From the NCBI GenBank assembly GCA_017409025.1, contig JAFQTN010000010.1, forward strand, positions 1-62,681: a stretch of DNA of 62,681 bases, read 5' to 3'. The translations under genes were made by a program, and so were the position numbers. The DNA comes from Bacilli bacterium (GTDB lineage: Bacteria; Bacillota_I; Bacilli_A; RF39; UBA660). This document shows, piece after piece, positions 1 through 62,681 of this stretch (positions within the stretch are counted from its first letter, which is position 1; every line of letters starts with the position of its first letter). The notes under the pieces were generated by a model. That model was not told where the DNA came from, searched no databases, and was given only the letters and a program-made list of their open reading frames with translations.

Positions 1-960
1 TGGAGAAGTAGTAATTGAAAATGGTACATTCTCTAACTTAGGAGCTAAATCAGTTGAAGATGATGGAACTACACCAAACAATAATGAATTAATATATGCA
101 AATGGTGGAAAAATTACTATCAATGGTGGTAAATTTATTGGTAACACTGAAAATGAAAAATGGGGAACTAGATATACTCTAAACTTAAAAGATAATACTG
201 GTTCTGAAATTGCAGTTAAAGGTGGAACATTCGTAGCATTAAATCCAGCGGATGTTTATTCTGAACCAACACAACCATTAAGTTTTGTAGCAGAAGGTTA
301 TAAAGTAGTAAAAGATTCTGAAAAGAATGAATATACTGTTACGAAATATGATGATAATAATGTTACAGATGAAACAGAATTAAATACATTAGTAGAAACT
401 GCTGAAACCATTAAATTAGGTTCTGATATTAAATTAAATTCAATGATAATCATATCTAAAGAATTAACGTTAGATTTAAATGGATATAAGATTGATGTTA
501 TTGAAGATTTTGTAGATTACTCTGTATTTAAAGTTATTGAAAATGGTAAATTAACTATAACTGGTGATGGTGAAATTGATTCAGCTAGCCAAGGAAATGA
601 TTATTCAATGGCTATATGGGCTGTAAACGGTGGAGAAGTAGTAATTGAAAATGGTACATTCTCTAACTTAGGAGCTAAATCAGTCGAAGATAATGGAACT
701 ACACCAAACAATAATGAATTAATATATGCAAATGGTGGGAAAATTACTATCAATGGTGGTAAATTTATTGGTAACTCAATGAATGAAACACACGGAGCGA
801 AATTTACTTTAAATATGTTAGATAATAGTAATTCTTCAATCGTTGTATATGGTGGAACATTCGTTGATTATAATCCAGCAGATGCTTATTCAGAGCCAAC
901 ACAACCTAAGAGCTTTTTAGCAGAAGGTTATAAAACGGTTAAAAATGAAAATGAATATAC
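1..960 (+). repeat. 630-bp tandem coding repeat (one and a half copies)
   Basis: Bases 1-150 match 631-780 at nearly every position, a period of 630 bp (210 codons, frame preserved). After about base 150 of each unit the copies diverge sharply (TENEKWGTRYTLNLKDNT against SMNETHGAKFTLNMLDNS) before converging again at GGTF and NPADxYSEPTQP. The uneven divergence suggests local gene conversion or selection on one segment. Confidence 0.85.
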
Positions 961-976
961 TGTTGTAGCTGAATAA
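1..976 (+). CDS. Tandem-repeat surface protein, 5'-truncated
   Basis: The frame is open from base 2 to the stop at 974-976 with no interruption, so this is the 3' end of a longer gene that begins outside the window; the ATG at 443 is internal. The visible part is one and a half copies of a 210-residue repeat. It is rich in short Gly/Asn turns such as NGGEVVIENGTF and NGGKITINGGKF, the kind of pattern seen in right-handed beta-helix proteins. The C-terminus ends at TVVAE right after the last repeat, with no LPXTG motif, membrane segment or wall-binding domain visible, so how it is held at the surface is unknown. It sits beside a capsule locus. A secreted adhesin or surface-layer role is inference; no catalytic residues were recognised. 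Confidence 0.75.
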   Translation, partial: GEVVIENGTFSNLGAKSVEDDGTTPNNNELIYANGGKITINGGKFIGNTENEKWGTRYTLNLKDNTGSEIAVKGGTFVALNPADVYSEPTQPLSFVAEGYKVVKDSEKNEYTVTKYDDNNVTDETELNTLVETAETIKLGSDIKLNSMIIISKELTLDLNGYKIDVIEDFVDYSVFKVIENGKLTITGDGEIDSASQGNDYSMAIWAVNGGEVVIENGTFSNLGAKSVEDNGTTPNNNELIYANGGKITINGGKFIGNSMNETHGAKFTLNMLDNSNSSIVVYGGTFVDYNPADAYSEPTQPKSFLAEGYKTVKNENEYTVVAE

Positions 977-995
977 TTATTATAAATGTTTATAA

Positions 996-1027
996 AAATA
1001 CATTCATTAATTTGAATGTATTTTTTT
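996..1027 (+). terminator. Rho-independent terminator of the repeat protein
   Basis: An inverted repeat AAATACATTCA / TGAATGTATTT with a 6-base loop is followed by a run of T. It lies 20 bases after the stop codon. Confidence 0.8.
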
Positions 1028-1101
1028 GTGCGTCACTAACAATTTAAATTTACAAAAAATACTAAAATTTTTAAAAAAAGTGAGAAATATTATATGAAAT
1101 A

Positions 1102-1110
1102 TGGTATAAT
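1102..1110 (+). promoter_or_regulatory. Extended -10 promoter of the polysaccharide cluster
   Basis: TGGTATAAT is an extended -10 element with no convincing -35 box. It leaves an approximately 90-base untranslated leader before the first cluster gene at 1208. Confidence 0.55.
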
Positions 1111-1207
1111 TATAAAGATGAAGAAAGTAAATTTAAATGTTTATTATTGATTTAACGATAATTCAGTATTTAAATATTAATAATTAAGTAGTAAGAGAGG
1201 TCCGAGT

Positions 1208-1903
1208 ATGTATTTAAAACTTTTTAAAAGAATAATAGATTTTGTAGTATCTTTAATTTCTTTAATTGTTCTTTTTCCAATTCTTTTAATTTTAACGATT
1301 GTTGGTGTTATTGTTATGCGAGGAAATCCTTTTTTTCTTCAAAAAAGACCTGGTAAAAAGAATAAAAATGGGAAAGAAAAAATATTTAACCTAATCAAAT
1401 TTCGTACTATGGACAATCGTAAAGATAAAGATGGAAATCTTTTACCTGATGAAGTTAGACTAAATAAATATGGAAAAATCTTAAGAAGTACAAGTTTAGA
1501 TGAACTTCCAGAATTAATAAATATTTTAAAAGGTGATATGAGTATTGTAGGGCCGAGGCCACAACTTGTTAGGGATATGGTGTTTATGTCTGAAGAACAA
1601 AGAAGAAGACATGATGTTACGCCTGGATTAACCGGTCTTGCACAGATAAGTGGGAGAAATAATATTACGTGGGAACAGAAATTTAAAATTGATTTACAAT
1701 ATATTGATAGTGGAATTACTTTTGTAGGTGATTTTAAGATTATTTTGAAAACTATAGGTAAAGTGTTAAATAGAAGTGATATTGTTCGTAAGGGGACAGT
1801 TAGCGATTTAGATTTTGGAGATTGGTTATTAAAAAAAGGTAAAATAACAAAAAAAGAATACAACGAAAAGCAAAAAGAAGCTAAAGAAATTCTTGATAAT
1901 TAA
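1208..1903 (+). CDS. Initiating sugar-1-phosphate transferase (PglC/EpsL type)
   Basis: Bacterial sugar transferase family (PF02397). It starts lipid-linked glycan synthesis by moving a sugar-1-phosphate from a UDP-sugar to undecaprenyl phosphate at the membrane. At 231 residues it is the short, PglC-like form: one N-terminal hydrophobic segment (about residues 8-38), then the conserved core with KFRTMD, STSLDELPELINILKGDMSIVGPRP (read in two blocks) and PGLTGLAQISGRN. The family's catalytic Asp-Glu pair is visible in LDELPE. It is the first gene of the cluster. Because the cluster also encodes PglF-, PglE- and PglD-like enzymes, the donor could be UDP-diNAcBac or UDP-GlcNAc; the sequence does not decide. 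Confidence 0.88.
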   Translation: MYLKLFKRIIDFVVSLISLIVLFPILLILTIVGVIVMRGNPFFLQKRPGKKNKNGKEKIFNLIKFRTMDNRKDKDGNLLPDEVRLNKYGKILRSTSLDELPELINILKGDMSIVGPRPQLVRDMVFMSEEQRRRHDVTPGLTGLAQISGRNNITWEQKFKIDLQYIDSGITFVGDFKIILKTIGKVLNRSDIVRKGTVSDLDFGDWLLKKGKITKKEYNEKQKEAKEILDN

Positions 1904-1959
1904 TGATATTATTTATAAAAATTAAGATATATTAGAAGATATTAAGTAAGGTGAAGAGT

Positions 1960-3111
1960 ATGATAGTAAAATTACTGAAAAAAATAGCAATTGCAATAGA
2001 GAAAAAACAAGATAATATTTTTACTTATCCTATTGATAAGCAACAAAAATATATTAATAAATTTGAGGATCCTAAAAACAATATAGAAAGAAGTTATTTC
2101 CAATATTGTTGTCAAATGAAATTATATGGTAAACCAATCCATTTATTATTAAATATTGCGTCACTTCCTTTAGTAATATTTTATATGATAAAATTAAAAA
2201 GTGTAAAATTAGAAAAAAATACAAAAGATGCAGTATTTTTTAATGATGGTAAACCTTTTAATATTATTCCAAATAGTATTTTAAAAAAATATAATGATAT
2301 AATAACGATATCATCTAATGAAAGATGTTTGAGTAAAAGCGATAAAAGATTTTTATATAAAATATTTAAAAAATATCCCTTTTCTTGGTTATTTTGGCTT
2401 AAGTTAATCATTAAGGTATCACAATATAGTTATGCTATAAATAAGTATTCGCCTAAAGCCATAATATGTTGTAGTGAATTTTCTTTTACTTCATCAATAC
2501 TTACTGAATATTGTCATTTAAAAAATATAAAATTAATTAATGTTATGCATGGAGAAAAACTATATAATATAAATGATTCTTTTGCTAAATTTGATGAATT
2601 TTATGTATGGGGGCAAGAATATATTGATCTTCTTAGTTTGCTTCGTTTTGATAAAAAACAATTTAAAATAGAAGTACCTAGTTCATTAAGAATAAAGAAA
2701 GATAACTCGGTAGAAATAAAATATGATTTTACATATTATCTTGGTGGTGAAACTATTGATGAATTAGTTAGGATAAGTGAAAATCTTCGCGTTATTAAAA
2801 ACAATGGTTTTAAAGTATCTATTAGACCTCATCCAAGATATTCTGATATGTCAGAAATAAATAAAATTTTTGATTTTTTGGATATTGAAAATCTTGAAAA
2901 AACAACAATTGAAACATCGTTGTTACAAACAAAAAATGCTATTTCTCTTTTTTCTACTGTTTTGACTCAAGCTTATTATAGTAGTATCGGTATTGGAATT
3001 ATAATAGATGATATTTCTGTACCAAATAAATATGAAAAACTAGAGGAATTAAAATATATTATGATTTCTGTCGAACATAAATTATTGTCTGAGTTAATTA
3101 ATAAACAATAA
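1960..3111 (+). CDS. Putative GT-B glycosyltransferase of the capsule cluster
   Basis: About 383 residues. I start it at ATG 1960, because AAGGTGA lies five bases upstream; the GTG at 1951 is part of that ribosome-binding site. Two motifs stand out: NVMHGEKLY in the middle and RPHPRYSDM about two thirds along, followed by an ETSLL stretch. His-Gly and Arg-Pro-His-Pro motifs occur in GT-B enzymes that use CDP- or CMP-activated donors (CDP-glycerol transferases and bacterial sialyl- or polysialyltransferases). In a cluster that makes a CMP-nonulosonic acid, transfer of that sugar is a reasonable guess, but the family is not firmly recognised. No signal peptide; a short hydrophobic stretch near residues 60-75 may contact the membrane. 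Confidence 0.55.
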   Translation: MIVKLLKKIAIAIEKKQDNIFTYPIDKQQKYINKFEDPKNNIERSYFQYCCQMKLYGKPIHLLLNIASLPLVIFYMIKLKSVKLEKNTKDAVFFNDGKPFNIIPNSILKKYNDIITISSNERCLSKSDKRFLYKIFKKYPFSWLFWLKLIIKVSQYSYAINKYSPKAIICCSEFSFTSSILTEYCHLKNIKLINVMHGEKLYNINDSFAKFDEFYVWGQEYIDLLSLLRFDKKQFKIEVPSSLRIKKDNSVEIKYDFTYYLGGETIDELVRISENLRVIKNNGFKVSIRPHPRYSDMSEINKIFDFLDIENLEKTTIETSLLQTKNAISLFSTVLTQAYYSSIGIGIIIDDISVPNKYEKLEELKYIMISVEHKLLSELINKQ

Positions 3112-3146
3112 TAAATATAAATTAATAATAAATTGGAGTGATAAAA

Positions 3147-4340
3147 TTGAAAATTAAAATAAATATTCCGGAAATAATAGTATTATGTTTTTTGATAACT
3201 TTTTTCTGTGCTAAAACTATTTCCATGCCACATATGTTATCTAATGGGATGATAGCATTTTCTGGAATTGTCTGTTTTGGATATGCATTCATTAAGCATA
3301 AAGTGTCATTATGGCAGATATTACTAGCTGTTGGTTTATCTGTGTTAATGTTTATATCTACTATTTATAATGGGAATTCTTCCATCTTAGAAATTTTGTG
3401 GATTTGGTGTTACTTTGGTGTGGCTATAATGTTAAAAAAATTTAGTATTAAAAGTAAAAAAATTAGTTGTTTGTTGCTTGTTATAACATTAATTTATGGT
3501 ATAAAAATATTATTAGGCGTGTCTGCTGTGGATGCAATAGGTGGAGATAGTGGAAATAATATAGCAACATATATTTTATTTTATGTATTTTTAATATATA
3601 TTAAAAGATATGAAGAAGGAAAAAGTATTGTTTATTGGCCGTCTATCATTGCAATAGCTCTTTCAATTTGGGGGAATGGAAGAGCAGGGTTATTGGCAAG
3701 TATAATCATGTTTGTTCTAATTTTTTTGTATGATTATAAATGTGTTAGTAAAGAAAGAAAGACTTTACTGATAAAAGTTATTGTTCTTCTAATTGTTGCA
3801 GTTTTAATAATGGGCATATTTTTGAGACCTTATATTGAAACATTTTTAATGAAATTTTATTATTATGGATATTCATCAGTACGAACTAAAATTTTTATGG
3901 AGTATATTTTAAATTCGGTTAATTCAATTGGAAATTTTATACTTGGTGTTCCAATGATATCAGATAGTACACCTTTATTAACAGTATACTCAAGTAATCC
4001 TCATAATTCATTTCTTATGCTTCATGCAAAATATGGTATTATTGGATTTTCATATGTATTATTAGTGTTAATACGTTTTTTAATAAAACAGTGCAAGGAA
4101 AAAAAATATATGTATTTAATAGTCTTTGTAGTATGGTTTGTTCGTAGTATGTTTGATTGGACGGGTTTTCCGGGTATTTTTGATATTTTATTCTTCTATT
4201 TTTTGTTAGTTAGTTGCGACGAAAATAATGTAAAAATCGATAGAATCGAGAAAAAAATATATAATTTTTTTAGAATGTGCTTACATAAAATAAGTTGCAA
4301 AAAAGATAATAAGAACTTAAAAAAGGTTAGACATTCATAA
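3147..4340 (+). CDS. Wzy-like polysaccharide polymerase (first of two)
   Basis: A polytopic membrane protein with about ten hydrophobic segments and the late motif NPHNSFLMLHAKYGIIGF, typical of the O-antigen ligase/polymerase (Wzy_C) fold, where a periplasm-side His-Asn precedes a glycine-rich helix. These enzymes join lipid-linked repeat units at the outer face of the membrane. Start: GGAGTGA lies six bases before TTG 3147, so TTG is preferred over GTG 3138, which lies inside the ribosome-binding site. The C-terminal 35 residues are basic and probably cytoplasmic. A second protein of the same kind lies at 6136, so one may be the polymerase and the other a ligase or a polymerase with another linkage. 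Confidence 0.72.
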   Translation: MKIKINIPEIIVLCFLITFFCAKTISMPHMLSNGMIAFSGIVCFGYAFIKHKVSLWQILLAVGLSVLMFISTIYNGNSSILEILWIWCYFGVAIMLKKFSIKSKKISCLLLVITLIYGIKILLGVSAVDAIGGDSGNNIATYILFYVFLIYIKRYEEGKSIVYWPSIIAIALSIWGNGRAGLLASIIMFVLIFLYDYKCVSKERKTLLIKVIVLLIVAVLIMGIFLRPYIETFLMKFYYYGYSSVRTKIFMEYILNSVNSIGNFILGVPMISDSTPLLTVYSSNPHNSFLMLHAKYGIIGFSYVLLVLIRFLIKQCKEKKYMYLIVFVVWFVRSMFDWTGFPGIFDILFFYFLLVSCDENNVKIDRIEKKIYNFFRMCLHKISCKKDNKNLKKVRHS

Positions 4341-4539
4341 AATGATAAAATATCATTATATAGTATTAGCATATTAGTTCTAGATTGTATATTAATAGGT
4401 GGCATTTATAGTAGAATATAGCGAGTCCCTTTTTGGATATCGAGGTAATAAATATTACTTTAAATTTTAAAAAAGTGTAAATATTATCAACTTTATAATT
4501 AATTGTTGGTAGATATTAACGAAACGGATGGTGAGATTT
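4341..4539. other. Intergenic stretch without recognised content
   Basis: About 200 AT-rich bases between the first Wzy-like gene and the flippase. No terminator, RNA gene or convincing short ORF was seen. GGTGAG at 4530-4535 is the ribosome-binding site of the next gene. Confidence 0.4.
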
Positions 4540-6096
4540 GTGAAAAAACTGAATTGGTTAATTACACAAGGAATATTTCTTTCTATTGTTGCAGCTCTAG
4601 CATCTGTTTTATCATTTGCTAAAGAAGCTATTTTTGCTAATTATTTTGGCGTATCAGAAATTGCAGATGCATATACTGTGGCAATTCAAATACCTGAAAT
4701 ATTATTTGCTGTAATTTGGGAAGCTATTCATGCTATAGTTGTTCCACTTTATACTGAAAAAATTTCTAAAGAAGGAAAACGTAATGCAAATAAATTTATA
4801 TCAACTTTCTTTACTATTATTAGTTTAATTTGTATTTTATTTGTGATTTTTGGAGAAATTTTTACTAACACAATTGTAAGTCTATTTTCTCCTGGTTTAT
4901 CGTCAGAAGCTCATGTTCTTGCTACAGAACTTATGAGGTGGGTTTTACCAACACTTATATTTGAAGGCGTTATTAGAGTTTGTACGGGTGTTTTAAATGT
5001 ATACCAACAATTTATTGTACCAAAGTTATTAACAGTTATTAGAAATGTGGGTATAATTGTATTTTTAATTTTTTTTGCAAATAAATTTGGCGTATATGCA
5101 GCGATTTTTGGAGTTTTATGTGGAATTGTGATTGAATGTGGTTTGTGCTATTTTACAATGTTGAAAAAAGAAAAATTTAAAATTAGACTTGACTTAAAAG
5201 ATCCGATGTTAAAGAAAGCTGGTTATATGTTATTTCCATTGGTAGTTGGAATCGGAATAAATGAAATTAATCAAATTGCTGATAAATTTATTGCTTCACT
5301 TCTAGATGCTGGAAGTATTTCTTCGTTGAATTATGCTAGTAAATTAAGTTCTATTATACAGGTAGTAATGTTTAGTAATATTGTTACTGTATTTTATCCA
5401 GTTTTTTCCAATATAGCGGCTGAAGGAAACAAAAAACAATTATCACAGACTTTCGTTAAAGTATTACGATTGGTAATATTATTATGTGTTCCAATAATTT
5501 TCGGAGGTGTGTTTTTAAAAAATGAAATTGTGTCGTTGGCATTTGAAAGAGGAAGTTTTCATCATCAAGCGGTTTATTTAGTGGCTACATTGTTTTCAAT
5601 TTACTTAATTACAACTTTGTTTACAAGTATAAATAATGTAAGTGTAAAACTTTTTGCTTCCTGTTGTGATACAAAAACAGCAGCAATTAATTCATCAATA
5701 GGAGTTGTAATAAATATTTTTCTTAATATAGTTTTGTCAAAATACATGGGGGTAATTGGTTTGACTTTAGCAACTTTGATTTCATCAATTTTTGTTTCTA
5801 TTAATTCGTTGATACTGGTAAGAAAAAAGATTTATAAGTTTAAAATATCACTTTTATTTTCATTATTTTGTAAAAGTATCATCAGTGCCTTTGTTATGTT
5901 ATTTGTGTTAATAATTATAAAATCAATATTATTTAGTGGAATTGTTTTTTCTACAATTACAAAAATAGGATATTGTTTATTATGTATTATTATTGGTGCA
6001 ATTATTTATGCTGTTACATTAATTATTTTTCGTGTTGATGAATTGCAATTTTTTTATTCAAAATTAAAAAAAATATTGCATTTAAAAAATAATTAA
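4540..6096 (+). CDS. MurJ/MviN-family lipid-linked glycan flippase (Wzx role)
   Basis: About 518 residues and roughly 14 membrane segments of the MOP exporter superfamily. The N-terminus carries the MviN/MurJ signature region (AKEAIFANYFGVSEIADAYTVA). MurJ proteins flip lipid II. Inside a capsule cluster between two polymerase-like genes, this copy more likely flips the lipid-linked capsule unit, replacing the usual Wzx, which is otherwise absent; that assignment is inference. Start: GTG 4540 has GGTGAG four bases upstream; ATG 4528 is also in frame but has no ribosome-binding site. The family's basic cavity residues cannot be judged reliably by eye. Confidence 0.75.
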   Translation: MKKLNWLITQGIFLSIVAALASVLSFAKEAIFANYFGVSEIADAYTVAIQIPEILFAVIWEAIHAIVVPLYTEKISKEGKRNANKFISTFFTIISLICILFVIFGEIFTNTIVSLFSPGLSSEAHVLATELMRWVLPTLIFEGVIRVCTGVLNVYQQFIVPKLLTVIRNVGIIVFLIFFANKFGVYAAIFGVLCGIVIECGLCYFTMLKKEKFKIRLDLKDPMLKKAGYMLFPLVVGIGINEINQIADKFIASLLDAGSISSLNYASKLSSIIQVVMFSNIVTVFYPVFSNIAAEGNKKQLSQTFVKVLRLVILLCVPIIFGGVFLKNEIVSLAFERGSFHHQAVYLVATLFSIYLITTLFTSINNVSVKLFASCCDTKTAAINSSIGVVINIFLNIVLSKYMGVIGLTLATLISSIFVSINSLILVRKKIYKFKISLLFSLFCKSIISAFVMLFVLIIIKSILFSGIVFSTITKIGYCLLCIIIGAIIYAVTLIIFRVDELQFFYSKLKKILHLKNN

Positions 6097-6135
6097 ATAT
6101 AAGTAAGGAAAATAATATAAAATTAGGAGGAAAAT

Positions 6136-7362
6136 ATGAAATTAAATTTTTTAAAAAGTAATAAAAAAAATATTTTTATGTATATTGTTTTAACATTCGC
6201 TTGTTTAGATACAATAACAAGGTTGCCAATGAATAGTGGTATATCTATATTTAGAATCTTATCTGTTATAATTTTATTATATGGTATTTTTTATAAGAAT
6301 TTTAAACTAAAAAAAGCTTATTTGTTTATGATAGGAGTTTTTATATATAGTTTATTGATGGTTTTAATATGGGATGGTTCTATTGCAATGCATATTAATA
6401 ATTTTATTCATTGGTTATTTATATTTGCCATTTTTGTATGCATGATTATTTTAAAAAATTCTAATAATTTTAAACGCAATTTTTTAATTTTTTTAGATAT
6501 TTTTACTTTGGTAACTATAGTAATATTTTATATTGAATATTTTACTGGATTGAGGTTTTTTCAACTTTTTACAGCTGGTTATGATTTACCAAGTGTATTT
6601 TATTATGGTATAAATGATTGTGCTTCTGCATTAGTTGCAGTAGGTGTATTATATATATTGGAATTTGTTAATGAGTATAATATTTTCAATTTAATTAAAT
6701 GTATTATTATTATTATTACAATTTTTCTGTTGGGTGCAAGGGCTAGTGTTCTTGTTTTAGGCGTTGCAATCTTATTAGTTTGTATATTAAAAATAATGAA
6801 AAGTATTGTTGACAAAAAAAAGAGAAATTTATTTCTTCTTGGAATGTTGGTGTTTATAATAGCAATAATTATTATTAATCCAACAATTGATGATGAAACA
6901 TTAGTTGAACTTATCGCTAAACCTTTAATTCAAATATTTAAGCTTGAGGTTATAGATACTAGAGGAAGTGTTACAATTAGAGCAACTGCAATTGTTTTAG
7001 GTTTAAAAGAATTAATTAGAACATTTGGCTTTGGAATTGGGTTAGGGAACTGTACTTTAATGTTAACTAGACAAGGATTCTCAACATTAGGAAGCATGCA
7101 TAACATGTTAATTCAAGTTTGGACTGAATTGGGTTGGTTTTCAATTTTTATGTTTTATAAGCTAATAAGTAAAACAATAAAAAAATATAAAAATGATGTT
7201 AAACAGAAACGAAAAAACTCTAAATCATATTATGGCTTGATAATGTTGATTATAGCCCCTTTGCTTGGAATGCAGTCTTCAGAAGGGTTATTATCAATAT
7301 ATATAGTATGGATGACTATGTTTTATGCTTTTTTGATAACTTTTGATAATAGCGAAGATTAA
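6136..7362 (+). CDS. Wzy-like O-antigen polymerase/ligase (second of two)
   Basis: 408 residues with about eleven hydrophobic segments, preceded by a good ribosome-binding site (AGGAGGAAAAT-ATG). It carries the Wzy_C hallmark late in the protein, GFGIGLGNC followed by MHNMLIQVWTELGWF, where His-Asn and Glu sit in the outer loop used for glycan transfer. It is not closely similar to the other Wzy-like protein at 3147, so this is not a recent duplication. Expected role: polymerising lipid-linked repeat units or ligating the glycan outside the cell. It is the last gene before the degenerate neuC/ugd copy. Confidence 0.75.
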   Translation: MKLNFLKSNKKNIFMYIVLTFACLDTITRLPMNSGISIFRILSVIILLYGIFYKNFKLKKAYLFMIGVFIYSLLMVLIWDGSIAMHINNFIHWLFIFAIFVCMIILKNSNNFKRNFLIFLDIFTLVTIVIFYIEYFTGLRFFQLFTAGYDLPSVFYYGINDCASALVAVGVLYILEFVNEYNIFNLIKCIIIIITIFLLGARASVLVLGVAILLVCILKIMKSIVDKKKRNLFLLGMLVFIIAIIIINPTIDDETLVELIAKPLIQIFKLEVIDTRGSVTIRATAIVLGLKELIRTFGFGIGLGNCTLMLTRQGFSTLGSMHNMLIQVWTELGWFSIFMFYKLISKTIKKYKNDVKQKRKNSKSYYGLIMLIIAPLLGMQSSEGLLSIYIVWMTMFYAFLITFDNSED

Positions 7363-7383
7363 TTTATAGAATATGAAAACACA

Positions 7384-7519
7384 TAAATATGGATAATACC
7401 TTTTAAATCCATATTATCAAAAAGATGTTGCAAAGAATTATTATTTAAAAACTAAAGAGATACTAAATGAAATTAATGATATAGATCTTAAAGAATTTTA
7501 TGATATTATTAGGAAGTAA
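7384..7519 (+). pseudogene. Remnant of the neuC 3' end
   Basis: Roughly nine bases in ten match the last part of neuC at about 12349-12487. The neuC frame stays open to its stop (TAA 7517-7519), giving NPYYQKDVAKNYYLKTKEIL and then LKEFYDIIRK. Everything upstream of the last 40 or so codons is missing. Confidence 0.85.
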
Positions 7520-7521
7520 AA

Positions 7522-7668
7522 ATGAAAATAGCAGTAGCTGGAATAGGATATGTAGAATTATCTTTAGCAACTTTACTTAGTAAAAAAATTGTCACTAACA
7601 GAATGGAAACTGAATTAAATATTTGTAAAGATAAAATATATACGAGAGATTTATTTTCAAGAGATTAG
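7522..7668 (+). pseudogene. Internally deleted copy of the nucleotide-sugar dehydrogenase
   Basis: The first 22 codons of the dehydrogenase at 12484 (MKIAVAGIGYVELSLATLLS) are joined in frame to its last 26 codons (NRMETELNICKDKIYTRDLF). About 1 kb between them is deleted, giving a 48-residue ORF that keeps both the start and stop of the parent. It retains half a Rossmann motif and cannot be an active enzyme. With the neuC remnant just upstream it reproduces the neuC-ugd junction of 12.35-13.65 kb as a direct repeat. Whether it is translated is unknown; an AGGAAG lies just before the ATG. Confidence 0.85.
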
Positions 7669-7821
7669 TAGAATAATAGATATTTAAATAAAAATTGCTT
7701 AATTTTAAAAAGTTGATAATTTATTGAAAATAAAAAATATTAATTTGATTTTATGTATTATATTTGATATTATAATTATGTACTTAATATGTAATTTTAT
7801 TATAAATATAGGAGGAAAAAA

Positions 7822-8949
7822 ATGAAATATTGTACTAAATGTGTAATGCCTAGTACTAGACCTGGGATTACTTTTAATGAGGAAGGGGTTTGTGCTGCAT
7901 GTCAATCTTATGAAAGAAGAAAATCAATTGATTGGGATGAGCGTTATAAGGAACTAGAAAAACTATGTGATAAGTATCGTGGAATTAATGGTAATGGATA
8001 TGATTGTGCAATTGCGGTAAGTGGTGGAAAGGATAGTCATTATCAAGTTTATTTGATGAAAGAAGTTATGCATATGAATCCTATTTTGTTTAGTGTTGAA
8101 GACAATTTTAAAATGACAGAAGCAGGAAAACATAACATTAAAAATATTTCTGAAGCCTTTGGTTGTAATATTATTAGTTTAAAGCCTGATATTAAAACTC
8201 AGAAAAAATTAATGAGATATACATTTGAGAAATATGGGAAACCAACTTGGTTTATTGATAGACTTATTTATACGTATCCTATGCATATGGCAGCAATGTT
8301 TAATATTCCATTGCTTGTTTATGGTGAAAATGTAAGTTATGAATATGGTGGAGCTGATTATGTAGAAACATATTCTGCAAAAGACCAACTAAAAAATGGA
8401 GTTGCTTCTGATATCGATTTGGATGAGTTAATTGCTAATACGGGTGTAACAAAAGAGGCTCTTAATATGACATTAGCGCCATCTAAAGAGGAAATGGAAA
8501 AATTGGATCCAATGTATGTATCATATTTTATTCCATGGAATAGTTTTAGTAATTATCATCTTGCTAAAAAGTATGGTTTTCGTGATCTTACTCATGAATG
8601 GGATAGAACACATCATGTTGAAAATTTTGATCAAATTGATTCGCCTGCTTATTTAGTTCATTCTTGGTTAAAATATCCTAAATTTGGACATGCTGCCGCT
8701 ACTGACTATACTGCTCGTATGATTAGATATGGTATGTTAACTAGAGAAGAAGCAATTGAATTAGTAAAAGAACGTGATGGTAATTTAGATCCAAGATCAG
8801 TAAGAGAATTTTGTGAATTTGTAGGTTATACCGAAAGTGAGTTTTGGAATATTATGGACAAATTTTATAATAAAGATTTATTTGAAAAAAATTCATTTGG
8901 AGAATGGGTTCTTAAAAAACCTATATGGAATTCAGTAAGTAAAAATTAG
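7822..8949 (+). CDS. N-acetyl sugar amidotransferase (WbpG/PseA/LegX type)
   Basis: Converts an acetamido group on a bacterial sugar to an acetamidino group. The N-terminus has a zinc-binding pattern, CTKCVMPSTRPG then CAAC, followed by the PP-loop ATP pyrophosphatase motif SGGKDS near residue 69. Length (375) fits the family. Relatives act on pseudaminic acid (PseA), legionaminic acid (PtmG) or ManNAc3NAc uronate (WbpG). The WbpG system draws ammonia from HisH/HisF-like partners, and none is encoded in this window. A strong AGGAGG lies before the ATG. The downstream neuD/neuB/neuA/neuC genes make modification of a nonulosonic acid the likely job, which is inference from context. Confidence 0.85.
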   Translation: MKYCTKCVMPSTRPGITFNEEGVCAACQSYERRKSIDWDERYKELEKLCDKYRGINGNGYDCAIAVSGGKDSHYQVYLMKEVMHMNPILFSVEDNFKMTEAGKHNIKNISEAFGCNIISLKPDIKTQKKLMRYTFEKYGKPTWFIDRLIYTYPMHMAAMFNIPLLVYGENVSYEYGGADYVETYSAKDQLKNGVASDIDLDELIANTGVTKEALNMTLAPSKEEMEKLDPMYVSYFIPWNSFSNYHLAKKYGFRDLTHEWDRTHHVENFDQIDSPAYLVHSWLKYPKFGHAAATDYTARMIRYGMLTREEAIELVKERDGNLDPRSVREFCEFVGYTESEFWNIMDKFYNKDLFEKNSFGEWVLKKPIWNSVSKN

Positions 8950-8958
8950 GTGATATCT

Positions 8959-9591
8959 ATGAAAGAAAAATTAATAATTATTGGAGCTGGAGGACACTCA
9001 AAATCTGTTATAGATTCTGTTAATCAAGAAAAATATAATATTGAGGGATTTCTAGATGATAATAAAACTGGTAAGCATATGGGTTATCCAATAATTGGAA
9101 AAAAATTGGAAGATATTGATAAATACGAAAATTATAAATATTTTGTAGCAATAGGTGATATAGTTTCACGTAAAATGTGGTTTGAAACATTAAAAAAATA
9201 TAATGTAGAAATTATTAATATTATTGACAAAACTGCTATAATTTCATCATCTTCAAAAATAGGTGTTGGAAATTACATTGGCAAATATGCTGTTGTTAAT
9301 GCTGATGCAGTTATCGGTAATAATAATGTTATTAACACAAAGGCACTAGTTGAACACGAGTGTATTGTTGGAAATCATACTCATCTTTCAACTAATTCCG
9401 TTATAAATGGAAATGTTATAATTAAAGATTGTGTTTTTTTGGGAAGTTCTGCTGTTTGTATTGGACAACTCACAGTAGGTGAAAATTCAATTATTGGTGC
9501 TGGTAGTGTAATTATTAGTGATGTAGAAGATAATGTAACTGTTGTTGGGGTTCCAGGACGAGTTATAAAAAAGAATGGAAATAAGTTATAA
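8959..9591 (+). CDS. NeuD/PglD-family sugar acyltransferase
   Basis: 210 residues. The N-terminus has a Rossmann-like sugar-binding motif (LIIIGAGGHSKSVIDS), the C-terminus a left-handed beta-helix of hexapeptide repeats (IGVGNYIGKYAVVNADAVIG and on), with a catalytic-type His in ALVEHECIVGNH. Family members either O-acetylate sialic acid (NeuD) or N-acetylate the 4-amino group of UDP-4-amino-4,6-dideoxy-GlcNAc (PglD). Because 4,6-dehydratase and aminotransferase genes are also in the cluster, the PglD/LegH role is favoured, but NeuD activity is not excluded. Start: the AGGTGA overlapping the upstream stop codon serves ATG 8959; GTG 8950 lies inside it. Confidence 0.82.
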   Translation: MKEKLIIIGAGGHSKSVIDSVNQEKYNIEGFLDDNKTGKHMGYPIIGKKLEDIDKYENYKYFVAIGDIVSRKMWFETLKKYNVEIINIIDKTAIISSSSKIGVGNYIGKYAVVNADAVIGNNNVINTKALVEHECIVGNHTHLSTNSVINGNVIIKDCVFLGSSAVCIGQLTVGENSIIGAGSVIISDVEDNVTVVGVPGRVIKKNGNKL

Positions 9592-9631
9592 AATATAAGA
9601 TAAAAAGTTATTTGTTAAGGAGTTTAGTTTT

Positions 9632-10627
9632 ATGAAAAAGACATTAATTATTGCTGAAGCTGGTGTTAATCACAATGGTGATATAGAAAAAGCAAAAATG
9701 TTAATTCGTGCAGCAAAAGAAGCGGGGGCTGACATTGTTAAATTTCAAACAGCTTTGCTTAGTTCATTGGTATCTAAAAATGCAGAAATGGCTCAATATC
9801 AAAAAGATAATATAGGTAAAGAGGAAAGTCAAAAGGATATGTTAGCTAGGTTATTACTTCCTTTCAAAACGTTTGAGGTACTTTCTGAATATTGTAAAGA
9901 AATAGGGATACAGTTTTTATCTACTCCTTTTGATATTGAAAGTATTCATTTTCTAAAGAACATTGTGAGTTTTTGGAAAGTCCCTTCAGGTGAAATTACT
10001 AATTATCCATATTTGGTAGAAATTGCTAAAACTGGAATGCCAGTTATTATGTCTACTGGGATGGCTGAAATTTCAGAAATAGATGAAGCAATAAAAGTTT
10101 TAAAGGATAATGGTTGTGGGGATATTACTTTACTTCATTGTAATACTCAATACCCAACCCCTTATGAAGATGTAAATTTATTAGCTATGAATACACTAAA
10201 GGATCGTTATGGTGTTACTGTTGGTTATTCAGATCATACTAATGGAATTGAGGTGTCAATTGCAGCAGTTGCTTTAGGGGCTCAGGTAATTGAAAAACAT
10301 TTTACTCTTGATAAAAATTTAGAAGGGCCAGATCATAAAGCAAGTCTTGAACCACAAGAACTAAAAGAAATGATAACTTCAATCAGGAATATTGAAAAAG
10401 CGTTTGGAAGCAAGGAAAAAAGAGTTACTACCTCAGAAGAGTCTAATAAGAGTGTTGCAAGAAAGAGTATTGTTGCAAAATGTGATATTGCTGCTGGTGA
10501 AGTTTTAACTGAAAAAAATATTACTACAAAGCGTCCTGGAAATGGTATTTCACCAATGAGATGGAATGAAGTGCTTGGAACAAAAGCAATTAGAAATTTT
10601 AAAGAAGATGAGTTGATTGAATTATGA
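9632..10627 (+). CDS. neuB: Nonulosonic acid synthase (NeuB/LegI family)
   Basis: Condenses phosphoenolpyruvate with a mannosamine-type sugar to give a nine-carbon acid. An N-terminal TIM-barrel synthase domain (IIAEAGVNHNGD, KFQTA, STPFD, KVPSGEITN, STGMA, LLHCNTQYPTPYEDVNL, GYSDHT, EKHFTLD) is followed by a C-terminal SAF/antifreeze-like domain (ARKSIVAKCDIAAGEVLTE). At 331 residues it is near the family length. Whether the substrate is ManNAc (NeuB) or the 2,4-diacetamido-6-deoxy sugar (LegI) cannot be read directly; the neighbouring genes favour the latter. Its stop overlaps the start of neuA by four bases (ATGA), indicating coupled translation. Confidence 0.92.
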   Translation: MKKTLIIAEAGVNHNGDIEKAKMLIRAAKEAGADIVKFQTALLSSLVSKNAEMAQYQKDNIGKEESQKDMLARLLLPFKTFEVLSEYCKEIGIQFLSTPFDIESIHFLKNIVSFWKVPSGEITNYPYLVEIAKTGMPVIMSTGMAEISEIDEAIKVLKDNGCGDITLLHCNTQYPTPYEDVNLLAMNTLKDRYGVTVGYSDHTNGIEVSIAAVALGAQVIEKHFTLDKNLEGPDHKASLEPQELKEMITSIRNIEKAFGSKEKRVTTSEESNKSVARKSIVAKCDIAAGEVLTEKNITTKRPGNGISPMRWNEVLGTKAIRNFKEDELIEL

Positions 10628-11313
10628 AAAATTTAGCTATTATACCTGCTCGTAGCGGTTCAAAAGGTTTGAAAAATAAAAATATTATGGAATTAAATGG
10701 TATGCCATTACTTGCATATAGTATTAATGCAGCTTTAAAATCTGGTAAATTTTCTCATGTTATGGTATCTACTGATTCTAAAGAATATGCAGAAATTGCT
10801 AAAAAATATGGTGCAGAAGTTCCTTTTTTAAGAGATGAAATTAGTTCAAGTGATTCTGCTTCTTCTTGGGATGTTGTAAAAGAAGTTTTAAATAAATATG
10901 AGGATTTAGGTATTACTTTTGATACTGTAACTTTATTACAACCAACATCACCATTAAGAACCGAAGTAGATATATGTAATGCACATAACTTGTTTTCTGA
11001 AAAAAAGGCAACATCTGTTATATCTGTATGTGAAACAGAACATTCACCACTTTGGTGTAATGTTTTATCAGATTCACTTTGTATGGATGGTTTTTTAAAT
11101 AATAAAAATAATAGTCAGAGACAAAAATTAGATACATATTATCGTATCAATGGATCTATATACATTGTAGATGTAAAACATTTTTTATCAGGAAAAAATA
11201 TATATGATTCAGGAAGTTATGCGTATATAATGCCTATTAATCGTAGTGTTGATATTGATACTAAAGTAGATTTTATTATTGCAGAAGCATTAATAAAACA
11301 TTTGTCTGAATGA
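10624..11313 (+). CDS. neuA: CMP-nonulosonate cytidylyltransferase (NeuA/LegF)
   Basis: Activates the nine-carbon acid with CTP to form the CMP-sugar donor. Short single-domain form (229 residues) with the nucleotide-binding loop IIPARSGSKGLKNKN at the N-terminus, then LLQPTSPLRT and the late acidic segment NRSVDIDTKVDF that binds magnesium in this family. There is no C-terminal acetylhydrolase domain, unlike some NeuA proteins. Overlaps neuB by ATGA and precedes neuC by seven bases. Substrate (sialic against legionaminic acid) follows that of the neighbouring synthase. Confidence 0.92.
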   Translation: MKNLAIIPARSGSKGLKNKNIMELNGMPLLAYSINAALKSGKFSHVMVSTDSKEYAEIAKKYGAEVPFLRDEISSSDSASSWDVVKEVLNKYEDLGITFDTVTLLQPTSPLRTEVDICNAHNLFSEKKATSVISVCETEHSPLWCNVLSDSLCMDGFLNNKNNSQRQKLDTYYRINGSIYIVDVKHFLSGKNIYDSGSYAYIMPINRSVDIDTKVDFIIAEALIKHLSE

Positions 11314-11320
11314 GGTTAAT

Positions 11321-12487
11321 ATGTCAAAGAAATATAAAGTAGCATATGTTACTGGCTCTAGAGCTGATTATGGTATTGTAAGAAATTATTTGTTCTATCT
11401 TAATCAAGATAAAGATATCGATTTTAGTTTGTTAGTAACAGGAGCACATTTAGACTCACGTTATGGTAATTCATTATCAATTATTGAAAAAGATAATTTT
11501 AATATTGATTTAAAAGTAAATATAGATATTGACACTACTACTAATAAAGGTATATTAAAAAGCATGGCAATTATTTTAGATGAATTTGGTAGTTATTTTG
11601 AAAATAACAAATATGATTTATTAATTATTTTAGGAGATCGCTATGAGATGATGGCGGTTGCACAAGCTGCTGCAATGCAAAAGATACCAATATTGCATTT
11701 GCATGGGGGAGAAGTAACTTACGGAAATTATGATGAATTTATTCGCCATTGTATTACAAAAATGAGTAGGTATCATTTTGCGAGTACAGAAACTTATAAG
11801 AATAGAATTATTCAATTGGGAGAAAATCCTAACACTGTTTTTAATATGGGAGCACTAGGAGCTGAAAATTGTACTAATATAGATGAAAATCTTGTAGCTG
11901 AAAACATAAAAAATTTAAAAAAGAAGACTTATTTAGTAGTTGCTTTTCATCCTGAAACATTATCTAATATTGATTTAACTAAACAGGTTGATATTATTAT
12001 AAATACTTTAGAAAAATTGTTAGGTAAATATACAGTAGTTTTAATAGGGACAAATGCTGATACAAAGGCAGATATTATTAGAAATAAATGGATGGAATTT
12101 TCAAAGAAAGAAAATGTACATTATTTTGAGAATTTAAATACAGATTCATATTTATACTTATTAAAAAATTCAATTTGTTTACTTGGAAATTCTTCATCTG
12201 GAATTATTGAGGCTCCATCTTTAGGAATATACTCAATTAACATAGGCGATCGTCAAAAAGGGCGAGTTCATGGTGAAAGTGTAATTGATACAATATGTGA
12301 TGAGCAATCAATTATTTCTAATTTTGAAATTGTCCTAAAAAATATAAATATGGGTAATAGTTATTTAAATCCATATTATCAAAAAAATGTTGCAAAAAAT
12401 TATTATTTAAAAACAAAACAAATACTAAATGAAATAAAAGATATAGATCTTAAAGAATTTTATGATATTATTGGGAGGAAAAAATGA
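11321..12487 (+). CDS. neuC: Hydrolysing UDP-sugar 2-epimerase (NeuC/LegG)
   Basis: UDP-GlcNAc 2-epimerase family, hydrolysing branch: releases a free mannosamine-type sugar from a UDP-sugar. Visible family motifs are TGSRADYG at the N-terminus, GDRYEM, HLHGGEVTYGNYDEFIRH, AFHPET and GNSSSGIIEAPSLG, which holds the UDP-binding Ser pair. 388 residues, as usual. With UDP-GlcNAc it would feed sialic acid; with UDP-diNAcBac it would feed legionaminic acid. Its end overlaps the next start by ATGA, and the last 40 codons are duplicated in degenerate form at 7384-7519. Confidence 0.9.
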   Translation: MSKKYKVAYVTGSRADYGIVRNYLFYLNQDKDIDFSLLVTGAHLDSRYGNSLSIIEKDNFNIDLKVNIDIDTTTNKGILKSMAIILDEFGSYFENNKYDLLIILGDRYEMMAVAQAAAMQKIPILHLHGGEVTYGNYDEFIRHCITKMSRYHFASTETYKNRIIQLGENPNTVFNMGALGAENCTNIDENLVAENIKNLKKKTYLVVAFHPETLSNIDLTKQVDIIINTLEKLLGKYTVVLIGTNADTKADIIRNKWMEFSKKENVHYFENLNTDSYLYLLKNSICLLGNSSSGIIEAPSLGIYSINIGDRQKGRVHGESVIDTICDEQSIISNFEIVLKNINMGNSYLNPYYQKNVAKNYYLKTKQILNEIKDIDLKEFYDIIGRKK

Positions 12488-13650
12488 AAATAGCAGTAGC
12501 CGGAATAGGGTATGTAGGATTATCTTTAGCAACTTTACTTAGTAAAAAATATGAGGTGTGTGCTTTAGATATAATAGAAGAAAAGGTAGAAATGATTAAT
12601 AATCGTATTTCACCTATTAATGATGAAGAAATAAAAAAATCATTTAAAAATGATAAATTAAATTTAAAAGCAACTATAGATTTTAGGGAAGCTTTTAAGG
12701 GTGCTAAATATATTATAATTAGTACACCAACTAATTATGATGATGAGTTAAATTTTTTTGATACTTCATCAGTTGAAGATATTATAGAAAAAGTAATTAG
12801 CATGGGTATAGATACTACTATGGTAGTTAAATCCACTGTTCCTGTTGGATTTATTAAATCTATCAAAGAAAAGTATAATATTGATAATATTATGTTTTCT
12901 CCAGAATTTTTAAGAGAAGGTCAAGCTTTATATGATAATTTATATCCTTCTAGAATAATTGTGGGAGAAAAAAGTGATAGAGCACAAGAATTTGCAAATA
13001 TGTTAAAAGAATGTTCTTTAAAAGTAGATACTCCAGTTTTATTTATGGATAGTACAGAAGCGGAAGCAGTTAAATTATTTGCAAATACTTATTTAGCCAT
13101 GAGAGTTGCTTATTTTAATGAATTAGATACGTATGCTGAGAAAAAAGGATTAAATTCTAAAGATATAGTTGTAGGTATTGGACTAGATCCTAGGATTGGA
13201 ATGCATTATAATAATCCTTCTTTTGGATATGGTGGATATTGTCTTCCAAAGGATACAAAACAGTTACTTGCAAATTATAAAGATGTACCAGAGAATTTAA
13301 TTGAATCTATAGTTAAATCTAATGATACAAGAAAAAGACATATTGCAGATATGATTTTAGAAAGAAAACCAAAAACAGTAGGTATATATCGTTTAACTAT
13401 GAAAGCAAATAGTGATAATTTTAGAGCTAGTGCTATTCAAGATGTTATCAAACATTTAAAAAGTGAAAATGTCCAAGTTATTATTTATGAACCAACTTTA
13501 AATACTGATGCTTTTGAAGGTTGTTTCGTTGAAAAAAGTTTTGATGAATTTGTTAAAAAATCTGATGTTATTGTTGCTAATAGAATGGAAACTGAATTGA
13601 ATATCTGTAAAGATAAAGTATATACCAGAGATTTATTTGCAAGAGATTAA
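12484..13650 (+). CDS. ugd: UDP-glucose/GDP-mannose dehydrogenase family (Ugd-like)
   Basis: NAD-dependent two-step oxidation of a nucleotide sugar to its uronic acid, probably UDP-glucose to UDP-glucuronate for an acidic capsule unit. Rossmann start MKIAVAGIGYVGLSLATLLS, then STPTNYD, STVPVGF, SPEFLREGQALYDN, the active-site cysteine in GYGGYCLPKDT, and a C-terminal UDP-binding domain. 388 residues matches Ugd enzymes of Firmicute capsule loci. It overlaps neuC (ATGA), so it is translated with the nonulosonic acid genes although its product serves another sugar. A truncated relic lies at 7522. UDP-HexNAc dehydrogenase activity is an alternative that motif reading cannot exclude. Confidence 0.88.
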   Translation: MKIAVAGIGYVGLSLATLLSKKYEVCALDIIEEKVEMINNRISPINDEEIKKSFKNDKLNLKATIDFREAFKGAKYIIISTPTNYDDELNFFDTSSVEDIIEKVISMGIDTTMVVKSTVPVGFIKSIKEKYNIDNIMFSPEFLREGQALYDNLYPSRIIVGEKSDRAQEFANMLKECSLKVDTPVLFMDSTEAEAVKLFANTYLAMRVAYFNELDTYAEKKGLNSKDIVVGIGLDPRIGMHYNNPSFGYGGYCLPKDTKQLLANYKDVPENLIESIVKSNDTRKRHIADMILERKPKTVGIYRLTMKANSDNFRASAIQDVIKHLKSENVQVIIYEPTLNTDAFEGCFVEKSFDEFVKKSDVIVANRMETELNICKDKVYTRDLFARD

Positions 13651-13729
13651 TAAAAGGTAATAATAAAATTTTATAATTTATAAAAATACGATAGAAATGT
13701 TAGAAATAAAAAGGAGTAAAAATAATTTT

Positions 13730-14500
13730 ATGAAGAAATTAGTTTCTATAGTTATGCCATCCTATAATACGGCAAAATTTATCGAAGAGAGTATAAAATC
13801 AGTGTTAGACCAAACCTATACAAATTGGGAACTTATAATAGTAGATGATTGTTCAAAAGATAATACTGACGAAGTTGTTAAAAAATTTTTATCTGATAAA
13901 AGAATTAAATATTTAAAAAACAAAAAAAATAGCGGTGCAGCTTTTTCAAGAAATTATGCATTACGTGAGGCAAAAGGTAAATTTATAGCTTTCTTGGATA
14001 GTGATGATTTGTGGTTTCCGGATAAATTAGAAAAACAATTACAATTTATGGAAAAAAACAATTATGCATTTACATACACAAATTATAAAGAAATAGACGA
14101 AAAATCTAAGGATTTAAATGTTATTGTTACTGGGCCCAAAAAAATTAGCAAAACGGGAATGTATAATTATTGTTATCCTGGTTGTTTAACTGTTATTTAT
14201 GATGTAGAAAAAATAGGCTTAATTCAAATAGAAAATATACCTAAAAATAATGATTATGCAATGTGGTTAAAAGTAATAAAAAAATCAAAAAACTGTTTCT
14301 TACTAAATGAGGTATTAGCTTCATATAGAAAAAGAAGTCATTCTATCTCTAGTGGAAGTAAATTAAAATTAATAAAACATCATTATATCTTATATAAAAT
14401 TGGAGAGAAAAAAAATTCAATAACTTCAATTATATTAACATTAAGAAATATATTTTTTGGTATTCTTAAAAAGAAAATATATGTAAAAAAAAGTAAATGA
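13730..14500 (+). CDS. Family 2 glycosyltransferase
   Basis: GT-A fold transferase: LVSIVMPSYNTAKFIEESIKS at the N-terminus, the nucleotide-binding VDDCSKDNT, then the DxD motif in FLDSDDLWFPDK. About 256 residues. I start it at ATG 13730, which gives the usual GT2 N-terminus, with AAGGAG at 13711-13716; ATG 13697 would add an unusual basic extension and lacks a ribosome-binding site. The C-terminus is strongly basic and may lie at the membrane. It is the last gene before the internal terminator. Acceptor and donor sugars are unknown. Confidence 0.88.
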   Translation: MKKLVSIVMPSYNTAKFIEESIKSVLDQTYTNWELIIVDDCSKDNTDEVVKKFLSDKRIKYLKNKKNSGAAFSRNYALREAKGKFIAFLDSDDLWFPDKLEKQLQFMEKNNYAFTYTNYKEIDEKSKDLNVIVTGPKKISKTGMYNYCYPGCLTVIYDVEKIGLIQIENIPKNNDYAMWLKVIKKSKNCFLLNEVLASYRKRSHSISSGSKLKLIKHHYILYKIGEKKNSITSIILTLRNIFFGILKKKIYVKKSK

Positions 14501-14550
14501 GAGATTTAATTGTGAAAAAAATATAGAGTATCTTCTAAAATAAAATGGTA

Positions 14551-14598
14551 AAATCAACGTTATAAATCGTTGATTTTTTTTGAATAAAGTTTATTCAA
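14551..14598 (+). terminator. Terminator inside the polysaccharide cluster, plus adjoining palindrome
   Basis: AAATCAACG / CGTTGATTT with an 8-base loop and eight T residues (14551-14580) is a clear intrinsic terminator. It is immediately followed by a perfect palindrome, TTGAATAAAgTTTATTCAA (14580-14598), just upstream of the next promoter; this may be a regulator site. Confidence 0.8.
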
Positions 14599-14612
14599 AA
14601 TTAATATAGATA

Positions 14613-14641
14613 TTGACTATAATTAACTAAAGGTTTATAAT
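14613..14641 (+). promoter_or_regulatory. Promoter for the dehydratase-aminotransferase pair
   Basis: TTGACT and TATAAT are separated by exactly 17 bases, placed 60 bases before the next gene and after the internal terminator. The last two cluster genes therefore form a separate transcription unit. Confidence 0.75.
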
Positions 14642-14702
14642 TATAATGTACGTATTTGTCGAATAATATATTAAATTAATATAAGAAGTAAGGATGATAA
14701 AG

Positions 14703-16565
14703 ATGAAGAAATTAAAGAAATTTATGAATAAAAAAAGACAAAAAATATTAGTATTTATAATTATGGATATATTAGTACTTACATTATGTTCTTTTTTAGC
14801 AATAGGATTAAGATTTGATTTTACAAATGTTCCAAGCATATATATTAATAATATTCAAAATTATTTACTGGTGGATATAGCAATTTTATTAGCGTTATTC
14901 ATTATTAACAGGTTATACGTGAGTGTATGGTCATTTGCATCAATTAGTGAATTAATAAATGTCTTTTTGTCTTGCATATCTTTTATTGCATTAGAGTTTA
15001 TGTATAAGGTCTTGTTATTAGAAATAAGATTACCAAGAAGTTATTATATTATTAAAGTAGTGCTTTTAGTATTGTTTGTATCTGCTGTTAGATATGCTTA
15101 TCGTATAGCAAGAACAATTCAACTAAATGCAAGAAACAAAAAAGAATTAATTAATACTATGATTATTGGTGCTGGAGAAGCTGGAAGATTATTAATTACA
15201 GAAATAAATAATAATCCAACTAACTTTGGAAATAGAATTATGTGTGTAATTGATGATGATAAAAATAAAGAGGCTAGTTATATCAGAAATATTCCAATTA
15301 TCGGTAATAGAACTAAAATAACTGAAGCTTGTAAAAAATACAAAATTGAAGAAATTATTATTGCTATTCCTTCTGCAACAAAAGAAAAAATATCTTTAAT
15401 CGTGGATGAATGTCAAAAAAACAAAGTAAATATTAGAATATTACCTAATGTTAGTGAAATGATAGGTAAACCTAGTATGAATAAAGTTAGACCACTTGCT
15501 TATGAAGATTTTCTAGGAAGAGATCAAATTATTGTTGATGTTGAAGAAATATCTACGAATATAACTGATAGAACAATTTTAGTAACCGGTGGTGGTGGTT
15601 CAATTGGTAGCGAATTATGTCGTCAAATAGCAAAATGCGAACCAAGAAAATTAATTATATTTGATATATATGAAAATAATGCATATGATATTCAACAAGA
15701 ATTGATTAGAACATATCCTAAACTAGATTTAGAGGTTATTATTGGATCTGTAAGAGATTATGATAGATTAGAAACAGTATTTCATAAATATCGTCCAGAA
15801 CAAGTATTTCATGCTGCGGCACATAAACATGTTCCGTTAATGGAAGTTAGTCCTAATGAAGCAATTAAAAACAATTGCCTTGGAACACTTAATATGGCTA
15901 AATTAGCTAATATTTATAAAGTTAAGAAGTTTGTTCTAGTGTCTACTGATAAGGCTGTAAGACCAACTAATGTTATGGGGGCTACTAAAAGAATTTGTGA
16001 AATGATAGTTCAGACTTATGATAAAATGTCTGATACGGATTATGTTGCAGTAAGATTTGGTAATGTACTAGGATCAAATGGTTCTGTTATCCCACTTTTC
16101 TTAAAGCAAATAGAAAATGGTGGACCAGTAACTGTAACTCATAAAGACATAACTAGATTCTTTATGACTATTCCTGAAGCTGTATCATTAATTTTACAAG
16201 CTAGTGTTTATGCTGAAGGTGGAGAAATATTCGTTTTAGATATGGGTACTCCTGTTAAAATATATGATTTAGCGAAAAAAATAATTAGATTTAAAGGTTA
16301 TGAACCTAATGTTGATATTAAAATTAAAGTTACAGGTTTAAGACCTGGAGAAAAATTATATGAAGAGTTATTAATGGATGAAGAGGGATTAAAAGAAACT
16401 CCTAATAAATTAATTCATATTGGACAACCTATTAAACTAAACGAAAAAAAATTCTTAAAAGATTTAGATAAATTAATTGAATCTGCATATAAAAATAAAA
16501 ATGATATTAAAGAAAAAGTAGCTAAAATAGTAGATACTTATACTATTGATAAAGGAGAAAAATAA
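14703..16565 (+). CDS. Membrane UDP-GlcNAc 4,6-dehydratase (PglF/CapD/WbpM type)
   Basis: Makes a UDP-4-keto-6-deoxy sugar from UDP-GlcNAc, the first step toward bacillosamine, legionaminic acid and related sugars. The order is four N-terminal membrane helices (about residues 15-135), a first nucleotide-binding domain (MIIGAGEAGRLLI), then the catalytic short-chain dehydrogenase domain with TGGGGSIGSELCRQI, HAAAHKHVPLMEVSP, VLVSTDKAVRPTNVMGATKR and VRFGNVLGSNGS. The usual catalytic Tyr is replaced by Met in the MGATK motif, as is typical of this large-membrane dehydratase class. Start ATG 14703 is preferred, nine bases after AAGG; ATG 14694 directly abuts it. Confidence 0.9.
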   Translation: MKKLKKFMNKKRQKILVFIIMDILVLTLCSFLAIGLRFDFTNVPSIYINNIQNYLLVDIAILLALFIINRLYVSVWSFASISELINVFLSCISFIALEFMYKVLLLEIRLPRSYYIIKVVLLVLFVSAVRYAYRIARTIQLNARNKKELINTMIIGAGEAGRLLITEINNNPTNFGNRIMCVIDDDKNKEASYIRNIPIIGNRTKITEACKKYKIEEIIIAIPSATKEKISLIVDECQKNKVNIRILPNVSEMIGKPSMNKVRPLAYEDFLGRDQIIVDVEEISTNITDRTILVTGGGGSIGSELCRQIAKCEPRKLIIFDIYENNAYDIQQELIRTYPKLDLEVIIGSVRDYDRLETVFHKYRPEQVFHAAAHKHVPLMEVSPNEAIKNNCLGTLNMAKLANIYKVKKFVLVSTDKAVRPTNVMGATKRICEMIVQTYDKMSDTDYVAVRFGNVLGSNGSVIPLFLKQIENGGPVTVTHKDITRFFMTIPEAVSLILQASVYAEGGEIFVLDMGTPVKIYDLAKKIIRFKGYEPNVDIKIKVTGLRPGEKLYEELLMDEEGLKETPNKLIHIGQPIKLNEKKFLKDLDKLIESAYKNKNDIKEKVAKIVDTYTIDKGEK

Positions 16566-16566
16566 T

Positions 16567-17826
16567 ATGAAAAAATTTACTAAATTTGAGAATAAAGTGT
16601 GGCTAAGCACTCCTACTATGCATGATGGTGAAGAATTAAAATATATAAAAGAAGCTTATGATACAAATTGGATGTCTACAGTTGGGAAAAATATAGATGA
16701 GGTAGAAAGGATAGCTTGTGAAAAAATTGGATGTAAATATTCAGTAGGTTTATCTTCTGGAACATCTGCTCTTCATTTAGCGGTAAAATTAGCAGGTGTT
16801 AAACAAGGCGATATGGTATTTTGTAGTGATATGACTTTTTGCGCAACAGTTAATCCTATTGTATATGAAGGTGGTATACCAGTTTTTATCGATACAGAAT
16901 ATGATACATGGAATATGGATCCGGTTGCTTTGGAAAAAGCATTTGAATTATATCCAAACGTAAAAGTAGTTGTGTTAGTTAATTTATATGGTACTCCAGG
17001 AAAAATGGATGAAATTAAGGCTGTTTGTGATAAACATGGTGCTATTTTAGTAGAAGATGCTGCTGAATCACTTGGTGCAACTTATAAAGGAAGACAAACT
17101 GGTACGTTTGGTGAATATAGTTGTATATCATTTAATGGAAACAAAATAATTACGGGTTCTTGTGGTGGAATGTTTTTAACTGATAGTTTAGAAGCTGCAG
17201 ATAAAGTAAGAAAATGGTCTACACAAGCAAGAGAAAATGCGCCTTGGTATCAACATGAAGAAATTGGTTATAATTACCGTATGAGTAATGTTGTAGCTGG
17301 TGTTGTAAGAGGACAATTTCCTTATCTTGAAGAACATATAAGAAGCAAAAAAGAAATATATAATAGATATAAAGAGGGATTTAAAGATCTTCCGGTAAAG
17401 ATGAATCCTTATGATGAAAAAAATAGTGAACCAAATTTTTGGTTAAGTTGCATGATAATTAATGAAGGTGCTATGTGTAGTCAAGTTAGAGGTGAATCTA
17501 GAGCTTTATACAATAAAGAAAAAGGTAAATCTTGTCCAACTGAGATATTGGAAAAACTGGCTGAATATAATGCTGAAGGAAGACCAATATGGAAACCTAT
17601 GCATATGCAACCAATCTTTAGAATGAATCCATTTATTAATAGATATGGAAATGCAAGAGCAAATACTAATGCTTATATAAATACAGATTATATTATCAAA
17701 GATAACTTACCTTTGGATATAAGTAATGATATATTCGAAAGAGGATTATGTTTACCAAGTGATAATAAAATGACTGAAGAACAACAAAATATTGTAATTG
17801 AAATTGTTAAAAGTTGTTTTGAGTAA
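16567..17826 (+). CDS. DegT/DnrJ/EryC1 sugar aminotransferase (PglE/LegC role)
   Basis: PLP-dependent sugar aminotransferase, expected to place an amino group at C4 of the keto sugar made by the preceding dehydratase. Motifs: GLSSGTSALHLAVKLAGV, the PLP-contact EDAAESLGATYKG, and the Schiff-base lysine in SFNGNKIITG. It starts at ATG 16567 after AAAGGAG, overlapping nothing; the TTG 16546 in-frame extension lies within the upstream gene. 419 residues. A loop with several cysteines (MCSQVRGESRALYNKEKGKS) is longer than in most relatives. Co-transcription with the 4,6-dehydratase supports the UDP-route assignment. Confidence 0.88.
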   Translation: MKKFTKFENKVWLSTPTMHDGEELKYIKEAYDTNWMSTVGKNIDEVERIACEKIGCKYSVGLSSGTSALHLAVKLAGVKQGDMVFCSDMTFCATVNPIVYEGGIPVFIDTEYDTWNMDPVALEKAFELYPNVKVVVLVNLYGTPGKMDEIKAVCDKHGAILVEDAAESLGATYKGRQTGTFGEYSCISFNGNKIITGSCGGMFLTDSLEAADKVRKWSTQARENAPWYQHEEIGYNYRMSNVVAGVVRGQFPYLEEHIRSKKEIYNRYKEGFKDLPVKMNPYDEKNSEPNFWLSCMIINEGAMCSQVRGESRALYNKEKGKSCPTEILEKLAEYNAEGRPIWKPMHMQPIFRMNPFINRYGNARANTNAYINTDYIIKDNLPLDISNDIFERGLCLPSDNKMTEEQQNIVIEIVKSCFE

Positions 17827-17972
17827 AAGTAGTGTTTATTATTTTTAAAAAACTCAAAAACTATATTTAATAAAATAGGAAGTAATATTCATTTCAAAAA
17901 TACAAATTATAAAAACAAATCATAATAAATAAAAAACTGAATATGTTGTATTACGAAGGGAATACAATATAT

Positions 17973-18065
17973 ATGTTTGATATACTTAAAACGTTAAGTT
18001 TTATATTAGTAATATTATTACTAATATTTGTAGTATCATATTTAATTTTTAAAAAGATCGATTAA
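17973..18065 (+). CDS. Possible 30-residue single-span membrane peptide
   Basis: A short ORF: MFDILKTLSFIL, then a strongly hydrophobic stretch to FKKID, giving one membrane helix with a basic C-terminal cap. AAGGGA lies 11 bases upstream, and the frame ends inside a terminator-like hairpin. An inverted repeat (TTGTATT / AATACAA, 17948-17969) surrounds the ribosome-binding site and a second perfect 9-bp one (ATTAGTAAT) lies within the coding part. No family is recognised; AT-rich sequence can give such frames by chance. Confidence 0.35.
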   Translation: MFDILKTLSFILVILLLIFVVSYLIFKKID

Positions 18066-18088
18066 CTATTATGATAATCATCTTTTTT
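18051..18088 (+). terminator. Terminator after the short ORF
   Basis: AAAAAGAT-c-GATTA pairs with TAATC-ATCTTTTT around an 11-base loop, with a T run and one bulged base. Confidence 0.6.
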
Positions 18089-18112
18089 TAAATGTTATAC
18101 ATATAATTAAAT

Positions 18113-18469
18113 ATGAATGAAAAATTTGAAGAAATAAAAGAGGAAAATGCTATAATAGTTATATATTTTATATTATTATTTACTTATCTTTATGCTAATA
18201 AAATTGAAGTAGATTACTTAAACTATCAAAAAGAAGAAGATAAAGAGAAATATCGCTTACTATTATATTTAGTTTTTGGTATTTCCTTCGTTATAACGTT
18301 GTATTATGTAATAGAAAGTATTAATTCATTAAAAATATATGAACAAGAAGATATAAACAAACTTAAAAAATTATCTCTTATAGCTAATATTCTAGTTTTA
18401 ATAGCGACAGGAATTTATATATACATCATATATAAAGATAAAGATATAAATCTAGAAGTAAGTCCATAA
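18113..18469 (+). CDS. Small three-helix membrane protein, unknown
   Basis: 118 residues with three hydrophobic segments (about residues 13-30, 49-68 and 88-107) separated by charged loops. I do not recognise a family. There is no Shine-Dalgarno sequence before the ATG; instead TATAAT (18102-18107) ends five bases upstream, so if that box is used the mRNA would start at or next to the ATG and be leaderless. It lies between the short ORF and the LCP ligase gene, in the same orientation. Confidence 0.6.
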   Translation: MNEKFEEIKEENAIIVIYFILLFTYLYANKIEVDYLNYQKEEDKEKYRLLLYLVFGISFVITLYYVIESINSLKIYEQEDINKLKKLSLIANILVLIATGIYIYIIYKDKDINLEVSP

Positions 18470-18488
18470 AGTAAGAATATGTTATTTT

Positions 18489-18518
18489 TTGTCAAAAATT
18501 TAAATTATATGTTATAAT
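18489..18518 (+). promoter_or_regulatory. Promoter of the LCP gene
   Basis: TTGTCA (18489-18494) and TATAAT (18513-18518) are 18 bases apart, with TG completing an extended -10 (TGTTATAAT). Confidence 0.65.
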
Positions 18519-18542
18519 ATAATTTAGTAGAGGTAGATAGTA

Positions 18543-20156
18543 ATGAAAGAAAAAGTTATAACAGAAAAATTAAATGATGTAAAAAAAGAAGAGAAGATCA
18601 TAAAAGAAAAAAATGAAATCGAAAAAGTAGAAAAAAAAGATGAAACACCTGTTGCTAAAAAATCAAAAAGAAGAAACAGAACAAGAAGAAGAAGAAACAA
18701 AAAAAATAAGAAAAAAAATAAAAATATATTAGGAATAATATTAGGTATAATACTATTATTAATTACTATAATTTTCTTTGGATTATTAAAGTCTTTGAAT
18801 ATAATACCAAATAAATATTTCTTGATAGGTGCTATATTAGTAGCTTTAATAACTACTAATATGGTTTTAATACTTTTAACTAAGCCTAAGAAAAAACATA
18901 AAGGATTAAAAGTTATTAAAAAAATTTGTTATGTAGTATCAATACTTTTAATACTTGTCTATGCTTTTGGGACATACTATTTAAATAAAACTTTACATTT
19001 TATAGATAATATCTCTGTATTAACCGAAGAAATTACAAATTACTATATTATAGTATTAAAAGATTCTAAACATAAGGAAACTTCAGATTTATATATGGAA
19101 ACATTAATGTACATGGATAATACAGACAAAAAGGTTATTAATAGTATTAAATTAGATTTAAAGTATAGTACTGCTTCAGATACTACTATTTTAAAAGAGA
19201 AGTTCTTTAATAAAGAAGTAGAAGCAATATTGGTTAGTGATATTACAAAGAATAAATTAGAAGAAGAAGTAGAAAATTTTTCAGAAACTATTAGGATATT
19301 AGAAACTATATCAATAAAAAATAAGATTGAAGATATAACAAAAAAAGTTACTATAAAAAATACACCTTTCAATGTATTGATAAGTGGTATTGATACTTAT
19401 GGCAATATTAATCAGACATCCAGAAACGATGTTAATATTATTGCTACTGTTAATCCTAATACTAATGAGATTTTATTAACATCCATTCCAAGAGATTATT
19501 ACGTACAATTACATGGTAAAGAAGGATATAAAGATAAATTGACACATGCTAGTTATTATGGAATTAATACTCAAGTGCAAACTATTGAAGATATATTTGA
19601 TATAGATATAAATTATTATGTTAAAGTTAATTTTTCTACTGTTGTAAAACTTGTAGATGCGATTGGTGGTATAAAAATATATTCTGATAGATATTTATAT
19701 TTATATAATGGTCCTTGTAATGTATACAAGGGTTATAACAATGTTAATGGGAATTGTGCTTTAGCATTTGCTAGAGAAAGGTATGCTTATTCTGATGGAG
19801 ATTTGCATAGAGGAAGAAATCAACAAGAAGTAATAAAGGCTATATTTAATAAATTAAGTAGTGGTACAACTATTGTAACTAAATATACTGAATTATTAGA
19901 GGTTTTAAAAGGGAAATTTGCTACTAATATGGATATGAATGAAGTATTAGAATTAGTAAAATACGAAGTAAATGATTTACCTAATTATCATATTGAATCA
20001 ACTCAGGTTGATGGTGATGGTGATATGGGGAAAACATATTCATATCCTAATGAAACTCTATGGATTATGATACCTAATCAAGATACTATAGATGCTGCAA
20101 AAGCTTTGATGGATAAAATATTGAATGATAAAAGTATTAAAGAAAGTTCAAATTAA
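18543..20156 (+). CDS. LytR-CpsA-Psr (LCP) glycopolymer ligase
   Basis: LCP enzymes transfer capsule or teichoic-acid type polymers from undecaprenyl pyrophosphate to peptidoglycan outside the cell. Layout: a very basic cytoplasmic region (about residues 35-62, nearly all Lys/Arg/Asn), two or three membrane helices (to about 145), an extracellular linker, then the LCP domain with NVLISGIDTYG, SRNDVNIIATVNP, the Arg-containing TSIPRDYYV, VDAIGGI and the late FARERY...DGDLHRGRNQQEVI segment that holds conserved Asp/Arg residues. Its place 0.7 kb after the polysaccharide cluster suggests it anchors that capsule. 537 residues is long, the excess being the N-terminal region. An intrinsic terminator follows. 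Confidence 0.9.
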   Translation: MKEKVITEKLNDVKKEEKIIKEKNEIEKVEKKDETPVAKKSKRRNRTRRRRNKKNKKKNKNILGIILGIILLLITIIFFGLLKSLNIIPNKYFLIGAILVALITTNMVLILLTKPKKKHKGLKVIKKICYVVSILLILVYAFGTYYLNKTLHFIDNISVLTEEITNYYIIVLKDSKHKETSDLYMETLMYMDNTDKKVINSIKLDLKYSTASDTTILKEKFFNKEVEAILVSDITKNKLEEEVENFSETIRILETISIKNKIEDITKKVTIKNTPFNVLISGIDTYGNINQTSRNDVNIIATVNPNTNEILLTSIPRDYYVQLHGKEGYKDKLTHASYYGINTQVQTIEDIFDIDINYYVKVNFSTVVKLVDAIGGIKIYSDRYLYLYNGPCNVYKGYNNVNGNCALAFARERYAYSDGDLHRGRNQQEVIKAIFNKLSSGTTIVTKYTELLEVLKGKFATNMDMNEVLELVKYEVNDLPNYHIESTQVDGDGDMGKTYSYPNETLWIMIPNQDTIDAAKALMDKILNDKSIKESSN

Positions 20157-20168
20157 TGAACTTTTTTC
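20143..20168 (+). terminator. Terminator of the LCP gene
   Basis: AAAGTTCA / TGAACTTT with a 6-base loop and a T run, overlapping the stop codon. Confidence 0.7.
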
Positions 20169-20201
20169 TTTTAAATATGTTATTATATATTTGGTGAAGT
20201 T

Positions 20202-21020
20202 ATGAAGTTTAAAAAAATATATTTAGAAATTACTAATGCATGTAATTTGAATTGTCCTTTTTGTATCAAAAATAAAAGAAAAGTAGAGTATCTTACTTTT
20301 GATAATTATAAATTAATAATAGATAAAATAAAGAATCATACTAAAGAGATATATTTTCATATATTAGGGGAACCTTTATTACATCCAAAAATTATTAATT
20401 TTATTGAATATGCTAATGAAGAGGGATTATTAGTAAATGTTACTACGAATGGTTATTTAATAAATAATTTAAAAAATAATGATAATGTTCATAGACTTAA
20501 TATATCACTTCATAGTTATAATGTAAGTTATAAGATAGATTTAGATACATACTTAGATAATATATTTAATACTATTGAAAATATTAGAAATAAGACTTTT
20601 GTATCGCTTAGATTATGGGTAGGAAATAAAAATACTGAATATATATTAAAATATATTAATGATAAATATAATGTTGATATAGATAAACTAGATAATAATA
20701 CTAAAATTAAAGTAACTTCAAATTTAATTATTGATACATTTCATGAATTTATATGGCCTGATTTAAATAATAATTATTATAATAAAAATGGTAAGTGTAT
20801 GGGATTAATTGATCATATTGGAATATTATCAGATGGTAGAGTAGTACCTTGTTGTCTTGATGCAGAAGGTATAATTACTTTAGGTAATATATATAATGAA
20901 GATTTAGATAATATATTAAATAAAGAAATAGTAAAAGATATGATAAAAGGTTTTAAAAATGGTTACAAATGTCAAGAACTGTGTAAACATTGTAGCTTTA
21001 TAGAAACAACTAAAAAATAG
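20202..21020 (+). CDS. Radical SAM protein with SPASM-like C-terminus
   Basis: Radical SAM enzyme of 272 residues. The cluster-binding CxxxCxxC is in NACNLNCPFCIKNK near the N-terminus, followed by HILGEPLLHP and TTNGYLI of the SAM-binding half barrel. The C-terminus has seven cysteines, including GKCMG, VVPCCLDAEG and CQELCKHCSF, as in SPASM or twitch auxiliary Fe-S domains that modify peptides or proteins. The substrate is unknown. The two following genes encode small membrane proteins that might be partners, but no short Cys-rich precursor peptide was found nearby. It has its own extended -10 and a ribosome-binding site GGTGA. Confidence 0.8.
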   Translation: MKFKKIYLEITNACNLNCPFCIKNKRKVEYLTFDNYKLIIDKIKNHTKEIYFHILGEPLLHPKIINFIEYANEEGLLVNVTTNGYLINNLKNNDNVHRLNISLHSYNVSYKIDLDTYLDNIFNTIENIRNKTFVSLRLWVGNKNTEYILKYINDKYNVDIDKLDNNTKIKVTSNLIIDTFHEFIWPDLNNNYYNKNGKCMGLIDHIGILSDGRVVPCCLDAEGIITLGNIYNEDLDNILNKEIVKDMIKGFKNGYKCQELCKHCSFIETTKK

Positions 21021-21079
21021 AAGATATTTCTTTTATTTTTTTTTATTCTATGTTATAATTCTATTATAGGAGAATATAG

Positions 21080-21406
21080 ATGAAGAAGAAAACTATTATT
21101 ATATTATCTTTATTAGGGTTAATTATCTTAATAGTAGGTATAATTTTATTGACTAAAAACAATATTATTAAGGGAAAATCAAAATTACAAATATTTGACG
21201 CTACTTATTCTTGCAATCAAGTAATAGAGAAATTTTATGAGGATGATAAATATATTTATTCGTTTCCTTGTACTAAGAGTAGTTCAGTTTACGTAAAATT
21301 TGAAAATGGTAATAAGATGTTAGTTATTGATGCATTGGAATCTAAAAAGGTGACAATTGAAGAATTAATAGATGCTGGATTAGAAGTAATAAAAGAAGAA
21401 AAATAA
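21080..21406 (+). CDS. Small membrane-anchored protein, unknown
   Basis: 108 residues: an N-terminal membrane helix (about residues 5-25) followed by a small domain outside the membrane containing two cysteines (TYSCNQV and SFPCTKS) that could form a disulfide. Preceded by extended -10 TGTTATAAT (21051-21059) and TAGGAG. I do not recognise a family. It sits 16 bases before the next ORF, so the two are probably co-transcribed. Confidence 0.65.
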   Translation: MKKKTIIILSLLGLIILIVGIILLTKNNIIKGKSKLQIFDATYSCNQVIEKFYEDDKYIYSFPCTKSSSVYVKFENGNKMLVIDALESKKVTIEELIDAGLEVIKEEK

Positions 21407-21422
21407 TGGAGGACTAGATTAT

Positions 21423-22142
21423 ATGGATAAAAAACTAGTATTAGAATTACAAAATCATAATGTGTACTATGTAAAAACTGATGTAGTAAATTATTATATA
21501 ACTATCCCTAAAAATGTAGATAGTACTAATATTTGTATAGAACTTAAAAATAGAATGGGTAATTATGATATTGAATTGAATGACGAAATATGGGTTATGG
21601 AAAATATCAAAACTACTTTTTCTTATATTGATAATTATAATATTACTTTAGTATTACCGGTATTAAAAGAAGAACAAATTAGTATATTAGAAAAAATAGA
21701 TAATACTAAATATGAACAAATCGATAAAATATTAGGTTTTGTAATTAATAATTCTTATGGATTATTAAAAGAAAATAATAAGAAAGTTTCTAATGAGATA
21801 ATATTGGTTAATAATGATAGATATAAAACATTTATTAATTGGTTTATAACTAAATATAAAAGTAGAGTAGTGTGCAAGAATTTACTAGAATTAATTCAAA
21901 TATTTAATGCTAATGCTACTTCATATAAAAAATTAGAAACTCCAGTCATGAATTTTGTAGTAGGAAGTTACAACACAGAAGTAGAAGCACCCAAAATAGA
22001 GCAAAAAGAACTACCAAGCGAAAAAATAGAAAAACAGCTAGTTCCTCAAGCTAGTTATGGTTATGCTACATACTGGATATTAGCAATAGTAACATTAGTA
22101 GTATCAGCTGTAGTAGCAGTAATTGCATTCACTATGAAATAA
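21423..22142 (+). CDS. Tail-anchored protein of unknown function
   Basis: 239 residues, with a soluble region of about 205 residues and a single C-terminal hydrophobic helix (YWILAIVTLVVSAVVAVIAF) three residues from the end, the pattern of a tail-anchored membrane protein. A proline/glutamate/lysine linker (about residues 185-205) precedes the anchor. GGAGG lies before the ATG. No domain recognised. Co-transcription with the small protein upstream is likely, and a strong terminator follows at once. Confidence 0.7.
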   Translation: MDKKLVLELQNHNVYYVKTDVVNYYITIPKNVDSTNICIELKNRMGNYDIELNDEIWVMENIKTTFSYIDNYNITLVLPVLKEEQISILEKIDNTKYEQIDKILGFVINNSYGLLKENNKKVSNEIILVNNDRYKTFINWFITKYKSRVVCKNLLELIQIFNANATSYKKLETPVMNFVVGSYNTEVEAPKIEQKELPSEKIEKQLVPQASYGYATYWILAIVTLVVSAVVAVIAFTMK

Positions 22143-22172
22143 AAAATACTAACTTTTTGTTAGTATTTTTCT
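22143..22172 (+). terminator. Terminator after the tail-anchored protein
   Basis: AAAATACTAAC / GTTAGTATTTT with a T5 loop. Nearly symmetrical, so it can also serve the convergent small gene at 22174-22290. Confidence 0.85.
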
Positions 22173-22173
22173 A

Positions 22174-22290
22174 TTATTGTAAAAAATAAGCAAATATACC
22201 TATTAATGAAGAAGATACCATTAATAATAACATTATTATACCTATAATTTTGGCTGGTACATTTACTTTTTTCTTTTTCTTTTTACTCAT
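22174..22290 (-). CDS. 38-residue membrane peptide, DUF4044-like
   Basis: A short minus-strand ORF: a run of lysines (MSKKKKKKVNVPAK), then one membrane helix (IIGIIMLLLMVSSSLIGIFAYF) ending in LQ. AGGTG lies five bases before the ATG. The Lys-rich start and single helix match the layout of the short DUF4044 proteins common in Firmicutes, whose function is not established. It is convergent with the preceding gene and shares its terminator, and the ribosome-binding site and layout support it as a real gene. Confidence 0.6.
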   Translation of the reverse strand: MSKKKKKKVNVPAKIIGIIMLLLMVSSSLIGIFAYFLQ

Positions 22291-22368
22291 TTATTACACC
22301 TCATATTAATTATACATAAAATTAATAATATTTACAATATAAAAGAATATAATTAACTAGGTGAAACA

Positions 22369-23001
22369 ATGATAAATAAATTTAATAAGATTAAAAGCAT
22401 TATATTTCCTAGTAAAAAAATCAATTTCTTTGTAATAGCAATATTATTTTTAGGAGTAACTTCTGGTGCAATATTTTCAAACATCATTGATCTAAACGAT
22501 AAAAATCTAGTAATAGATAAAATACAATTATTTATATCAAATATAGATAAAGGAGAAATAAATAGCCTTCTAGCATTCAAAAACAGTATTATAACTAATT
22601 TATCATATTCATTAATTATATGGGTATTGGGATTAACTATTATAGGTATAATATTTAATATATTCTTATTATATATAAAAGGGTTTATATTTGGTTTTTC
22701 ATTATCAGCATTTATAATTACATATAGTTATAAAGGAATTACTTTGTCTTTATTATATACCGTGTTTGGACAACTATTAAATCTAATAGTTATCATAATA
22801 TTAACTATTTATAGTATTATGTTTACCATCAATTTATTAAAGCAAATCGTAAAAAATAAACAAAGTATTAATTTATTAAAGTTTTTTAAAAACTATTCCT
22901 TAATATTTCTAATAACTATTATAATTAGTTTACTTTCATCAGTTAGTGAAGCATTTCTATTTCCAACACTAATAAAATTAATTATTAAACTATTTATCTA
23001 A
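22369..23001 (+). CDS. SpoIIM-like membrane protein
   Basis: 210 residues with about five membrane helices. The order of segments (N-terminal helix, helix pair around YIKGFIFGFSLSAFIITYSY, late LLSSVSEAFLFPTLIKLI) resembles stage II sporulation protein M, a septal membrane protein of engulfing sporulators; homologues also occur in non-sporulating Bacilli with unknown roles. No other sporulation gene is visible in the window, so a sporulation role is not implied. AGGTGA precedes the ATG, and a terminator overlaps the stop. Confidence 0.65.
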   Translation: MINKFNKIKSIIFPSKKINFFVIAILFLGVTSGAIFSNIIDLNDKNLVIDKIQLFISNIDKGEINSLLAFKNSIITNLSYSLIIWVLGLTIIGIIFNIFLLYIKGFIFGFSLSAFIITYSYKGITLSLLYTVFGQLLNLIVIIILTIYSIMFTINLLKQIVKNKQSINLLKFFKNYSLIFLITIIISLLSSVSEAFLFPTLIKLIIKLFI

Positions 23002-23013
23002 TAGTTTTTTTTT
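22987..23013 (+). terminator. Terminator of the SpoIIM-like gene
   Basis: AAACTATT / AATAGTTT followed by T9, overlapping the stop codon. Extended -10 TGGTATACT (23025-23033) for mnmA follows directly. Confidence 0.75.
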
Positions 23014-23049
23014 GCTTATTTTTATGGTATACTTTATTTGGTGATTTAT

Positions 23050-24129
23050 ATGAAAACTGTAGTAATTGGTATGTCTGGAGGAGTGGATTCTTCCGTAGCA
23101 GCCATTTTATTAAAAAAACAAGGATACAATGTAATCGGATTATTTATGAGAAATTGGGATAGTACTATTAATAATGATTATTTAGGTAATCCAGATTTAA
23201 ATAATGATATATGTCCTCAAGAAAAGGATTATAATGATGCCTTAGCAGTATGCGAAAAAATTGGCATTCCACTTCATAGAGTTGATTATGTAAAAGAATA
23301 TTGGGATAATGTATTTACATATTTCCTGGATGAACTTCAAAAAGGAAGAACTCCAAATCCAGATGTAATGTGTAATAAATATATTAAATTTGATTTATTT
23401 TACAGGAAAGCAAAGGAACTGGGTGCTGATTATATAGCTACTGGACATTATGCTAAAATTGTGGATGGTAAATTATGCAAAGCAAGCGACAAGAATAAAG
23501 ATCAGAGTTATTTTTTAGCATATGTAAGTAAAGAGGTGTTTAAAGATGTAATATTCCCTTTACAAGAAATAGAAAAACCTGAGGTAAGAAAAATAGCCGA
23601 AGAAAATGGTTTAGTAACTGCTACAAAAAAGGATTCTACAGGAATATGTTTTATTGGGGAAAGAAATTTTACAAAATTCTTGAAAAATTATCTTCCAAAT
23701 CAATCTGGAAATATTGTAGATATTGAAACTAAAGAGATTCTAGGAAAACATACTGGATTAATGTATTATACAATTGGTCAAAGAAAAGGTCTTAATTTAG
23801 GCGGAGCAAATGATAAAATATTTGTTGTAGAAAAAGATTTAACAAATAATATTTTGTATGTAGCATCAGGAAATGAAAACAAATATCTATTTTCAAATTC
23901 TGCAGTAATTAAGGATTTTAATTATTTAACAGATGATAGACCAACTAATTGTAGTTGTAAATTTAGATATAGACAACAAGACATTGCTTGTCAAGTTGAA
24001 TATTTAGATAATAATCAAATAAAAGTAAATTATGACAACGCTAAGGCTGTAACTCCTGGACAGTTTTGTGTTCTATATGATGGTGATATTTGTCTTGGTG
24101 GCGGTATCATTGATAAAGTATATAAATAA
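23050..24129 (+). CDS. mnmA: tRNA-specific 2-thiouridylase MnmA
   Basis: Adds sulfur to uridine 34 of tRNA-Lys, -Glu and -Gln. PP-loop motif [15 protein letters not shown] at the N-terminus, FMRNWDS, the catalytic cysteine regions [13 protein letters not shown] and [13 protein letters not shown] (each a conserved Cys), TGHYAKI and the C-terminal [10 protein letters not shown] and [14 protein letters not shown] 23050 is chosen, five bases after GGTGAT; the longer frame starting at TTG 23038 includes that ribosome-binding site. About 359 residues, as usual. It forms its own transcription unit. Confidence 0.96.
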
Positions 24130-24140
24130 TTTTCATTAAC

Positions 24141-24169
24141 TTGACACAGAGTGTGTAAAATGATAAAAT
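24141..24169 (+). promoter_or_regulatory. Strong promoter with overlapping palindromic operator
   Basis: TTGACA (24141-24146) and TAAAAT (24164-24169) are 17 bases apart, and TGA completes an extended -10. A perfect inverted repeat, ACACA-gag-TGTGT (24144-24156), overlaps the -35 box. The next gene is an HTH regulator, so autoregulation through this site is likely. Confidence 0.75.
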
Positions 24170-24189
24170 GAGAGTAGGGAGGCAGGAGA

Positions 24190-24969
24190 ATGAATACTGT
24201 AGAAAAAATTAATGTAATATTAAAAGAAGCAAATATATCAAAAGTAAATTTAGCAAAATATCTAGGTGTTTCTAGACAAATGGTTTATAACTATTTAGAT
24301 GGAGAGGATTTATCAAAATTATCAAATGATAAGTCTCAAGCATTATTCTCTTTATTAGATGTAAAAAGTGAAGATGAATTAAGAAATCTAGAATTAACTA
24401 AAGAATACATTCAGGGAGTAGGGAATAAGTTATTTAATTCAAAGAAGAGTAGTGCTAAAAAGAATGAAATTATTGAATTAACTGGATTAAGAAGTGAAGA
24501 ACAAAATCTTATTAATGATATTGTGTTTTTAATGAAAGAAATGTTAAATGAAGATAAGACTAAAAATAGTATTACAATGTTAAATTATTTTTATCATTTT
24601 CTTCAATCTGCTACTAAAAATAAAGAAGTTAAATATATTTTAGGTTATATTTCTAAATCAGCAGGTTTTACATCTCCAACAGTATATGAATTCGAAGAAG
24701 AACAACAATTTATATTCGAAAGTATTATGTATTCTGCCATGACTTTATATAATAATGGTGGTGCATCTAAAACTAAATTAAATGAATCACATCGTAGATG
24801 GGAAAATGAATTATCAAAGAAAAATGAAGAAAAATTAAGTAGAACTCAGGAATTAAATACAGCTAAAGTTTTGGCTTTAAAAGAACTTGGTTATACTGAA
24901 ATAAATGAACAAAATGCTAGCGAAGTATTCGATAAAATAGCTGAAATTCAATCAAGAGGAATATATTAA
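24190..24969 (+). CDS. XRE-family regulator with long C-terminal domain
   Basis: 259 residues. Residues 1-50 form a helix-turn-helix (NISKVNLAKYLGVSRQMVYNYLDGE). The remaining 200 residues are mostly helical, with no membrane segment and no recognised ligand domain; the sequence near the end (RRWENELSKKNEEKLSRTQE) could be a coiled coil. GGAGGCAGGAGA precedes the ATG. The palindrome over its own promoter suggests it controls itself; other targets are not evident from the window. Confidence 0.8.
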   Translation: MNTVEKINVILKEANISKVNLAKYLGVSRQMVYNYLDGEDLSKLSNDKSQALFSLLDVKSEDELRNLELTKEYIQGVGNKLFNSKKSSAKKNEIIELTGLRSEEQNLINDIVFLMKEMLNEDKTKNSITMLNYFYHFLQSATKNKEVKYILGYISKSAGFTSPTVYEFEEEQQFIFESIMYSAMTLYNNGGASKTKLNESHRRWENELSKKNEEKLSRTQELNTAKVLALKELGYTEINEQNASEVFDKIAEIQSRGIY

Positions 24970-25339
24970 TTATATATATTCTTCTTTCATTTTTCTCTCC
25001 TTTTCTTTAGTTCCGATAATATATATTATGTTAACTTCTATATTTTTAAATTAGTTAATATGGTTATTATATGGTTATTTGGAATATTTTAATCAATTAT
25101 AATTACTACTACACTTTTAATTATAAATTTAAATTTTGTTAGGATTAAATTAATATAAAATTAAATTATAAATTATAATTTAATTTTTTTTGTTTGTTAA
25201 AATTTCTTTATAATTATTATATATTAATTAGTTATATACTTTTTTAAATATATTTATTATAAACAGTCTATAAAATTATTATAAGTCCCCTCTCCTTTTT
25301 TGATATTAAATAATAATAGAGGTAAAATGGTTACAAATT
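24970..25339. other. Long AT-rich intergenic region with one strong hairpin
   Basis: No coding frame was found in about 370 bases. A perfect 13-bp inverted repeat, AAATTAAATTATA / TATAATTTAATTT with a 3-base loop (25158-25186) followed by T8, looks like a terminator, though it is about 190 bases after the XRE gene. The rest is featureless AT-rich sequence. Confidence 0.5.
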
Positions 25340-25411
25340 AAAATTTGACGTTTTGAAAATTTGCATCGAGATTTTTAAAGATGAAGAGTTGTCCACCTCA
25401 ATTCAAATTTT
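25340..25411 (+). other. Possible structured 5' leader upstream of the DUF1540 gene
   Basis: A 9-bp pair, AAAATTTGA (25340-25348) with TCAAATTTT (25403-25411), encloses about 54 bases of higher GC than the surroundings, including GTTGTCCACCTCAA. It lies 60 bases before a ribosome-binding site. No known riboswitch or ribozyme was recognised. Confidence 0.3.
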
Positions 25412-25474
25412 TACAAAGTATATTTTTAAAAATTTAAACAAAAATAATAATTATCAAGGAGGAAAACTTATAAT

Positions 25475-25648
25475 ATGAAAAATTTGAATCAAACAATAAA
25501 ATGTAGTGTACATAGTTGTAAATATAATAATGATATAGAGTATTTATGTACATTAGAAAAAATAGATGTATTATGCACTTGTAATGAAGATAAATGTAAA
25601 AATAAAACGGAAACAATATGTGATTCGTTTGAAAAAAAAGAAAATTAA
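25475..25648 (+). CDS. DUF1540 cysteine-rich small protein
   Basis: 57 residues with eight cysteines: IKCSVHSCKYN near the start, LC, two in VLCTCNEDKCKN and the late ICDSFEK. The spacing and the CSVxxCKYN and C-x-SF ends match DUF1540 proteins of Firmicutes, which are thought to bind metal; their job is unknown. AAGGAGGAAAAC lies upstream with a spacing of about 13 bases. A bidirectional terminator follows. Confidence 0.85.
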   Translation: MKNLNQTIKCSVHSCKYNNDIEYLCTLEKIDVLCTCNEDKCKNKTETICDSFEKKEN

Positions 25649-25690
25649 AAGAATAGGGGGAGTTAAAACTACTTCACCCTATTCTTCTTT
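25649..25690. terminator. Bidirectional terminator between convergent genes
   Basis: AAGAATAGGG / CCCTATTCTT with an inner pair AGT/ACT, flanked by A-rich and T-rich runs on both sides. It can end the DUF1540 gene and the minus-strand gene at 25700. Confidence 0.85.
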
Positions 25691-25699
25691 TAATTTAAA

Positions 25700-26578
25700 T
25701 TAAACTAATTTTTTAGTAGATATATTATATTTATAAGTAGTGTATTCAGTTTCACTTATAAATACATTAAAATAAAGAATCCCTTCATCTACGTAGATAT
25801 CTAAACTATCCCTCTCCTTCTCTATCGTATATTCATAAAAACTATCTATCTTTATCAATAACGTAGAATTTAGTTTAGTATCTAAAATATCTATTTTTTT
25901 GTTATTAGCCACTAATATAATATCTTCATAAGCATAAACAAAATTATATTTATTTGCGTTTTCATTATTTACATCATTATAAGAATATAAATGATATATG
26001 TTATCTTTTCTTCCTGCAAAAATTTTGTCATTTATTAATACAATATCTTCATAATCGTTAGAAACCTGATATATATTATCTACAGTATCTATTCCAAACA
26101 AGTTATCCTTTTTATATGATATAATGCCATTATTATAATCATCTATATAATCATATTTTGGAGAAACTAATATTTCTCCAGATAAATTAATTACACCTTG
26201 GTTATTCGTATCATTAGTAACTACAAACATATCATGACCTATATATCTATAATCTATATAACTATTATTAATTATTTTATCAGTTATATAATTATAGATC
26301 CAAGAATTATTTTCTTTCCTTAAAATCAAATTATTGCCAATAACACTTTCAATATAAGGACATACATTATTTTCACAAACTATTTTACTATAATAATCAT
26401 CTTGTTTGGTAGTGGAAGAACATAATTCATGATTGCAATTATAAAAATACAAATAGGTATTTAAATCTTTATCTTCCCATTCTACTTTATATATAACAAC
26501 CAAATACAATATTATAAACAAAAGAATGTATATTCCTGATATCCAAATAATTTTCCATATTTTACTACTTATTTTCAC
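25700..26578 (-). CDS. Membrane-anchored protein with WG-like repeats, unknown
   Basis: 292 residues, with one N-terminal membrane helix (about residues 9-30) and a large outer domain. Parts such as GVINLSGEILVSPKYDYIDDY followed by NGIISYKKDNLFGIDTVDNI resemble WG (KWG) beta repeats, in which a surface protein repeats 'value, then place' strands. Two cysteine pairs near the N-terminus may form disulfides. It overlaps the P-type ATPase gene by 14 bases, so it is translationally coupled to it and may act with it at the membrane. Function unknown. Confidence 0.6.
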   Translation of the reverse strand: MKISSKIWKIIWISGIYILLFIILYLVVIYKVEWEDKDLNTYLYFYNCNHELCSSTTKQDDYYSKIVCENNVCPYIESVIGNNLILRKENNSWIYNYITDKIINNSYIDYRYIGHDMFVVTNDTNNQGVINLSGEILVSPKYDYIDDYNNGIISYKKDNLFGIDTVDNIYQVSNDYEDIVLINDKIFAGRKDNIYHLYSYNDVNNENANKYNFVYAYEDIILVANNKKIDILDTKLNSTLLIKIDSFYEYTIEKERDSLDIYVDEGILYFNVFISETEYTTYKYNISTKKLV

Positions 26579-28886
26579 TAACTATCTTTCTCCTTTTTAT
26601 TCTTTCTATCCATAATACTATTTTATCATATATTTCTTCAAAAAAATCACAAATATAATTATTAGCAAAAATAAATATAATAATAAATATAAATGATAAA
26701 AAATTATATGATTTAATCAAGAAAAAATCATCAAATAAAATTAATAGTAAACAGAAACTAATACTACAAATACTAAGTAAAATCTTTCTAAATAAAGATA
26801 AGGGCAAACTAATTTTATATAATAATCGTAAATTTAAATATCCAGTAACGCCAACTACAATCAATCTAAATGCTTCAAAATCTAACTTAAATATATAAGT
26901 AAACATAATTAAAAATAGAATATTTATAGTTACACACAGTCCACTAGGTAGAGCATTTCTAAAAACTTTAACTAAAAATCCTTTTTCTACTTTATTATAA
27001 TTAGGTTCTAAGGCTAGGAAAAATGATGGTAAGCCTACACAAGTAATACCAATCAAAGATAATTGAACTGGATAAAAAGGATATTCATGATTAAAAACAA
27101 TACATAAAATTGATATTAGGAATGAATATACTGTTTTAATAAGATACATACTAGCTACTCTTTCAATATTATTTACTACTCTTCTACCCTCGTTAACTAT
27201 ATTAGGTAAAACTCCAAAATCAGATTCAGTTAAAACCACCTCAGAAACGCTTCTAGCAGCGCTAATTCCTGAAGCTAGTGCAATACCACAATCAGCTTCT
27301 TTTAACGCTAAAATATCGTTTACACCGTCTCCTATCATACCTACCGTATAATTTTCTTTTAATGCTTTGATAATCATTTGTTTTTGATAAGGAGTTACTC
27401 TTCCATATATTGTATATTTATTTATAATTTTTTTTAATTCTTCATAATCTTCAGGCAAATCATTACCAGAAATATATTTATCATAATTATCCATTGATAG
27501 TTGTTTTAAAATGTTTGAGACAGTTTTAGGATTATCTCCAGATATTATTTTAATATTAACTCCTTGAGTTTTAAAATATTCTAATGTTTCTTTAGCGTTC
27601 TTTCTAATATTATCTTTAAGTATTATAAAACCTAGAACTTTGTTAGTTTTTTTGTCAATTTTATCTTTGCATTTAACAAATGTGATAATTCTATAACCAT
27701 TATCTATATATTCATTTAACATATTATAATCATTTAAATCTTTATTGGTTAAATATTCTAAAGCACCTATTGCATAAGTTCCTTTTTTGAACTTAACCAA
27801 CGAATATTTTCTTGCTGAAGAAAAAGGAACATAGTCAATTATTTCTAAATCATTTTTACTTCCAAAATATTTTGATAATGCAATATCAGTAGCATTAATT
27901 TTATCTATTAACATATTTGATATAATATTATCAATATTTTCCTTTTTATCAATCCTAATTACATCAACGACATCCATAGATCCATCAGTAATAGTTCCTG
28001 TTTTATCTAAACATAGTGTATCAACACAAGCAAGAAGTTCTATTCCATTTAATTTTTGAATAATTACTTTTTTAGATGCCATTTTAATTACTCCAACAGT
28101 TAAGGATATTGAAGTAAGTAATACTAATCCTTCAGGTATCATTCCAATAATTCCAGCTACTGATGATAAAACAGATTCTGAATATGTTTGACCACTATAG
28201 AAAAATTGTGTAACGAAAAGGAGTATACCGATAGGAATAATTAAGATTGTTACTACTTTTAATATAGAATTAATGCATTTTTTTAAATAAGATGAATCAT
28301 CTATTGTTTTACTTGCTTCTTTTATTAAATTATTAGCATAAGTATCTCTATTAATTGAAGTAACTTTAGCATAAACACTACCACAAAGTATAATGGAACC
28401 TGATATTAATTTATCTCCTTGTTTTTTGATAATTGAATTACTTTCTCCAGTGATGACAGACTCATCCACTTCTACATTATTTGATTTAACTACTTCAGCA
28501 TCAACAATTAAACTATCACCTTGTTTTAAATACAATAAATCATCTATAACTACTTCGGAAGGTAAAATTTCTTTTGTTTCACCGTCTCTAATAACTCTAA
28601 CCCTAGAGACATTTGCAATACTAAGTTTATCAATGATTCTTTTAGCTTTAATTTCTTGATATATACTTATAAACATATTGAATAATATTGAAACGATAAA
28701 TGTAGCATTATTAATAGATTTAGTAGTTAAAACTAAAATGAACAATACTAAATGAATTAAATTGAATAATGTAATAATATTAGTTAGTAAAATAGTTTTT
28801 AAACTTCTAGAATTTTTGATATTTTCATTATTAACCATATCATTATTTATTCTATATTCAATTTCGTGTGAATTAAGACCATTCAT
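26565..28886 (-). CDS. P-type cation-transporting ATPase (CtpE-like)
   Basis: 773 residues. Actuator motif VITGES (residues 144-149), TM4 motif IPEGLVLLTSISLTVG (250-265), phosphorylation motif LCLDKTGT (Asp 294) and hinge motif GDGVND later on; about ten membrane helices in all. No N-terminal metal-binding Cys motif and no CPC in TM4, so it is not a heavy-metal pump. The PEGLVLLTS form of TM4 is like mycobacterial CtpE, described as a calcium transporter; the ion here is inference. A minus-strand partner with an outer domain overlaps its 3' end. Confidence 0.88.
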   Translation of the reverse strand: MNGLNSHEIEYRINNDMVNNENIKNSRSLKTILLTNIITLFNLIHLVLFILVLTTKSINNATFIVSILFNMFISIYQEIKAKRIIDKLSIANVSRVRVIRDGETKEILPSEVVIDDLLYLKQGDSLIVDAEVVKSNNVEVDESVITGESNSIIKKQGDKLISGSIILCGSVYAKVTSINRDTYANNLIKEASKTIDDSSYLKKCINSILKVVTILIIPIGILLFVTQFFYSGQTYSESVLSSVAGIIGMIPEGLVLLTSISLTVGVIKMASKKVIIQKLNGIELLACVDTLCLDKTGTITDGSMDVVDVIRIDKKENIDNIISNMLIDKINATDIALSKYFGSKNDLEIIDYVPFSSARKYSLVKFKKGTYAIGALEYLTNKDLNDYNMLNEYIDNGYRIITFVKCKDKIDKKTNKVLGFIILKDNIRKNAKETLEYFKTQGVNIKIISGDNPKTVSNILKQLSMDNYDKYISGNDLPEDYEELKKIINKYTIYGRVTPYQKQMIIKALKENYTVGMIGDGVNDILALKEADCGIALASGISAARSVSEVVLTESDFGVLPNIVNEGRRVVNNIERVASMYLIKTVYSFLISILCIVFNHEYPFYPVQLSLIGITCVGLPSFFLALEPNYNKVEKGFLVKVFRNALPSGLCVTINILFLIMFTYIFKLDFEAFRLIVVGVTGYLNLRLLYKISLPLSLFRKILLSICSISFCLLLILFDDFFLIKSYNFLSFIFIIIFIFANNYICDFFEEIYDKIVLWIERIKRRKIVSENK

Positions 28887-28935
28887 ATATATATATCACT
28901 TCTTTCAAAAAAATGGAATATTAAATTCCATTAGT

Positions 28936-30120
28936 TTATCTATAAAAATATCCTCCACCACTATATATTAGTTTAGGAAAAGCAAACGTTTCTCTAGGAT
29001 TATAAGCATATGAATTAAAATTAAATGCACTATGACCATCAGCCATACCAAAATGTAAGTGTGTTCCTGATGTACATCTATCATATCCTCCATGATTAGT
29101 ACCAGTACTGTATCCTCCAACTCCACCTATAACAGTTTTAGTAGTAACTATTTGTCCCACATATAAACCATTAGTAACATTAAGTAAATGCATATATACA
29201 GTAGTATATTTTTTACCTTTAACATTATGATGAATATATACCATATTACCACCACATGATGAACGATACACAATTCTTGCAACTACTCCATCAGCCGCAG
29301 GATATACATTAGTTCCTTCATTTATACAAGATAAATCAATTCCGTAATGGCTTCCACCACCACTCCAGTCAGTTCTATGATCACTACCAGTATATTCACT
29401 GGTAACACAACCTTTTGCTAATGGATAAGTCCAACCATAAGCATTTATTGTGGCAGTACAAGTAGATATATCTTGATATCTTGAACATCCTTTATCTTCA
29501 TAAACTTTGATTTGTTTTTTTAAATCTGCAATATCTTCTTCAATTGTTGTACCTTCAACCATATAAGAATTTAAACTAGATTGAAGTATATTTAAACGTG
29601 AACTAAGTTCATTTCTTTCTTTTTCAAGTTTAACATTTTTTTCAGATAATTCTTTTTCCTTTTGTTGTAAATCTAAGATTAATTGTTCTAACTCGTCAAT
29701 TAAATCAGAATTATAATTAGTTAACTGTTTTACTATTTCATATCTATAAATGAAATCAGTATAACTTTCAGCATCAAATAAATATTCTAAATAAATATTG
29801 CCACCATTAGAAATTTGTAGAAATTGAATCAATCCATCAGTTTCTACTTTTTTATCATCAATCTTTTGCTTGCTATCTTCAATATCTGCTTCAGCTTGTT
29901 TTATTTCACTACGAATAGTAGTAATTGATGCATTAATTTTATTAATATCATTATTAATTTCTTTAATTTGGGTTTCAGTTAAGTTTTTATTATTTTTATT
30001 AGTATTATATTCTGTTTGTAACTTAGCTAATTCATTATACATATCATCTAATGTTTTAGCATCTACAAATACTGGAATAAATAACATTAATAAAATACTA
30101 AGTAGTGCTAACTTTTTCAT
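28936..30120 (-). CDS. EnvC/PcsB-like coiled-coil M23 protein
   Basis: 394 residues. A signal peptide (MKKLALLSILLMLFIPVFVDA), a long Gln/Lys/Glu-rich coiled coil (about residues 30-220), then a LytM/M23 metallopeptidase domain containing HYGIDLS, VYIHH, VYMHLL and HLHFG. The zinc ligands of the family (His and Asp of HxxxD, His of HxH) appear present, so it is probably an active endopeptidase, unlike degenerate EnvC. Such proteins split septal peptidoglycan or activate amidases. It lies near ftsA-ftsZ, which fits a cell-separation role. The C-terminus is Gly/Tyr-rich. Confidence 0.88.
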   Translation of the reverse strand: MKKLALLSILLMLFIPVFVDAKTLDDMYNELAKLQTEYNTNKNNKNLTETQIKEINNDINKINASITTIRSEIKQAEADIEDSKQKIDDKKVETDGLIQFLQISNGGNIYLEYLFDAESYTDFIYRYEIVKQLTNYNSDLIDELEQLILDLQQKEKELSEKNVKLEKERNELSSRLNILQSSLNSYMVEGTTIEEDIADLKKQIKVYEDKGCSRYQDISTCTATINAYGWTYPLAKGCVTSEYTGSDHRTDWSGGGSHYGIDLSCINEGTNVYPAADGVVARIVYRSSCGGNMVYIHHNVKGKKYTTVYMHLLNVTNGLYVGQIVTTKTVIGGVGGYSTGTNHGGYDRCTSGTHLHFGMADGHSAFNFNSYAYNPRETFAFPKLIYSGGGYFYR

Positions 30121-30211
30121 CGTATCACCTTATTACAATTATATATTTTTTTAATATTTAAGTCAATAAAAGTAACAAATAAACAAATAAATAGTAAAAA
30201 TTGTAAAATAA

Positions 30212-30892
30212 TTATTCATTCCAAGGAAATAATATATTATCATCTATTTTACTAGCATCAAATCTATAATGTTTAGTAACTTTTGCTCTAACTAGATAAT
30301 TTTCTTCTCTTATAGGTTGTCCTCCATTATGAATAATATAAGCTATTCCATCTTTATTTCTATAGTTTGATACAATTCCTATATGTTTATTATTACCAAA
30401 AATTGCAATATCTCCAGGCATCCATTCTTCAATTTTATTTATATCATTTGTTAAAGTTTGAGCATATTTATCAAAAAATACCCTTAAATTAGTAACTCTT
30501 CTAAAATCAATATTACTATCTATTACTGGAATATCGTAGTCGTTCTGATTATTCTTAATATCTTTGTCTACCATATCTTTAAGTGAATAACCGGCATTTT
30601 TAAAAGCTCTCCATATGACATCTGTACATACCCCAATACTATCTGGAGGATATCCGCCAGCATAATACTCAGACTTATATTTAGGTTTATTCTTGGCATC
30701 TATTTTAGCACCATTAAGAATATCAGTATAATCATCAATTCCATTATCATTATAATCAATCATACTTTTAATAGTATCTATTCCAAATTCAGATAAAGTA
30801 TATTTTCTTCCTTGAAAAAATCCATAGTAACTTAAAATACTAATTAATACTAAAATTATAATTATTGAAAATAAAAGTATTTTCTTTTTCAT
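30212..30892 (-). CDS. DUF1287 protein, papain-like cell-wall hydrolase candidate
   Basis: About 226 residues with an N-terminal membrane helix or uncleaved signal. The DUF1287 hallmark GVCTDVIWRAFKNAGY has the presumed catalytic Cys, and GNNKHIGIVSNY the matching His, as in NlpC/P60-like folds. The substrate is not established for the family. A short segment (DYNDNGIDDYTDILNGAKIDA) resembles a calcium-binding loop. ATG 30892 is preferred: AAAGGGA lies nine bases upstream, and the in-frame TTG 30901 directly abuts it. Placed between the M23 gene and ftsZ, in the same direction. Confidence 0.85.
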   Translation of the reverse strand: MKKKILLFSIIIILVLISILSYYGFFQGRKYTLSEFGIDTIKSMIDYNDNGIDDYTDILNGAKIDAKNKPKYKSEYYAGGYPPDSIGVCTDVIWRAFKNAGYSLKDMVDKDIKNNQNDYDIPVIDSNIDFRRVTNLRVFFDKYAQTLTNDINKIEEWMPGDIAIFGNNKHIGIVSNYRNKDGIAYIIHNGGQPIREENYLVRAKVTKHYRFDASKIDDNILFPWNE

Positions 30893-30914
30893 ATTTATCA
30901 ATCCCTTTATATTA

Positions 30915-30940
30915 AAAAAGCAATAGATAATACTATTGCT
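30915..30940 (-). terminator. Terminator of ftsA-ftsZ
   Basis: On the minus strand, AGCAATAG / CTATTGCT with a 6-base loop followed by T6. It lies just past the ftsZ stop. Confidence 0.8.
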
Positions 30941-30948
30941 AAAGCTTA

Positions 30949-32031
30949 CTAGAAATCTTGTCTATCCCTTATAAATGGAGGAATATCTAGATCATTATCA
31001 TTATAATCATCGTCATTATCTTTATACATATCTTCTCTTTTTGTAGAGTTAAAACTATGATATAAAGGTTCACTTGGTTGTTCAAAACCAGTAGCAATAA
31101 CTGTGACAATAACTTCATCATTTAAGTTTTCATTAATTACCGCACCAAAGATTGTATTAATATCAGTATTAGCAGCAGTTCTAATTACTTCAGCAGCTTC
31201 TTCTACTTCAAATAAAGTTAATGAAGTACCACCTGTAACATTGATAATTGCATCAGTAGCACCATTTATAGATGTTTCTAATAGTGGTGATGATACGGCT
31301 TGTTTTGCAGCCTCTACTGCTCTATTTTCGCCAGAACCTACACCGATACCAATTAATGCATTTCCTCTATCTTTCATAACTGCTTTAACATCGGCAAAGT
31401 CAAGGTTAACCAAACCAGTAATAGCAATCAAATCAGATATAGATTGCACACCTCTATGTAAGATATTATCTACTTCTCTAAATGCTTCTAGCATTGGAGT
31501 AGATTTATCAATTAATTCTCTTAATCTATCATTAGGGATAACTATTAATGTATCAACGTGTTTTTTCAACTCATCTAATCCAGCAATAGCTTGTTCCATT
31601 CTTTTTTTGCCTTCGAAACTAAATGGTTTAGTAACTATACCTACAGTTAAAGCTCCTAATTCTTGAGCAATTTCGGCAACTATTGGAGAAGCACCAGTAC
31701 CAGTTCCTCCGCCCATACCACAAGTTACAAATACCATATCAGCGCCTTTTAACGCTTCTTCTATTTCAGCTTTTGATTCTAAAGCAGCCTCTCTACCAAT
31801 TTCTGGATTAGCACCAGCTCCAAGACCGTCAGTTAGTTCGCTACCAAGTTGTAATTTGATAGGAGCTAATGAATCATTTAAAACTTGTAAATCAGTATTA
31901 GCAACAATGAAATCTACACCTTTAAGTCCGGAATCAATCATACGATTAACTGCGTTACAGCCACCACCACCAATTCCTACTACTTTAATTTTTGCTAACT
32001 GATTCATTTCTAAACCAAACATATTATTCAT
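30949..32031 (-). CDS. ftsZ: Cell division protein FtsZ
   Basis: Tubulin-like GTPase that forms the division ring. 360 residues, with the GTP-binding [11 protein letters not shown], the tubulin signature [13 protein letters not shown], and the T7-loop region [11 protein letters not shown] with catalytic Asp. After the globular part comes a short acidic linker and the conserved C-terminal peptide [14 protein letters not shown], which recruits FtsA. Starts one base from the ftsA stop, so ftsA-ftsZ is a coupled operon in the usual order. Confidence 0.98.
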
Positions 32032-33275
32032 TATTTTTCCTCCTTATTTCTAATAAAGCCTTTAAATATCTTAGTAACAACCGCTTTTTCTTTTCTCTTT
32101 TTATCATCTGGAGTTAATAATAATTCTTCATCTTCTTGGCTTATCATAGAAGACTCCTTACCCCTGACTGTCATTTTATCGACATAGTATTTAATCATAC
32201 CTAATGAGGTAGTATATTTATTATCTCTAATTCCTATCTCATCCATTAAATATATTATAACATCTTTTCCTAAAATTTCATATACTAAATTTTTAAAAGA
32301 TTTAATTTCTGTAAGTCCTCCAGTTATAATAATATACTGAATTTCTTTTTTTGTAAGTAAAAATATTTGTTTTTTAGCATATTCTAATATTTCTACCATC
32401 CTACTCATAACTACTTCAGTAACTTCTAATTGATTGAGTTTTACAATTTCTCCCATATCATTTTTAAGTTCATAAGTATCATTTAAATTAGTAAATCTTT
32501 TATGACAAGAAGAAAATCTTTCTTTTATCTTCCTAGCATCAATTATATTAGTACCAAATACATAGGCAATATCTTTTTCGATATTCATCCCACCTAATTG
32601 AATAGTTTCTGTATTAACTAAAATACCATCACTTATTATAGAAACATTTGTAGTTTCATGACCTAAATTAATAATTGCGCCAACTTTGTTATTTAATTTC
32701 TTATTTCTAATTTCATGGTAATCAGCAAGGCCTGAAATTGTAATATCAACTACATCTAAACCTGCTCCTTCGATAATGCCTATAACTGAATAAATATTTT
32801 TCTTGGGTACAGTAATCATAATACCTTTAATACCTAGTTTGCTACATTCAATTCCTACAGGATTACTATTACCTTCCACTGAATCGATTATAAAGTCAAT
32901 TGGTATTACTGTAATAAGTTCATAATCTTCATCAATTTTATTATATACAGAAGTTTTAATCACTTTGTTGACACTATCATTTGTTACTACTCCATCAACT
33001 GGAACTTCACCTGTTATATACATAAATTTTGCATTATAATCAGGGATATTAACTATTACTTTTTTTACTTCAAATCCTAAATCATCATTTATAATTTTCA
33101 TACCATCTTTAATGGTATTAATTGCTAAACTTGAGTCAACAACTAAACCTTTTCTAATGCCTTTAGATTTAATTGATGTGGATGCAAGAACATTATATTG
33201 TCCATTAATGACTTCACAAGTTAAAATCTTAACAGTATCAGATCCAATATCAACACTTGTAAATATTTTCTTCAT
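32031..33275 (-). CDS. ftsA: Cell division protein FtsA
   Basis: Actin-like protein that ties FtsZ to the membrane. 414 residues with the N-terminal phosphate loop [23 protein letters not shown] in the second half, and the late GGLTEIKSF adenosine motif. The C-terminus ends with the basic amphipathic segment [18 protein letters not shown] expected for the membrane-targeting sequence. GGGAGAG precedes the ATG. It is upstream of ftsZ, as in most Firmicutes, but no other division and cell-wall (dcw) genes are adjacent. Confidence 0.95.
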
Positions 33276-33365
33276 GTTATCGACTCTCCCTAAAATGATT
33301 CAATCTAATTATACACGAAAATTTATGCAAAATCAACAATATCTTACATATTCCTCCATATAAAA

Positions 33366-33398
33366 AAGAAAAACAAGCATTAATCATTTGCTTGTTTA
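33366..33398 (-). terminator. Terminator of the HAD phosphatase gene
   Basis: On the minus strand, ACAAGCA / TGCTTGT with a 9-base loop and a T5 run, overlapping the stop codon region. Confidence 0.7.
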
Positions 33399-34216
33399 TA
33401 AGAAATATTTTTAAGTTCAGTATTTATTGCCATAGCTTTAATTGTTTTTTTAATAATTTTATCTAATTCGGTTCCATCATTATAATCAGCTTGAGCCATA
33501 TAGTTAATTCTACCATCATGAAGAAGTTTTTTAACGGTCTTAATGTTTTTATCTGTATAAACTGCGATACTAACCCCACCATTTTCTTTGGTAAGTTTCA
33601 TACAAGGAACATCAGTATATCCATCTCCTAGATAAATCATATTTGAAGTAGAAATTCTTCTATCATTTTCTAACATCATATCATTTAATCCATTATCATC
33701 TGATATATCTAAAATACCTTTGTTTATTCTCATTAAAAATTGTGTCTTGTTTGTATAATTTACTGCCAATTTTGGCCACATAGCGTTACCATCTTCGTTA
33801 TAAAAGAATTCAGATGCAAAAATAGATTTAAATTTATTTCCGATTTTACTTCCTTCGATAATTTCTTTTAAACCGGAAGATATAATATAGTGTTCTATTT
33901 CAAATCCTAAACTTTTTCCGTATTCATTAATTCTATCAAACCAATCTATTACTCCAGGAAAAAGTTCTATGTCTTTTCCCATATCATTTAAGAAATCTCT
34001 TTTTAAACTTCTATTATTATCTACAGTCTTTCTAAACATTAAATACATATAACTAAGTACATGATCCATTTTATTATTTTCTCTAAGTTTGTTGGCACTA
34101 TCCCAAAATGCCTCCGCATCAAGTCCTAAATTAGGAAAAAAAGTATATTCTTGCATATCTCTGGTACATAATGTTTTATCAAAATCATACATAATTGCAA
34201 TTATATTATTTCTCAT
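33380..34216 (-). CDS. HAD-superfamily phosphatase, SerB-like
   Basis: 278 residues. Motif I is IMYDFDKTLCT, motif II Ser in HYIISSGLKE, and the acidic motif IV is YLGDGYTDVPCM, giving a full haloacid-dehalogenase site. The helical cap after motif I (residues 15-95) is phosphoserine-phosphatase-like (C1). The substrate is unknown. I start at ATG 34216: the GGAGG that sits five bases upstream is itself part of the in-frame ATG 34228 (an ATGGAGG). Stands alone between ftsA and addA, in the same orientation. Confidence 0.8.
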   Translation of the reverse strand: MRNNIIAIMYDFDKTLCTRDMQEYTFFPNLGLDAEAFWDSANKLRENNKMDHVLSYMYLMFRKTVDNNRSLKRDFLNDMGKDIELFPGVIDWFDRINEYGKSLGFEIEHYIISSGLKEIIEGSKIGNKFKSIFASEFFYNEDGNAMWPKLAVNYTNKTQFLMRINKGILDISDDNGLNDMMLENDRRISTSNMIYLGDGYTDVPCMKLTKENGGVSIAVYTDKNIKTVKKLLHDGRINYMAQADYNDGTELDKIIKKTIKAMAINTELKNISYKQAND

Positions 34217-34271
34217 ATTTACCTCCATTATAATACTTTTTCTAATTATATCATAAATTTTACTTTCTATG

Positions 34272-37200
34272 TCATAAATTTACTTTTCTTAAATCATTAT
34301 CTAGGATTGAATATAAATAAACATTGATTTTTTTATTACTTATACTTTCTATATATTTTCTATATCCTTCCATTTGTTTAAGATAAGCTTCATCTTCAAT
34401 ATTCTTAAGTTTATAATCAATGATATTAATATAATCATTGTATTCTAACATCAAATCAATAACACCATTATATATAATACCATCGGCTTCATATATAAAT
34501 TCATATTCTCTGTATATATTAATAAAATTATTATCAAGTTTATCTAATAAATTCTTTACATATTGATTATTAGTATCTTTAAAATTTGCATATTCCATTT
34601 TCTCATGAACTGCAGTTCCATATTCCATCGCCTTAATTGTGTCTTTATCAAGTAATTTGTGATTTTCTTTAGAGAAATGTTTGTTTAAAGATACATCATA
34701 ATTAATTTCAATTTTTTTCTTATCAATTACTATGCCACTATTAGATGAATCTATATTTTTAATTTTAATATTATCATATTCTTTTGTGTATTCGGCTTCT
34801 TTATTAATAACATATTTAGAAATAACATCAAGAGAATTAATAATATCTAAAAATGATCTGTATTTAATTCTTTCTTCATAAGGTACTAAGGAAGAATAAC
34901 TATCACTATCATTATTTAGAGATGTAACAATAATCATCTTTTCTCTGCATCTGGTTAAAGCTACGTAAAATAATCTTATTTTCTCACTTACTTCTTCTAC
35001 AAAATAATTATCTACATATAGATCTTTTAAAATAGTATCTTTTAGTTCTTCTTCCATATAGGGTAAAATTATTCCATAATTTAAACTAAATAATATTTTT
35101 TCACTAATTTCTCTTATGGTAAATTTATTATGCATTCCTGTAAAATAACATAAACTAAATTCAAGTCCTTTAGATTTATGAATGTTCATAATTTTAACCG
35201 CATCTCCATTGCTAGTATTAACTGAATATTTAACTGTTAAGCCACTTTCAATGACATCATCAATATAACTAATAAACGAAGATATATCATAATTAAGGGA
35301 ACTTAAACTATTAGCAATATCTTGTAAATTACTAATTCTAACTAAACTTTTATCGATATCTGATAAAGTAGTGAGTTTATTATATACATCATATTCTTCA
35401 AGTATACTATTGATAATATCGTTAAGTGGTATATACATATCTATTTTATAAGCAATTGTAACAATTTCATCCATTTTATAGCTATTATTTACAAATATTT
35501 GATATATTTTATCGTCATTATATCTGAATAAGAACGATCTAGCTGCTGAAGTGAATAGATATTTAAATTTAGTATCAAATACTCCCCTATTTACGTGATC
35601 AACTAAGCTAATTAGATTCTTAATAACTAAGATATCATCATCGTTAGTAAGAATTTCATCTTTATATAATACTGAAGGAATACCTTTATATTCTAAAATC
35701 TTTTTGTATTTATCTAAATATTTGTTTCTATCAGTAATAATACATATATCACTATATTTAATATCTCTTAATTTACCACTTTTCTTATCAAATATTTGAT
35801 ACTTATTTTTAATTTTAGAAATAATATCTTCAGCTACGATAAATAATTCTTTTTCTTCTTTGGTAAATAGGTCATTTTCTTCCATGCAATAATTATATAT
35901 TTCTAATTTGTTGTTAACACCAGTATTTTCGTTATCATATAAAGTATTACCGTAAATCATATTATGACTTTCTAAATAATTGGCATTACCAATATCGTTA
36001 TCCATAATTAAATTAAATATTTCATTTATATTAAATAAAGTTTCGCTTCTGCTTCTAAAGTTTTTGAGTAAATCTATCTTAATACCACCAAAATTATTAC
36101 CATAATTATCATATTTTTCTTGAAATATATATGGGTTAGCATTTCTAAATCTATAAATAGATTGTTTTATATCTCCTACCATATATACATTATTATTGCT
36201 AATTAATTTAATAAATTCTTCTTGTATTGAAGATGTATCTTGATATTCATCGACCATTATTTCATTAAAATATTCCTTAAGTTCATTTCTAACATCTAGA
36301 TTGTTTTTAACTATATCAATAGCCATATGGGCAATATCGTTAAATTCATATATGTCATTCTTACTTTTATATTCTTTTACTTCATAATTTAACTTTTTAA
36401 CAATATCAATTATGACTTTTGTATAATCATGGGTTGAAAGTATACTATTTTTAATTTCATCAATACTTTTAAATCTAAGTAACTTCTTTATTTCGTCTAC
36501 TTTTATTTTAAGTATATCACGAAGTTCTTTTCCGCCTTCAGATACACCAGTAAATCTTACGTTATCTAAAGTTGTAAAAAGTTGGTAATCTTCATAATTT
36601 ATTCCATTAAAAAGTATTTTAAACCATTCATTTAACTTATTATCAAGATTAAATGTAATGTGACTTTTAAATTTATTATATATTTTTTCTAATTCTATAA
36701 TTTTCTTTCTGATTAATTTAACATAACTATCTATAATACTAGTAATATAATCATCATTATAAAATTTATCTAGGTATGTATTTAAATATTCTTCTTTATC
36801 GATAAGTAAGTCTAATTTATCAGATAAGGAAATAATATGTTGTTTTAAACTTTTATCATCTTTTAAACAAAAGTCTTCGACCAACTTATTAAATAAATCG
36901 TTTCCGTACATACTTTCGAATATTTTATCGATTACTTTATATTTATAAATTAATATTACATTACTATCGATTATGCTGACATTATTACTAATGTTAAGTA
37001 GATAGTGATATTTTTTAACCACTGATAATGCATAACTATCAAAAGTAGTAATATAAGCTGAATCAAGAAGTGCTAACTGTGAATCAATTCCATTCTTAAT
37101 AATAGCATCTCTAATTCTACTTTTCATCTCATTTGCAGCTTCATTTGTAAAAGTTAATACTAATAGTCTATCAACATCAACGCCATTTTTAAGTTTTCTA

Positions 37201-37310
37201 ATGACTCTTTCAGTTAAAACGGCTGTTTTTCCAGAACCAGCTCCGGCAGATACAATAATATTAGTACCGTCTTTATTTATTGCTTCTAGTTGTTCATTGG
37301 TCCATGCCAT
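34272..37310 (-). CDS. addA: ATP-dependent helicase/nuclease subunit A
   Basis: Motor and one nuclease of the AddAB recombination complex that processes double-strand breaks. UvrD-type helicase motifs: IIVSAGAGSGKTAV (Walker A, about residues 18-31), VDEYQDTS (motif II), GDIKQSIYRFR (motif III), HKSKGLEF and VALTRCREKM (motifs V and VI). The C-terminal RecB-type nuclease is seen in GVIDLMLEYNDYINIIDYKL, with the Asp-Asp-x-Lys set. About 1,012 residues. Start ATG 37310 (MAWTNEQL) follows GGTGA; the addB stop lies 17 bases inside, so the two are coupled. Confidence 0.95.
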   Translation of the reverse strand: MAWTNEQLEAINKDGTNIIVSAGAGSGKTAVLTERVIRKLKNGVDVDRLLVLTFTNEAANEMKSRIRDAIIKNGIDSQLALLDSAYITTFDSYALSVVKKYHYLLNISNNVSIIDSNVILIYKYKVIDKIFESMYGNDLFNKLVEDFCLKDDKSLKQHIISLSDKLDLLIDKEEYLNTYLDKFYNDDYITSIIDSYVKLIRKKIIELEKIYNKFKSHITFNLDNKLNEWFKILFNGINYEDYQLFTTLDNVRFTGVSEGGKELRDILKIKVDEIKKLLRFKSIDEIKNSILSTHDYTKVIIDIVKKLNYEVKEYKSKNDIYEFNDIAHMAIDIVKNNLDVRNELKEYFNEIMVDEYQDTSSIQEEFIKLISNNNVYMVGDIKQSIYRFRNANPYIFQEKYDNYGNNFGGIKIDLLKNFRSRSETLFNINEIFNLIMDNDIGNANYLESHNMIYGNTLYDNENTGVNNKLEIYNYCMEENDLFTKEEKELFIVAEDIISKIKNKYQIFDKKSGKLRDIKYSDICIITDRNKYLDKYKKILEYKGIPSVLYKDEILTNDDDILVIKNLISLVDHVNRGVFDTKFKYLFTSAARSFLFRYNDDKIYQIFVNNSYKMDEIVTIAYKIDMYIPLNDIINSILEEYDVYNKLTTLSDIDKSLVRISNLQDIANSLSSLNYDISSFISYIDDVIESGLTVKYSVNTSNGDAVKIMNIHKSKGLEFSLCYFTGMHNKFTIREISEKILFSLNYGIILPYMEEELKDTILKDLYVDNYFVEEVSEKIRLFYVALTRCREKMIIVTSLNNDSDSYSSLVPYEERIKYRSFLDIINSLDVISKYVINKEAEYTKEYDNIKIKNIDSSNSGIVIDKKKIEINYDVSLNKHFSKENHKLLDKDTIKAMEYGTAVHEKMEYANFKDTNNQYVKNLLDKLDNNFINIYREYEFIYEADGIIYNGVIDLMLEYNDYINIIDYKLKNIEDEAYLKQMEGYRKYIESISNKKINVYLYSILDNDLRKVNL

Positions 37311-39558
37311 TATTATCACCGCCAAACTGTATTTCTTTAATCTCTACTTTATCTTTATTTTTTACAAAACAAATATCTCTAAATTTACAATATTCGCATC
37401 CAATATTATATTCACCTGATACTTTAGGGTTAATATCAAATTTATTATTTTTAATATTCTCTATTACTTCAAATATTTTTTCTTTAGTAATATTTTTAAT
37501 CTTATCAATATCACTATTACTTAATACTTTTGTATAACTAGAGAATGATCCATCTTTTAAAGTTTTCATTCCTTTAATGATTTTAGAATTTTCATAATTA
37601 CTATCCATTATTGATAAAATATCTCTATCGCTATTAGAATATCCTACCAATCTATAATCTTTATCAGTAATATTAAATTTCTGTAAGTAAAATCCGCTAT
37701 ATAAAATATTTCTTAAATTCAAATAATTGGATAAATATAAATATATAGGAAGTTGAATATTAATTCCATAATTTAAATAACTTAAACTAATATTATCATT
37801 TCCTGTTTTATAATCAATCAAAGCAACATAGGTCTTATCATTTTCTTCTTTATATAAAATTTTATCAATAATCCCTGTAAATTTAATATTATTTCCATAG
37901 TCAATATCAATTTTCTTTTCGTATAAAGCTTTATCAAATGAACTAAATTCTTTTTCTAACATTACTTGATTAATTAAATCTTTGATAGATTTTTTGTATC
38001 TTTCCAAGAAAAACTTTTCTTTGTTATTAAATTTTCTGTCATCTAAAAATTCTAATACATATTTATCTATGTCAATATCATTATTAGATAGACATTTTTC
38101 CATAACATAATGAACCATACTACCAATAACTGTAGAAAAATTCTCTTCATAAATATCCAATTTTAAGATATTGGCTAGATAGTATCTGAAAGCACATTTA
38201 TTATATACTTGCATCTTTGAATAAGATAAAGTTAACTTATCCATAACTTTATTAATTATACTATATTTATTATCATATGAATTATAATCTATTTTAAAAT
38301 TATTATATAAAATATCGAAATCATTATTCTTGTATCCATATTTAGTATAATCATCAATACTTTTAGTTAGTTTTATCTTATTATATACTTCGCTATAACT
38401 AACTTCTTTCTTGATTTTTCCTTTAACAACATTAAAATTATTACACAAAGATGATGGATAAAAACTTCTCTTAGTATCTCTTAATTTATAAGTAATATAT
38501 AAATTTTTGATATTGTATATAGATTTTAATATATCTATTCTTAAACAAATATTTTTTTCTTTGGTAGTATCTAAATCAACTATATCTTTAATATTGTCGG
38601 TAATATAATCGGTATCATCATAACTATTAGGTATAATACCATCATTAAAACCTATCATGAACACATAATCATTATCATCACTGACATAATCTAAAAAATC
38701 AATTATCTCGATAGCGTTATCATATTTTTTACTTTTTATTAATGTGTGTTCTATTTTATAAATAATTAATTCATCACTATTATATTTAAGATATTTATTA
38801 ATAGTATCTATTAATGTATCATATAAATGACTATCTTTTGGTGTGTTTTCTATTGCATAATCAAGACCATTTTTTCTATATAAATCAATAAAATTCTTAA
38901 TATATTCATAAGACGATAATTTAGAACTATATGGAATATTTATTTTTAGTCCAAATAAAGAAAAAATTCTAATTAATGTATTATAGTAGCTACCGTCAAC
39001 GTTAGTGAGTTTGATATTTTTAATAGAAATACCTTTCTCTATTAACTCGCATACGTTATAAGCAATATATTCAATTTCTTCTTCCATCGTATCAAAATAA
39101 TATATATCATGGTCATATTTTTGATATTTTTTTTCGATATATTTATAATTAATATTATTAAGTACTTTAATTTCATGTTTATTTAATCTGATGCCATATA
39201 TTATAATATCTATCTTATTAATATATTCTTTAAAATTTAAATTATATTTAAGAAGTTTATTATCATCTAGTTCCTTCTTAATTTGAACTAAAAAGTCTAA
39301 TTTTTTAACATTGTAGTTTTTTTCTTCAATATAATATAAGTTTTTAATATACATTAAAGCTATTTCATATTTAATATTATATTTTTTAATTAGGTATAAA
39401 ATTGCATCTTCATCATAACTAAAACAATATTTAGAAATAAAATCTTCTATATTCATTGTTTTAATGTTTACTAATTTATTTCTCTTTAATATTTTAATTT
39501 TATCACTATTATTACATATAATTAGAGTTTCTTTTTTAATATTATTAATAAATTCCAT
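37294..39558 (-). CDS. addB: Shortened AddB-like nuclease subunit
   Basis: 754 residues, against the roughly 1,150 usual for AddB. The C-terminal PD-(D/E)XK nuclease is complete: FTGIIDKI then VALIDYKTGN. The Fe-S cysteines are also present, one in YNKCAFRYYLAN and three in GCEYCKFRDICF, as in AddB/Cas4. The N-terminal half is a compressed helicase-like region with no visible Walker A motif (GxxGxGKT), so it probably does not hydrolyse ATP. It lies directly before addA and overlaps it. Function as the AddA partner is well supported by position and Fe-S site. Confidence 0.88.
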   Translation of the reverse strand: MEFINNIKKETLIICNNSDKIKILKRNKLVNIKTMNIEDFISKYCFSYDEDAILYLIKKYNIKYEIALMYIKNLYYIEEKNYNVKKLDFLVQIKKELDDNKLLKYNLNFKEYINKIDIIIYGIRLNKHEIKVLNNINYKYIEKKYQKYDHDIYYFDTMEEEIEYIAYNVCELIEKGISIKNIKLTNVDGSYYNTLIRIFSLFGLKINIPYSSKLSSYEYIKNFIDLYRKNGLDYAIENTPKDSHLYDTLIDTINKYLKYNSDELIIYKIEHTLIKSKKYDNAIEIIDFLDYVSDDNDYVFMIGFNDGIIPNSYDDTDYITDNIKDIVDLDTTKEKNICLRIDILKSIYNIKNLYITYKLRDTKRSFYPSSLCNNFNVVKGKIKKEVSYSEVYNKIKLTKSIDDYTKYGYKNNDFDILYNNFKIDYNSYDNKYSIINKVMDKLTLSYSKMQVYNKCAFRYYLANILKLDIYEENFSTVIGSMVHYVMEKCLSNNDIDIDKYVLEFLDDRKFNNKEKFFLERYKKSIKDLINQVMLEKEFSSFDKALYEKKIDIDYGNNIKFTGIIDKILYKEENDKTYVALIDYKTGNDNISLSYLNYGINIQLPIYLYLSNYLNLRNILYSGFYLQKFNITDKDYRLVGYSNSDRDILSIMDSNYENSKIIKGMKTLKDGSFSSYTKVLSNSDIDKIKNITKEKIFEVIENIKNNKFDINPKVSGEYNIGCEYCKFRDICFVKNKDKVEIKEIQFGGDNNGMDQ

Positions 39559-39638
39559 ATGTCACCTACCTATGTATGTATCAAAATTATAACAATTAAA
39601 TTTTTATAAGTCAATACCAAAACGAACATTTATTTGTT

Positions 39639-39665
39639 AAAAAAGATAACTTAATTATAAGTTAC
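39639..39665 (-). terminator. Terminator of the PerM-family gene
   Basis: On the minus strand, TAACTT / AAGTTA with a 7-base loop, followed by TCTTTTTT, overlapping the last codons of the gene. Confidence 0.65.
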
Positions 39666-40724
39666 CTTCTTATCTTTTTTCTTAATAAATTTGATTTTAT
39701 TATCAATATCTCTTCTATAAAAATTATAGGTTGTTTTAATTATAATTGCTATTGGAAGTGAAAGAAGTATTCCCCAGAATCCGGCAATAACACCACCAGC
39801 ACTAACTGCAAATATGACAACTAATGGATGTAGTTTGTTTGATTTACCATATACTTTTGGTCCAATAACGTTGCCATCTAGTATAGGACAAATAATACAT
39901 ATAATAACTGTTAAAATAAATAATTTAGTACTTATTACTGAAGACACTAATAATGAGATAACAGCTACTAGAAAACCACCGAACCAAGGAATAATTGCAG
40001 ATAAGCCAGATAAAATACCTAATATCAAATAGTTTGGATGTCCAATTAATAGAAACGCTAAAGTGTATTCGATTACTTGGATTAATATGTTTTTACCAAG
40101 ACCACCAATATATTTTGTAAGTTCATCGTCTAATTTTGTTAAATATAGGGTCGTTCTTCTGTTTTTTCTATTAAAATATTTTTTTACACCTTCTCTAATC
40201 TTATCCATATCGATCAAGAAATAAATTGCTGCGCATATTACTACTATACCGGTTGTAATTACTCCAACTGAACTATTAACTACGTTAATTGCACCATCTG
40301 ATATAGTACTACCTAGACTTGAAATAATATTTGAACTAAAATCAGTTAAAGTGGTTTGTAATGATCCAAAATTAATTTCATATTTAGTGGATAAATCAGA
40401 TAATAACATTGAAATATTACTGATAAATAGTAGTATTTGTTCATATAATAAAGGAACAGTTAATAGAAGGATAATAAATAAACTTCCAAATCCTAGAATA
40501 CAAACAGTTAAAATGGCCAACCATTTAGGTGCGCCTGAATCAATTAGTTTGCGTACTAAAGGATAAATTACATATGCAAGTGCAAATGCAAGTAAAAATG
40601 GAGCTAAAACATTAAATATATTAACTACAATTCCAATCCATAATCCCCTGATAAAATAAAGTAAACATATAATAGCAATAATAATTAATAAGTTAAGTAA
40701 TTTAAAATTAACTTTATCATTCAT
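39651..40724 (-). CDS. AI-2E/PerM-family membrane protein
   Basis: 357 residues, seven or eight membrane segments. The arrangement fits the PF01594 family: two helices at the N-terminus (LNLLIIIAIICLLYFIRGLW), a soluble middle part, and a conserved late region PWFGGFLVAVISLL then GPKVYGKSNKLHPLVVIFAVSAGG. Members are annotated as AI-2 exporters, permeases or sporulation proteins (YtvI), and actual substrates are mostly unproven. The basic tail (IKFIKKKDKK) is probably cytoplasmic. Single-gene unit by its terminator. Confidence 0.85.
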   Translation of the reverse strand: MNDKVNFKLLNLLIIIAIICLLYFIRGLWIGIVVNIFNVLAPFLLAFALAYVIYPLVRKLIDSGAPKWLAILTVCILGFGSLFIILLLTVPLLYEQILLFISNISMLLSDLSTKYEINFGSLQTTLTDFSSNIISSLGSTISDGAINVVNSSVGVITTGIVVICAAIYFLIDMDKIREGVKKYFNRKNRRTTLYLTKLDDELTKYIGGLGKNILIQVIEYTLAFLLIGHPNYLILGILSGLSAIIPWFGGFLVAVISLLVSSVISTKLFILTVIICIICPILDGNVIGPKVYGKSNKLHPLVVIFAVSAGGVIAGFWGILLSLPIAIIIKTTYNFYRRDIDNKIKFIKKKDKKVTYN

Positions 40725-40814
40725 CTACATCATCCTCTCTTTTAATTAATTATATCATAAAACATAATTCTTTTTTCATAAATATTTACTATTTTTTAAA
40801 ATCTTTACATTATA

Positions 40815-40844
40815 AAGAAAAAGATTAGTAAATTGTACTAATCT
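40815..40844 (-). terminator. Terminator of rpoZ
   Basis: On the minus strand, AGATTAGTA / TACTAATCT with a 5-base loop, followed by TTTTC. It begins 11 bases after the rpoZ stop. Confidence 0.8.
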
Positions 40845-40854
40845 AGATTATTTA

Positions 40855-41058
40855 TTACTGTCTTTTATCTACGTGTATTAAATTGTCATAAACTTCTTCT
40901 AAGGCTCTGCCGATAGTTTTATATGATTTATACTCATTAACTGGTTTTTGAAAATAATTGTTTTTAATCATTTGTTTACTTCTGTTAGCTGCAGCATAAA
41001 CCAAAGTATATTTTGAATCAACTATTGTTAAAAGTTTATCTATTGATGGATATATCAT
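40855..41058 (-). CDS. rpoZ: RNA polymerase omega subunit
   Basis: 67 residues. MIYPSIDKLLTIVDSKYTLVYAAANRSKQM is the conserved N-terminal region of omega, here written only to show the YPSIDxLL and SKYTLVxAAAxRSxQ pattern that contacts the beta' C-terminus, followed by a shortened tail with IGRALEEV. Assists polymerase assembly. In many Firmicutes rpoZ lies beside gmk; here it stands alone. Confidence 0.92.
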   Translation of the reverse strand: MIYPSIDKLLTIVDSKYTLVYAAANRSKQMIKNNYFQKPVNEYKSYKTIGRALEEVYDNLIHVDKRQ

Positions 41059-41196
41059 AGTATCACACTCCCTTATCTCTATTATAAGAATATTATAAAC
41101 AAAAAATAATTACAAGTGAGTTTACAAAAATTAGACAATTAAATTTTTATATAGTCAAATATTAAATTTTATTATATAATTACTATAGGTGATAAC

Positions 41197-42306
41197 ATGG
41201 CAAGAAAGAAAAAAAGAAAGTTAAGTATTAAAAAAATATCTATAGTTATATTTGTTATAATTACTATCTCTATTATAACAGTAAATTTTGATAGTATAAG
41301 AAATGTTTATTTGAGTAAAATAAGTGGATACAACAAAGAAAGTATTAGTGTTTTTATTGAAAATGATATTTATAAAGATATAAAAAATCATGAATATTCT
41401 AAAACATTAGAAACAATTATTAATACAGAATATTATAATAAGAATTATTTAGATGAATATCTTGATATAGTTTTTGTAGAAAATGAAAATTTTTTACAAA
41501 ACACATCATTATTACTAGATAAGGGATATAGTTCTAATGATATAAATAATATTTATGATAAATTAACAGAAAATTCTATAAATGTTTTGATTAATAATGA
41601 TTATTTTAAAGATATAACTAATATTATTTCTATTAATTATTTTAAAGAGGATAAATTAGAAAGATATATAAATTATTATAATGAAGAGGATGATTTAGAA
41701 ACAATTTTAACTTATGTAAACATTGGTCTAGATAATGGATATTATACTAATGTTATTGAGATTGAGGATCAAAATAATCTATTGGTGTTAGTTAATAAAT
41801 ATAATAAATTACAAAATGATTTTGTTCCAAAAGATTTAGAAACTATTTCATCTAAATATGGAAATGGTTCGTTAAGAAAAGAAGCAAGAATAGCTTTTGA
41901 AGAAATGTGTGCTGCTGCTAAAGATGATGGTATTACTATTTATGGCGGTTCTGGATATCGTTCATATAGTCATCAATTAAGACTATACAATAATTATGTT
42001 GCAATAGATGGGAAAATTGAAGCTGATACATATTCTGCTAGAGCTGGACATTCAGAACATCAAACAGGTCTTGCAATGGATATCTTAAACGGAAGATGGA
42101 GTTTTATAGATGACAATGATAAGGAATATACTTGGTTAGTAAATAATTCATATAAATATGGTTTTATTCTTAGATATTTAGAAGGAAAAGAAGAAATAAC
42201 TGGTTATATGTATGAACCATGGCATTATAGATTTGTTGGTGTAGATGTAGCTAAAGAAATAATTCAACTTGGCATTACCTATGATGAATATGTTGCTAAA
42301 AAGTAG
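41197..42306 (+). CDS. VanY/DacB-like D,D- or L,D-carboxypeptidase (M15B)
   Basis: 369 residues with a short basic N-terminus, one membrane helix (about residues 11-29), an outer region of about 190 residues with no recognised domain (helical, Asn/Tyr-rich), then a peptidase M15 domain: GSGYRSYSHQ, SARAGHSEHQTGLAMDI (first His and Asp zinc ligands) and EPWHYRFVG (Glu and last His). It trims the stem peptide of peptidoglycan. There are no vancomycin resistance genes nearby, so a housekeeping wall role is likely. GGTGA precedes the ATG. The tRNA promoter begins right after its stop. Confidence 0.9.
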   Translation: MARKKKRKLSIKKISIVIFVIITISIITVNFDSIRNVYLSKISGYNKESISVFIENDIYKDIKNHEYSKTLETIINTEYYNKNYLDEYLDIVFVENENFLQNTSLLLDKGYSSNDINNIYDKLTENSINVLINNDYFKDITNIISINYFKEDKLERYINYYNEEDDLETILTYVNIGLDNGYYTNVIEIEDQNNLLVLVNKYNKLQNDFVPKDLETISSKYGNGSLRKEARIAFEEMCAAAKDDGITIYGGSGYRSYSHQLRLYNNYVAIDGKIEADTYSARAGHSEHQTGLAMDILNGRWSFIDDNDKEYTWLVNNSYKYGFILRYLEGKEEITGYMYEPWHYRFVGVDVAKEIIQLGITYDEYVAKK

Positions 42307-42335
42307 TTGACAAAACGCTTACGTTATTATAGAAT
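42307..42335 (+). promoter_or_regulatory. Promoter of tRNA-Ser
   Basis: TTGACA and TAGAAT separated by 17 bases, starting directly after the upstream stop codon and ending 19 bases before the tRNA. Confidence 0.75.
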
Positions 42336-42354
42336 TATATACGTAAGCAATTTT

Positions 42355-42445
42355 GGAGTAGTACTCAAGAGGCTGAAGAGGCGCCCCTGCTAAGGGTGTA
42401 GACTGGGAAACTGGTGCGAGGGTTCAAATCCCTCCTACTCCGCCA
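42355..42445 (+). tRNA. tRNA-Ser (anticodon GCU)
   Basis: Acceptor GGAGTAG pairs with CTACTCC, followed by discriminator G and an encoded CCA. Anticodon stem CGCCC/GGGTG frames the loop CTGCTAA (anticodon GCT). A long variable arm, as in serine tRNAs, precedes a T-arm with GGTTCAAATCC. 91 bases. Confidence 0.95.
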
Positions 42446-42457
42446 TTAAATGTATAC

Positions 42458-42489
42458 AAAATCTTGTTATCTAATAGATGCAAGATTTT
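42458..42489 (+). terminator. Terminator of tRNA-Ser
   Basis: AAAATCTTG / CAAGATTTT with a 14-base loop, then CTTTTT. Confidence 0.75.
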
Positions 42490-42795
42490 TCTTTTTAAAT
42501 TTATATAGATACAATTGAAAGTAACCATAATAAGTTTAACCAATCCGTCTACTAGTTTGATTTCATCAGGAATAATGCTATATTTTGGATAACTTAAAGC
42601 AATATTTTTTTCAACTGCAACCCAATTATTACCTTCTCTTCTAACTTCATAATATTTATTATTTAATATATTGTTTGGATCTTCATTTGCGATATATCCA
42701 TTAATATTGACATTTATACTAATAGTTCTATTAATTAGAATTTTTTCTTGACATAAAAAGTTTTTTATTGAGTATGTTACGATATTATAGAAAAA
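42490..42795 (-). pseudogene. Probable gene remnant (protein-like open frame without start)
   Basis: One minus-strand frame is open for over 100 codons from a TGA near 42796 down into the tRNA, although no ATG opens it. Its translation looks like real protein (ISINVNINGYIANEDPNNIL, then YYEVRREGNNWVAVEKNIAL, PDEIKLVDG), and in AT-rich DNA a stop-free run of that length is unusual. No family is recognised; it could be a secreted or surface-protein fragment. No ribosome-binding site is visible. I call it a decayed gene rather than an active one; chance cannot be excluded. Confidence 0.4.
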
Positions 42796-42833
42796 TAATC
42801 ATTTTTATAGTATAATTAACTATAGGTGATTAA

Positions 42834-43364
42834 ATGATTACTTTAAGAAATGCAAATATAACCTTCTATGGAAATCGTGGTATGACTTTAGAAGAAGATA
42901 TTAATTTAACTAATGAATATTATAAAGAAAAAAATATAGCTTTAATATATAAAAAACCAATACCAATAAAGGTATTAAAAATAAATTCTACTAAGACAAG
43001 AATACAAGATGCTTTTTATGAAAAAAAATCTACTCTTGATTATAGCGGGATATATAGGGAAAAATATATTGAATTTGATGCTAAGGAAACTAATAGTAAA
43101 ACTAGTTTTCCACTAGCTAATATTCATGAACATCAAATAGAACATATAAAAAATGTTATATTTTATAAAGGAATAGCATTTCTAATTGTAAGATTTAATT
43201 TACTAAATAAAACGTTTTTGTTAGAAGGAACAAAATTAATTGAATTTATAGATAATGAAAATAGAAAATCTATTCCGATTAGTTTCTTTGAAAAAAATTG
43301 TAAAACAATTGAATTAAAATATAGACCTAGATTGGATTATTTAAAATTAATTGATATTTTATAA
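42834..43364 (+). CDS. recU: Holliday junction resolvase RecU
   Basis: Cuts four-way DNA junctions in homologous recombination and aids chromosome segregation. 176 residues with RGMTLEEDINLTNEYY, the basic KKPIPIKV segment, STLDYSGIY, the catalytic EFDAKET and SFPLANIHEHQIEH. PD-(D/E)XK-type acidic residues are present. The recU-PBP1A order is the same as in Bacillus subtilis (recU-ponA), which supports both calls. An ATG follows AGGTGA; TATAAT lies at 42811-42816. Confidence 0.95.
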   Translation: MITLRNANITFYGNRGMTLEEDINLTNEYYKEKNIALIYKKPIPIKVLKINSTKTRIQDAFYEKKSTLDYSGIYREKYIEFDAKETNSKTSFPLANIHEHQIEHIKNVIFYKGIAFLIVRFNLLNKTFLLEGTKLIEFIDNENRKSIPISFFEKNCKTIELKYRPRLDYLKLIDIL

Positions 43365-43408
43365 TTAATATATTATAATATAATAGAAAAAGTAAGGAAG
43401 TTGATATT

Positions 43409-46276
43409 GTGAGAAAAGTAAATAAAAGGAAAAAGGTAAAAAAACTTAGTTTAAAAGAAAAATTAAGTTTTAATAAGAAAAAAGATAATAGTGTAAAAAA
43501 TAAAACTAAAGATAATAAAAGAAATACACGTAATGTCAAAAATAAAGATAGCAATGGAAAGAAAAAAAGAAGTATATGGAAGAAGATACTAACAGTATTA
43601 TTAATTATTGGTATTATTGGTATTATTGCAGTTACTGCCTTTTTTGGATATATTGTTCTGTCTTCTCCAGAATTTAATGAAGAGGCATTTAATGTAAAAG
43701 ATCAAACTATTGTCTATGATTTAAATAATGAAATAATTGCAAAGCTTGGTGTTGAAAATCGTGAAAGTGTGACTTATGATCAGTTACCACAAGTTTTAAT
43801 TGATGCAATTATTGCTACTGAGGATTCAAGATTCTTTCAACATAATGGAGTTGATTTACCAAGATTTTTAAAAGCATCAGTTTATCAGTTGATGGGAAGA
43901 AGTGATGCAGGTGGTGCCTCTACCCTAACGATGCAAATGGTAAAAAATAGTCTAACATCAACTGAAGATACTGGTATTAAGGGTATTATAAGAAAATTTC
44001 AAGATGTATATTTATCAGTATTTAAAGTAGAAAAAAATTATACTAAAGAAGAAATTATTGAATTATATGTAAATAATCACTGTCTTGGTTCTAGTATATA
44101 TGGTGTTGGTGAAGCTTCCAAATATTATTTTGGGAAATCTGTATCAGAATTAACATTACCTGAAGCATCACTTCTTGCTGGATTGTTCCAAGCTCCTAAT
44201 AGACATAATCCTTATAAAAATATTGAAAGTGCTACATCTAGAAGAAATACTGTTTTAAATTTAATGGTACGTCATGGATATATAACTGAAGAAGAAGCTA
44301 AAATGGCTAAAGAAGTTAGTATTGAATCACTACTTGTTGGAATTGAAGATGCAACTGATTATCAAGGATATATTGATAATATTATCGTCGAAGTAATAGA
44401 ATTAACTGGTCAAGATCCTGCTGTTGTACCAATGAAAATATATACAACTATGGAAAAAAAGATCCAAGATGGAATTAACTCTGTAATAAATGATAATGAT
44501 GCCTCATATTGGAGAGATGATAAAGTTCAAGCTGGCATTGCTATTATTAACGTTGAAACTGGTGCTATTGCTGCATTAAGTGGTCAAAGAAATAATTCCG
44601 ATGAAAGAATATTTAACTTTGCTACTGAAGCATATAGACAACCTGGTTCTACTGCTAAACCGATATTTGCATATGGTCCTGGAATTGAATATAATAACAA
44701 TTCAACTTACACCCTATTCGTCGATGAACCATGGTCTTATACGGATGGGCCTTCAATTAATAACTGGGATGGAAAATTTGAAGGAATAGTTACTACAAGA
44801 CGTGCTCTTCAAGTTTCAAGGAATATACCTGCATTAAAAGCATATCAACAAGTTGGCTCTAAAAGAATTCAACAATTTGCATACAGTCTAGGTTTAGACG
44901 TATCATTAAATCAAAATTCTGAAAATTATAGAATTGTAAACGAAACTACTGGTGTAGATAATACTATTAATGAAGCTTACTCTATTGGTGGAGTTGCTAA
45001 AGGTTTCACACCATTAGAAATGGCTGCTGCATACTCAGGTTTTGCAAGTGGTGGATATTATACTAATCCATATTCGGTTACTAAAATTGAATTTCGTGAA
45101 ACTGGGGAAACAATTGAATATAAACCAACTAAAGAAAGAGTTATGAAAGATTCGACTGCATATCTTATGAATAATATATTAGAATCTGCAGTTAATGCTG
45201 GATTCAATGGTGGTGCTAGAGTGTATGGTTCGCATGTTGCTGCTAAAACTGGTACATCTAACTATCCTGATAGTGTTATGAAACAATATAAATTGCCTGG
45301 CCACGCTGTTAATGATTTGTGGACTGTTGCTTATACTTCTAAATATGTTGTTGCTGTTTGGTATGGTTATAAAGATGTTAGCGTTGGATATAACACTAGT
45401 GGACATTATAAAGATAATTTGACATCAGCAGTAATGAAATACATTCCTAAGGATACTAAAGGCTGGAAGCAACCTTCTTCAGTCGTAGCTGTAAAAGTTG
45501 AAAAAGAATCATGGCCTGCTAAATTACCTAGTGAATATACACCATCTAATATGATAGTTACTGAATACTTTGTAAAAGGTACACAACCTACTGAAGTATC
45601 TGAAAGATATGCAAAATTAAATGATATTGAAAATACCAATGTAAGTGTATTAGGAAATAGTGCGACAATAACATGGGAATATACTACTCCTGCTTCATTA
45701 TCTGATGAATACCTTGATGCTTACTTTAGTCAATCTATCTTTTCGAAAAGCAAGGATGATTTAATTGCAGAAAGAAAAACATATAATACAGATACACTTG
45801 GTGATGTAGGATTTGCAATATATGAAGAAAGTTCAGATGGCACTCTTACGTTGTTAACTTATACTAATGAATATTCTTATACTTATACGGGAAATAGTAC
45901 TACATTAGTAATTAAAGCTGAACATAGTAAATATAAAACTAATGCAAGTTCTGGAATTAGATTAAATATTACATTAAATAATTCTGCAAATGATACATTA
46001 ATTGCTGCTTTAGGTGGTACTCCATCAATAACGGTAAATGTTGGTTCATATACTGAATTAGGTATAAAAACTATACTTTATGGTTCTACTGATGTGACTG
46101 CAAATGCTACAATTAAATATCAAATTATAAATAATAATAACATTACAGATTATAATACAATACAATCTTTAGAAACTGCTGTTAATAATTTAAGTGCGGG
46201 AACCTATACGATTAATTACATTATCAATTATGATGGAAATGAACTTATTAAAAATAGAACTGTAACATTAAAATAA
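43409..46276 (+). CDS. Class A penicillin-binding protein (PBP1A/PonA)
   Basis: Bifunctional peptidoglycan synthase of 955 residues. Layout: a very basic cytoplasmic N-terminus (about residues 1-55), one membrane helix (56-80), a GT51 glycosyltransferase domain (ATEDSRFFQHNGVD, GGASTLTMQMVKN, LYVNNHCLGSSIYG, EASLLAGL), then the transpeptidase with the active Ser in RQPGSTAKPIFAY, SRN (VSRNIPA) and KTGTSN. The last 200 residues form one or two Ig-like domains (FN3-like) of uncertain role. GTG start 43409 after AAGGAAG. It is 45 bases after recU, so probably the same operon. Confidence 0.96.
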   Translation: MRKVNKRKKVKKLSLKEKLSFNKKKDNSVKNKTKDNKRNTRNVKNKDSNGKKKRSIWKKILTVLLIIGIIGIIAVTAFFGYIVLSSPEFNEEAFNVKDQTIVYDLNNEIIAKLGVENRESVTYDQLPQVLIDAIIATEDSRFFQHNGVDLPRFLKASVYQLMGRSDAGGASTLTMQMVKNSLTSTEDTGIKGIIRKFQDVYLSVFKVEKNYTKEEIIELYVNNHCLGSSIYGVGEASKYYFGKSVSELTLPEASLLAGLFQAPNRHNPYKNIESATSRRNTVLNLMVRHGYITEEEAKMAKEVSIESLLVGIEDATDYQGYIDNIIVEVIELTGQDPAVVPMKIYTTMEKKIQDGINSVINDNDASYWRDDKVQAGIAIINVETGAIAALSGQRNNSDERIFNFATEAYRQPGSTAKPIFAYGPGIEYNNNSTYTLFVDEPWSYTDGPSINNWDGKFEGIVTTRRALQVSRNIPALKAYQQVGSKRIQQFAYSLGLDVSLNQNSENYRIVNETTGVDNTINEAYSIGGVAKGFTPLEMAAAYSGFASGGYYTNPYSVTKIEFRETGETIEYKPTKERVMKDSTAYLMNNILESAVNAGFNGGARVYGSHVAAKTGTSNYPDSVMKQYKLPGHAVNDLWTVAYTSKYVVAVWYGYKDVSVGYNTSGHYKDNLTSAVMKYIPKDTKGWKQPSSVVAVKVEKESWPAKLPSEYTPSNMIVTEYFVKGTQPTEVSERYAKLNDIENTNVSVLGNSATITWEYTTPASLSDEYLDAYFSQSIFSKSKDDLIAERKTYNTDTLGDVGFAIYEESSDGTLTLLTYTNEYSYTYTGNSTTLVIKAEHSKYKTNASSGIRLNITLNNSANDTLIAALGGTPSITVNVGSYTELGIKTILYGSTDVTANATIKYQIINNNNITDYNTIQSLETAVNNLSAGTYTINYIINYDGNELIKNRTVTLK

Positions 46277-46303
46277 CGAAGATTAATCTTCGTTATTTTT
46301 TTC
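46271..46303. terminator. Bidirectional terminator between PBP1A and the convergent GT2 gene
   Basis: A perfect palindrome, AAATAACGAAGATT / AATCTTCGTTATTT, followed by a T run, overlaps the PBP stop and lies just after the minus-strand stop. Confidence 0.85.
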
Positions 46304-47362
46304 TAAAATATATTCCTTATTTTTTAAAAATCTTTCATTAGTTTTATCATAACTAATTGCTCTATCAATATAATATAGGGCAATATCATATATTCCTAAG
46401 TTATAATAACTTATACTAAGTAAATCATCAATCGTAGAGTCCCAACAAAATGATTCATTAATATAACTCATCTTATTTTTCTTTATTGTTAGTGCTAAAG
46501 TACAATATTTTATTACTTCTATATCATTTCCTAATTTATACTCTAATAAGGCCATTTCTACATATGGCTCTCTAAGATAAGGGGCTTCTTCTATAGCTTT
46601 TTCTAACCATAGTTTAGCCTCGTCAAATCTTCCTAAATTATTATAACTTCTAGCAATAAATCTCATGGATGCACATCTTTCATCTTTCCATATTGCTGTT
46701 TTTAAATTTAGATGTTTAATTAAAGTATCAATACATTCATTCCATCTAGAATAATACATATATTCTCTACCTAGATAATGCATATTTCTGTCATCTTCTG
46801 GATCTTCAGAAACAGATAATTCAAGTAATGGTAAATAACTACCTCTAGATTTGTTACTATCTGGATAATGATTAATAATTATATTATCTGTCAATATAAA
46901 ACTTTCATTATCTCCTGAATATTTTAAAATTTCATGAACAGGATGTGTCCATTTATAATTGTGTCTACTATGAATTTTTTCTCCATAAAAAGAGATAATT
47001 GGTTTATCGAATTCGTCTAAACTCCAATTATATACGTATCTAAGACGATTATTTCCTTTTTTCCAAACACACTCTAATTCTTTTCTCCAACCAGGAATAA
47101 ATACTTCATCTAAATCTGTACATACACAAATATCCGCATCTTCTGGAACTAATTTTAAAGATTCATTTCTTGCTACGTCGAATCTCCATGGAATTATCTT
47201 TTTGACAATAACATTTACTCCCCTATCTTCGAGTAATTTAACTGTATTATCATCTGATCCAGTATCAAGTACATATATTTCATCTGCTTCACTCATAGAT
47301 TTATACCAACGATCAACAAACTTCTCTTCATTTTTAGTAATTGCATATACTATAACTTTCAA
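46283..47362 (-). CDS. Family 2 glycosyltransferase with C-terminal TPR repeats
   Basis: 359 residues. The N-terminal GT2 domain has the ITKNEEKFVDRW start, LDTGSDDNTV and the metal-binding CTDLDEVF. The C-terminal half (about residues 190-355) is helical with TPR-like repeats (YNNLGRFDEAKLWLEKAIEEAP, then EYKLG and YYNLGIYDIALYYIDRAIS). The same layout is seen in glycosyltransferases that modify proteins or peptides, such as the sublancin S-glycosyltransferase SunS; the acceptor here is unknown. No membrane helix. Single-gene unit on the minus strand. Confidence 0.85.
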   Translation of the reverse strand: MKVIVYAITKNEEKFVDRWYKSMSEADEIYVLDTGSDDNTVKLLEDRGVNVIVKKIIPWRFDVARNESLKLVPEDADICVCTDLDEVFIPGWRKELECVWKKGNNRLRYVYNWSLDEFDKPIISFYGEKIHSRHNYKWTHPVHEILKYSGDNESFILTDNIIINHYPDSNKSRGSYLPLLELSVSEDPEDDRNMHYLGREYMYYSRWNECIDTLIKHLNLKTAIWKDERCASMRFIARSYNNLGRFDEAKLWLEKAIEEAPYLREPYVEMALLEYKLGNDIEVIKYCTLALTIKKNKMSYINESFCWDSTIDDLLSISYYNLGIYDIALYYIDRAISYDKTNERFLKNKEYILEKNNED

Positions 47363-47471
47363 ATTATCACCTTCTATTTAATATATGAAAGTATCTACCA
47401 TAATTTAACATATTGTTTTTATAATTATTCTATATTAAACTTATATACTTAAAATACATTGGAGGTGATAG

Positions 47472-47510
47472 ATGTATAAATATAGAAAAACTAATATATT
47501 AGTGTTATAA
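47472..47510 (+). CDS. Possible 12-codon leader peptide before the response regulator
   Basis: GGAGGTGAT, a very strong ribosome-binding site, is six bases before an ATG that opens MYKYRKTNILVL and then a stop. The stop is 20 bases before the regulator start. TATAAT (47506-47511) overlaps its end, so it may instead mark a promoter for the regulator. Real translation is uncertain. Confidence 0.3.
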   Translation: MYKYRKTNILVL

Positions 47511-47530
47511 TTTTAGTGGAGGTAATTATA

Positions 47531-48190
47531 ATGAAATACACAATAGTTCTAGTGGAAGATGAAATTGATTTAAATAATTTAATTAAAACATATTTAGAAA
47601 AATCCGGATATGATGTTATATCATACTATAATGGAACTGATGCTATTAACAATACTTCTATAAAAGCACATCTATGGATATTGGATATAATGTTACCTGA
47701 TGAAATTTCTGGATATGATATTATAAAGAAAATACGTGAAGAAAATGAACATATGCCAGTAATTTTTACATCTGCTAGAGATAAAGAATTGGATAAAATA
47801 ATTGGGCTAGAACTAGGAAGTGATGATTATATAACTAAACCCTATTCACCAAAAGAATTAGTTTTAAGAGTTAATAATATTATTAAAAGGGCTTACGCTA
47901 AGGATTTAACAAAAATTAAATATGAAGATTATATTATTGACATAGAAAAAAGAACAGTCTTTGAAAATAATGTTGAAATAAATTTAACTACATTAGAATT
48001 TGATTTATTAAATTTGTTTATTAGTAATAAGAATAAATCATTTTCGAGGGATGATATTCTTAATATTATTTGGGGAGAGAATTATTTTGGTACTGATAGA
48101 GTTGTTGATGACCTAATAAGACGATTAAGAAAAAAGATGCCTAACTTAAATATTAATACTATGTATGGATATGGATATAGATTAACATGA
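47531..48190 (+). CDS. Two-component response regulator (OmpR family)
   Basis: 219 residues. Receiver domain (residues 1-115) with Glu-Asp at VEDEIDLN, phosphorylation Asp in LWILDIMLPDE, the Thr of FTSARD and the Lys of DYITKPYSP; then a winged-helix DNA-binding domain (TTLEFDLLNLFI ... RVVDDLIRRLRKKM ... YGYGYRLT). The short LWILD rather than DLVLLD leaves the aspartate intact. Start ATG 47531 is chosen eight bases after GGAGG. Coupled to the sensor kinase by an ATGA overlap. Confidence 0.95.
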   Translation: MKYTIVLVEDEIDLNNLIKTYLEKSGYDVISYYNGTDAINNTSIKAHLWILDIMLPDEISGYDIIKKIREENEHMPVIFTSARDKELDKIIGLELGSDDYITKPYSPKELVLRVNNIIKRAYAKDLTKIKYEDYIIDIEKRTVFENNVEINLTTLEFDLLNLFISNKNKSFSRDDILNIIWGENYFGTDRVVDDLIRRLRKKMPNLNINTMYGYGYRLT

Positions 48191-49455
48191 AGGAAACTTC
48201 TCTTACTAAACAATTAATATCTATATGTATCTTAATCGTTGGAATAATTTTTATAGCACTGGGTATTATTTTGCCTAAAGAACTATTACCAATATACGAA
48301 GAAAATATATACAACAAACTTAAACAACCTTTAATATTCGTAAACGAAAGTGAAGATATAAATAAAGAAAATATTAATAATGAAACTGATATTGCTTATA
48401 TTTATATTATAAATGATACGGTATTAACATCTTATAATATTAATGATGTTATACCTAACTATAACAATGAAATATTAAATTATATTACCAAAACTAATGG
48501 AAAATTTATCTATAGGAATAAAACATATTATTATTATAATAATTATATAGGTAAAAAGGAAATAAAAATATCACTTACAAACGATAAATATATTAATGAA
48601 ATGAGAAGGGACATACTTCACACAATTCTGATAATAACGGGATTAACATTTACAATATGTTCATTAATATTGATAATATGGTCAAATAATTTAGTTAATA
48701 AAATCATTCTTTTGAAGAAGAAAATTGATAATTTAGATAATGATAAATATAATGTTAATTTAAATCATAATTTCAAAGATGAAATATCTTCTTTAAATGA
48801 TTCTATTGAAAATATGAAAATATATTTAAAGAATAATGAAAATTATAAAAATCAAGCATATCAAAATATATCTCATGATTTTAAAACTCCTATAACCGTA
48901 ATAAAATCATATATTGAAGCCACTGAAGATGGTATTGAAACTAACGAAAAAAGTTTAGAAATAATTAAAGAACAAATAATTAAATTAGAAAACAAAGTAC
49001 ACTCCTTACTATATTTAAATAAATTAAATTATATTAAAGATAAAAATGAAAATACAAAATCTATAACAAATATTTCTAATATTATTAATGAATCAATTAA
49101 TAAATTTAAATTAATAAGACCGGATATAAATTTTATAATTGATGTAGAACAAAACCCTACTTTTAGGGGAACTAAAGAAATGTGGGAAACAATAATTGAT
49201 AATTTATTAAATAATTTTATGAGATATGCCAAAAATGAAATAAAGATTACTGTCAAAAATAAAAAGATTATTTTATTTAATGATGGTGATAAAATAGATG
49301 AAAATATTTTGGATAATATATTTACTCCTTATAAAAAAGGATTGAATGGTATGTTTGGTTTGGGTCTATCAATAGTAAAAAAATCACTTCAATTACTAGA
49401 TTACGATATTAAAGTATCTAACGTTAAAAACGGTGTTAACTTTACAATAAAATAA
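48187..49455 (+). CDS. Two-component sensor histidine kinase
   Basis: 422 residues. Two membrane helices (about residues 9-31 and 140-162) bracket an extracellular sensor of about 105 residues. Then a HAMP-like linker, the dimerisation segment with the phosphorylatable His in NISHDFKTPITVIKSYIEA, and an ATPase domain (DNLLNNFMRYA, LFNDGDKID, GLNGMFGLGLSIV). The loop TPYKKGLNGMFGLG is the G-box lid. The sensor resembles no family I can name; the stimulus is unknown. ATGA overlap with the regulator. A strong terminator follows. Confidence 0.93.
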   Translation: MKETSLTKQLISICILIVGIIFIALGIILPKELLPIYEENIYNKLKQPLIFVNESEDINKENINNETDIAYIYIINDTVLTSYNINDVIPNYNNEILNYITKTNGKFIYRNKTYYYYNNYIGKKEIKISLTNDKYINEMRRDILHTILIITGLTFTICSLILIIWSNNLVNKIILLKKKIDNLDNDKYNVNLNHNFKDEISSLNDSIENMKIYLKNNENYKNQAYQNISHDFKTPITVIKSYIEATEDGIETNEKSLEIIKEQIIKLENKVHSLLYLNKLNYIKDKNENTKSITNISNIINESINKFKLIRPDINFIIDVEQNPTFRGTKEMWETIIDNLLNNFMRYAKNEIKITVKNKKIILFNDGDKIDENILDNIFTPYKKGLNGMFGLGLSIVKKSLQLLDYDIKVSNVKNGVNFTIK

Positions 49456-49482
49456 GAAAGATTTTTATTCTTTCTTATTTTT
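49450..49482 (+). terminator. Terminator of the two-component operon
   Basis: AAATAAGAAAGA / TCTTTCTTATTT with a 7-base loop and trailing T residues, overlapping the stop. Confidence 0.85.
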
Positions 49483-49500
49483 AATGGAACAATTCAATAT

Positions 49501-49529
49501 TTGACACATATAATCTAATATGGTATAAT
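49501..49529 (+). promoter_or_regulatory. Promoter of tmRNA
   Basis: TTGACA and TATAAT, 17 bases apart, with TGG making an extended -10. All three elements match consensus, the best-looking promoter in the window. Confidence 0.9.
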
Positions 49530-49542
49530 TCTAAATGTATTT

Positions 49543-49891
49543 GGGGCTGTCTTGGCTTCGACAGGAATATGCATCCCTATTTTGCAGGTCGGGTGTCTAC
49601 GTTACAGACAAACAAAAATAACTGGAAACAGAAATAATTTAGCTGTAGCATACGCTTAATATTAGCGGCTCAGGTTTCACTACTTCTTTTGCTTACGAGA
49701 AGTAATTGAAACTTATAAAGTAAGCTATACTCTACTCCATGACTATAAAGTAGAAAGAATTTAATAGTCTAGTAAATATTTTAGTTTGTTAATTTATTGA
49801 ATATTTATAAAATTATAAAATTAACTAAACCTGTAGATAAATATCGTATAATTATTTTTGGACAGGGGTTCAAATCCCCTCAGCTCCACCA
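49543..49891 (+). ncRNA. ssrA: Transfer-messenger RNA
   Basis: Rescues stalled ribosomes and tags the unfinished protein for degradation. The 5' end GGGGCTGTCTTGGCTTCGACAGG and the 3' end GGACAGGGGTTCAAATCCCC then CAGCTCCACCA form the tRNA-like ends and encode CCA (349 bases). The likely tag reading frame runs from GGA 49624 to TAA 49657-49659 and would read GNRNNLAVAYA; the resume codon is inferred, not certain. Most tags end in ALAA or AVAA, so the AYA end is unusual. The 3' end is a common integration site, see the degenerate copies downstream. Confidence 0.95.
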
Positions 49892-49904
49892 AATTTGTAT
49901 TTTT

Positions 49905-49930
49905 CTAGTACTTTTGTACTAGTTTTTTTT
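49905..49930 (+). terminator. Terminator of tmRNA
   Basis: CTAGTAC / GTACTAG with a TTTT loop and T8, 14 bases after the CCA end. Confidence 0.85.
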
Positions 49931-49963
49931 ATACTCAAACCTACTCTATAAGTTAAATTATTG

Positions 49964-50278
49964 TTATTTATTATTGATAAAATAACTTCTAATATACTTT
50001 TTTGCATCAAACAATGTATACTTTTGACCATTTATAAAAAACAAATCATTATCCTCATGATATTCGTCATAATATAAAACTAATAAATTCTCATAATTTT
50101 TACTAAATACAATCCTATGCGGTGTAATTGAATGTATATTACTCTTATAAAATTTCACAATATAACCATCATAATATGTAATCTTTATTCCACTACTTTT
50201 AAATGTCTTGTTTAATGATTCTTTTACCTCATTATCAAACAACAATCTTTCTACAAAAATTATACGAATTATAATCAC
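49964..50278 (-). CDS. Small protein of unknown function beside tmRNA
   Basis: About 100 residues, mixed alpha/beta in appearance, with Tyr- and Asp-rich segments (VVFSKN-like IVFSKNYENLLVLYYDEYHEDN). No membrane segment or known motif. A perfect AGGAGGTGA lies at the 5' end, but no ATG, GTG or TTG is at a normal distance: GTG 50278 is inside it, and the next candidates downstream are ATA or ATT, then TTG further in. The true start is therefore unclear. Its stop lies on the downstream side of ssrA, facing it. Confidence 0.5.
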   Translation of the reverse strand: MIIIRIIFVERLLFDNEVKESLNKTFKSSGIKITYYDGYIVKFYKSNIHSITPHRIVFSKNYENLLVLYYDEYHEDNDLFFINGQKYTLFDAKKYIRSYFINNK

Positions 50279-50282
50279 CTCC

Positions 50283-50302
50283 TGAAGTTATATATAACTT
50301 CA
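50283..50302. promoter_or_regulatory. Perfect 20-bp palindrome at a ribosome-binding site
   Basis: TGAAGTTATATATAACTTCA, a perfect palindrome, directly precedes the AGGAGGTGA of the minus-strand gene. It could be an operator or an mRNA hairpin limiting access to the ribosome-binding site. Confidence 0.5.
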
Positions 50303-50386
50303 AGCAAACAATATCACATAAATTTATGAAAGTCCACCAAAATAAATGAGTATTTTCATCTTTACTTAAAATATAATAAATAAAAA

Positions 50387-50410
50387 CTTAGTTAGAAAAA
50401 ACTAACTAAG
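50387..50410 (-). terminator. Terminator for the 50430 gene
   Basis: CTTAGTTAG / CTAACTAAG with a 6-base loop; on the minus strand it is followed by T5. Confidence 0.75.
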
Positions 50411-50429
50411 CAATATAACTTTAAATAAA

Positions 50430-51050
50430 TTAAATGCATTTATCTATCACAGTGTATTTACCATCACTAATAGCAATCAATTCAAAATACGGAGGTTGAT
50501 TTGCCTTAATAATTGTTTCAGCAAGAAATATTTTTTCCACTTTTGATACCTCATTAACTTTAGTAGCAATCTTAGAAGTATTAAAATCTTTTAATCCATA
50601 ATAATATACATCACCATTAGATAATAAGAAATAAAAAGAATAGTCCTCACTTCCTCTGACTGGTAGTCCTACAACATCAACAACATTTTCAATATTTGAT
50701 ATTATTGTAGTTACATCATGATAATCTTGAGTGATATTAATTTTACCATTTTTTAACAATCTAACATAATATTTTTTTTCAGCAACAGTTTCCTCAAAAA
50801 CTTTAACTGCAACATCCACAGCATAAGGTACATCAGAGTTTAACTTATCAGCATCAAATGTAGTTAAACTAAATTCATCATTCTCTTGAACATTATTGTT
50901 ATTAACATTTTGATTTGTATCAATAATATTAGCATCATTAGATTTTAAATCAATAGTTCCAGTAGCAAATAAAACACACAACACAGATAGTATAATAATG
51001 ATTACAATTAATAATGCAATTACTCCTTTATTATTTTTTTGATTTTCCAC
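50430..51050 (-). CDS. Membrane-anchored island protein A, paralogue of B
   Basis: 206 residues: a basic start MENQKNNKGV, one membrane helix (ALLIVIIIILSVLCVLFATG), an Asn/Asp-rich linker, then an outer domain of about 150 residues with strand-like repeats (FYFLLSNGDVYYYGLKDF, then ELIAISDGKYTVID). No known catalytic residues. The first 35 residues and about 40 bases upstream, with ribosome-binding site and -10 TGTTATAAT, are nearly the same as in the gene at 51682, so the two share an ancestor. Function unknown. Confidence 0.7.
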   Translation of the reverse strand: MENQKNNKGVIALLIVIIIILSVLCVLFATGTIDLKSNDANIIDTNQNVNNNNVQENDEFSLTTFDADKLNSDVPYAVDVAVKVFEETVAEKKYYVRLLKNGKINITQDYHDVTTIISNIENVVDVVGLPVRGSEDYSFYFLLSNGDVYYYGLKDFNTSKIATKVNEVSKVEKIFLAETIIKANQPPYFELIAISDGKYTVIDKCI

Positions 51051-51087
51051 TTTTTATTCACTCCTTCCATTTTAATTATAACATTAA
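51001..51087 (-). repeat. Duplicated leader and N-terminal coding segment (copy 1; copy 2 at 52140-52224)
   Basis: The ribosome-binding site, -10 box and the first 12-15 codons of the 50430 and 51682 genes are shared. The stretch CCACTTTTTATTCACTCC and the following TTCCATTTTAATTATAACATTAA, read on the plus strand, is identical in both. Confidence 0.8.
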
Positions 51088-51117
51088 ATCTTTATATTTA
51101 AAACATAAAATTAATGT

Positions 51118-51220
51118 TTTGAGAATATTATGAGATTTTTTTGAGATTATTATGAGAATTTGATAAAACAAATTGTGGTCTAATTTGAGACTTTTTTGAG
51201 ACTTTTTTGAGATTATTTGT
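51118..51220. repeat. Short direct repeats of a TTTTTTGAGA unit
   Basis: The sequence repeats TTTTTTGAGAxT several times, most clearly as GAGACTTTTTTGAGACTTTTTTGAG at 51189-51213 (two adjoining blocks). It lies in the upstream region of island protein A. Confidence 0.5.
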
Positions 51221-51371
51221 AGGTTTATATGAAACAAAAACCAAAATTTATTTTTACTATAATTTTTATTACAATTGTATTTTGTATTTATTTTTTTCCT
51301 TACATAATTATATTAAATTTTACCTATATCACAAACAAAAATCATTTATTTACTTGATTTATTGAGTTAAA

Positions 51372-51446
51372 GGGGTTCGAGAACTTACCAACAACTGCAC
51401 CAATTTGATTTAGTCGAACCCCTGTTGAAAAAGGTTCGTTTTTTTA
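51372..51446 (+). repeat. Degenerate ssrA 3'-end copy 1 with its terminator
   Basis: GGGGTTCGAGAAC then GCACCA (51372-51402) resembles GGGGTTCAAATCCCC then CTCCACCA of ssrA, and a hairpin CGAACC / GGTTCG with T7 follows (51415-51446), like the ssrA terminator in position. The middle part is divergent. Interpreted as a decayed attachment site. Confidence 0.5.
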
Positions 51447-51496
51447 TACCCTAAAACCCAATTTCCCACCATCTTTGATAAATTTCTTTACATTTT

Positions 51497-51530
51497 AGCA
51501 AACATTAAATTACGGAATGTTTGCTTTTTT
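51497..51530 (+). terminator. Terminator-like hairpin between ssrA 3'-end copies 1 and 2
   Basis: AGCAAACATT / AATGTTTGCT with a 9-base loop and T6. AGCAAACA also recurs after copies 3 and 4, at 52743 and 55302 in related form. Confidence 0.6.
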
Positions 51531-51537
51531 CAACAAA

Positions 51538-51563
51538 GAGTTCGAATCCCCTCAACTCCCCCA
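51538..51563 (+). repeat. Degenerate ssrA 3'-end copy 2
   Basis: GAGTTCGAATCCCCTCAACT then CCCCCA. Aligned with ssrA GGGTTCAAATCCCCTCAGCTCCACCA it differs at only a few positions, making it the least decayed copy. No terminator follows it. Confidence 0.65.
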
Positions 51564-51628
51564 CTGATGGGAGTCGAACACAACATACCACAATAAATTA
51601 TGAAAGTCTAGCAATACATAAAAAATAT

Positions 51629-51653
51629 AAACTTTTTCAGTTTATATTTTTCA
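51629..51653. terminator. Terminator of island protein B
   Basis: AAATATAAACT / AGTTTATATTT around TTTTC, with A- and T-rich flanks, 30 bases past the stop of the minus-strand gene. Confidence 0.7.
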
Positions 51654-51681
51654 TTTAAGCGCTATTGTTTAATTAAATAAT

Positions 51682-52188
51682 TTATTTTTCTTCAATAACA
51701 TAATACCCTTGACCAGAACAATTTGCAACTGCTCCATCTTTATCAAATAATAAAATTGGTGCATTTTCATCATTAGTTTCTATAGTTAACACATTTTTCT
51801 TTGAATAGAAATAATCACTTGTTAAAATAATTTCACCATTTTCTACACCAAACGTACCTATTAATCTAGAATAACCCTCACATTGATTTTGGATTGCTTC
51901 AAATGTACCATCTTCCTTAAAAATTATATAACTTTTATCGTCAGATATATTTTTATATTTAGCCGAAAAATAATTATTAGTAGAACTAGAAGAATCTTGA
52001 TCATTTGTCGGCGTATCATTAGGTTGATTTGAATTATTGTTATTTTCTTCCGTTACATTATTATCATTTACTTTACTTGAATTAAAATTAATAGTTCCTG
52101 TAGCAAATAATACACATAATGTTGCTAATATAACTATTATTACAACTAATAATGCAATTACTCCTTTATTATTATTTTGTTTTTCCAC
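51682..52188 (-). CDS. Membrane-anchored island protein B, paralogue of A
   Basis: 168 residues. The N-terminus (MEKQNNNKGVIALLVVIIVILATLC and on to FATGTI) is near-identical in layout to the gene at 50430. After it comes an Asn/Ser/Thr-rich linker (about residues 37-70), then an outer domain of about 95 residues with strands (SYIIFKEDGTFEAIQNQCEG, LIGTFGVENGEIILTS) reminiscent of lipocalin-like or DUF5640-like small beta barrels. The outer domain is unrelated to that of protein A by eye, suggesting domain swapping behind a constant anchor. Function unknown. Confidence 0.7.
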   Translation of the reverse strand: MEKQNNNKGVIALLVVIIVILATLCVLFATGTINFNSSKVNDNNVTEENNNNSNQPNDTPTNDQDSSSSTNNYFSAKYKNISDDKSYIIFKEDGTFEAIQNQCEGYSRLIGTFGVENGEIILTSDYFYSKKNVLTIETNDENAPILLFDKDGAVANCSGQGYYVIEEK

Positions 52189-52379
52189 TTTTTATTCACT
52201 CCTTCCATTTTAATTATAACATTAATTTATCATTTTTTGAATATCTTGATTATATTTTTTTAGGGAAATATAAACAATAATAAGTTAAATCACAAAATAT
52301 ATTATTAACATTATTTTTACAAACAAAGCCTTAATTTATATAATTTTATAAATTCAATTTGCAATTAATATTAAGTGTA

Positions 52380-52460
52380 TTTGTACTACTTTTTGTCAAC
52401 TGATTTGCAATTCATTTGAAGTATGTTTGTACTATTCATTTGCAGTTGAAGTATAGGTTA
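52380..52460. repeat. Short direct repeats upstream of ssrA 3'-end copy 3
   Basis: TTTGTACTA and ATTTGCAATT/ATTTGCAGTT with TTGAAGTAT recur twice over 80 bases (52382 and 52427), and a related string, TTTGTACTA then GTATAGGTT, appears again at 55330-55370 near copy 4. They may be arm-type sites of an integration region. Confidence 0.4.
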
Positions 52461-52627
52461 ATATGAAATTTTGCACTTTCAAATACAAAACATTAACCAT
52501 TATGATCTATACTTAATATAATTATCAAAATAATTTAAGTAATAAAAATAACTACAATATTAAATAATAATTATATTCGTATTACTATCATCAATACCCT
52601 TAAAATATAAGGTTTTAAGACATTAAA

Positions 52628-52752
52628 GGGGTTTGGTAGTCTCCCCTCTGTCCCACCAAGTTGTTTTTATCGAATACTTGTTTGTAAATATTCGTTTTTT
52701 TGTGTCTAACTCCCTCTGCTCGCTACAAACATACTACATTTTAGCAAACAAA
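52628..52752 (+). repeat. Degenerate ssrA 3'-end copy 3 with terminator and shared tail
   Basis: GGGGTTTGGTAGTC then TCCCCTCTGTCCCACCA (52628-52658); the last 17 bases match ssrA TCCCCTCAGCTCCACCA at 14 positions. A hairpin CGAATA / TATTCG with T7 (52671-52701) follows, then a tail of about 52 bases ending AGCAAACAAA that is about 80% identical to that after copy 4. Confidence 0.6.
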
Positions 52753-52781
52753 GATGTTATAACCTATCTATGCTTCTATTT

Positions 52782-53837
52782 TTAATTAATGCATATACCT
52801 TGCATTATTTGGTCCATTCCTAATTTATTTGTTTCTTTGATGTCTATAATCTCTGAATAATTAAATATATTTTCCATATTATCTTCAAATTTTTCGTATG
52901 TTATAAATGTAAATTCATAATTTTTGCCCTCTTTTAATTTATCATTTCTTTTAATTCTAACCAGAATTGTTTCAGCTTGATATTGTTTTAATGTTAAATT
53001 TACATAATTATAATCATTATCTTTTTGTAATTTCAAAACTTTATATGTTCTAGTAAAACTACAAGGTTCTTTTATTTTTTTACCACAATATTCTCCTTTT
53101 AAATTTGAAGCAATATTAGGTGTTCCAAAATATAAATCTTTATTATCTTTAGTATTACAAATTATTACTTCATAATTATTATGTTTATAAATTTCTATTT
53201 CCTTGTTTGAATTGGTTGCTCTGTTTATGTTATTATTCTTATACTGATCGTTCAAATACTTTTTAACTTTATCTATTGTAACTTGTTTATATTGTAATGC
53301 TATTTTTAAATCATAATAATTATTGTCAATGTTACTTACTTGCAATGAATCAATGCCATAAAAATATATTTTATAATCCTTTTGATTAAGTGTTAATTTG
53401 TTATTTAATTCATTTTTATCACTTTCAATAACATTCATATTATAAATGTCTATTTTAGGATATTTTTTAGCATAATAAATAATTATAATTATTATCGATA
53501 TTATACTAATCGATACAGCAAGTACTAATATTTTTAATAATTTATTTATTCTTCTTTCTTGTTTATTATTAGCATCTACTGTTGTTATTAATGCTTTTTC
53601 ATAGCTTTGTCGAATATTTTCTTTGTTTGTTTTTTCTCCATTTATTAATTCTTCAATGGATATCTCTAAAACTTCACATATTTTTTTATAAAGTGATGCA
53701 TCTGGCATATTGATACCATTTTCCCATCTAGAAATCGTTCTATTATTTATTCCTAGTTTTTCTGCCAATTTTTCCTGTGTTAATTTTTTTTGTTTTCTTT
53801 GTTCTGTAATAAATTTTCCTATTTTAATTAAATTCAT
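52782..53837 (-). CDS. Membrane-anchored XRE regulator 1
   Basis: 351 residues. An N-terminal HTH (KIGKFITEQRKQKKLTQEKLAEKLGINNRTISRWENG) is followed by a linker, one membrane helix (LKILVLAVSISIISIIIIIIYYAK, about residues 105-127) and an outer domain of about 220 residues with four cysteines and no known motif. The layout, DNA-binding inside and sensing outside, suggests a one-component membrane regulator, a design frequent in Firmicutes. It is paralogous to the gene at 53983 in the HTH but not in the outer domain. AGGAGG precedes the ATG. Confidence 0.82.
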   Translation of the reverse strand: MNLIKIGKFITEQRKQKKLTQEKLAEKLGINNRTISRWENGINMPDASLYKKICEVLEISIEELINGEKTNKENIRQSYEKALITTVDANNKQERRINKLLKILVLAVSISIISIIIIIIYYAKKYPKIDIYNMNVIESDKNELNNKLTLNQKDYKIYFYGIDSLQVSNIDNNYYDLKIALQYKQVTIDKVKKYLNDQYKNNNINRATNSNKEIEIYKHNNYEVIICNTKDNKDLYFGTPNIASNLKGEYCGKKIKEPCSFTRTYKVLKLQKDNDYNYVNLTLKQYQAETILVRIKRNDKLKEGKNYEFTFITYEKFEDNMENIFNYSEIIDIKETNKLGMDQIMQGICIN

Positions 53838-53982
53838 TTTATTCCTCCTCTTTCTATTTTAAATTTATAATAATTCATTAAAATTTAACACGACATAAAA
53901 CGAGAATTATATAATCAATTGTTTTTTTTATTATATCACACACTATCTTACTGCATAGTAAAAAACATCGTTGTTTGATGCT

Positions 53983-54717
53983 TTAATTTTGACACATTAA
54001 ATATGAATTTTTTATTATTTCTTTAATATCATCTTTATTTTTTCTTCTTTTTAATTTATTTATTCTTTCATTAGTATAATAAACTTTAACTTTTTTCTTA
54101 TCTAATTCTAACTTATGAAATCCCTGAAATGTTATTTCTTTGCCTTCTAATAAATTAACCATTGTTTGTGAATATTCCCAATTACTTTTTCTCTTGTTAT
54201 AAACATTGATTGTAGAATGAACTAAATAAATATCTTCGCTGTCCATTTCTTTTATTACAAAATCTGTGTTCCAAACACTTTGACCTTTAGTATAAATATG
54301 TAAAATATCATTTTCTATATTACAACCACTTACTCTAGAATCATATTTAATATCAATTAGATAAAAATTATAAAAAAGCCAACCAAATATTGTTACTATT
54401 AATAAAATTATTAAAGCCCATTTTAATTTTCTTTTCTTCTTCACTTCAATATTATTAACAATTGTTATTATGTTTTCTTCTAATTTTTTTATATAACGGC
54501 TCTCTTCTAGTTCTTCGCCACTCATTAATTCATTAATCGAAATGTTTAATTCATCACACAATAATTTAAACATTGATAAATCAGGCATATTCTTCCCATT
54601 TTCCCAATTCGATATTGCACGGTCTGTCACACCTAATTTCTCTGCAAGTCGCTCTTGTGTTAGCTTCTTTTTCTTTCTCTTTTCTGCAATAAATTTACCT
54701 ATCTTTTCTTGATTCAT
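53983..54717 (-). CDS. Membrane-anchored XRE regulator 2
   Basis: 244 residues from ATG 54717, which has AAAGGAG upstream; the ORF could extend to 54813 but that part lacks a ribosome-binding site. HTH (KIGKFIAEKRKKKKLTQERL, then AISNWENGKNMPDLSMFKLL), a linker, one membrane helix (KWALIILLIVTIFGWLFYNFY) and a short outer domain of about 110 residues. About the same HTH as regulator 1, so they probably arose by duplication and then took different outer domains. Adjacent to the candidate toxin-antitoxin locus, transcribed away from its RNA. Confidence 0.82.
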   Translation of the reverse strand: MNQEKIGKFIAEKRKKKKLTQERLAEKLGVTDRAISNWENGKNMPDLSMFKLLCDELNISINELMSGEELEESRYIKKLEENIITIVNNIEVKKKRKLKWALIILLIVTIFGWLFYNFYLIDIKYDSRVSGCNIENDILHIYTKGQSVWNTDFVIKEMDSEDIYLVHSTINVYNKRKSNWEYSQTMVNLLEGKEITFQGFHKLELDKKKVKVYYTNERINKLKRRKNKDDIKEIIKNSYLMCQN

Positions 54718-54840
54718 ACTATTTCTCCTTTCAATACCAATTTTACTATTATAACTATACTTATAACACGAAACATTGCTTGAGTTAACTTCTTTATTTC
54801 CCATTTTATTCATAATTGTTTTACAATACTAACTAAATTA

Positions 54841-54869
54841 TTGCAAATCAAACAAGTTTATGTTATTAT
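54841..54869 (+). promoter_or_regulatory. Promoter of the candidate antisense RNA
   Basis: TTGCAA (54841-54846) and TATTAT (54864-54869) with a 17-base spacer and TG extended -10. No ORF follows it, which points to an RNA product. Confidence 0.65.
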
Positions 54870-54875
54870 GTATAT

Positions 54876-54990
54876 AGATGAAGGAAACTTCATACAATAT
54901 TAAAAGGAACATTCAATATTCGCACGTTGAGTGTTGCCATATATTATGGAAATCACCTAAGTCATTGCTGAGTTAGGTGATTCTTTTATT
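54876..54990 (+). ncRNA. Candidate small structured RNA (putative antitoxin)
   Basis: About 110 bases following a good promoter. Hairpins in order: ATGAAG-gaaa-CTTCAT (54878-54893), AACATTCA / TGAGTGTT (54908-54935), CCATA / TATGG (54937-54949) and the terminator AATCACCTAA / TTAGGTGATT with TTCTTTT (54951-54987). No coding frame. It is convergent with, and at its 3' end overlaps, the mRNA of a small hydrophobic peptide on the other strand, as in type I antitoxins. RNA existence is not shown by sequence alone. Confidence 0.55.
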
Positions 54991-55069
54991 TTAAAGTTAC
55001 AAATAGTAAACCTATAAGTAAAAGGATAATGATAATCAATGATGAGATTAAAAAAACTTTCTTTGACAT
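54986..55069 (-). CDS. 27-residue hydrophobic peptide (putative type I toxin)
   Basis: MSKKVFLISSLI, then an uninterrupted hydrophobic run to LFVTLK: one membrane helix capped by lysines. AGGAGGTGATAAG precedes the ATG with seven-base spacing, the strongest translation signal in the region. Promoter TTGATT-17-TATAAT lies about 60 bases upstream. Small single-helix peptides with a convergent structured RNA are typical of type I toxins in Firmicutes. It belongs to no family I recognise. It may also simply be a membrane microprotein. Confidence 0.6.
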   Translation of the reverse strand: MSKKVFLISSLIIIILLLIGLLFVTLK

Positions 55070-55130
55070 CTTATCACCTCCTTTCTTTTAGAAAAGAGGC
55101 ATCACCCAACTATTAAATGTTCCTAAAATC

Positions 55131-55159
55131 ATTATAGCAAACAAATGTATATTAATCAA
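55131..55159 (-). promoter_or_regulatory. Promoter of the putative toxin
   Basis: On the minus strand, TTGATT (55159-55154) and TATAAT (55136-55131) are 17 bases apart. The leader between it and the toxin ATG is about 60 bases and could fold. Confidence 0.6.
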
Positions 55160-55184
55160 TATAAATTTTTAAAAAAGCACAAAT

Positions 55185-55311
55185 CGGGTTTGGCAGGATT
55201 CCACCTGTCGCACCATAAAGGGAGCAATCTAACCCACAAACTAGCGGGTTGTTTTTTTTGTGTCTACCACCCCCCTGTTCGCTACAAACATACCACGTTT
55301 CAGCAAATAAA
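55185..55311 (+). repeat. Degenerate ssrA 3'-end copy 4 with terminator and shared tail
   Basis: GGGTTTGGCAGGATTCCACC then TGTCGCACCA (55185-55215) aligns well with copy 3. A hairpin AACCC / GGGTT with T8 (55231-55259) follows, then the tail GTGTCTACC ... GCTACAAACATACC ... AGCAAATAAA (55259-55311), which is related to that after copy 3. Open frames on both strands here are considered spurious. Confidence 0.55.
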
Positions 55312-55386
55312 TCTATTACAAAATAATACTTTGTACTATTTTTGTATAATTCATGTATAGGTTCGTTTGTGGTCTGTATACATATT

Positions 55387-55426
55387 AAAAGAAGCATTGA
55401 TGGAATATAACATCAATGCTTCTTTT
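55387..55426 (-). terminator. Terminator of the lipoprotein gene
   Basis: A perfect 16-bp inverted repeat, AAAAGAAGCATTGATG / CATCAATGCTTCTTTT, with an 8-base loop, directly abutting the stop. Confidence 0.85.
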
Positions 55427-56296
55427 CTAATTCATTTTATGTAATAATACTTCATTTCCTTTTGAATCTACACCATATAAATTCTTAGCCACATCATAAT
55501 CAAATGCTGGTACTAATTTAAATGACACAATATTCTTAGCATCTAACTTCTTAAATGGAAAATTAAATGAAAATCCATAATTACTATCATCTTCTGACAT
55601 ATAAACATTACCACTTGTAGTCAGTATTAATAAATGAGCATTTCCTGCGCAGCATATTTTTCTTACTGCAATATTTTTTACTGGTTCTTTATCAAATATC
55701 ATTTTTTCTTCGTTTGTTTTTAAATTCTTAGCATATAATTTATTATTTTTTACATACGCCTTATATTTAACTAATCCTTCTTCGCTACTGATGCCATGAT
55801 TCATTGCATCTACTTCTGTTTTTAATTCAATTTCTTCAGTTGTTTCTTTTTCATATTCATAATTTTCTTCGTTAATTTCAAATTCAGCATACACATTAAA
55901 ACTTACACTATTATCTATATTAGAGCTTGATGATTTAAATATTTCTTTTACTATTCTATATTTACCACTTTCTAGTTGTCCGTATCCATATACCCAATTA
56001 ATACTAATTTCCACTGATTTCCCTGACTCTAATCCCCAGGCCGGTAGATTAAATACCATTTCATGAATAGTTTGGATCTTACTCCACTTTCCATCAATTT
56101 CTTGTTCAATATAATAAGGTTCTCCATATGAATAATCGGTATTTGATTCATTTTTTAATATCAATGTAACTCCTATAGGAGCAAGTGTCCCTTCTTTAAC
56201 TGATAAAGTAACGTTTTTGTCTATCTTATCATTACATCCAGTCAACCCTAGGATCAAAATGCCAAAAAACAATATGCCTAATAATTTTCTTTTCAT
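55427..56296 (-). CDS. Lipoprotein with bacterial Ig-like domain
   Basis: 289 residues from ATG 56296, five bases after a GGAGG. Signal peptide and lipobox (MKRKLLGILFFGILILGLTGC), so Cys 21 should be lipidated after cleavage. The N-terminal domain (TLSVKEGTLAPIGVTLILKN, then YYIEQEIDGKWSKI, WVYGYGQLESGKYRIVKE) resembles the Big_14-type Ig-like fold. The C-terminal 110 residues carry beta-rich segments (HLLILTTSGNVYMSEDDSN) similar in style to the outer domain of island protein A. Function unknown; it is in an island of secreted proteins. Confidence 0.75.
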   Translation of the reverse strand: MKRKLLGILFFGILILGLTGCNDKIDKNVTLSVKEGTLAPIGVTLILKNESNTDYSYGEPYYIEQEIDGKWSKIQTIHEMVFNLPAWGLESGKSVEISINWVYGYGQLESGKYRIVKEIFKSSSSNIDNSVSFNVYAEFEINEENYEYEKETTEEIELKTEVDAMNHGISSEEGLVKYKAYVKNNKLYAKNLKTNEEKMIFDKEPVKNIAVRKICCAGNAHLLILTTSGNVYMSEDDSNYGFSFNFPFKKLDAKNIVSFKLVPAFDYDVAKNLYGVDSKGNEVLLHKMN

Positions 56297-56371
56297 AGTT
56301 CCTCCGTTTGACAATGTAAATTCTATTGTCCCTTTCATTATACCATATCAATTTGTCGTTGAAAAGTAAAA

Positions 56372-56399
56372 AACATTAACGTTATGTTACATTAATGCT
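56372..56399 (-). terminator. Terminator of the 56417 gene
   Basis: On the minus strand, CATTAATGT / ACGTTAATG with one mismatch and a 5-base loop, followed by T6. Confidence 0.6.
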
Positions 56400-56416
56400 T
56401 CTACTTATTTTAATCT

Positions 56417-56830
56417 CTATTTTTTTCCTCGTTCTTCCCAATTACTATAATTTACATCTTCATAATCTTTGCATTTTAAATACGTATTCCACGCAAATTC
56501 ATTTTCAGCTACACATCTTACTTCTACTCTTACTTTGCAATATGATTTACCGTCTACATCTAATAATAATTCTTTATCCATACCTCTTTGATTAATTAGT
56601 GTTTCATCAGTATAAACTGTTATTCCACTATTTTCTCCACGACTTGGATTACAATAATATTTAGTTAGTTTTACATAAGCATCTATTTCAGGTTGGATAT
56701 TTTCTTTAATTTTTGCATAATGTAATTGATTTCTTTTATTAATTTTGTTTTTATAATTTATTCCAATTACAATGCTACTAATCGAAACAACTATTAATAG
56801 TGCTATAACTATAATTAATTTCTTTTTCAT
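56417..56830 (-). CDS. Small membrane-anchored or secreted protein, unknown
   Basis: 137 residues: an N-terminal hydrophobic signal/anchor (KLIIVIALLIVVSISSIVIGI), then a basic linker and an outer domain with four cysteines (YYCNPS, KSYCKV, VRCVAENEF, LKCKDY) that could form two disulfides. No family recognised. Follows the 56839 gene by eight bases, so both are probably in one operon with the membrane protein at 57352. RBS GAGGGAA. Confidence 0.65.
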   Translation of the reverse strand: MKKKLIIVIALLIVVSISSIVIGINYKNKINKRNQLHYAKIKENIQPEIDAYVKLTKYYCNPSRGENSGITVYTDETLINQRGMDKELLLDVDGKSYCKVRVEVRCVAENEFAWNTYLKCKDYEDVNYSNWEERGKK

Positions 56831-56838
56831 AATTCCCT

Positions 56839-57330
56839 CTACTTGTATTCTTTAAACTCTACTTTGTAACAATCCTCAATTGTCAAACTTTCAATACTAT
56901 TCTTTGAAATACATAAATATGTATTTTCTTTGTTTTTAACCATCTGATTAATTATATTTCCATTATGATAACTTTTTTCTCTTCTCATAAATGTTTTATT
57001 TGTTATCGGATATCCACTAGTTGTTTGTATTGCTTGACATTCTCCAGTATCATTAAAACCTCCAGATGATTCTAATAATTTAAGATTATCTGTTTTGGGT
57101 TCATAAATGAACAAACCTACTGTACAATGTTCATTTGGATTATCAAAATTAACATTTAAGAAAAACGAACCCTTCCAAAAATTATTTGTTAATACACCGT
57201 GTGCATAATTATAATTTGATCCTGTTTTTACTTCTAATATATAATATGTTGGATTATATATTACATAAACTATTAATCCAACTATCAATGAAATAATAGT
57301 ACTTGTGATAATTAATTTATTATTTTTCAT
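56839..57330 (-). CDS. Membrane-anchored protein, unknown
   Basis: 163 residues from ATG 57330, with GGAGGG immediately upstream; the longer frame starting at 57345 overlaps that ribosome-binding site. One N-terminal helix (LIITSTIISLIVGLIVYVIYN) and an outer domain with four cysteines (NEHCTVG, TGECQAI, TYLCISK, IEDCYKV), which might form two disulfides. No catalytic motif visible. Part of the 56417-58194 group. Confidence 0.65.
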   Translation of the reverse strand: MKNNKLIITSTIISLIVGLIVYVIYNPTYYILEVKTGSNYNYAHGVLTNNFWKGSFFLNVNFDNPNEHCTVGLFIYEPKTDNLKLLESSGGFNDTGECQAIQTTSGYPITNKTFMRREKSYHNGNIINQMVKNKENTYLCISKNSIESLTIEDCYKVEFKEYK

Positions 57331-57351
57331 TTTTCCCTCCGACATTATTTT

Positions 57352-58194
57352 TTAACTTTTAAAAAAATTAATTAAATTATAAAATACTGTTGAATTTTTT
57401 GTTTTTTTTATTAATGAAGATATATTTAAAATTATAAATCCTCCAATTATTAATGCCCATATATATATTATTAAATAAACTATATATGGAACATATTGCC
57501 AAATTATATCAAATATTGGTAATGTTGGTGTAAAATACGGGCTAATATAAAACATATTAAATGTTTCTCCGTTCAAAATACCTATATTATAAATAATAAT
57601 ATTTATGGATATGGCTGTGACTACAAAACATAAAAATATTATAATTGCTTTTTTAAATGATTTTATATTAATACTTACTTCACCAGATAATAATAAATAT
57701 ACGGAAATAACAAAACTACCTAAGTGAAGCCACATCGTATGAATATTTACTAATATATCACTTGTAAAACAACTATCGGGTATAATCATCGTTGCAATAC
57801 TTCCTAGTATAGTAATATAACTTATATAAGATAATAAACTATCTCTTATTTTTCCTTTTTTTAAAAATAGACATGTTATACTTACATATATTGGTGTAGT
57901 ACATAGTTGAAAAGGAAATGCATACCATTGATAGTCCCATATTACCAAATTAGTTATAGTATCATAATTGAATGACCATATTAATTGTTTTAATACTTCT
58001 AATATTAAAGACACTACTCCATAAGTACATAAGACTATTTTTAATTGCTTTTCATTATGTTTTTTTCTCTTTTTATATAAAATTAATATTATTATAAAAC
58101 TTACAATAATCCATAGCCAATGAAACCAACCAAATGCAACAGGAGTATTCATCTCTCCTTGTAGCCAATAAAGTATTTTTTCAAATAAATTCAT
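57352..58194 (-). CDS. YwaF/TIGR02206-like integral membrane protein
   Basis: 280 residues with seven to eight membrane helices. The pattern of hydrophobic segments with WFHWLWIIVSF, WYAFPFQLCTTPIYV, TMWLHLGSF and late YVPYIVYLIIYIW resembles the YwaF family (TIGR02206) of unknown function. Its gene is first in the 58194-56417 run. No charged catalytic site. Identity with the family is by motif impression only. Confidence 0.6.
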   Translation of the reverse strand: MNLFEKILYWLQGEMNTPVAFGWFHWLWIIVSFIIILILYKKRKKHNEKQLKIVLCTYGVVSLILEVLKQLIWSFNYDTITNLVIWDYQWYAFPFQLCTTPIYVSITCLFLKKGKIRDSLLSYISYITILGSIATMIIPDSCFTSDILVNIHTMWLHLGSFVISVYLLLSGEVSINIKSFKKAIIIFLCFVVTAISINIIIYNIGILNGETFNMFYISPYFTPTLPIFDIIWQYVPYIVYLIIYIWALIIGGFIILNISSLIKKTKNSTVFYNLINFFKS

Positions 58195-58425
58195 ATTACT
58201 ACCTCTTACTACATTAAATATATTTAAATTATTTTATCTGTCATTTATATTATAACATCATATATAGATATTTCAAATATTATTATCATTTTATTTTGTA
58301 TAAAGAAAGACACAATATTTCTTAATGTTAAAAAGAGTGCTGTGGATACTATTTATTTGTCTTTTGTTCTTACAAAAAATATGCTATAATACGTATATAA
58401 TAAATAAATTTGAGGAGTTTTATGT

Positions 58426-58962
58426 ATGGATAGTTTAGAAAGATTAACTAAAAAATTTATATTAGTAAATATGGATGATGCAGAAATTTCTACGGATGAT
58501 AAGCATATCATAGGTACTCATGCTCTTGCGACTTGTACAGGATTACTTTTATATTGTAGAGAAAGAAAAGTTGCAATCGTAGCTCATATTGGTACTGACA
58601 TTGATAAAACAATAAATAAAATATTAGATTTATTAGAAAATAATAATATTAAATTCACTAATATTGAATACAGAGTAATTCAAGGTTATTATGGTCGTGA
58701 TGAAAATTTTATTAACACAATTATTTATAAATTAAAATTTGGAAATGTGTATAGAATGTTATCGAATCATTTTACTCCATATGGAAGTACAAAAAGACAA
58801 AGGAACGATATTGAAATTGATTATAATACTTTATCAAAACAATTTGCTTTTGATGCATTGTCTGGCGTTTTTGTTACTGATAAAGTATTGTTTGGAACAT
58901 ATTATTACATAGTTAATCCTCAAAATGATACATTAGATAAAAATGAGAAAAAGCGTATATGA
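58426..58962 (+). CDS. CheD-like protein (putative Cys-His deamidase fold)
   Basis: 178 residues, no membrane segment. The stretch IIGTHALATCTGLLLYCRER followed by KVAIVAHIGTD matches the pattern of CheD: Thr 31, Cys 37 and His 54 have the same spacing (6 and 17) as the catalytic Thr, Cys and His of chemotaxis deamidase CheD. CheD deamidates glutamines on chemoreceptors in other bacteria. No chemotaxis or flagellar gene is visible here, so another substrate is likely. Homology is inferred from spacing and context, not from a search. Preceded by GAGGAG. An extension beyond residue 85 is not recognised. Confidence 0.5.
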   Translation: MDSLERLTKKFILVNMDDAEISTDDKHIIGTHALATCTGLLLYCRERKVAIVAHIGTDIDKTINKILDLLENNNIKFTNIEYRVIQGYYGRDENFINTIIYKLKFGNVYRMLSNHFTPYGSTKRQRNDIEIDYNTLSKQFAFDALSGVFVTDKVLFGTYYYIVNPQNDTLDKNEKKRI

Positions 58963-58973
58963 AAGGATAAAAT

Positions 58974-59597
58974 ATGAAAATAATAAATATTGGTTTAAAA
59001 AACAAAAGAACAATTCTTTTAGTAGTAACTTTTCTATTATTTATAATTTTAACAATCTTAATGCTAAATGATAATTTAATTATATTAGATGATATAGTTC
59101 ATAATTTTATACTATCTATTAGAAATAACTATCTTACTACAATATTAAAATATATTACTCATACAGCGACATCGTATACTCTGATTTTATTTACTATAAT
59201 TTTATTAATAGTAATTAAAAATAAAAAAATACCATTATTTATAATGCTTAATTTAATATTTTCATTTACTACTAATGAAATTGTTAAATTAATATTCAAA
59301 AGAGATAGACCGTTAGGAATAAATTTGATTGAAGAAACAAATTACAGTTATCCATCAGGTCATTCTATGGTAGGATTGGCTTATTATGGATTTATAATTT
59401 ATTTGATTAATAAACATATTAAAAGTAAAAAACTTAAAAATACATTAACTATAACTTTAATTATAAATATATTATTAGTGGGTTTCAGTAGAATCTATCT
59501 AGGAGTACATTATTTAACTGACGTTATTGGTGGTTTCTTGCTGGGAATTATTTATTTAATAATATATACTAATATAATAAGTTTAGAAAAGAAGTGA
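58974..59597 (+). CDS. PAP2-family phosphatase
   Basis: 207 residues with six membrane helices. The acid phosphatase/lipid phosphatase motifs are all present: KRDRP, YPSGHSM and SRIYLGVHYLTDV. These enzymes dephosphorylate lipid phosphates such as undecaprenyl pyrophosphate or phosphatidic acid. The substrate is not defined by the sequence. It follows the CheD-like gene by 11 bases, and tmcAL by -3, so these three are probably one operon. Confidence 0.92.
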   Translation: MKIINIGLKNKRTILLVVTFLLFIILTILMLNDNLIILDDIVHNFILSIRNNYLTTILKYITHTATSYTLILFTIILLIVIKNKKIPLFIMLNLIFSFTTNEIVKLIFKRDRPLGINLIEETNYSYPSGHSMVGLAYYGFIIYLINKHIKSKKLKNTLTITLIINILLVGFSRIYLGVHYLTDVIGGFLLGIIYLIIYTNIISLEKK

Positions 59598-59602
59598 TAA
59601 AT

Positions 59603-60736
59603 ATGAAAATAATTGGTGTAATTGCTGAATATAATCCTTTTCATTTAGGCCATCTTTATCAAATAAATAAAATAAAAGAAATGTATTCTGATTCTCTTAT
59701 AATAGCTATAATTAGTACTAATTTTACAGAACGTGGAGATATTTCTATATTAAATAAGTGGGATAAAACAAGAATATGTCTAGAGAATAATATAGATATG
59801 GTTATTGAATTGCCTACTCTATATGCAACACAGTCTTCTGATATTTTTGCCTATGCTGCTTTGAGTATATTAAATCATTTCAAAATTGATACTCTAGTAT
59901 TCGGTTCTGAAACTGATGATATAAATACATTGTATAATTTAGCAAATATTCAGTTAAATAATAGTGAATATGATAAATTAGTAAAAGAATATATGGATAA
60001 GGGAATAAATTATCCTACTGCAATGAGTAAAGCGCTAAATAAATTAACTAATATTAATATTGATAAACCTAATGATTTACTTGGGTTATCGTATATAAAA
60101 GAAATAATTAAAAACAACTATAAAATTACTCCAATATCGATAAAAAGAAGTAATGATTATCATGGTAAAAATATTAATAATAATATTATTAGTGCTAATC
60201 TTATTAGAAAACTATTACAAGATAATGCTGATATAACTTTACATGTTCCACAAATAACTAATAAATATATATATAGAAACGTTTCTATTAATAATGCATT
60301 TAATTTATTAAAATATAAAATTATTAATGATATTAATTGCTTAAATAAATATTTAACCGTAGATGAAGGAATAGAAAATAGAATTATTAAATATATAAAT
60401 AAATCTAACACATGGGATGAATTAGTTATGAATATCAAAACAAAAAGATATACTTATAATAAAATTAACCGTATGTTAATACACATTTTACTGGGAATAA
60501 CTAAAGAAGATAATAATAAAGAGATATATTTAAGAATATTAGGATTTAACCAATCAGGAAGGATTTATCTAAATAAGATTAAAAAAGATATATCAATTCC
60601 TCTATTTGTAGGCTATAAGAAAAATATATCTCATACTCTAGATTTAGAATATAAAAGTACATATATATATTCACTAATTGTAAATGATCCTACATTAATA
60701 GTTCAAGAATATAAAAATAAACCTATAATCAAATAG
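59603..60736 (+). CDS. tmcAL: tRNA(Met) cytidine acetate ligase
   Basis: 377 residues; makes N4-acetylcytidine at the wobble position of elongator tRNA-Met using acetate and ATP. The N-terminal nucleotidyltransferase has GVIAEYNPFHLGHLYQI (HxGH), then ISTNFTERGDISILNKWDKT, and RSNDYHG later. Members were formerly annotated as YlbM or 'nucleotidyltransferase'. ATG 59603 is chosen over the in-frame GTG 59594 because the latter has no ribosome-binding site. Terminator overlaps the stop. Confidence 0.92.
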   Translation: MKIIGVIAEYNPFHLGHLYQINKIKEMYSDSLIIAIISTNFTERGDISILNKWDKTRICLENNIDMVIELPTLYATQSSDIFAYAALSILNHFKIDTLVFGSETDDINTLYNLANIQLNNSEYDKLVKEYMDKGINYPTAMSKALNKLTNINIDKPNDLLGLSYIKEIIKNNYKITPISIKRSNDYHGKNINNNIISANLIRKLLQDNADITLHVPQITNKYIYRNVSINNAFNLLKYKIINDINCLNKYLTVDEGIENRIIKYINKSNTWDELVMNIKTKRYTYNKINRMLIHILLGITKEDNNKEIYLRILGFNQSGRIYLNKIKKDISIPLFVGYKKNISHTLDLEYKSTYIYSLIVNDPTLIVQEYKNKPIIK

Positions 60737-60748
60737 GTTTATTTTATT
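60719..60748 (+). terminator. Terminator of tmcAL
   Basis: AAACCTAT / ATAGGTTT with a 6-base loop followed by ATTTTATT, a rather weak T run. It also faces the convergent gene at 60739. Confidence 0.6.
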
Positions 60749-61149
60749 ATATTTCTAAGTATCAAAATAAAATCTTTATCTAAAAATGTTTCTGCATAAT
60801 CTAACATCTTATTGTTTTCTATTTTAAACATATATGCCAATTTTATTAAATTATCATTACTATCATTTGCAGTAGAAATACTTATATAATGAATATTTAA
60901 TTTATTTACCACATCTTTCTTATAAAAATGCTTACATTTATTGAAATTAAAAATATATCTATTAAATCTAGCATCTGTAATATTATCGTATATATCAATT
61001 ATTAGTTTATCAGTTTCATCAATAAATCTAAATATATAATTATGATTAAAAAAGTTATTATAACCAAATATATTTTTTATAAATTTGGTCATTAATCCTC
61101 TATCATTAATTATCGTAATAAAGTCCCTCATCATATTCTTCTTATCCAT
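60739..61149 (-). CDS. Small soluble protein, unknown
   Basis: 136 residues rich in Asn, Ile, Lys and Phe; no membrane segment and no motif I can name. It shows strand-helix segments such as IFRFIDETDKLIIDIYDNIT and HYISISTANDSNDNLIKLAY. GGTGG is upstream of the start. Convergent with tmcAL. It has the look of a conserved genus-level gene but no function can be assigned. Confidence 0.6.
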   Translation of the reverse strand: MDKKNMMRDFITIINDRGLMTKFIKNIFGYNNFFNHNYIFRFIDETDKLIIDIYDNITDARFNRYIFNFNKCKHFYKKDVVNKLNIHYISISTANDSNDNLIKLAYMFKIENNKMLDYAETFLDKDFILILRNIIK

Positions 61150-61265
61150 AGTACCACCTTCAGTAGAAAATTTAACATAATAATTAATCTAAGTCAATTT
61201 GATACTCAGAATTGAGTCAAAACGTTAACTAATTGGTAACATTTCTTCCTTTTTTTTAAAATATA

Positions 61266-61274
61266 TGTTATAAT
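61266..61274 (+). promoter_or_regulatory. Extended -10 promoter of the FemAB gene
   Basis: TGTTATAAT, 26 bases before the start codon; no clear -35 box. Confidence 0.6.
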
Positions 61275-61299
61275 AATTACCCATGAGAAAGGAGATAAT

Positions 61300-62544
61300 A
61301 TGAATTTAATAACACTTACACATACGCAGTATAGTAATTATTCAAATATTCATAATCAAAGAAATTTTGGACAAACAGTTGAATATTCGTTACTTGAAGA
61401 AAATCAAAAAGATAGTAAATTATTTTTAGGTTTAATAGATAATTCCAATAATCTTTGTGCTGCTGCATTAATTTTAGTTACTAATATATCTCCAAATATA
61501 AAAGAAGCATATGCTCCGAATGGTTTTTTAATAGATTATTCTAATTTTGATTTAGTTAAAACGTTTACTGAAGAATTAATTAAATATTTAAAAAAAGAAA
61601 AAGTTACATATCTAATAACTAATCCGATGTTTAAATATAGAATATATAATAAAAAGAATATGATAATTGAAAATAATATAAACATTTTAGATAATTTAAT
61701 TAGATTAGATTATCAACCAGTAGGTTATTCTAATGATTTTAGTAAATATGATATTGTTATTGAAGATTATGATAATAAAGAAAATATTTTTAGAAAATTT
61801 AATCGTAATACTAAAAGAAATATTAAAGAAAGTCTAAATATGGGTATAACTCTTCATAAGGGATCTATTAAAGATATTGAAGAATTTTACAATATTATAA
61901 AAAAGAAATCTAGACATAATTTATCATATTACTATAATTTAATGAATACATATAATACTAAAGATAATAAAATGGAAATATTTTTTACAAAGTTAGACCC
62001 TCAAAGATTCTTAATTAATATTAAAAAAATATATGAATCAGAAGTAAGAAGAAACGAGGTTATTCATAAATCGATTCAAAATAAACAAGGTAAAATGACG
62101 GAAAAAATATTAAATAAAAAAATTAATTCTGATAGTTTGTTAGAAAAATATAGAGAATTATTAAATAAGGCAATTGATTTTTCTAAAAATCATGAAGACA
62201 GTGTTATTATTGGTACTAGTGCAATAATTAGAAATAATAAAGAAATATACTTTTTAATAGATGGATATAAAGAAGAATATAGGGCTATCCACTCTTCTCA
62301 TATTCTAAAATGGGCATTAGTAAAAAAATATTCTTCATTGGGATATAAAATATTTAATTTAGGTGAAATTCATAAAGATTATCAAAATAAAAACAGTAAG
62401 TATCATGGCCAATATATGTATAAAATTGGTTTCGGTGGTAATATTATTGAATATCCTCCAAATCTACTTCTAGTAATAAATAAACCGATGTATTCGGCAT
62501 ATATAAAATTAAATAAATTAATACAAAAAAAGAAATCAAATTGA
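61300..62544 (+). CDS. FemAB-family peptidyltransferase (peptidoglycan cross-bridge)
   Basis: 414 residues. Two GNAT-like domains separated by a helical arm (about residues 240-300), as in FemX/FemA/MurM, which add amino acids from aminoacyl-tRNA to lipid II. Motifs visible: FGQTVEYSLLEEN, YAPNGFLIDYSN, FNRNTKRNIKESLNMG, LKWALVKKYSSLGYKIFNLGEI and YKIGFGGNIIEYPPNLLL. AAAGGAG precedes the ATG. The stop TGA (62542-62544) coincides with the first bases of the IS-like end that follows, so the original C-terminus may have been slightly different. First or only cross-bridge enzyme seen in the window. Confidence 0.9.
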   Translation: MNLITLTHTQYSNYSNIHNQRNFGQTVEYSLLEENQKDSKLFLGLIDNSNNLCAAALILVTNISPNIKEAYAPNGFLIDYSNFDLVKTFTEELIKYLKKEKVTYLITNPMFKYRIYNKKNMIIENNINILDNLIRLDYQPVGYSNDFSKYDIVIEDYDNKENIFRKFNRNTKRNIKESLNMGITLHKGSIKDIEEFYNIIKKKSRHNLSYYYNLMNTYNTKDNKMEIFFTKLDPQRFLINIKKIYESEVRRNEVIHKSIQNKQGKMTEKILNKKINSDSLLEKYRELLNKAIDFSKNHEDSVIIGTSAIIRNNKEIYFLIDGYKEEYRAIHSSHILKWALVKKYSSLGYKIFNLGEIHKDYQNKNSKYHGQYMYKIGFGGNIIEYPPNLLLVINKPMYSAYIKLNKLIQKKKSN

Positions 62545-62681
62545 TATGAACCCCGTTTCTTGGACATAGAAACGAGGTTTTTATATGTCAAAATTAAGTT
62601 ATGAAGATAAAATAGAAATTTATAATGAAAGAAAAAACGGAAAAACATTTAGTTATTTATCCACTAAATATAATATCAGAA
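62542..62681 (+). mobile_element. Left end of an IS3/IS150-like element, runs off the window
   Basis: TGATATGAACCCCGTTTCTT then GGACA resembles IS150-group terminal repeats (TGTACTG-x-ACCC-xxTTxTTGGAC). It contains an internal hairpin, AACCcCGTTTCT / AGAAACgaGGTT (62549-62580). The element starts exactly at the stop codon of the FemAB gene. The right end and the transposase remainder lie outside the window. Confidence 0.6.
62585..62681 (+). CDS. Transposase OrfA-type HTH protein (partial, 3' missing)
   Basis: 32 residues visible: MSKLSYEDKIEIYNERKNGK then TFSYLSTKYNIR. This is the first helix-turn-helix of IS3-family OrfA proteins, with the YEDKxEI...G...LSxKYNI pattern. It begins 43 bases inside the IS-like end. 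No clear ribosome-binding site; translation may be controlled by the overlying hairpin. Confidence 0.65.
   Translation, partial: MSKLSYEDKIEIYNERKNGKTFSYLSTKYNIR

What the first reader, a model, noticed from the sequence alone, without database searches (positions are those of the whole stretch)
58426..58962. CheD-like Cys-His-Thr site outside chemotaxis
Residues Thr 31, Cys 37 and His 54 reproduce the spacing of the CheD active site, in a protein followed by PAP2 phosphatase and tmcAL genes and without chemotaxis genes nearby. If confirmed, this would be a deamidase or an inactive relative with a new partner in a probably non-motile lineage.
Basis: partly seen in the sequence, partly recalled or inferred. 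Interest (0 to 1): 0.5.

Follow-up and report, generated by a model that had tools for sequence, protein, structure and literature searches.

The report
CheD-like deamidase in a receptor-less bacterium
A small protein from a bacterium that has no chemotaxis receptors has the fold and the active-site residues of CheD, an enzyme known for modifying such receptors, so it probably deamidates some other, still unknown, target.

Summary
The 178-aa protein at 58426-58962 has Thr31, Cys37 and His54, spaced as in CheD (T21/C27/H44) and human NTAN1 (S69/C75/H92). AlphaFold models of it and of a relative both match CheD best (Z 11.5 and 11.2), with NTAN1 next (9.5 and 11.1). Cys and His are kept in all 23 intact copies read, the Thr in 16. 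It therefore belongs to the CNF1/YfiH/CheD cysteine-hydrolase superfamily.

It is not a CheD in the strict sense. It misses the CheD profile, most of CheD's other conserved blocks and the CheC-contact pair, and its genome (95.9% complete) has no match for chemoreceptor, CheW or FlhA families. It belongs to an unnamed, patchy family (22 of 386 genomes of the same taxonomic family, own included) that separates from CheD in a tree; the genome has a second copy.

PAP2 and tmcAL are unlikely partners: the pair stands downstream of the tmRNA gene in four sister species without this gene, and the interval between tmRNA and PAP2 is a variable slot.

Most likely it is an intracellular protein amidohydrolase with a non-receptor substrate. 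Activity and substrate are inferred, not shown.

The parts
58426..58962 (+). CheD-like orphan protein, 178 aa, predicted cytosolic Cys-His amidohydrolase
   Evidence: fold; no strong hydrophobic stretch (best 19-residue Kyte-Doolittle mean 1.11)
58516..58518 (+). codon of Thr31 (counterpart of CheD Thr21, NTAN1 Ser69)
   Evidence: sequence; Thr at this place in 16 of 23 copies (15 of 22 by pattern; L071 by eye)
58534..58536 (+). codon of Cys37, predicted nucleophile
   Evidence: invariant in alignments of 11, 13 and 19
58585..58587 (+). codon of His54, predicted base
   Evidence: invariant in alignments of 11, 13 and 19
58684..58686 (+). codon of Gly87, the only other invariant residue besides Met1; aligns with the second Gly of CheD's GGA block
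58412..58417 (+). GAGGAG, ribosome-binding-site-like
   Evidence: sequence read directly
58974..59597 (+). PAP2-family membrane phosphatase; neighbour of tmcAL in four sister species that lack the CheD-like gene
59594..60736 (+). tmcAL (HIGH nucleotidyl transferase family)
49543..49891 (+). tmRNA gene ssrA, left edge of the variable slot in which the CheD-like gene is the last gene

Best explanation
The gene encodes a small cytosolic cysteine amidohydrolase of the CNF1/YfiH/CheD superfamily, on the CheD/NTAN1 side of it. Cys37 attacks a side-chain carboxamide of Gln or Asn in a protein, His54 activates the thiol, and Thr31 orients the His; ammonia leaves and an acid remains. Since no chemoreceptor family was found in the genome, the substrate must be something else. 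The gene is accessory: a patchy gene found in different surroundings in small-genome Bacilli. Shown: fold match, site spacing in sequence, conservation of Cys and His, absence of the receptor and CheW families, patchy distribution. Inferred: that it is active, that the bond is an amide, that the substrate is a protein, that it stays in the cytosol.
For: Fold: the model's best PDB match is CheD 2F9Z (Foldseek 2.9e-6, TM by query 0.49), then NTAN1, then YfiH/PgeF; VIA-align Z 11.5 to CheD over 136 residues at 3.4 A, 9.5 to NTAN1. A model of a relative gives Z 11.2 and 11.1. Sequence: CheD 2F9Z ranks first in the PDB for the 11-member profile (0.0086; a PgeF is fifth, 0.47) and second for the 19-member one (0.022). 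hhalign P is 4.4e-5 against CheD over 137 columns, 5.9e-4 against PgeF over 71, 0.5 against unrelated PAP2 over 12. The weak single-protein hits have this superfamily at the top: N_Asn_amidohyd 6.3e-4 in Pfam, XopAK 0.0033 and CheD 0.041 in NCBIfam. Cys and His are kept in 23 of 23 intact copies. In four pairs dN is below dS (0.062/0.213, 0.034/0.167, 0.27/1.64, 0.30/0.98). NTAN1 C75A and H92A are dead and S69A is about 5-fold lower (passages of PMC7022378), which fits Cys and His invariant but Thr replaceable.
Against: The models rest on 4 sequences each, with mean pLDDT 67.5 and 68.5 for the best of five (the others down to 40.2 and 50.7); the block of residues 31-40, which holds Thr31 and Cys37, averages only 69, and the C-terminal part is poor. 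No coordinates were at hand, so the closeness of the three residues was not measured. Single-protein family scores are all below curated cut-offs. Profile A5 has an unrelated dehydrogenase above CheD in the PDB (0.013), and A1 finds only chance hits there. The copies were found with profiles that carry the motif, so conservation of Cys and His is partly a result of the search. The third residue is V, A or I in 7 of 23. No substrate or recurring partner was found.
Confidence: 0.6

Rival explanations
1. A binding protein with the CheD fold whose catalysis no longer matters: it binds a partner and Cys/His are structural or vestigial.
For: In B. subtilis a CheD mutant with normal receptor deamidation but weakened binding to CheC and receptors has the null chemotaxis defect (passages of PMC3513319). 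A CheD paralogue without the Cys stands beside a CheC-like gene (by eye) in G879 (L051), so inactive forms exist. The Thr is lost in 7 of 23.
Against: Cys and His are kept through very deep divergence (15-37% identity to the window protein in A5), with only M1 and one Gly beside them.
Confidence: 0.15
2. A hydrolase or lyase of small molecules, like PgeF/YfiH (cell-wall precursor or nucleoside chemistry).
For: YfiH/PgeF structures are the third group of fold matches. Loose searches with the family also bring in proteins of relatives that by eye are PgeF-like (L004, L006, L018, L028).
Against: No PF02578 match for the window protein; weaker profile match than CheD (against 71); CheD and NTAN1 rank above in both models.
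Confidence: 0.1
3. A bacterial N-terminal asparagine amidase like NTAN1.
For: PF14736 is the best Pfam hit of the window protein (6.3e-4) and hits 4 of 11 members at E up to 1; NTAN1 ties with CheD for the second model.
Against: Below the cut-off (19.4 against 24 bits). The C-terminal region that covers the NTAN1 active site and gives Nt-Asn specificity is absent: the model aligns only to NTAN1 residues 42-193.
Confidence: 0.06
4. An accessory interaction factor (against phages, plasmids or neighbouring cells) that deamidates a target of the rival, carried in mobile slots.
For: Patchy distribution, a broken copy in G144, variable slot after ssrA, two copies in different genera with 94.5% identical coding bases and homology that stops near the gene ends, recombinase- and relaxase-like genes in two of 13 stretches (by eye). 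Deamidase toxins exist in the superfamily.
Against: No PADLOC hit, no relative in viral contigs, nothing better than E 2 in phages and plasmids, no secretion part or immunity partner recognised.
Confidence: 0.09

Closest known systems
CheD chemoreceptor glutamine deamidase (T. maritima 2F9Z, B. subtilis CheD)
   Same: Fold, Thr-Cys-His spacing 6/17, N-terminal strand before the site, similar length
   Different: No Leu (LP) after the His, GGA reduced to one Gly, no IG of IGxxN, no G-x4-R, no MF pair, no receptor or CheW family in the genome, separate clade (100/100) in the tree
NTAN1 protein N-terminal asparagine amidohydrolase (6A0E, PF14736)
   Same: Fold and Ser/Thr-Cys-His site with identical spacing; best Pfam hit
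   Different: Lacks NTAN1's C-terminal part; score under the cut-off; 10-11% identity over the aligned structure
PgeF/YfiH (PF02578)
   Same: Superfamily fold; the Cys of PgeF aligns with Cys37
   Different: About 250 aa; the window protein has no PF02578 match; weaker profile match
CheD-like proteins of Mimiviridae (e.g. Moumouvirus A0A2P1EL59) and the XopAK family (NF041406)
   Same: CheD-type fold or profile outside chemotaxis (Foldseek 6.0e-9; NCBIfam 0.0033 for the window protein, best family member 5.7e-5)
   Different: Viral or secreted-effector settings; XopAK score 16.9 against a cut-off of 150 bits

Membership tests
CNF1/YfiH-like cysteine hydrolase superfamily | alpha-beta-beta sandwich fold | tested here: met
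   CheD, NTAN1, YfiH/PgeF, CNF and BLF1 fill the first 26 rows for both models
CNF1/YfiH-like cysteine hydrolase superfamily | catalytic Cys and His | tested here: met
   Cys37 and His54, invariant in 19 of 19 aligned; activity itself not tested
CheD (PF03975) | match to the curated profile | tested here: not met
   No PF03975 match in the protein or genome; NCBIfam CheD NF010015 13.9 against 251 bits
CheD (PF03975) | Thr-Cys-His site at 6/17 spacing | tested here: met
CheD (PF03975) | other conserved blocks: Leu (mostly LP) after the His, GGA, IGxxN, G-x4-R | tested here: not met
   L49, G92, G93, A94, G107, N110, G131, R136 are invariant in 6 CheDs (LP itself in 5 of 6). In the profile alignment the window protein keeps one Gly of GGA and an Asn near N110, none of the rest; its relatives keep only that Gly throughout
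CheD (PF03975) | CheC-contact MF pair | tested here: not met
   M101/F102 of B. subtilis CheD (passages); the MF of CheD L049 aligns with Gly-Arg here. CheDs of species without CheC lack the pair too
CheD (PF03975) | chemoreceptor substrates in the cell | tested here: not met
   No PF00015 or PF01584 match in a 95.9% complete genome
CheD (PF03975) | receptor glutamine deamidase activity | not testable with these tools
   needs an assay
NTAN1 (PF14736) | profile score above cut-off | tested here: not met
   19.4 against 24 bits
NTAN1 (PF14736) | appended C-terminal region over the active site | tested here: not met
   Protein ends after the shared core; aligned to NTAN1 42-193 of about 305
PgeF/YfiH (PF02578) | profile match | tested here: not met
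   None for the window protein at E up to 10; one relative at 0.14
XopAK type III effector family (NF041406) | profile score above cut-off and a type III export system | tested here: not met
   16.9 against 150 bits; no PF00771 match in the genome

The most novel reading that the evidence does not exclude
Small-genome Bacilli without chemotaxis carry a patchy family of CheD-type deamidases that has been rewired away from chemoreceptors and that moves between variable gene slots, some next to tRNA or tmRNA genes; it would be an unrecognised layer of protein deamidation in these cells, either regulating an own target or acting in conflict with phages or competitors.
Probability: 0.3. Interest if true: 0.6.

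Novelty: new variant of a known kind. Interest (0 to 1): 0.42.

Why it matters
The protein deamidases of this superfamily that are named in the paper seen here act on chemoreceptors, N-terminal Asn, or the targets of toxins. A conserved CheD-type active site in an organism without chemoreceptors means there is probably at least one more substrate, and the small genomes make the search for it tractable. The family is not recognised by the curated CheD profile, so its members are probably annotated as hypothetical (inference).

Tried and rejected
PAP2/tmcAL as partner: judged unlikely. The pair is kept in four sister species with other genes upstream; the pair was not found together in the other two (G001 no PAP2 match; G004 only a weak match in another setting), and only one of the six sisters (G006) is over 90% complete. 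The window protein has no match below E 1 in the four sister loci. Against this: a tmcAL gene lies 6.7 kb from the relative in G486. I first thought the sisters' gene before PAP2 might be a diverged homologue; aligned, it shares no Cys/His site, and it has no convincing match in the window (best E 0.042).

Neighbours: of 182 proteins in 13 stretches the cross-genus matches other than the family itself are HTH regulators (386 bases from the gene in one genus, 3.6 kb and more in the other), tmcAL (0.6 and 6.7 kb), pnp with rpsO and truB-like genes (47 bases and 4.3 kb for pnp), and ffh/ftsY- and RNase J-like genes; no pair is within 1 kb in both. Names other than tmcAL are by eye.

Mobile-cassette ends: flanks shared by L059, L037, L003/L041 and L070 look like hairpin terminators; in L037, L041 and L059 one occurrence lies beside a tRNA gene. 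The window has none at E 0.01. I built no claim on them. No second copy of the last 14 or more bases of ssrA was found in the window, so a classical att duplication is not shown.

Homologues elsewhere: none confirmed in viral contigs, nothing better than E 2 in phages and plasmids. Outside the phylum only the pattern scans of genome contigs were run (none, then three loci, all near relatives), so a wider distribution is not excluded.

Rows that were not relatives, by eye: L004, L006, L018, L028 are PgeF-like, L027 is a CheD beside CheC- and receptor-like genes, L072 and L074 are other proteins. L005, L007, L008, L026 and L029 were not read. In the family count I dropped G523 (L072) and G158 (L074) from 24 of 386, leaving 22, the own genome included; of these L071 and L073 are assigned by motif only, L069 is cut by the contig end and the copy of G144 is broken by stops and was not read. 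Of ten CheD stretches taken, L078 gave a wrong frame and was dropped; L076, L077 and L082 were left out of A6, and L077, L078 and L082 out of the tree.

The three-sequence profile A1 against the PDB gave only ovomucoid hits, chance. RNA families were not searched.

Full report
What is there. The window (contig 27 of a 1.28-Mb genome, 95.9% complete) carries at 58426-58962 (+) a 178-aa ORF followed after 11 bases by a PAP2 phosphatase gene and then tmcAL. NTAN1 Ser69/Cys75/His92 and CheD Thr21/Cys27/His44 have the same spacing (passages of PMC7022378). The pattern occurs in 1 of 50 ORFs of the window and in 69 of 20,000 shuffles of the protein, so spacing alone is suggestive, not proof.

Fold. 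An AlphaFold model from 4 sequences (mean pLDDT 67.5; blocks of ten from residue 11 to 80 at 85-90 except 31-40, with Thr31 and Cys37, at 69; C-terminal part poor) has CheD 2F9Z as its best Foldseek match in the PDB (2.9e-6), followed by NTAN1 and YfiH/PgeF. VIA-align gives Z 11.5 to CheD (136 residues, 3.4 A), 9.5 to NTAN1, 7.6 to YfiH/PgeF, about 5 to CNF1 and BLF1, and other folds at 4.1 and below. A model of a relative of 29% identity (L021) gives 11.2 to CheD and 11.1 to NTAN1. Among viral structures the best match is a protein named CheD in Moumouvirus (6.0e-9).

Relatives. With the single protein, 8 of 395 genomes of the class matched, the own genome included. On reading, two others were true relatives (L002, L003), two were PgeF-like (L004, L006), and three (L005, L007, L008) were not read. 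None of the six other genomes of the genus matched. Profiles raised this to 11 of 386 genomes of the family (one of them, L018, PgeF-like on reading) and 24 of 386 (22 after reading). A sample of the phylum gave 8 of 392, among them a true CheD (L027) and a PgeF-like protein (L028), with L026 and L029 not read. G144 has a copy with in-frame stops. The own genome has a second, distant member on contig 1, 74020-74484. In an alignment of 19 only M1, C37, H54 and G87 are invariant. In the 23 intact copies read, Cys and His are kept in all; the spacing is 6/17 in 7, 6/15 in 15 and 6/20 in one (L071, by eye); the first position is Thr in 16, Val in 5, Ala in 1 and Ile in 1. The third catalytic residue varies across this superfamily and is the least essential in NTAN1. 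Since the profiles contain the motif, copies without it may have been missed.

Not CheD proper. Against three CheDs of two relatives in the class (L049, L050, L051) and three from plasmids (L079-L081), the window protein lacks the Leu after the His, one Gly and the Ala of GGA, the IG of IGxxN and the G-x4-R block, and the MF pair that marks CheC partners. In a tree of 20 family members and 7 CheDs the two sets are separated at 100/100 (three CheD rows have an odd composition and L070 a long branch). PF03975 finds nothing in the genome and nothing in 195 genomes of the phylum, while it rings in 5 of 14 controls and in 2 of 43 genomes of the family of G348. Profile comparison still joins the two: hhalign P 4.4e-5 over 137 columns, against 5.9e-4 over 71 columns for PgeF and 0.5 for unrelated PAP2. 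It is built like a CheD/NTAN1 at its site; it is not a member of either family by the tests above.

Context. In 13 stretches around 13 copies, one of them the broken one (182 proteins; stretches of 6 to 15 kb), no other gene is within 1 kb of the family's gene in two different genera. In four of six sister species the order is ssrA, variable genes, PAP2, tmcAL; the ssrA-to-PAP2 distance is 9.1 kb here and 9.7, 2.8, 1.7 and 1.1 kb there, and a gene family not found in the window stands next to, or one gene before, PAP2. In the other two sisters the locus was not found. So the CheD-like gene sits at the end of a variable slot, and its link to PAP2 and tmcAL looks positional. Two copies in different genera share 94.5% of their coding bases, with the similarity covering little more than the gene, which points to transfer. 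dN is below dS in four pairs, which points to selection on the protein.

Lifestyle. No match for chemoreceptor, CheW or FlhA/SctV-type families. Three records of near relatives are titled Bacilli (two, one from goat rectum) or Mollicutes (one). That this is the order known as RF39 is recollection, not a result.

Mechanism. The likeliest reading is a cytosolic Cys-His(-Thr) protein amidohydrolase with a substrate other than a chemoreceptor. That it is active, that the bond is a Gln or Asn amide, and that the target is a protein are inferences from the nearest structural relatives. The strongest rival is a binding protein, since for B. subtilis CheD binding matters more than deamidation for chemotaxis (passages of PMC3513319).

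Literature. Searches for 'CheD-like', XopAK with deamidase, and CheD with NTAN1, non-motile, YfiH, chemoreceptor, mimivirus and orphan listed no paper that by title and abstract start describes this family (open-access library only; one search listed 12 of 15 and one search listed 8 of 40). Passages were read only in PMC7022378 and PMC3513319.

Noticed in passing
G000 contig 1, 74020-74484 (L030 1450-1995 +, L040 6970-7515 +): A second CheD-like member in the same genome, from another subfamily (6/15 spacing, Val in place of Thr).
   Followed up: partly
window 49892-58973: Variable slot between ssrA and PAP2-tmcAL in this genus (1.1 to 9.7 kb), holding here HTH regulators (by eye), a Big_14 protein and a TMEM164-like protein.
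   Followed up: partly
L037 7022-7816 and 10681-11894; L059 1412-2135: In G476 the sequences just before and after the CheD-like gene recur near another orphan gene, next to tRNA-Leu and tRNA-Met; possible gene slots tied to tRNA ends.
   Followed up: partly
L051 1351-1821 +: In G879 a second CheD, matching the CheD profile and beside a CheC-like gene (by eye), has Ser for the catalytic Cys and Asn for the His: probably an inactive CheD.
   Followed up: no
L071 1450-2286 +: A 279-aa relative with a CheD-like TYGLGPC...H site and a long C-terminal extension.
   Followed up: no
L063 (G144 contig 1, 10694-11239 -): A copy of the family broken by four in-frame stops in a genome whose congener G099 has an intact one.
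   Followed up: no
window 7822-12484: By eye, a run of genes resembling a sialic-acid-type sugar synthesis cluster (NeuB-, NeuA- and NeuC-like starts) inside a polysaccharide locus; no profile search was run.
   Followed up: no
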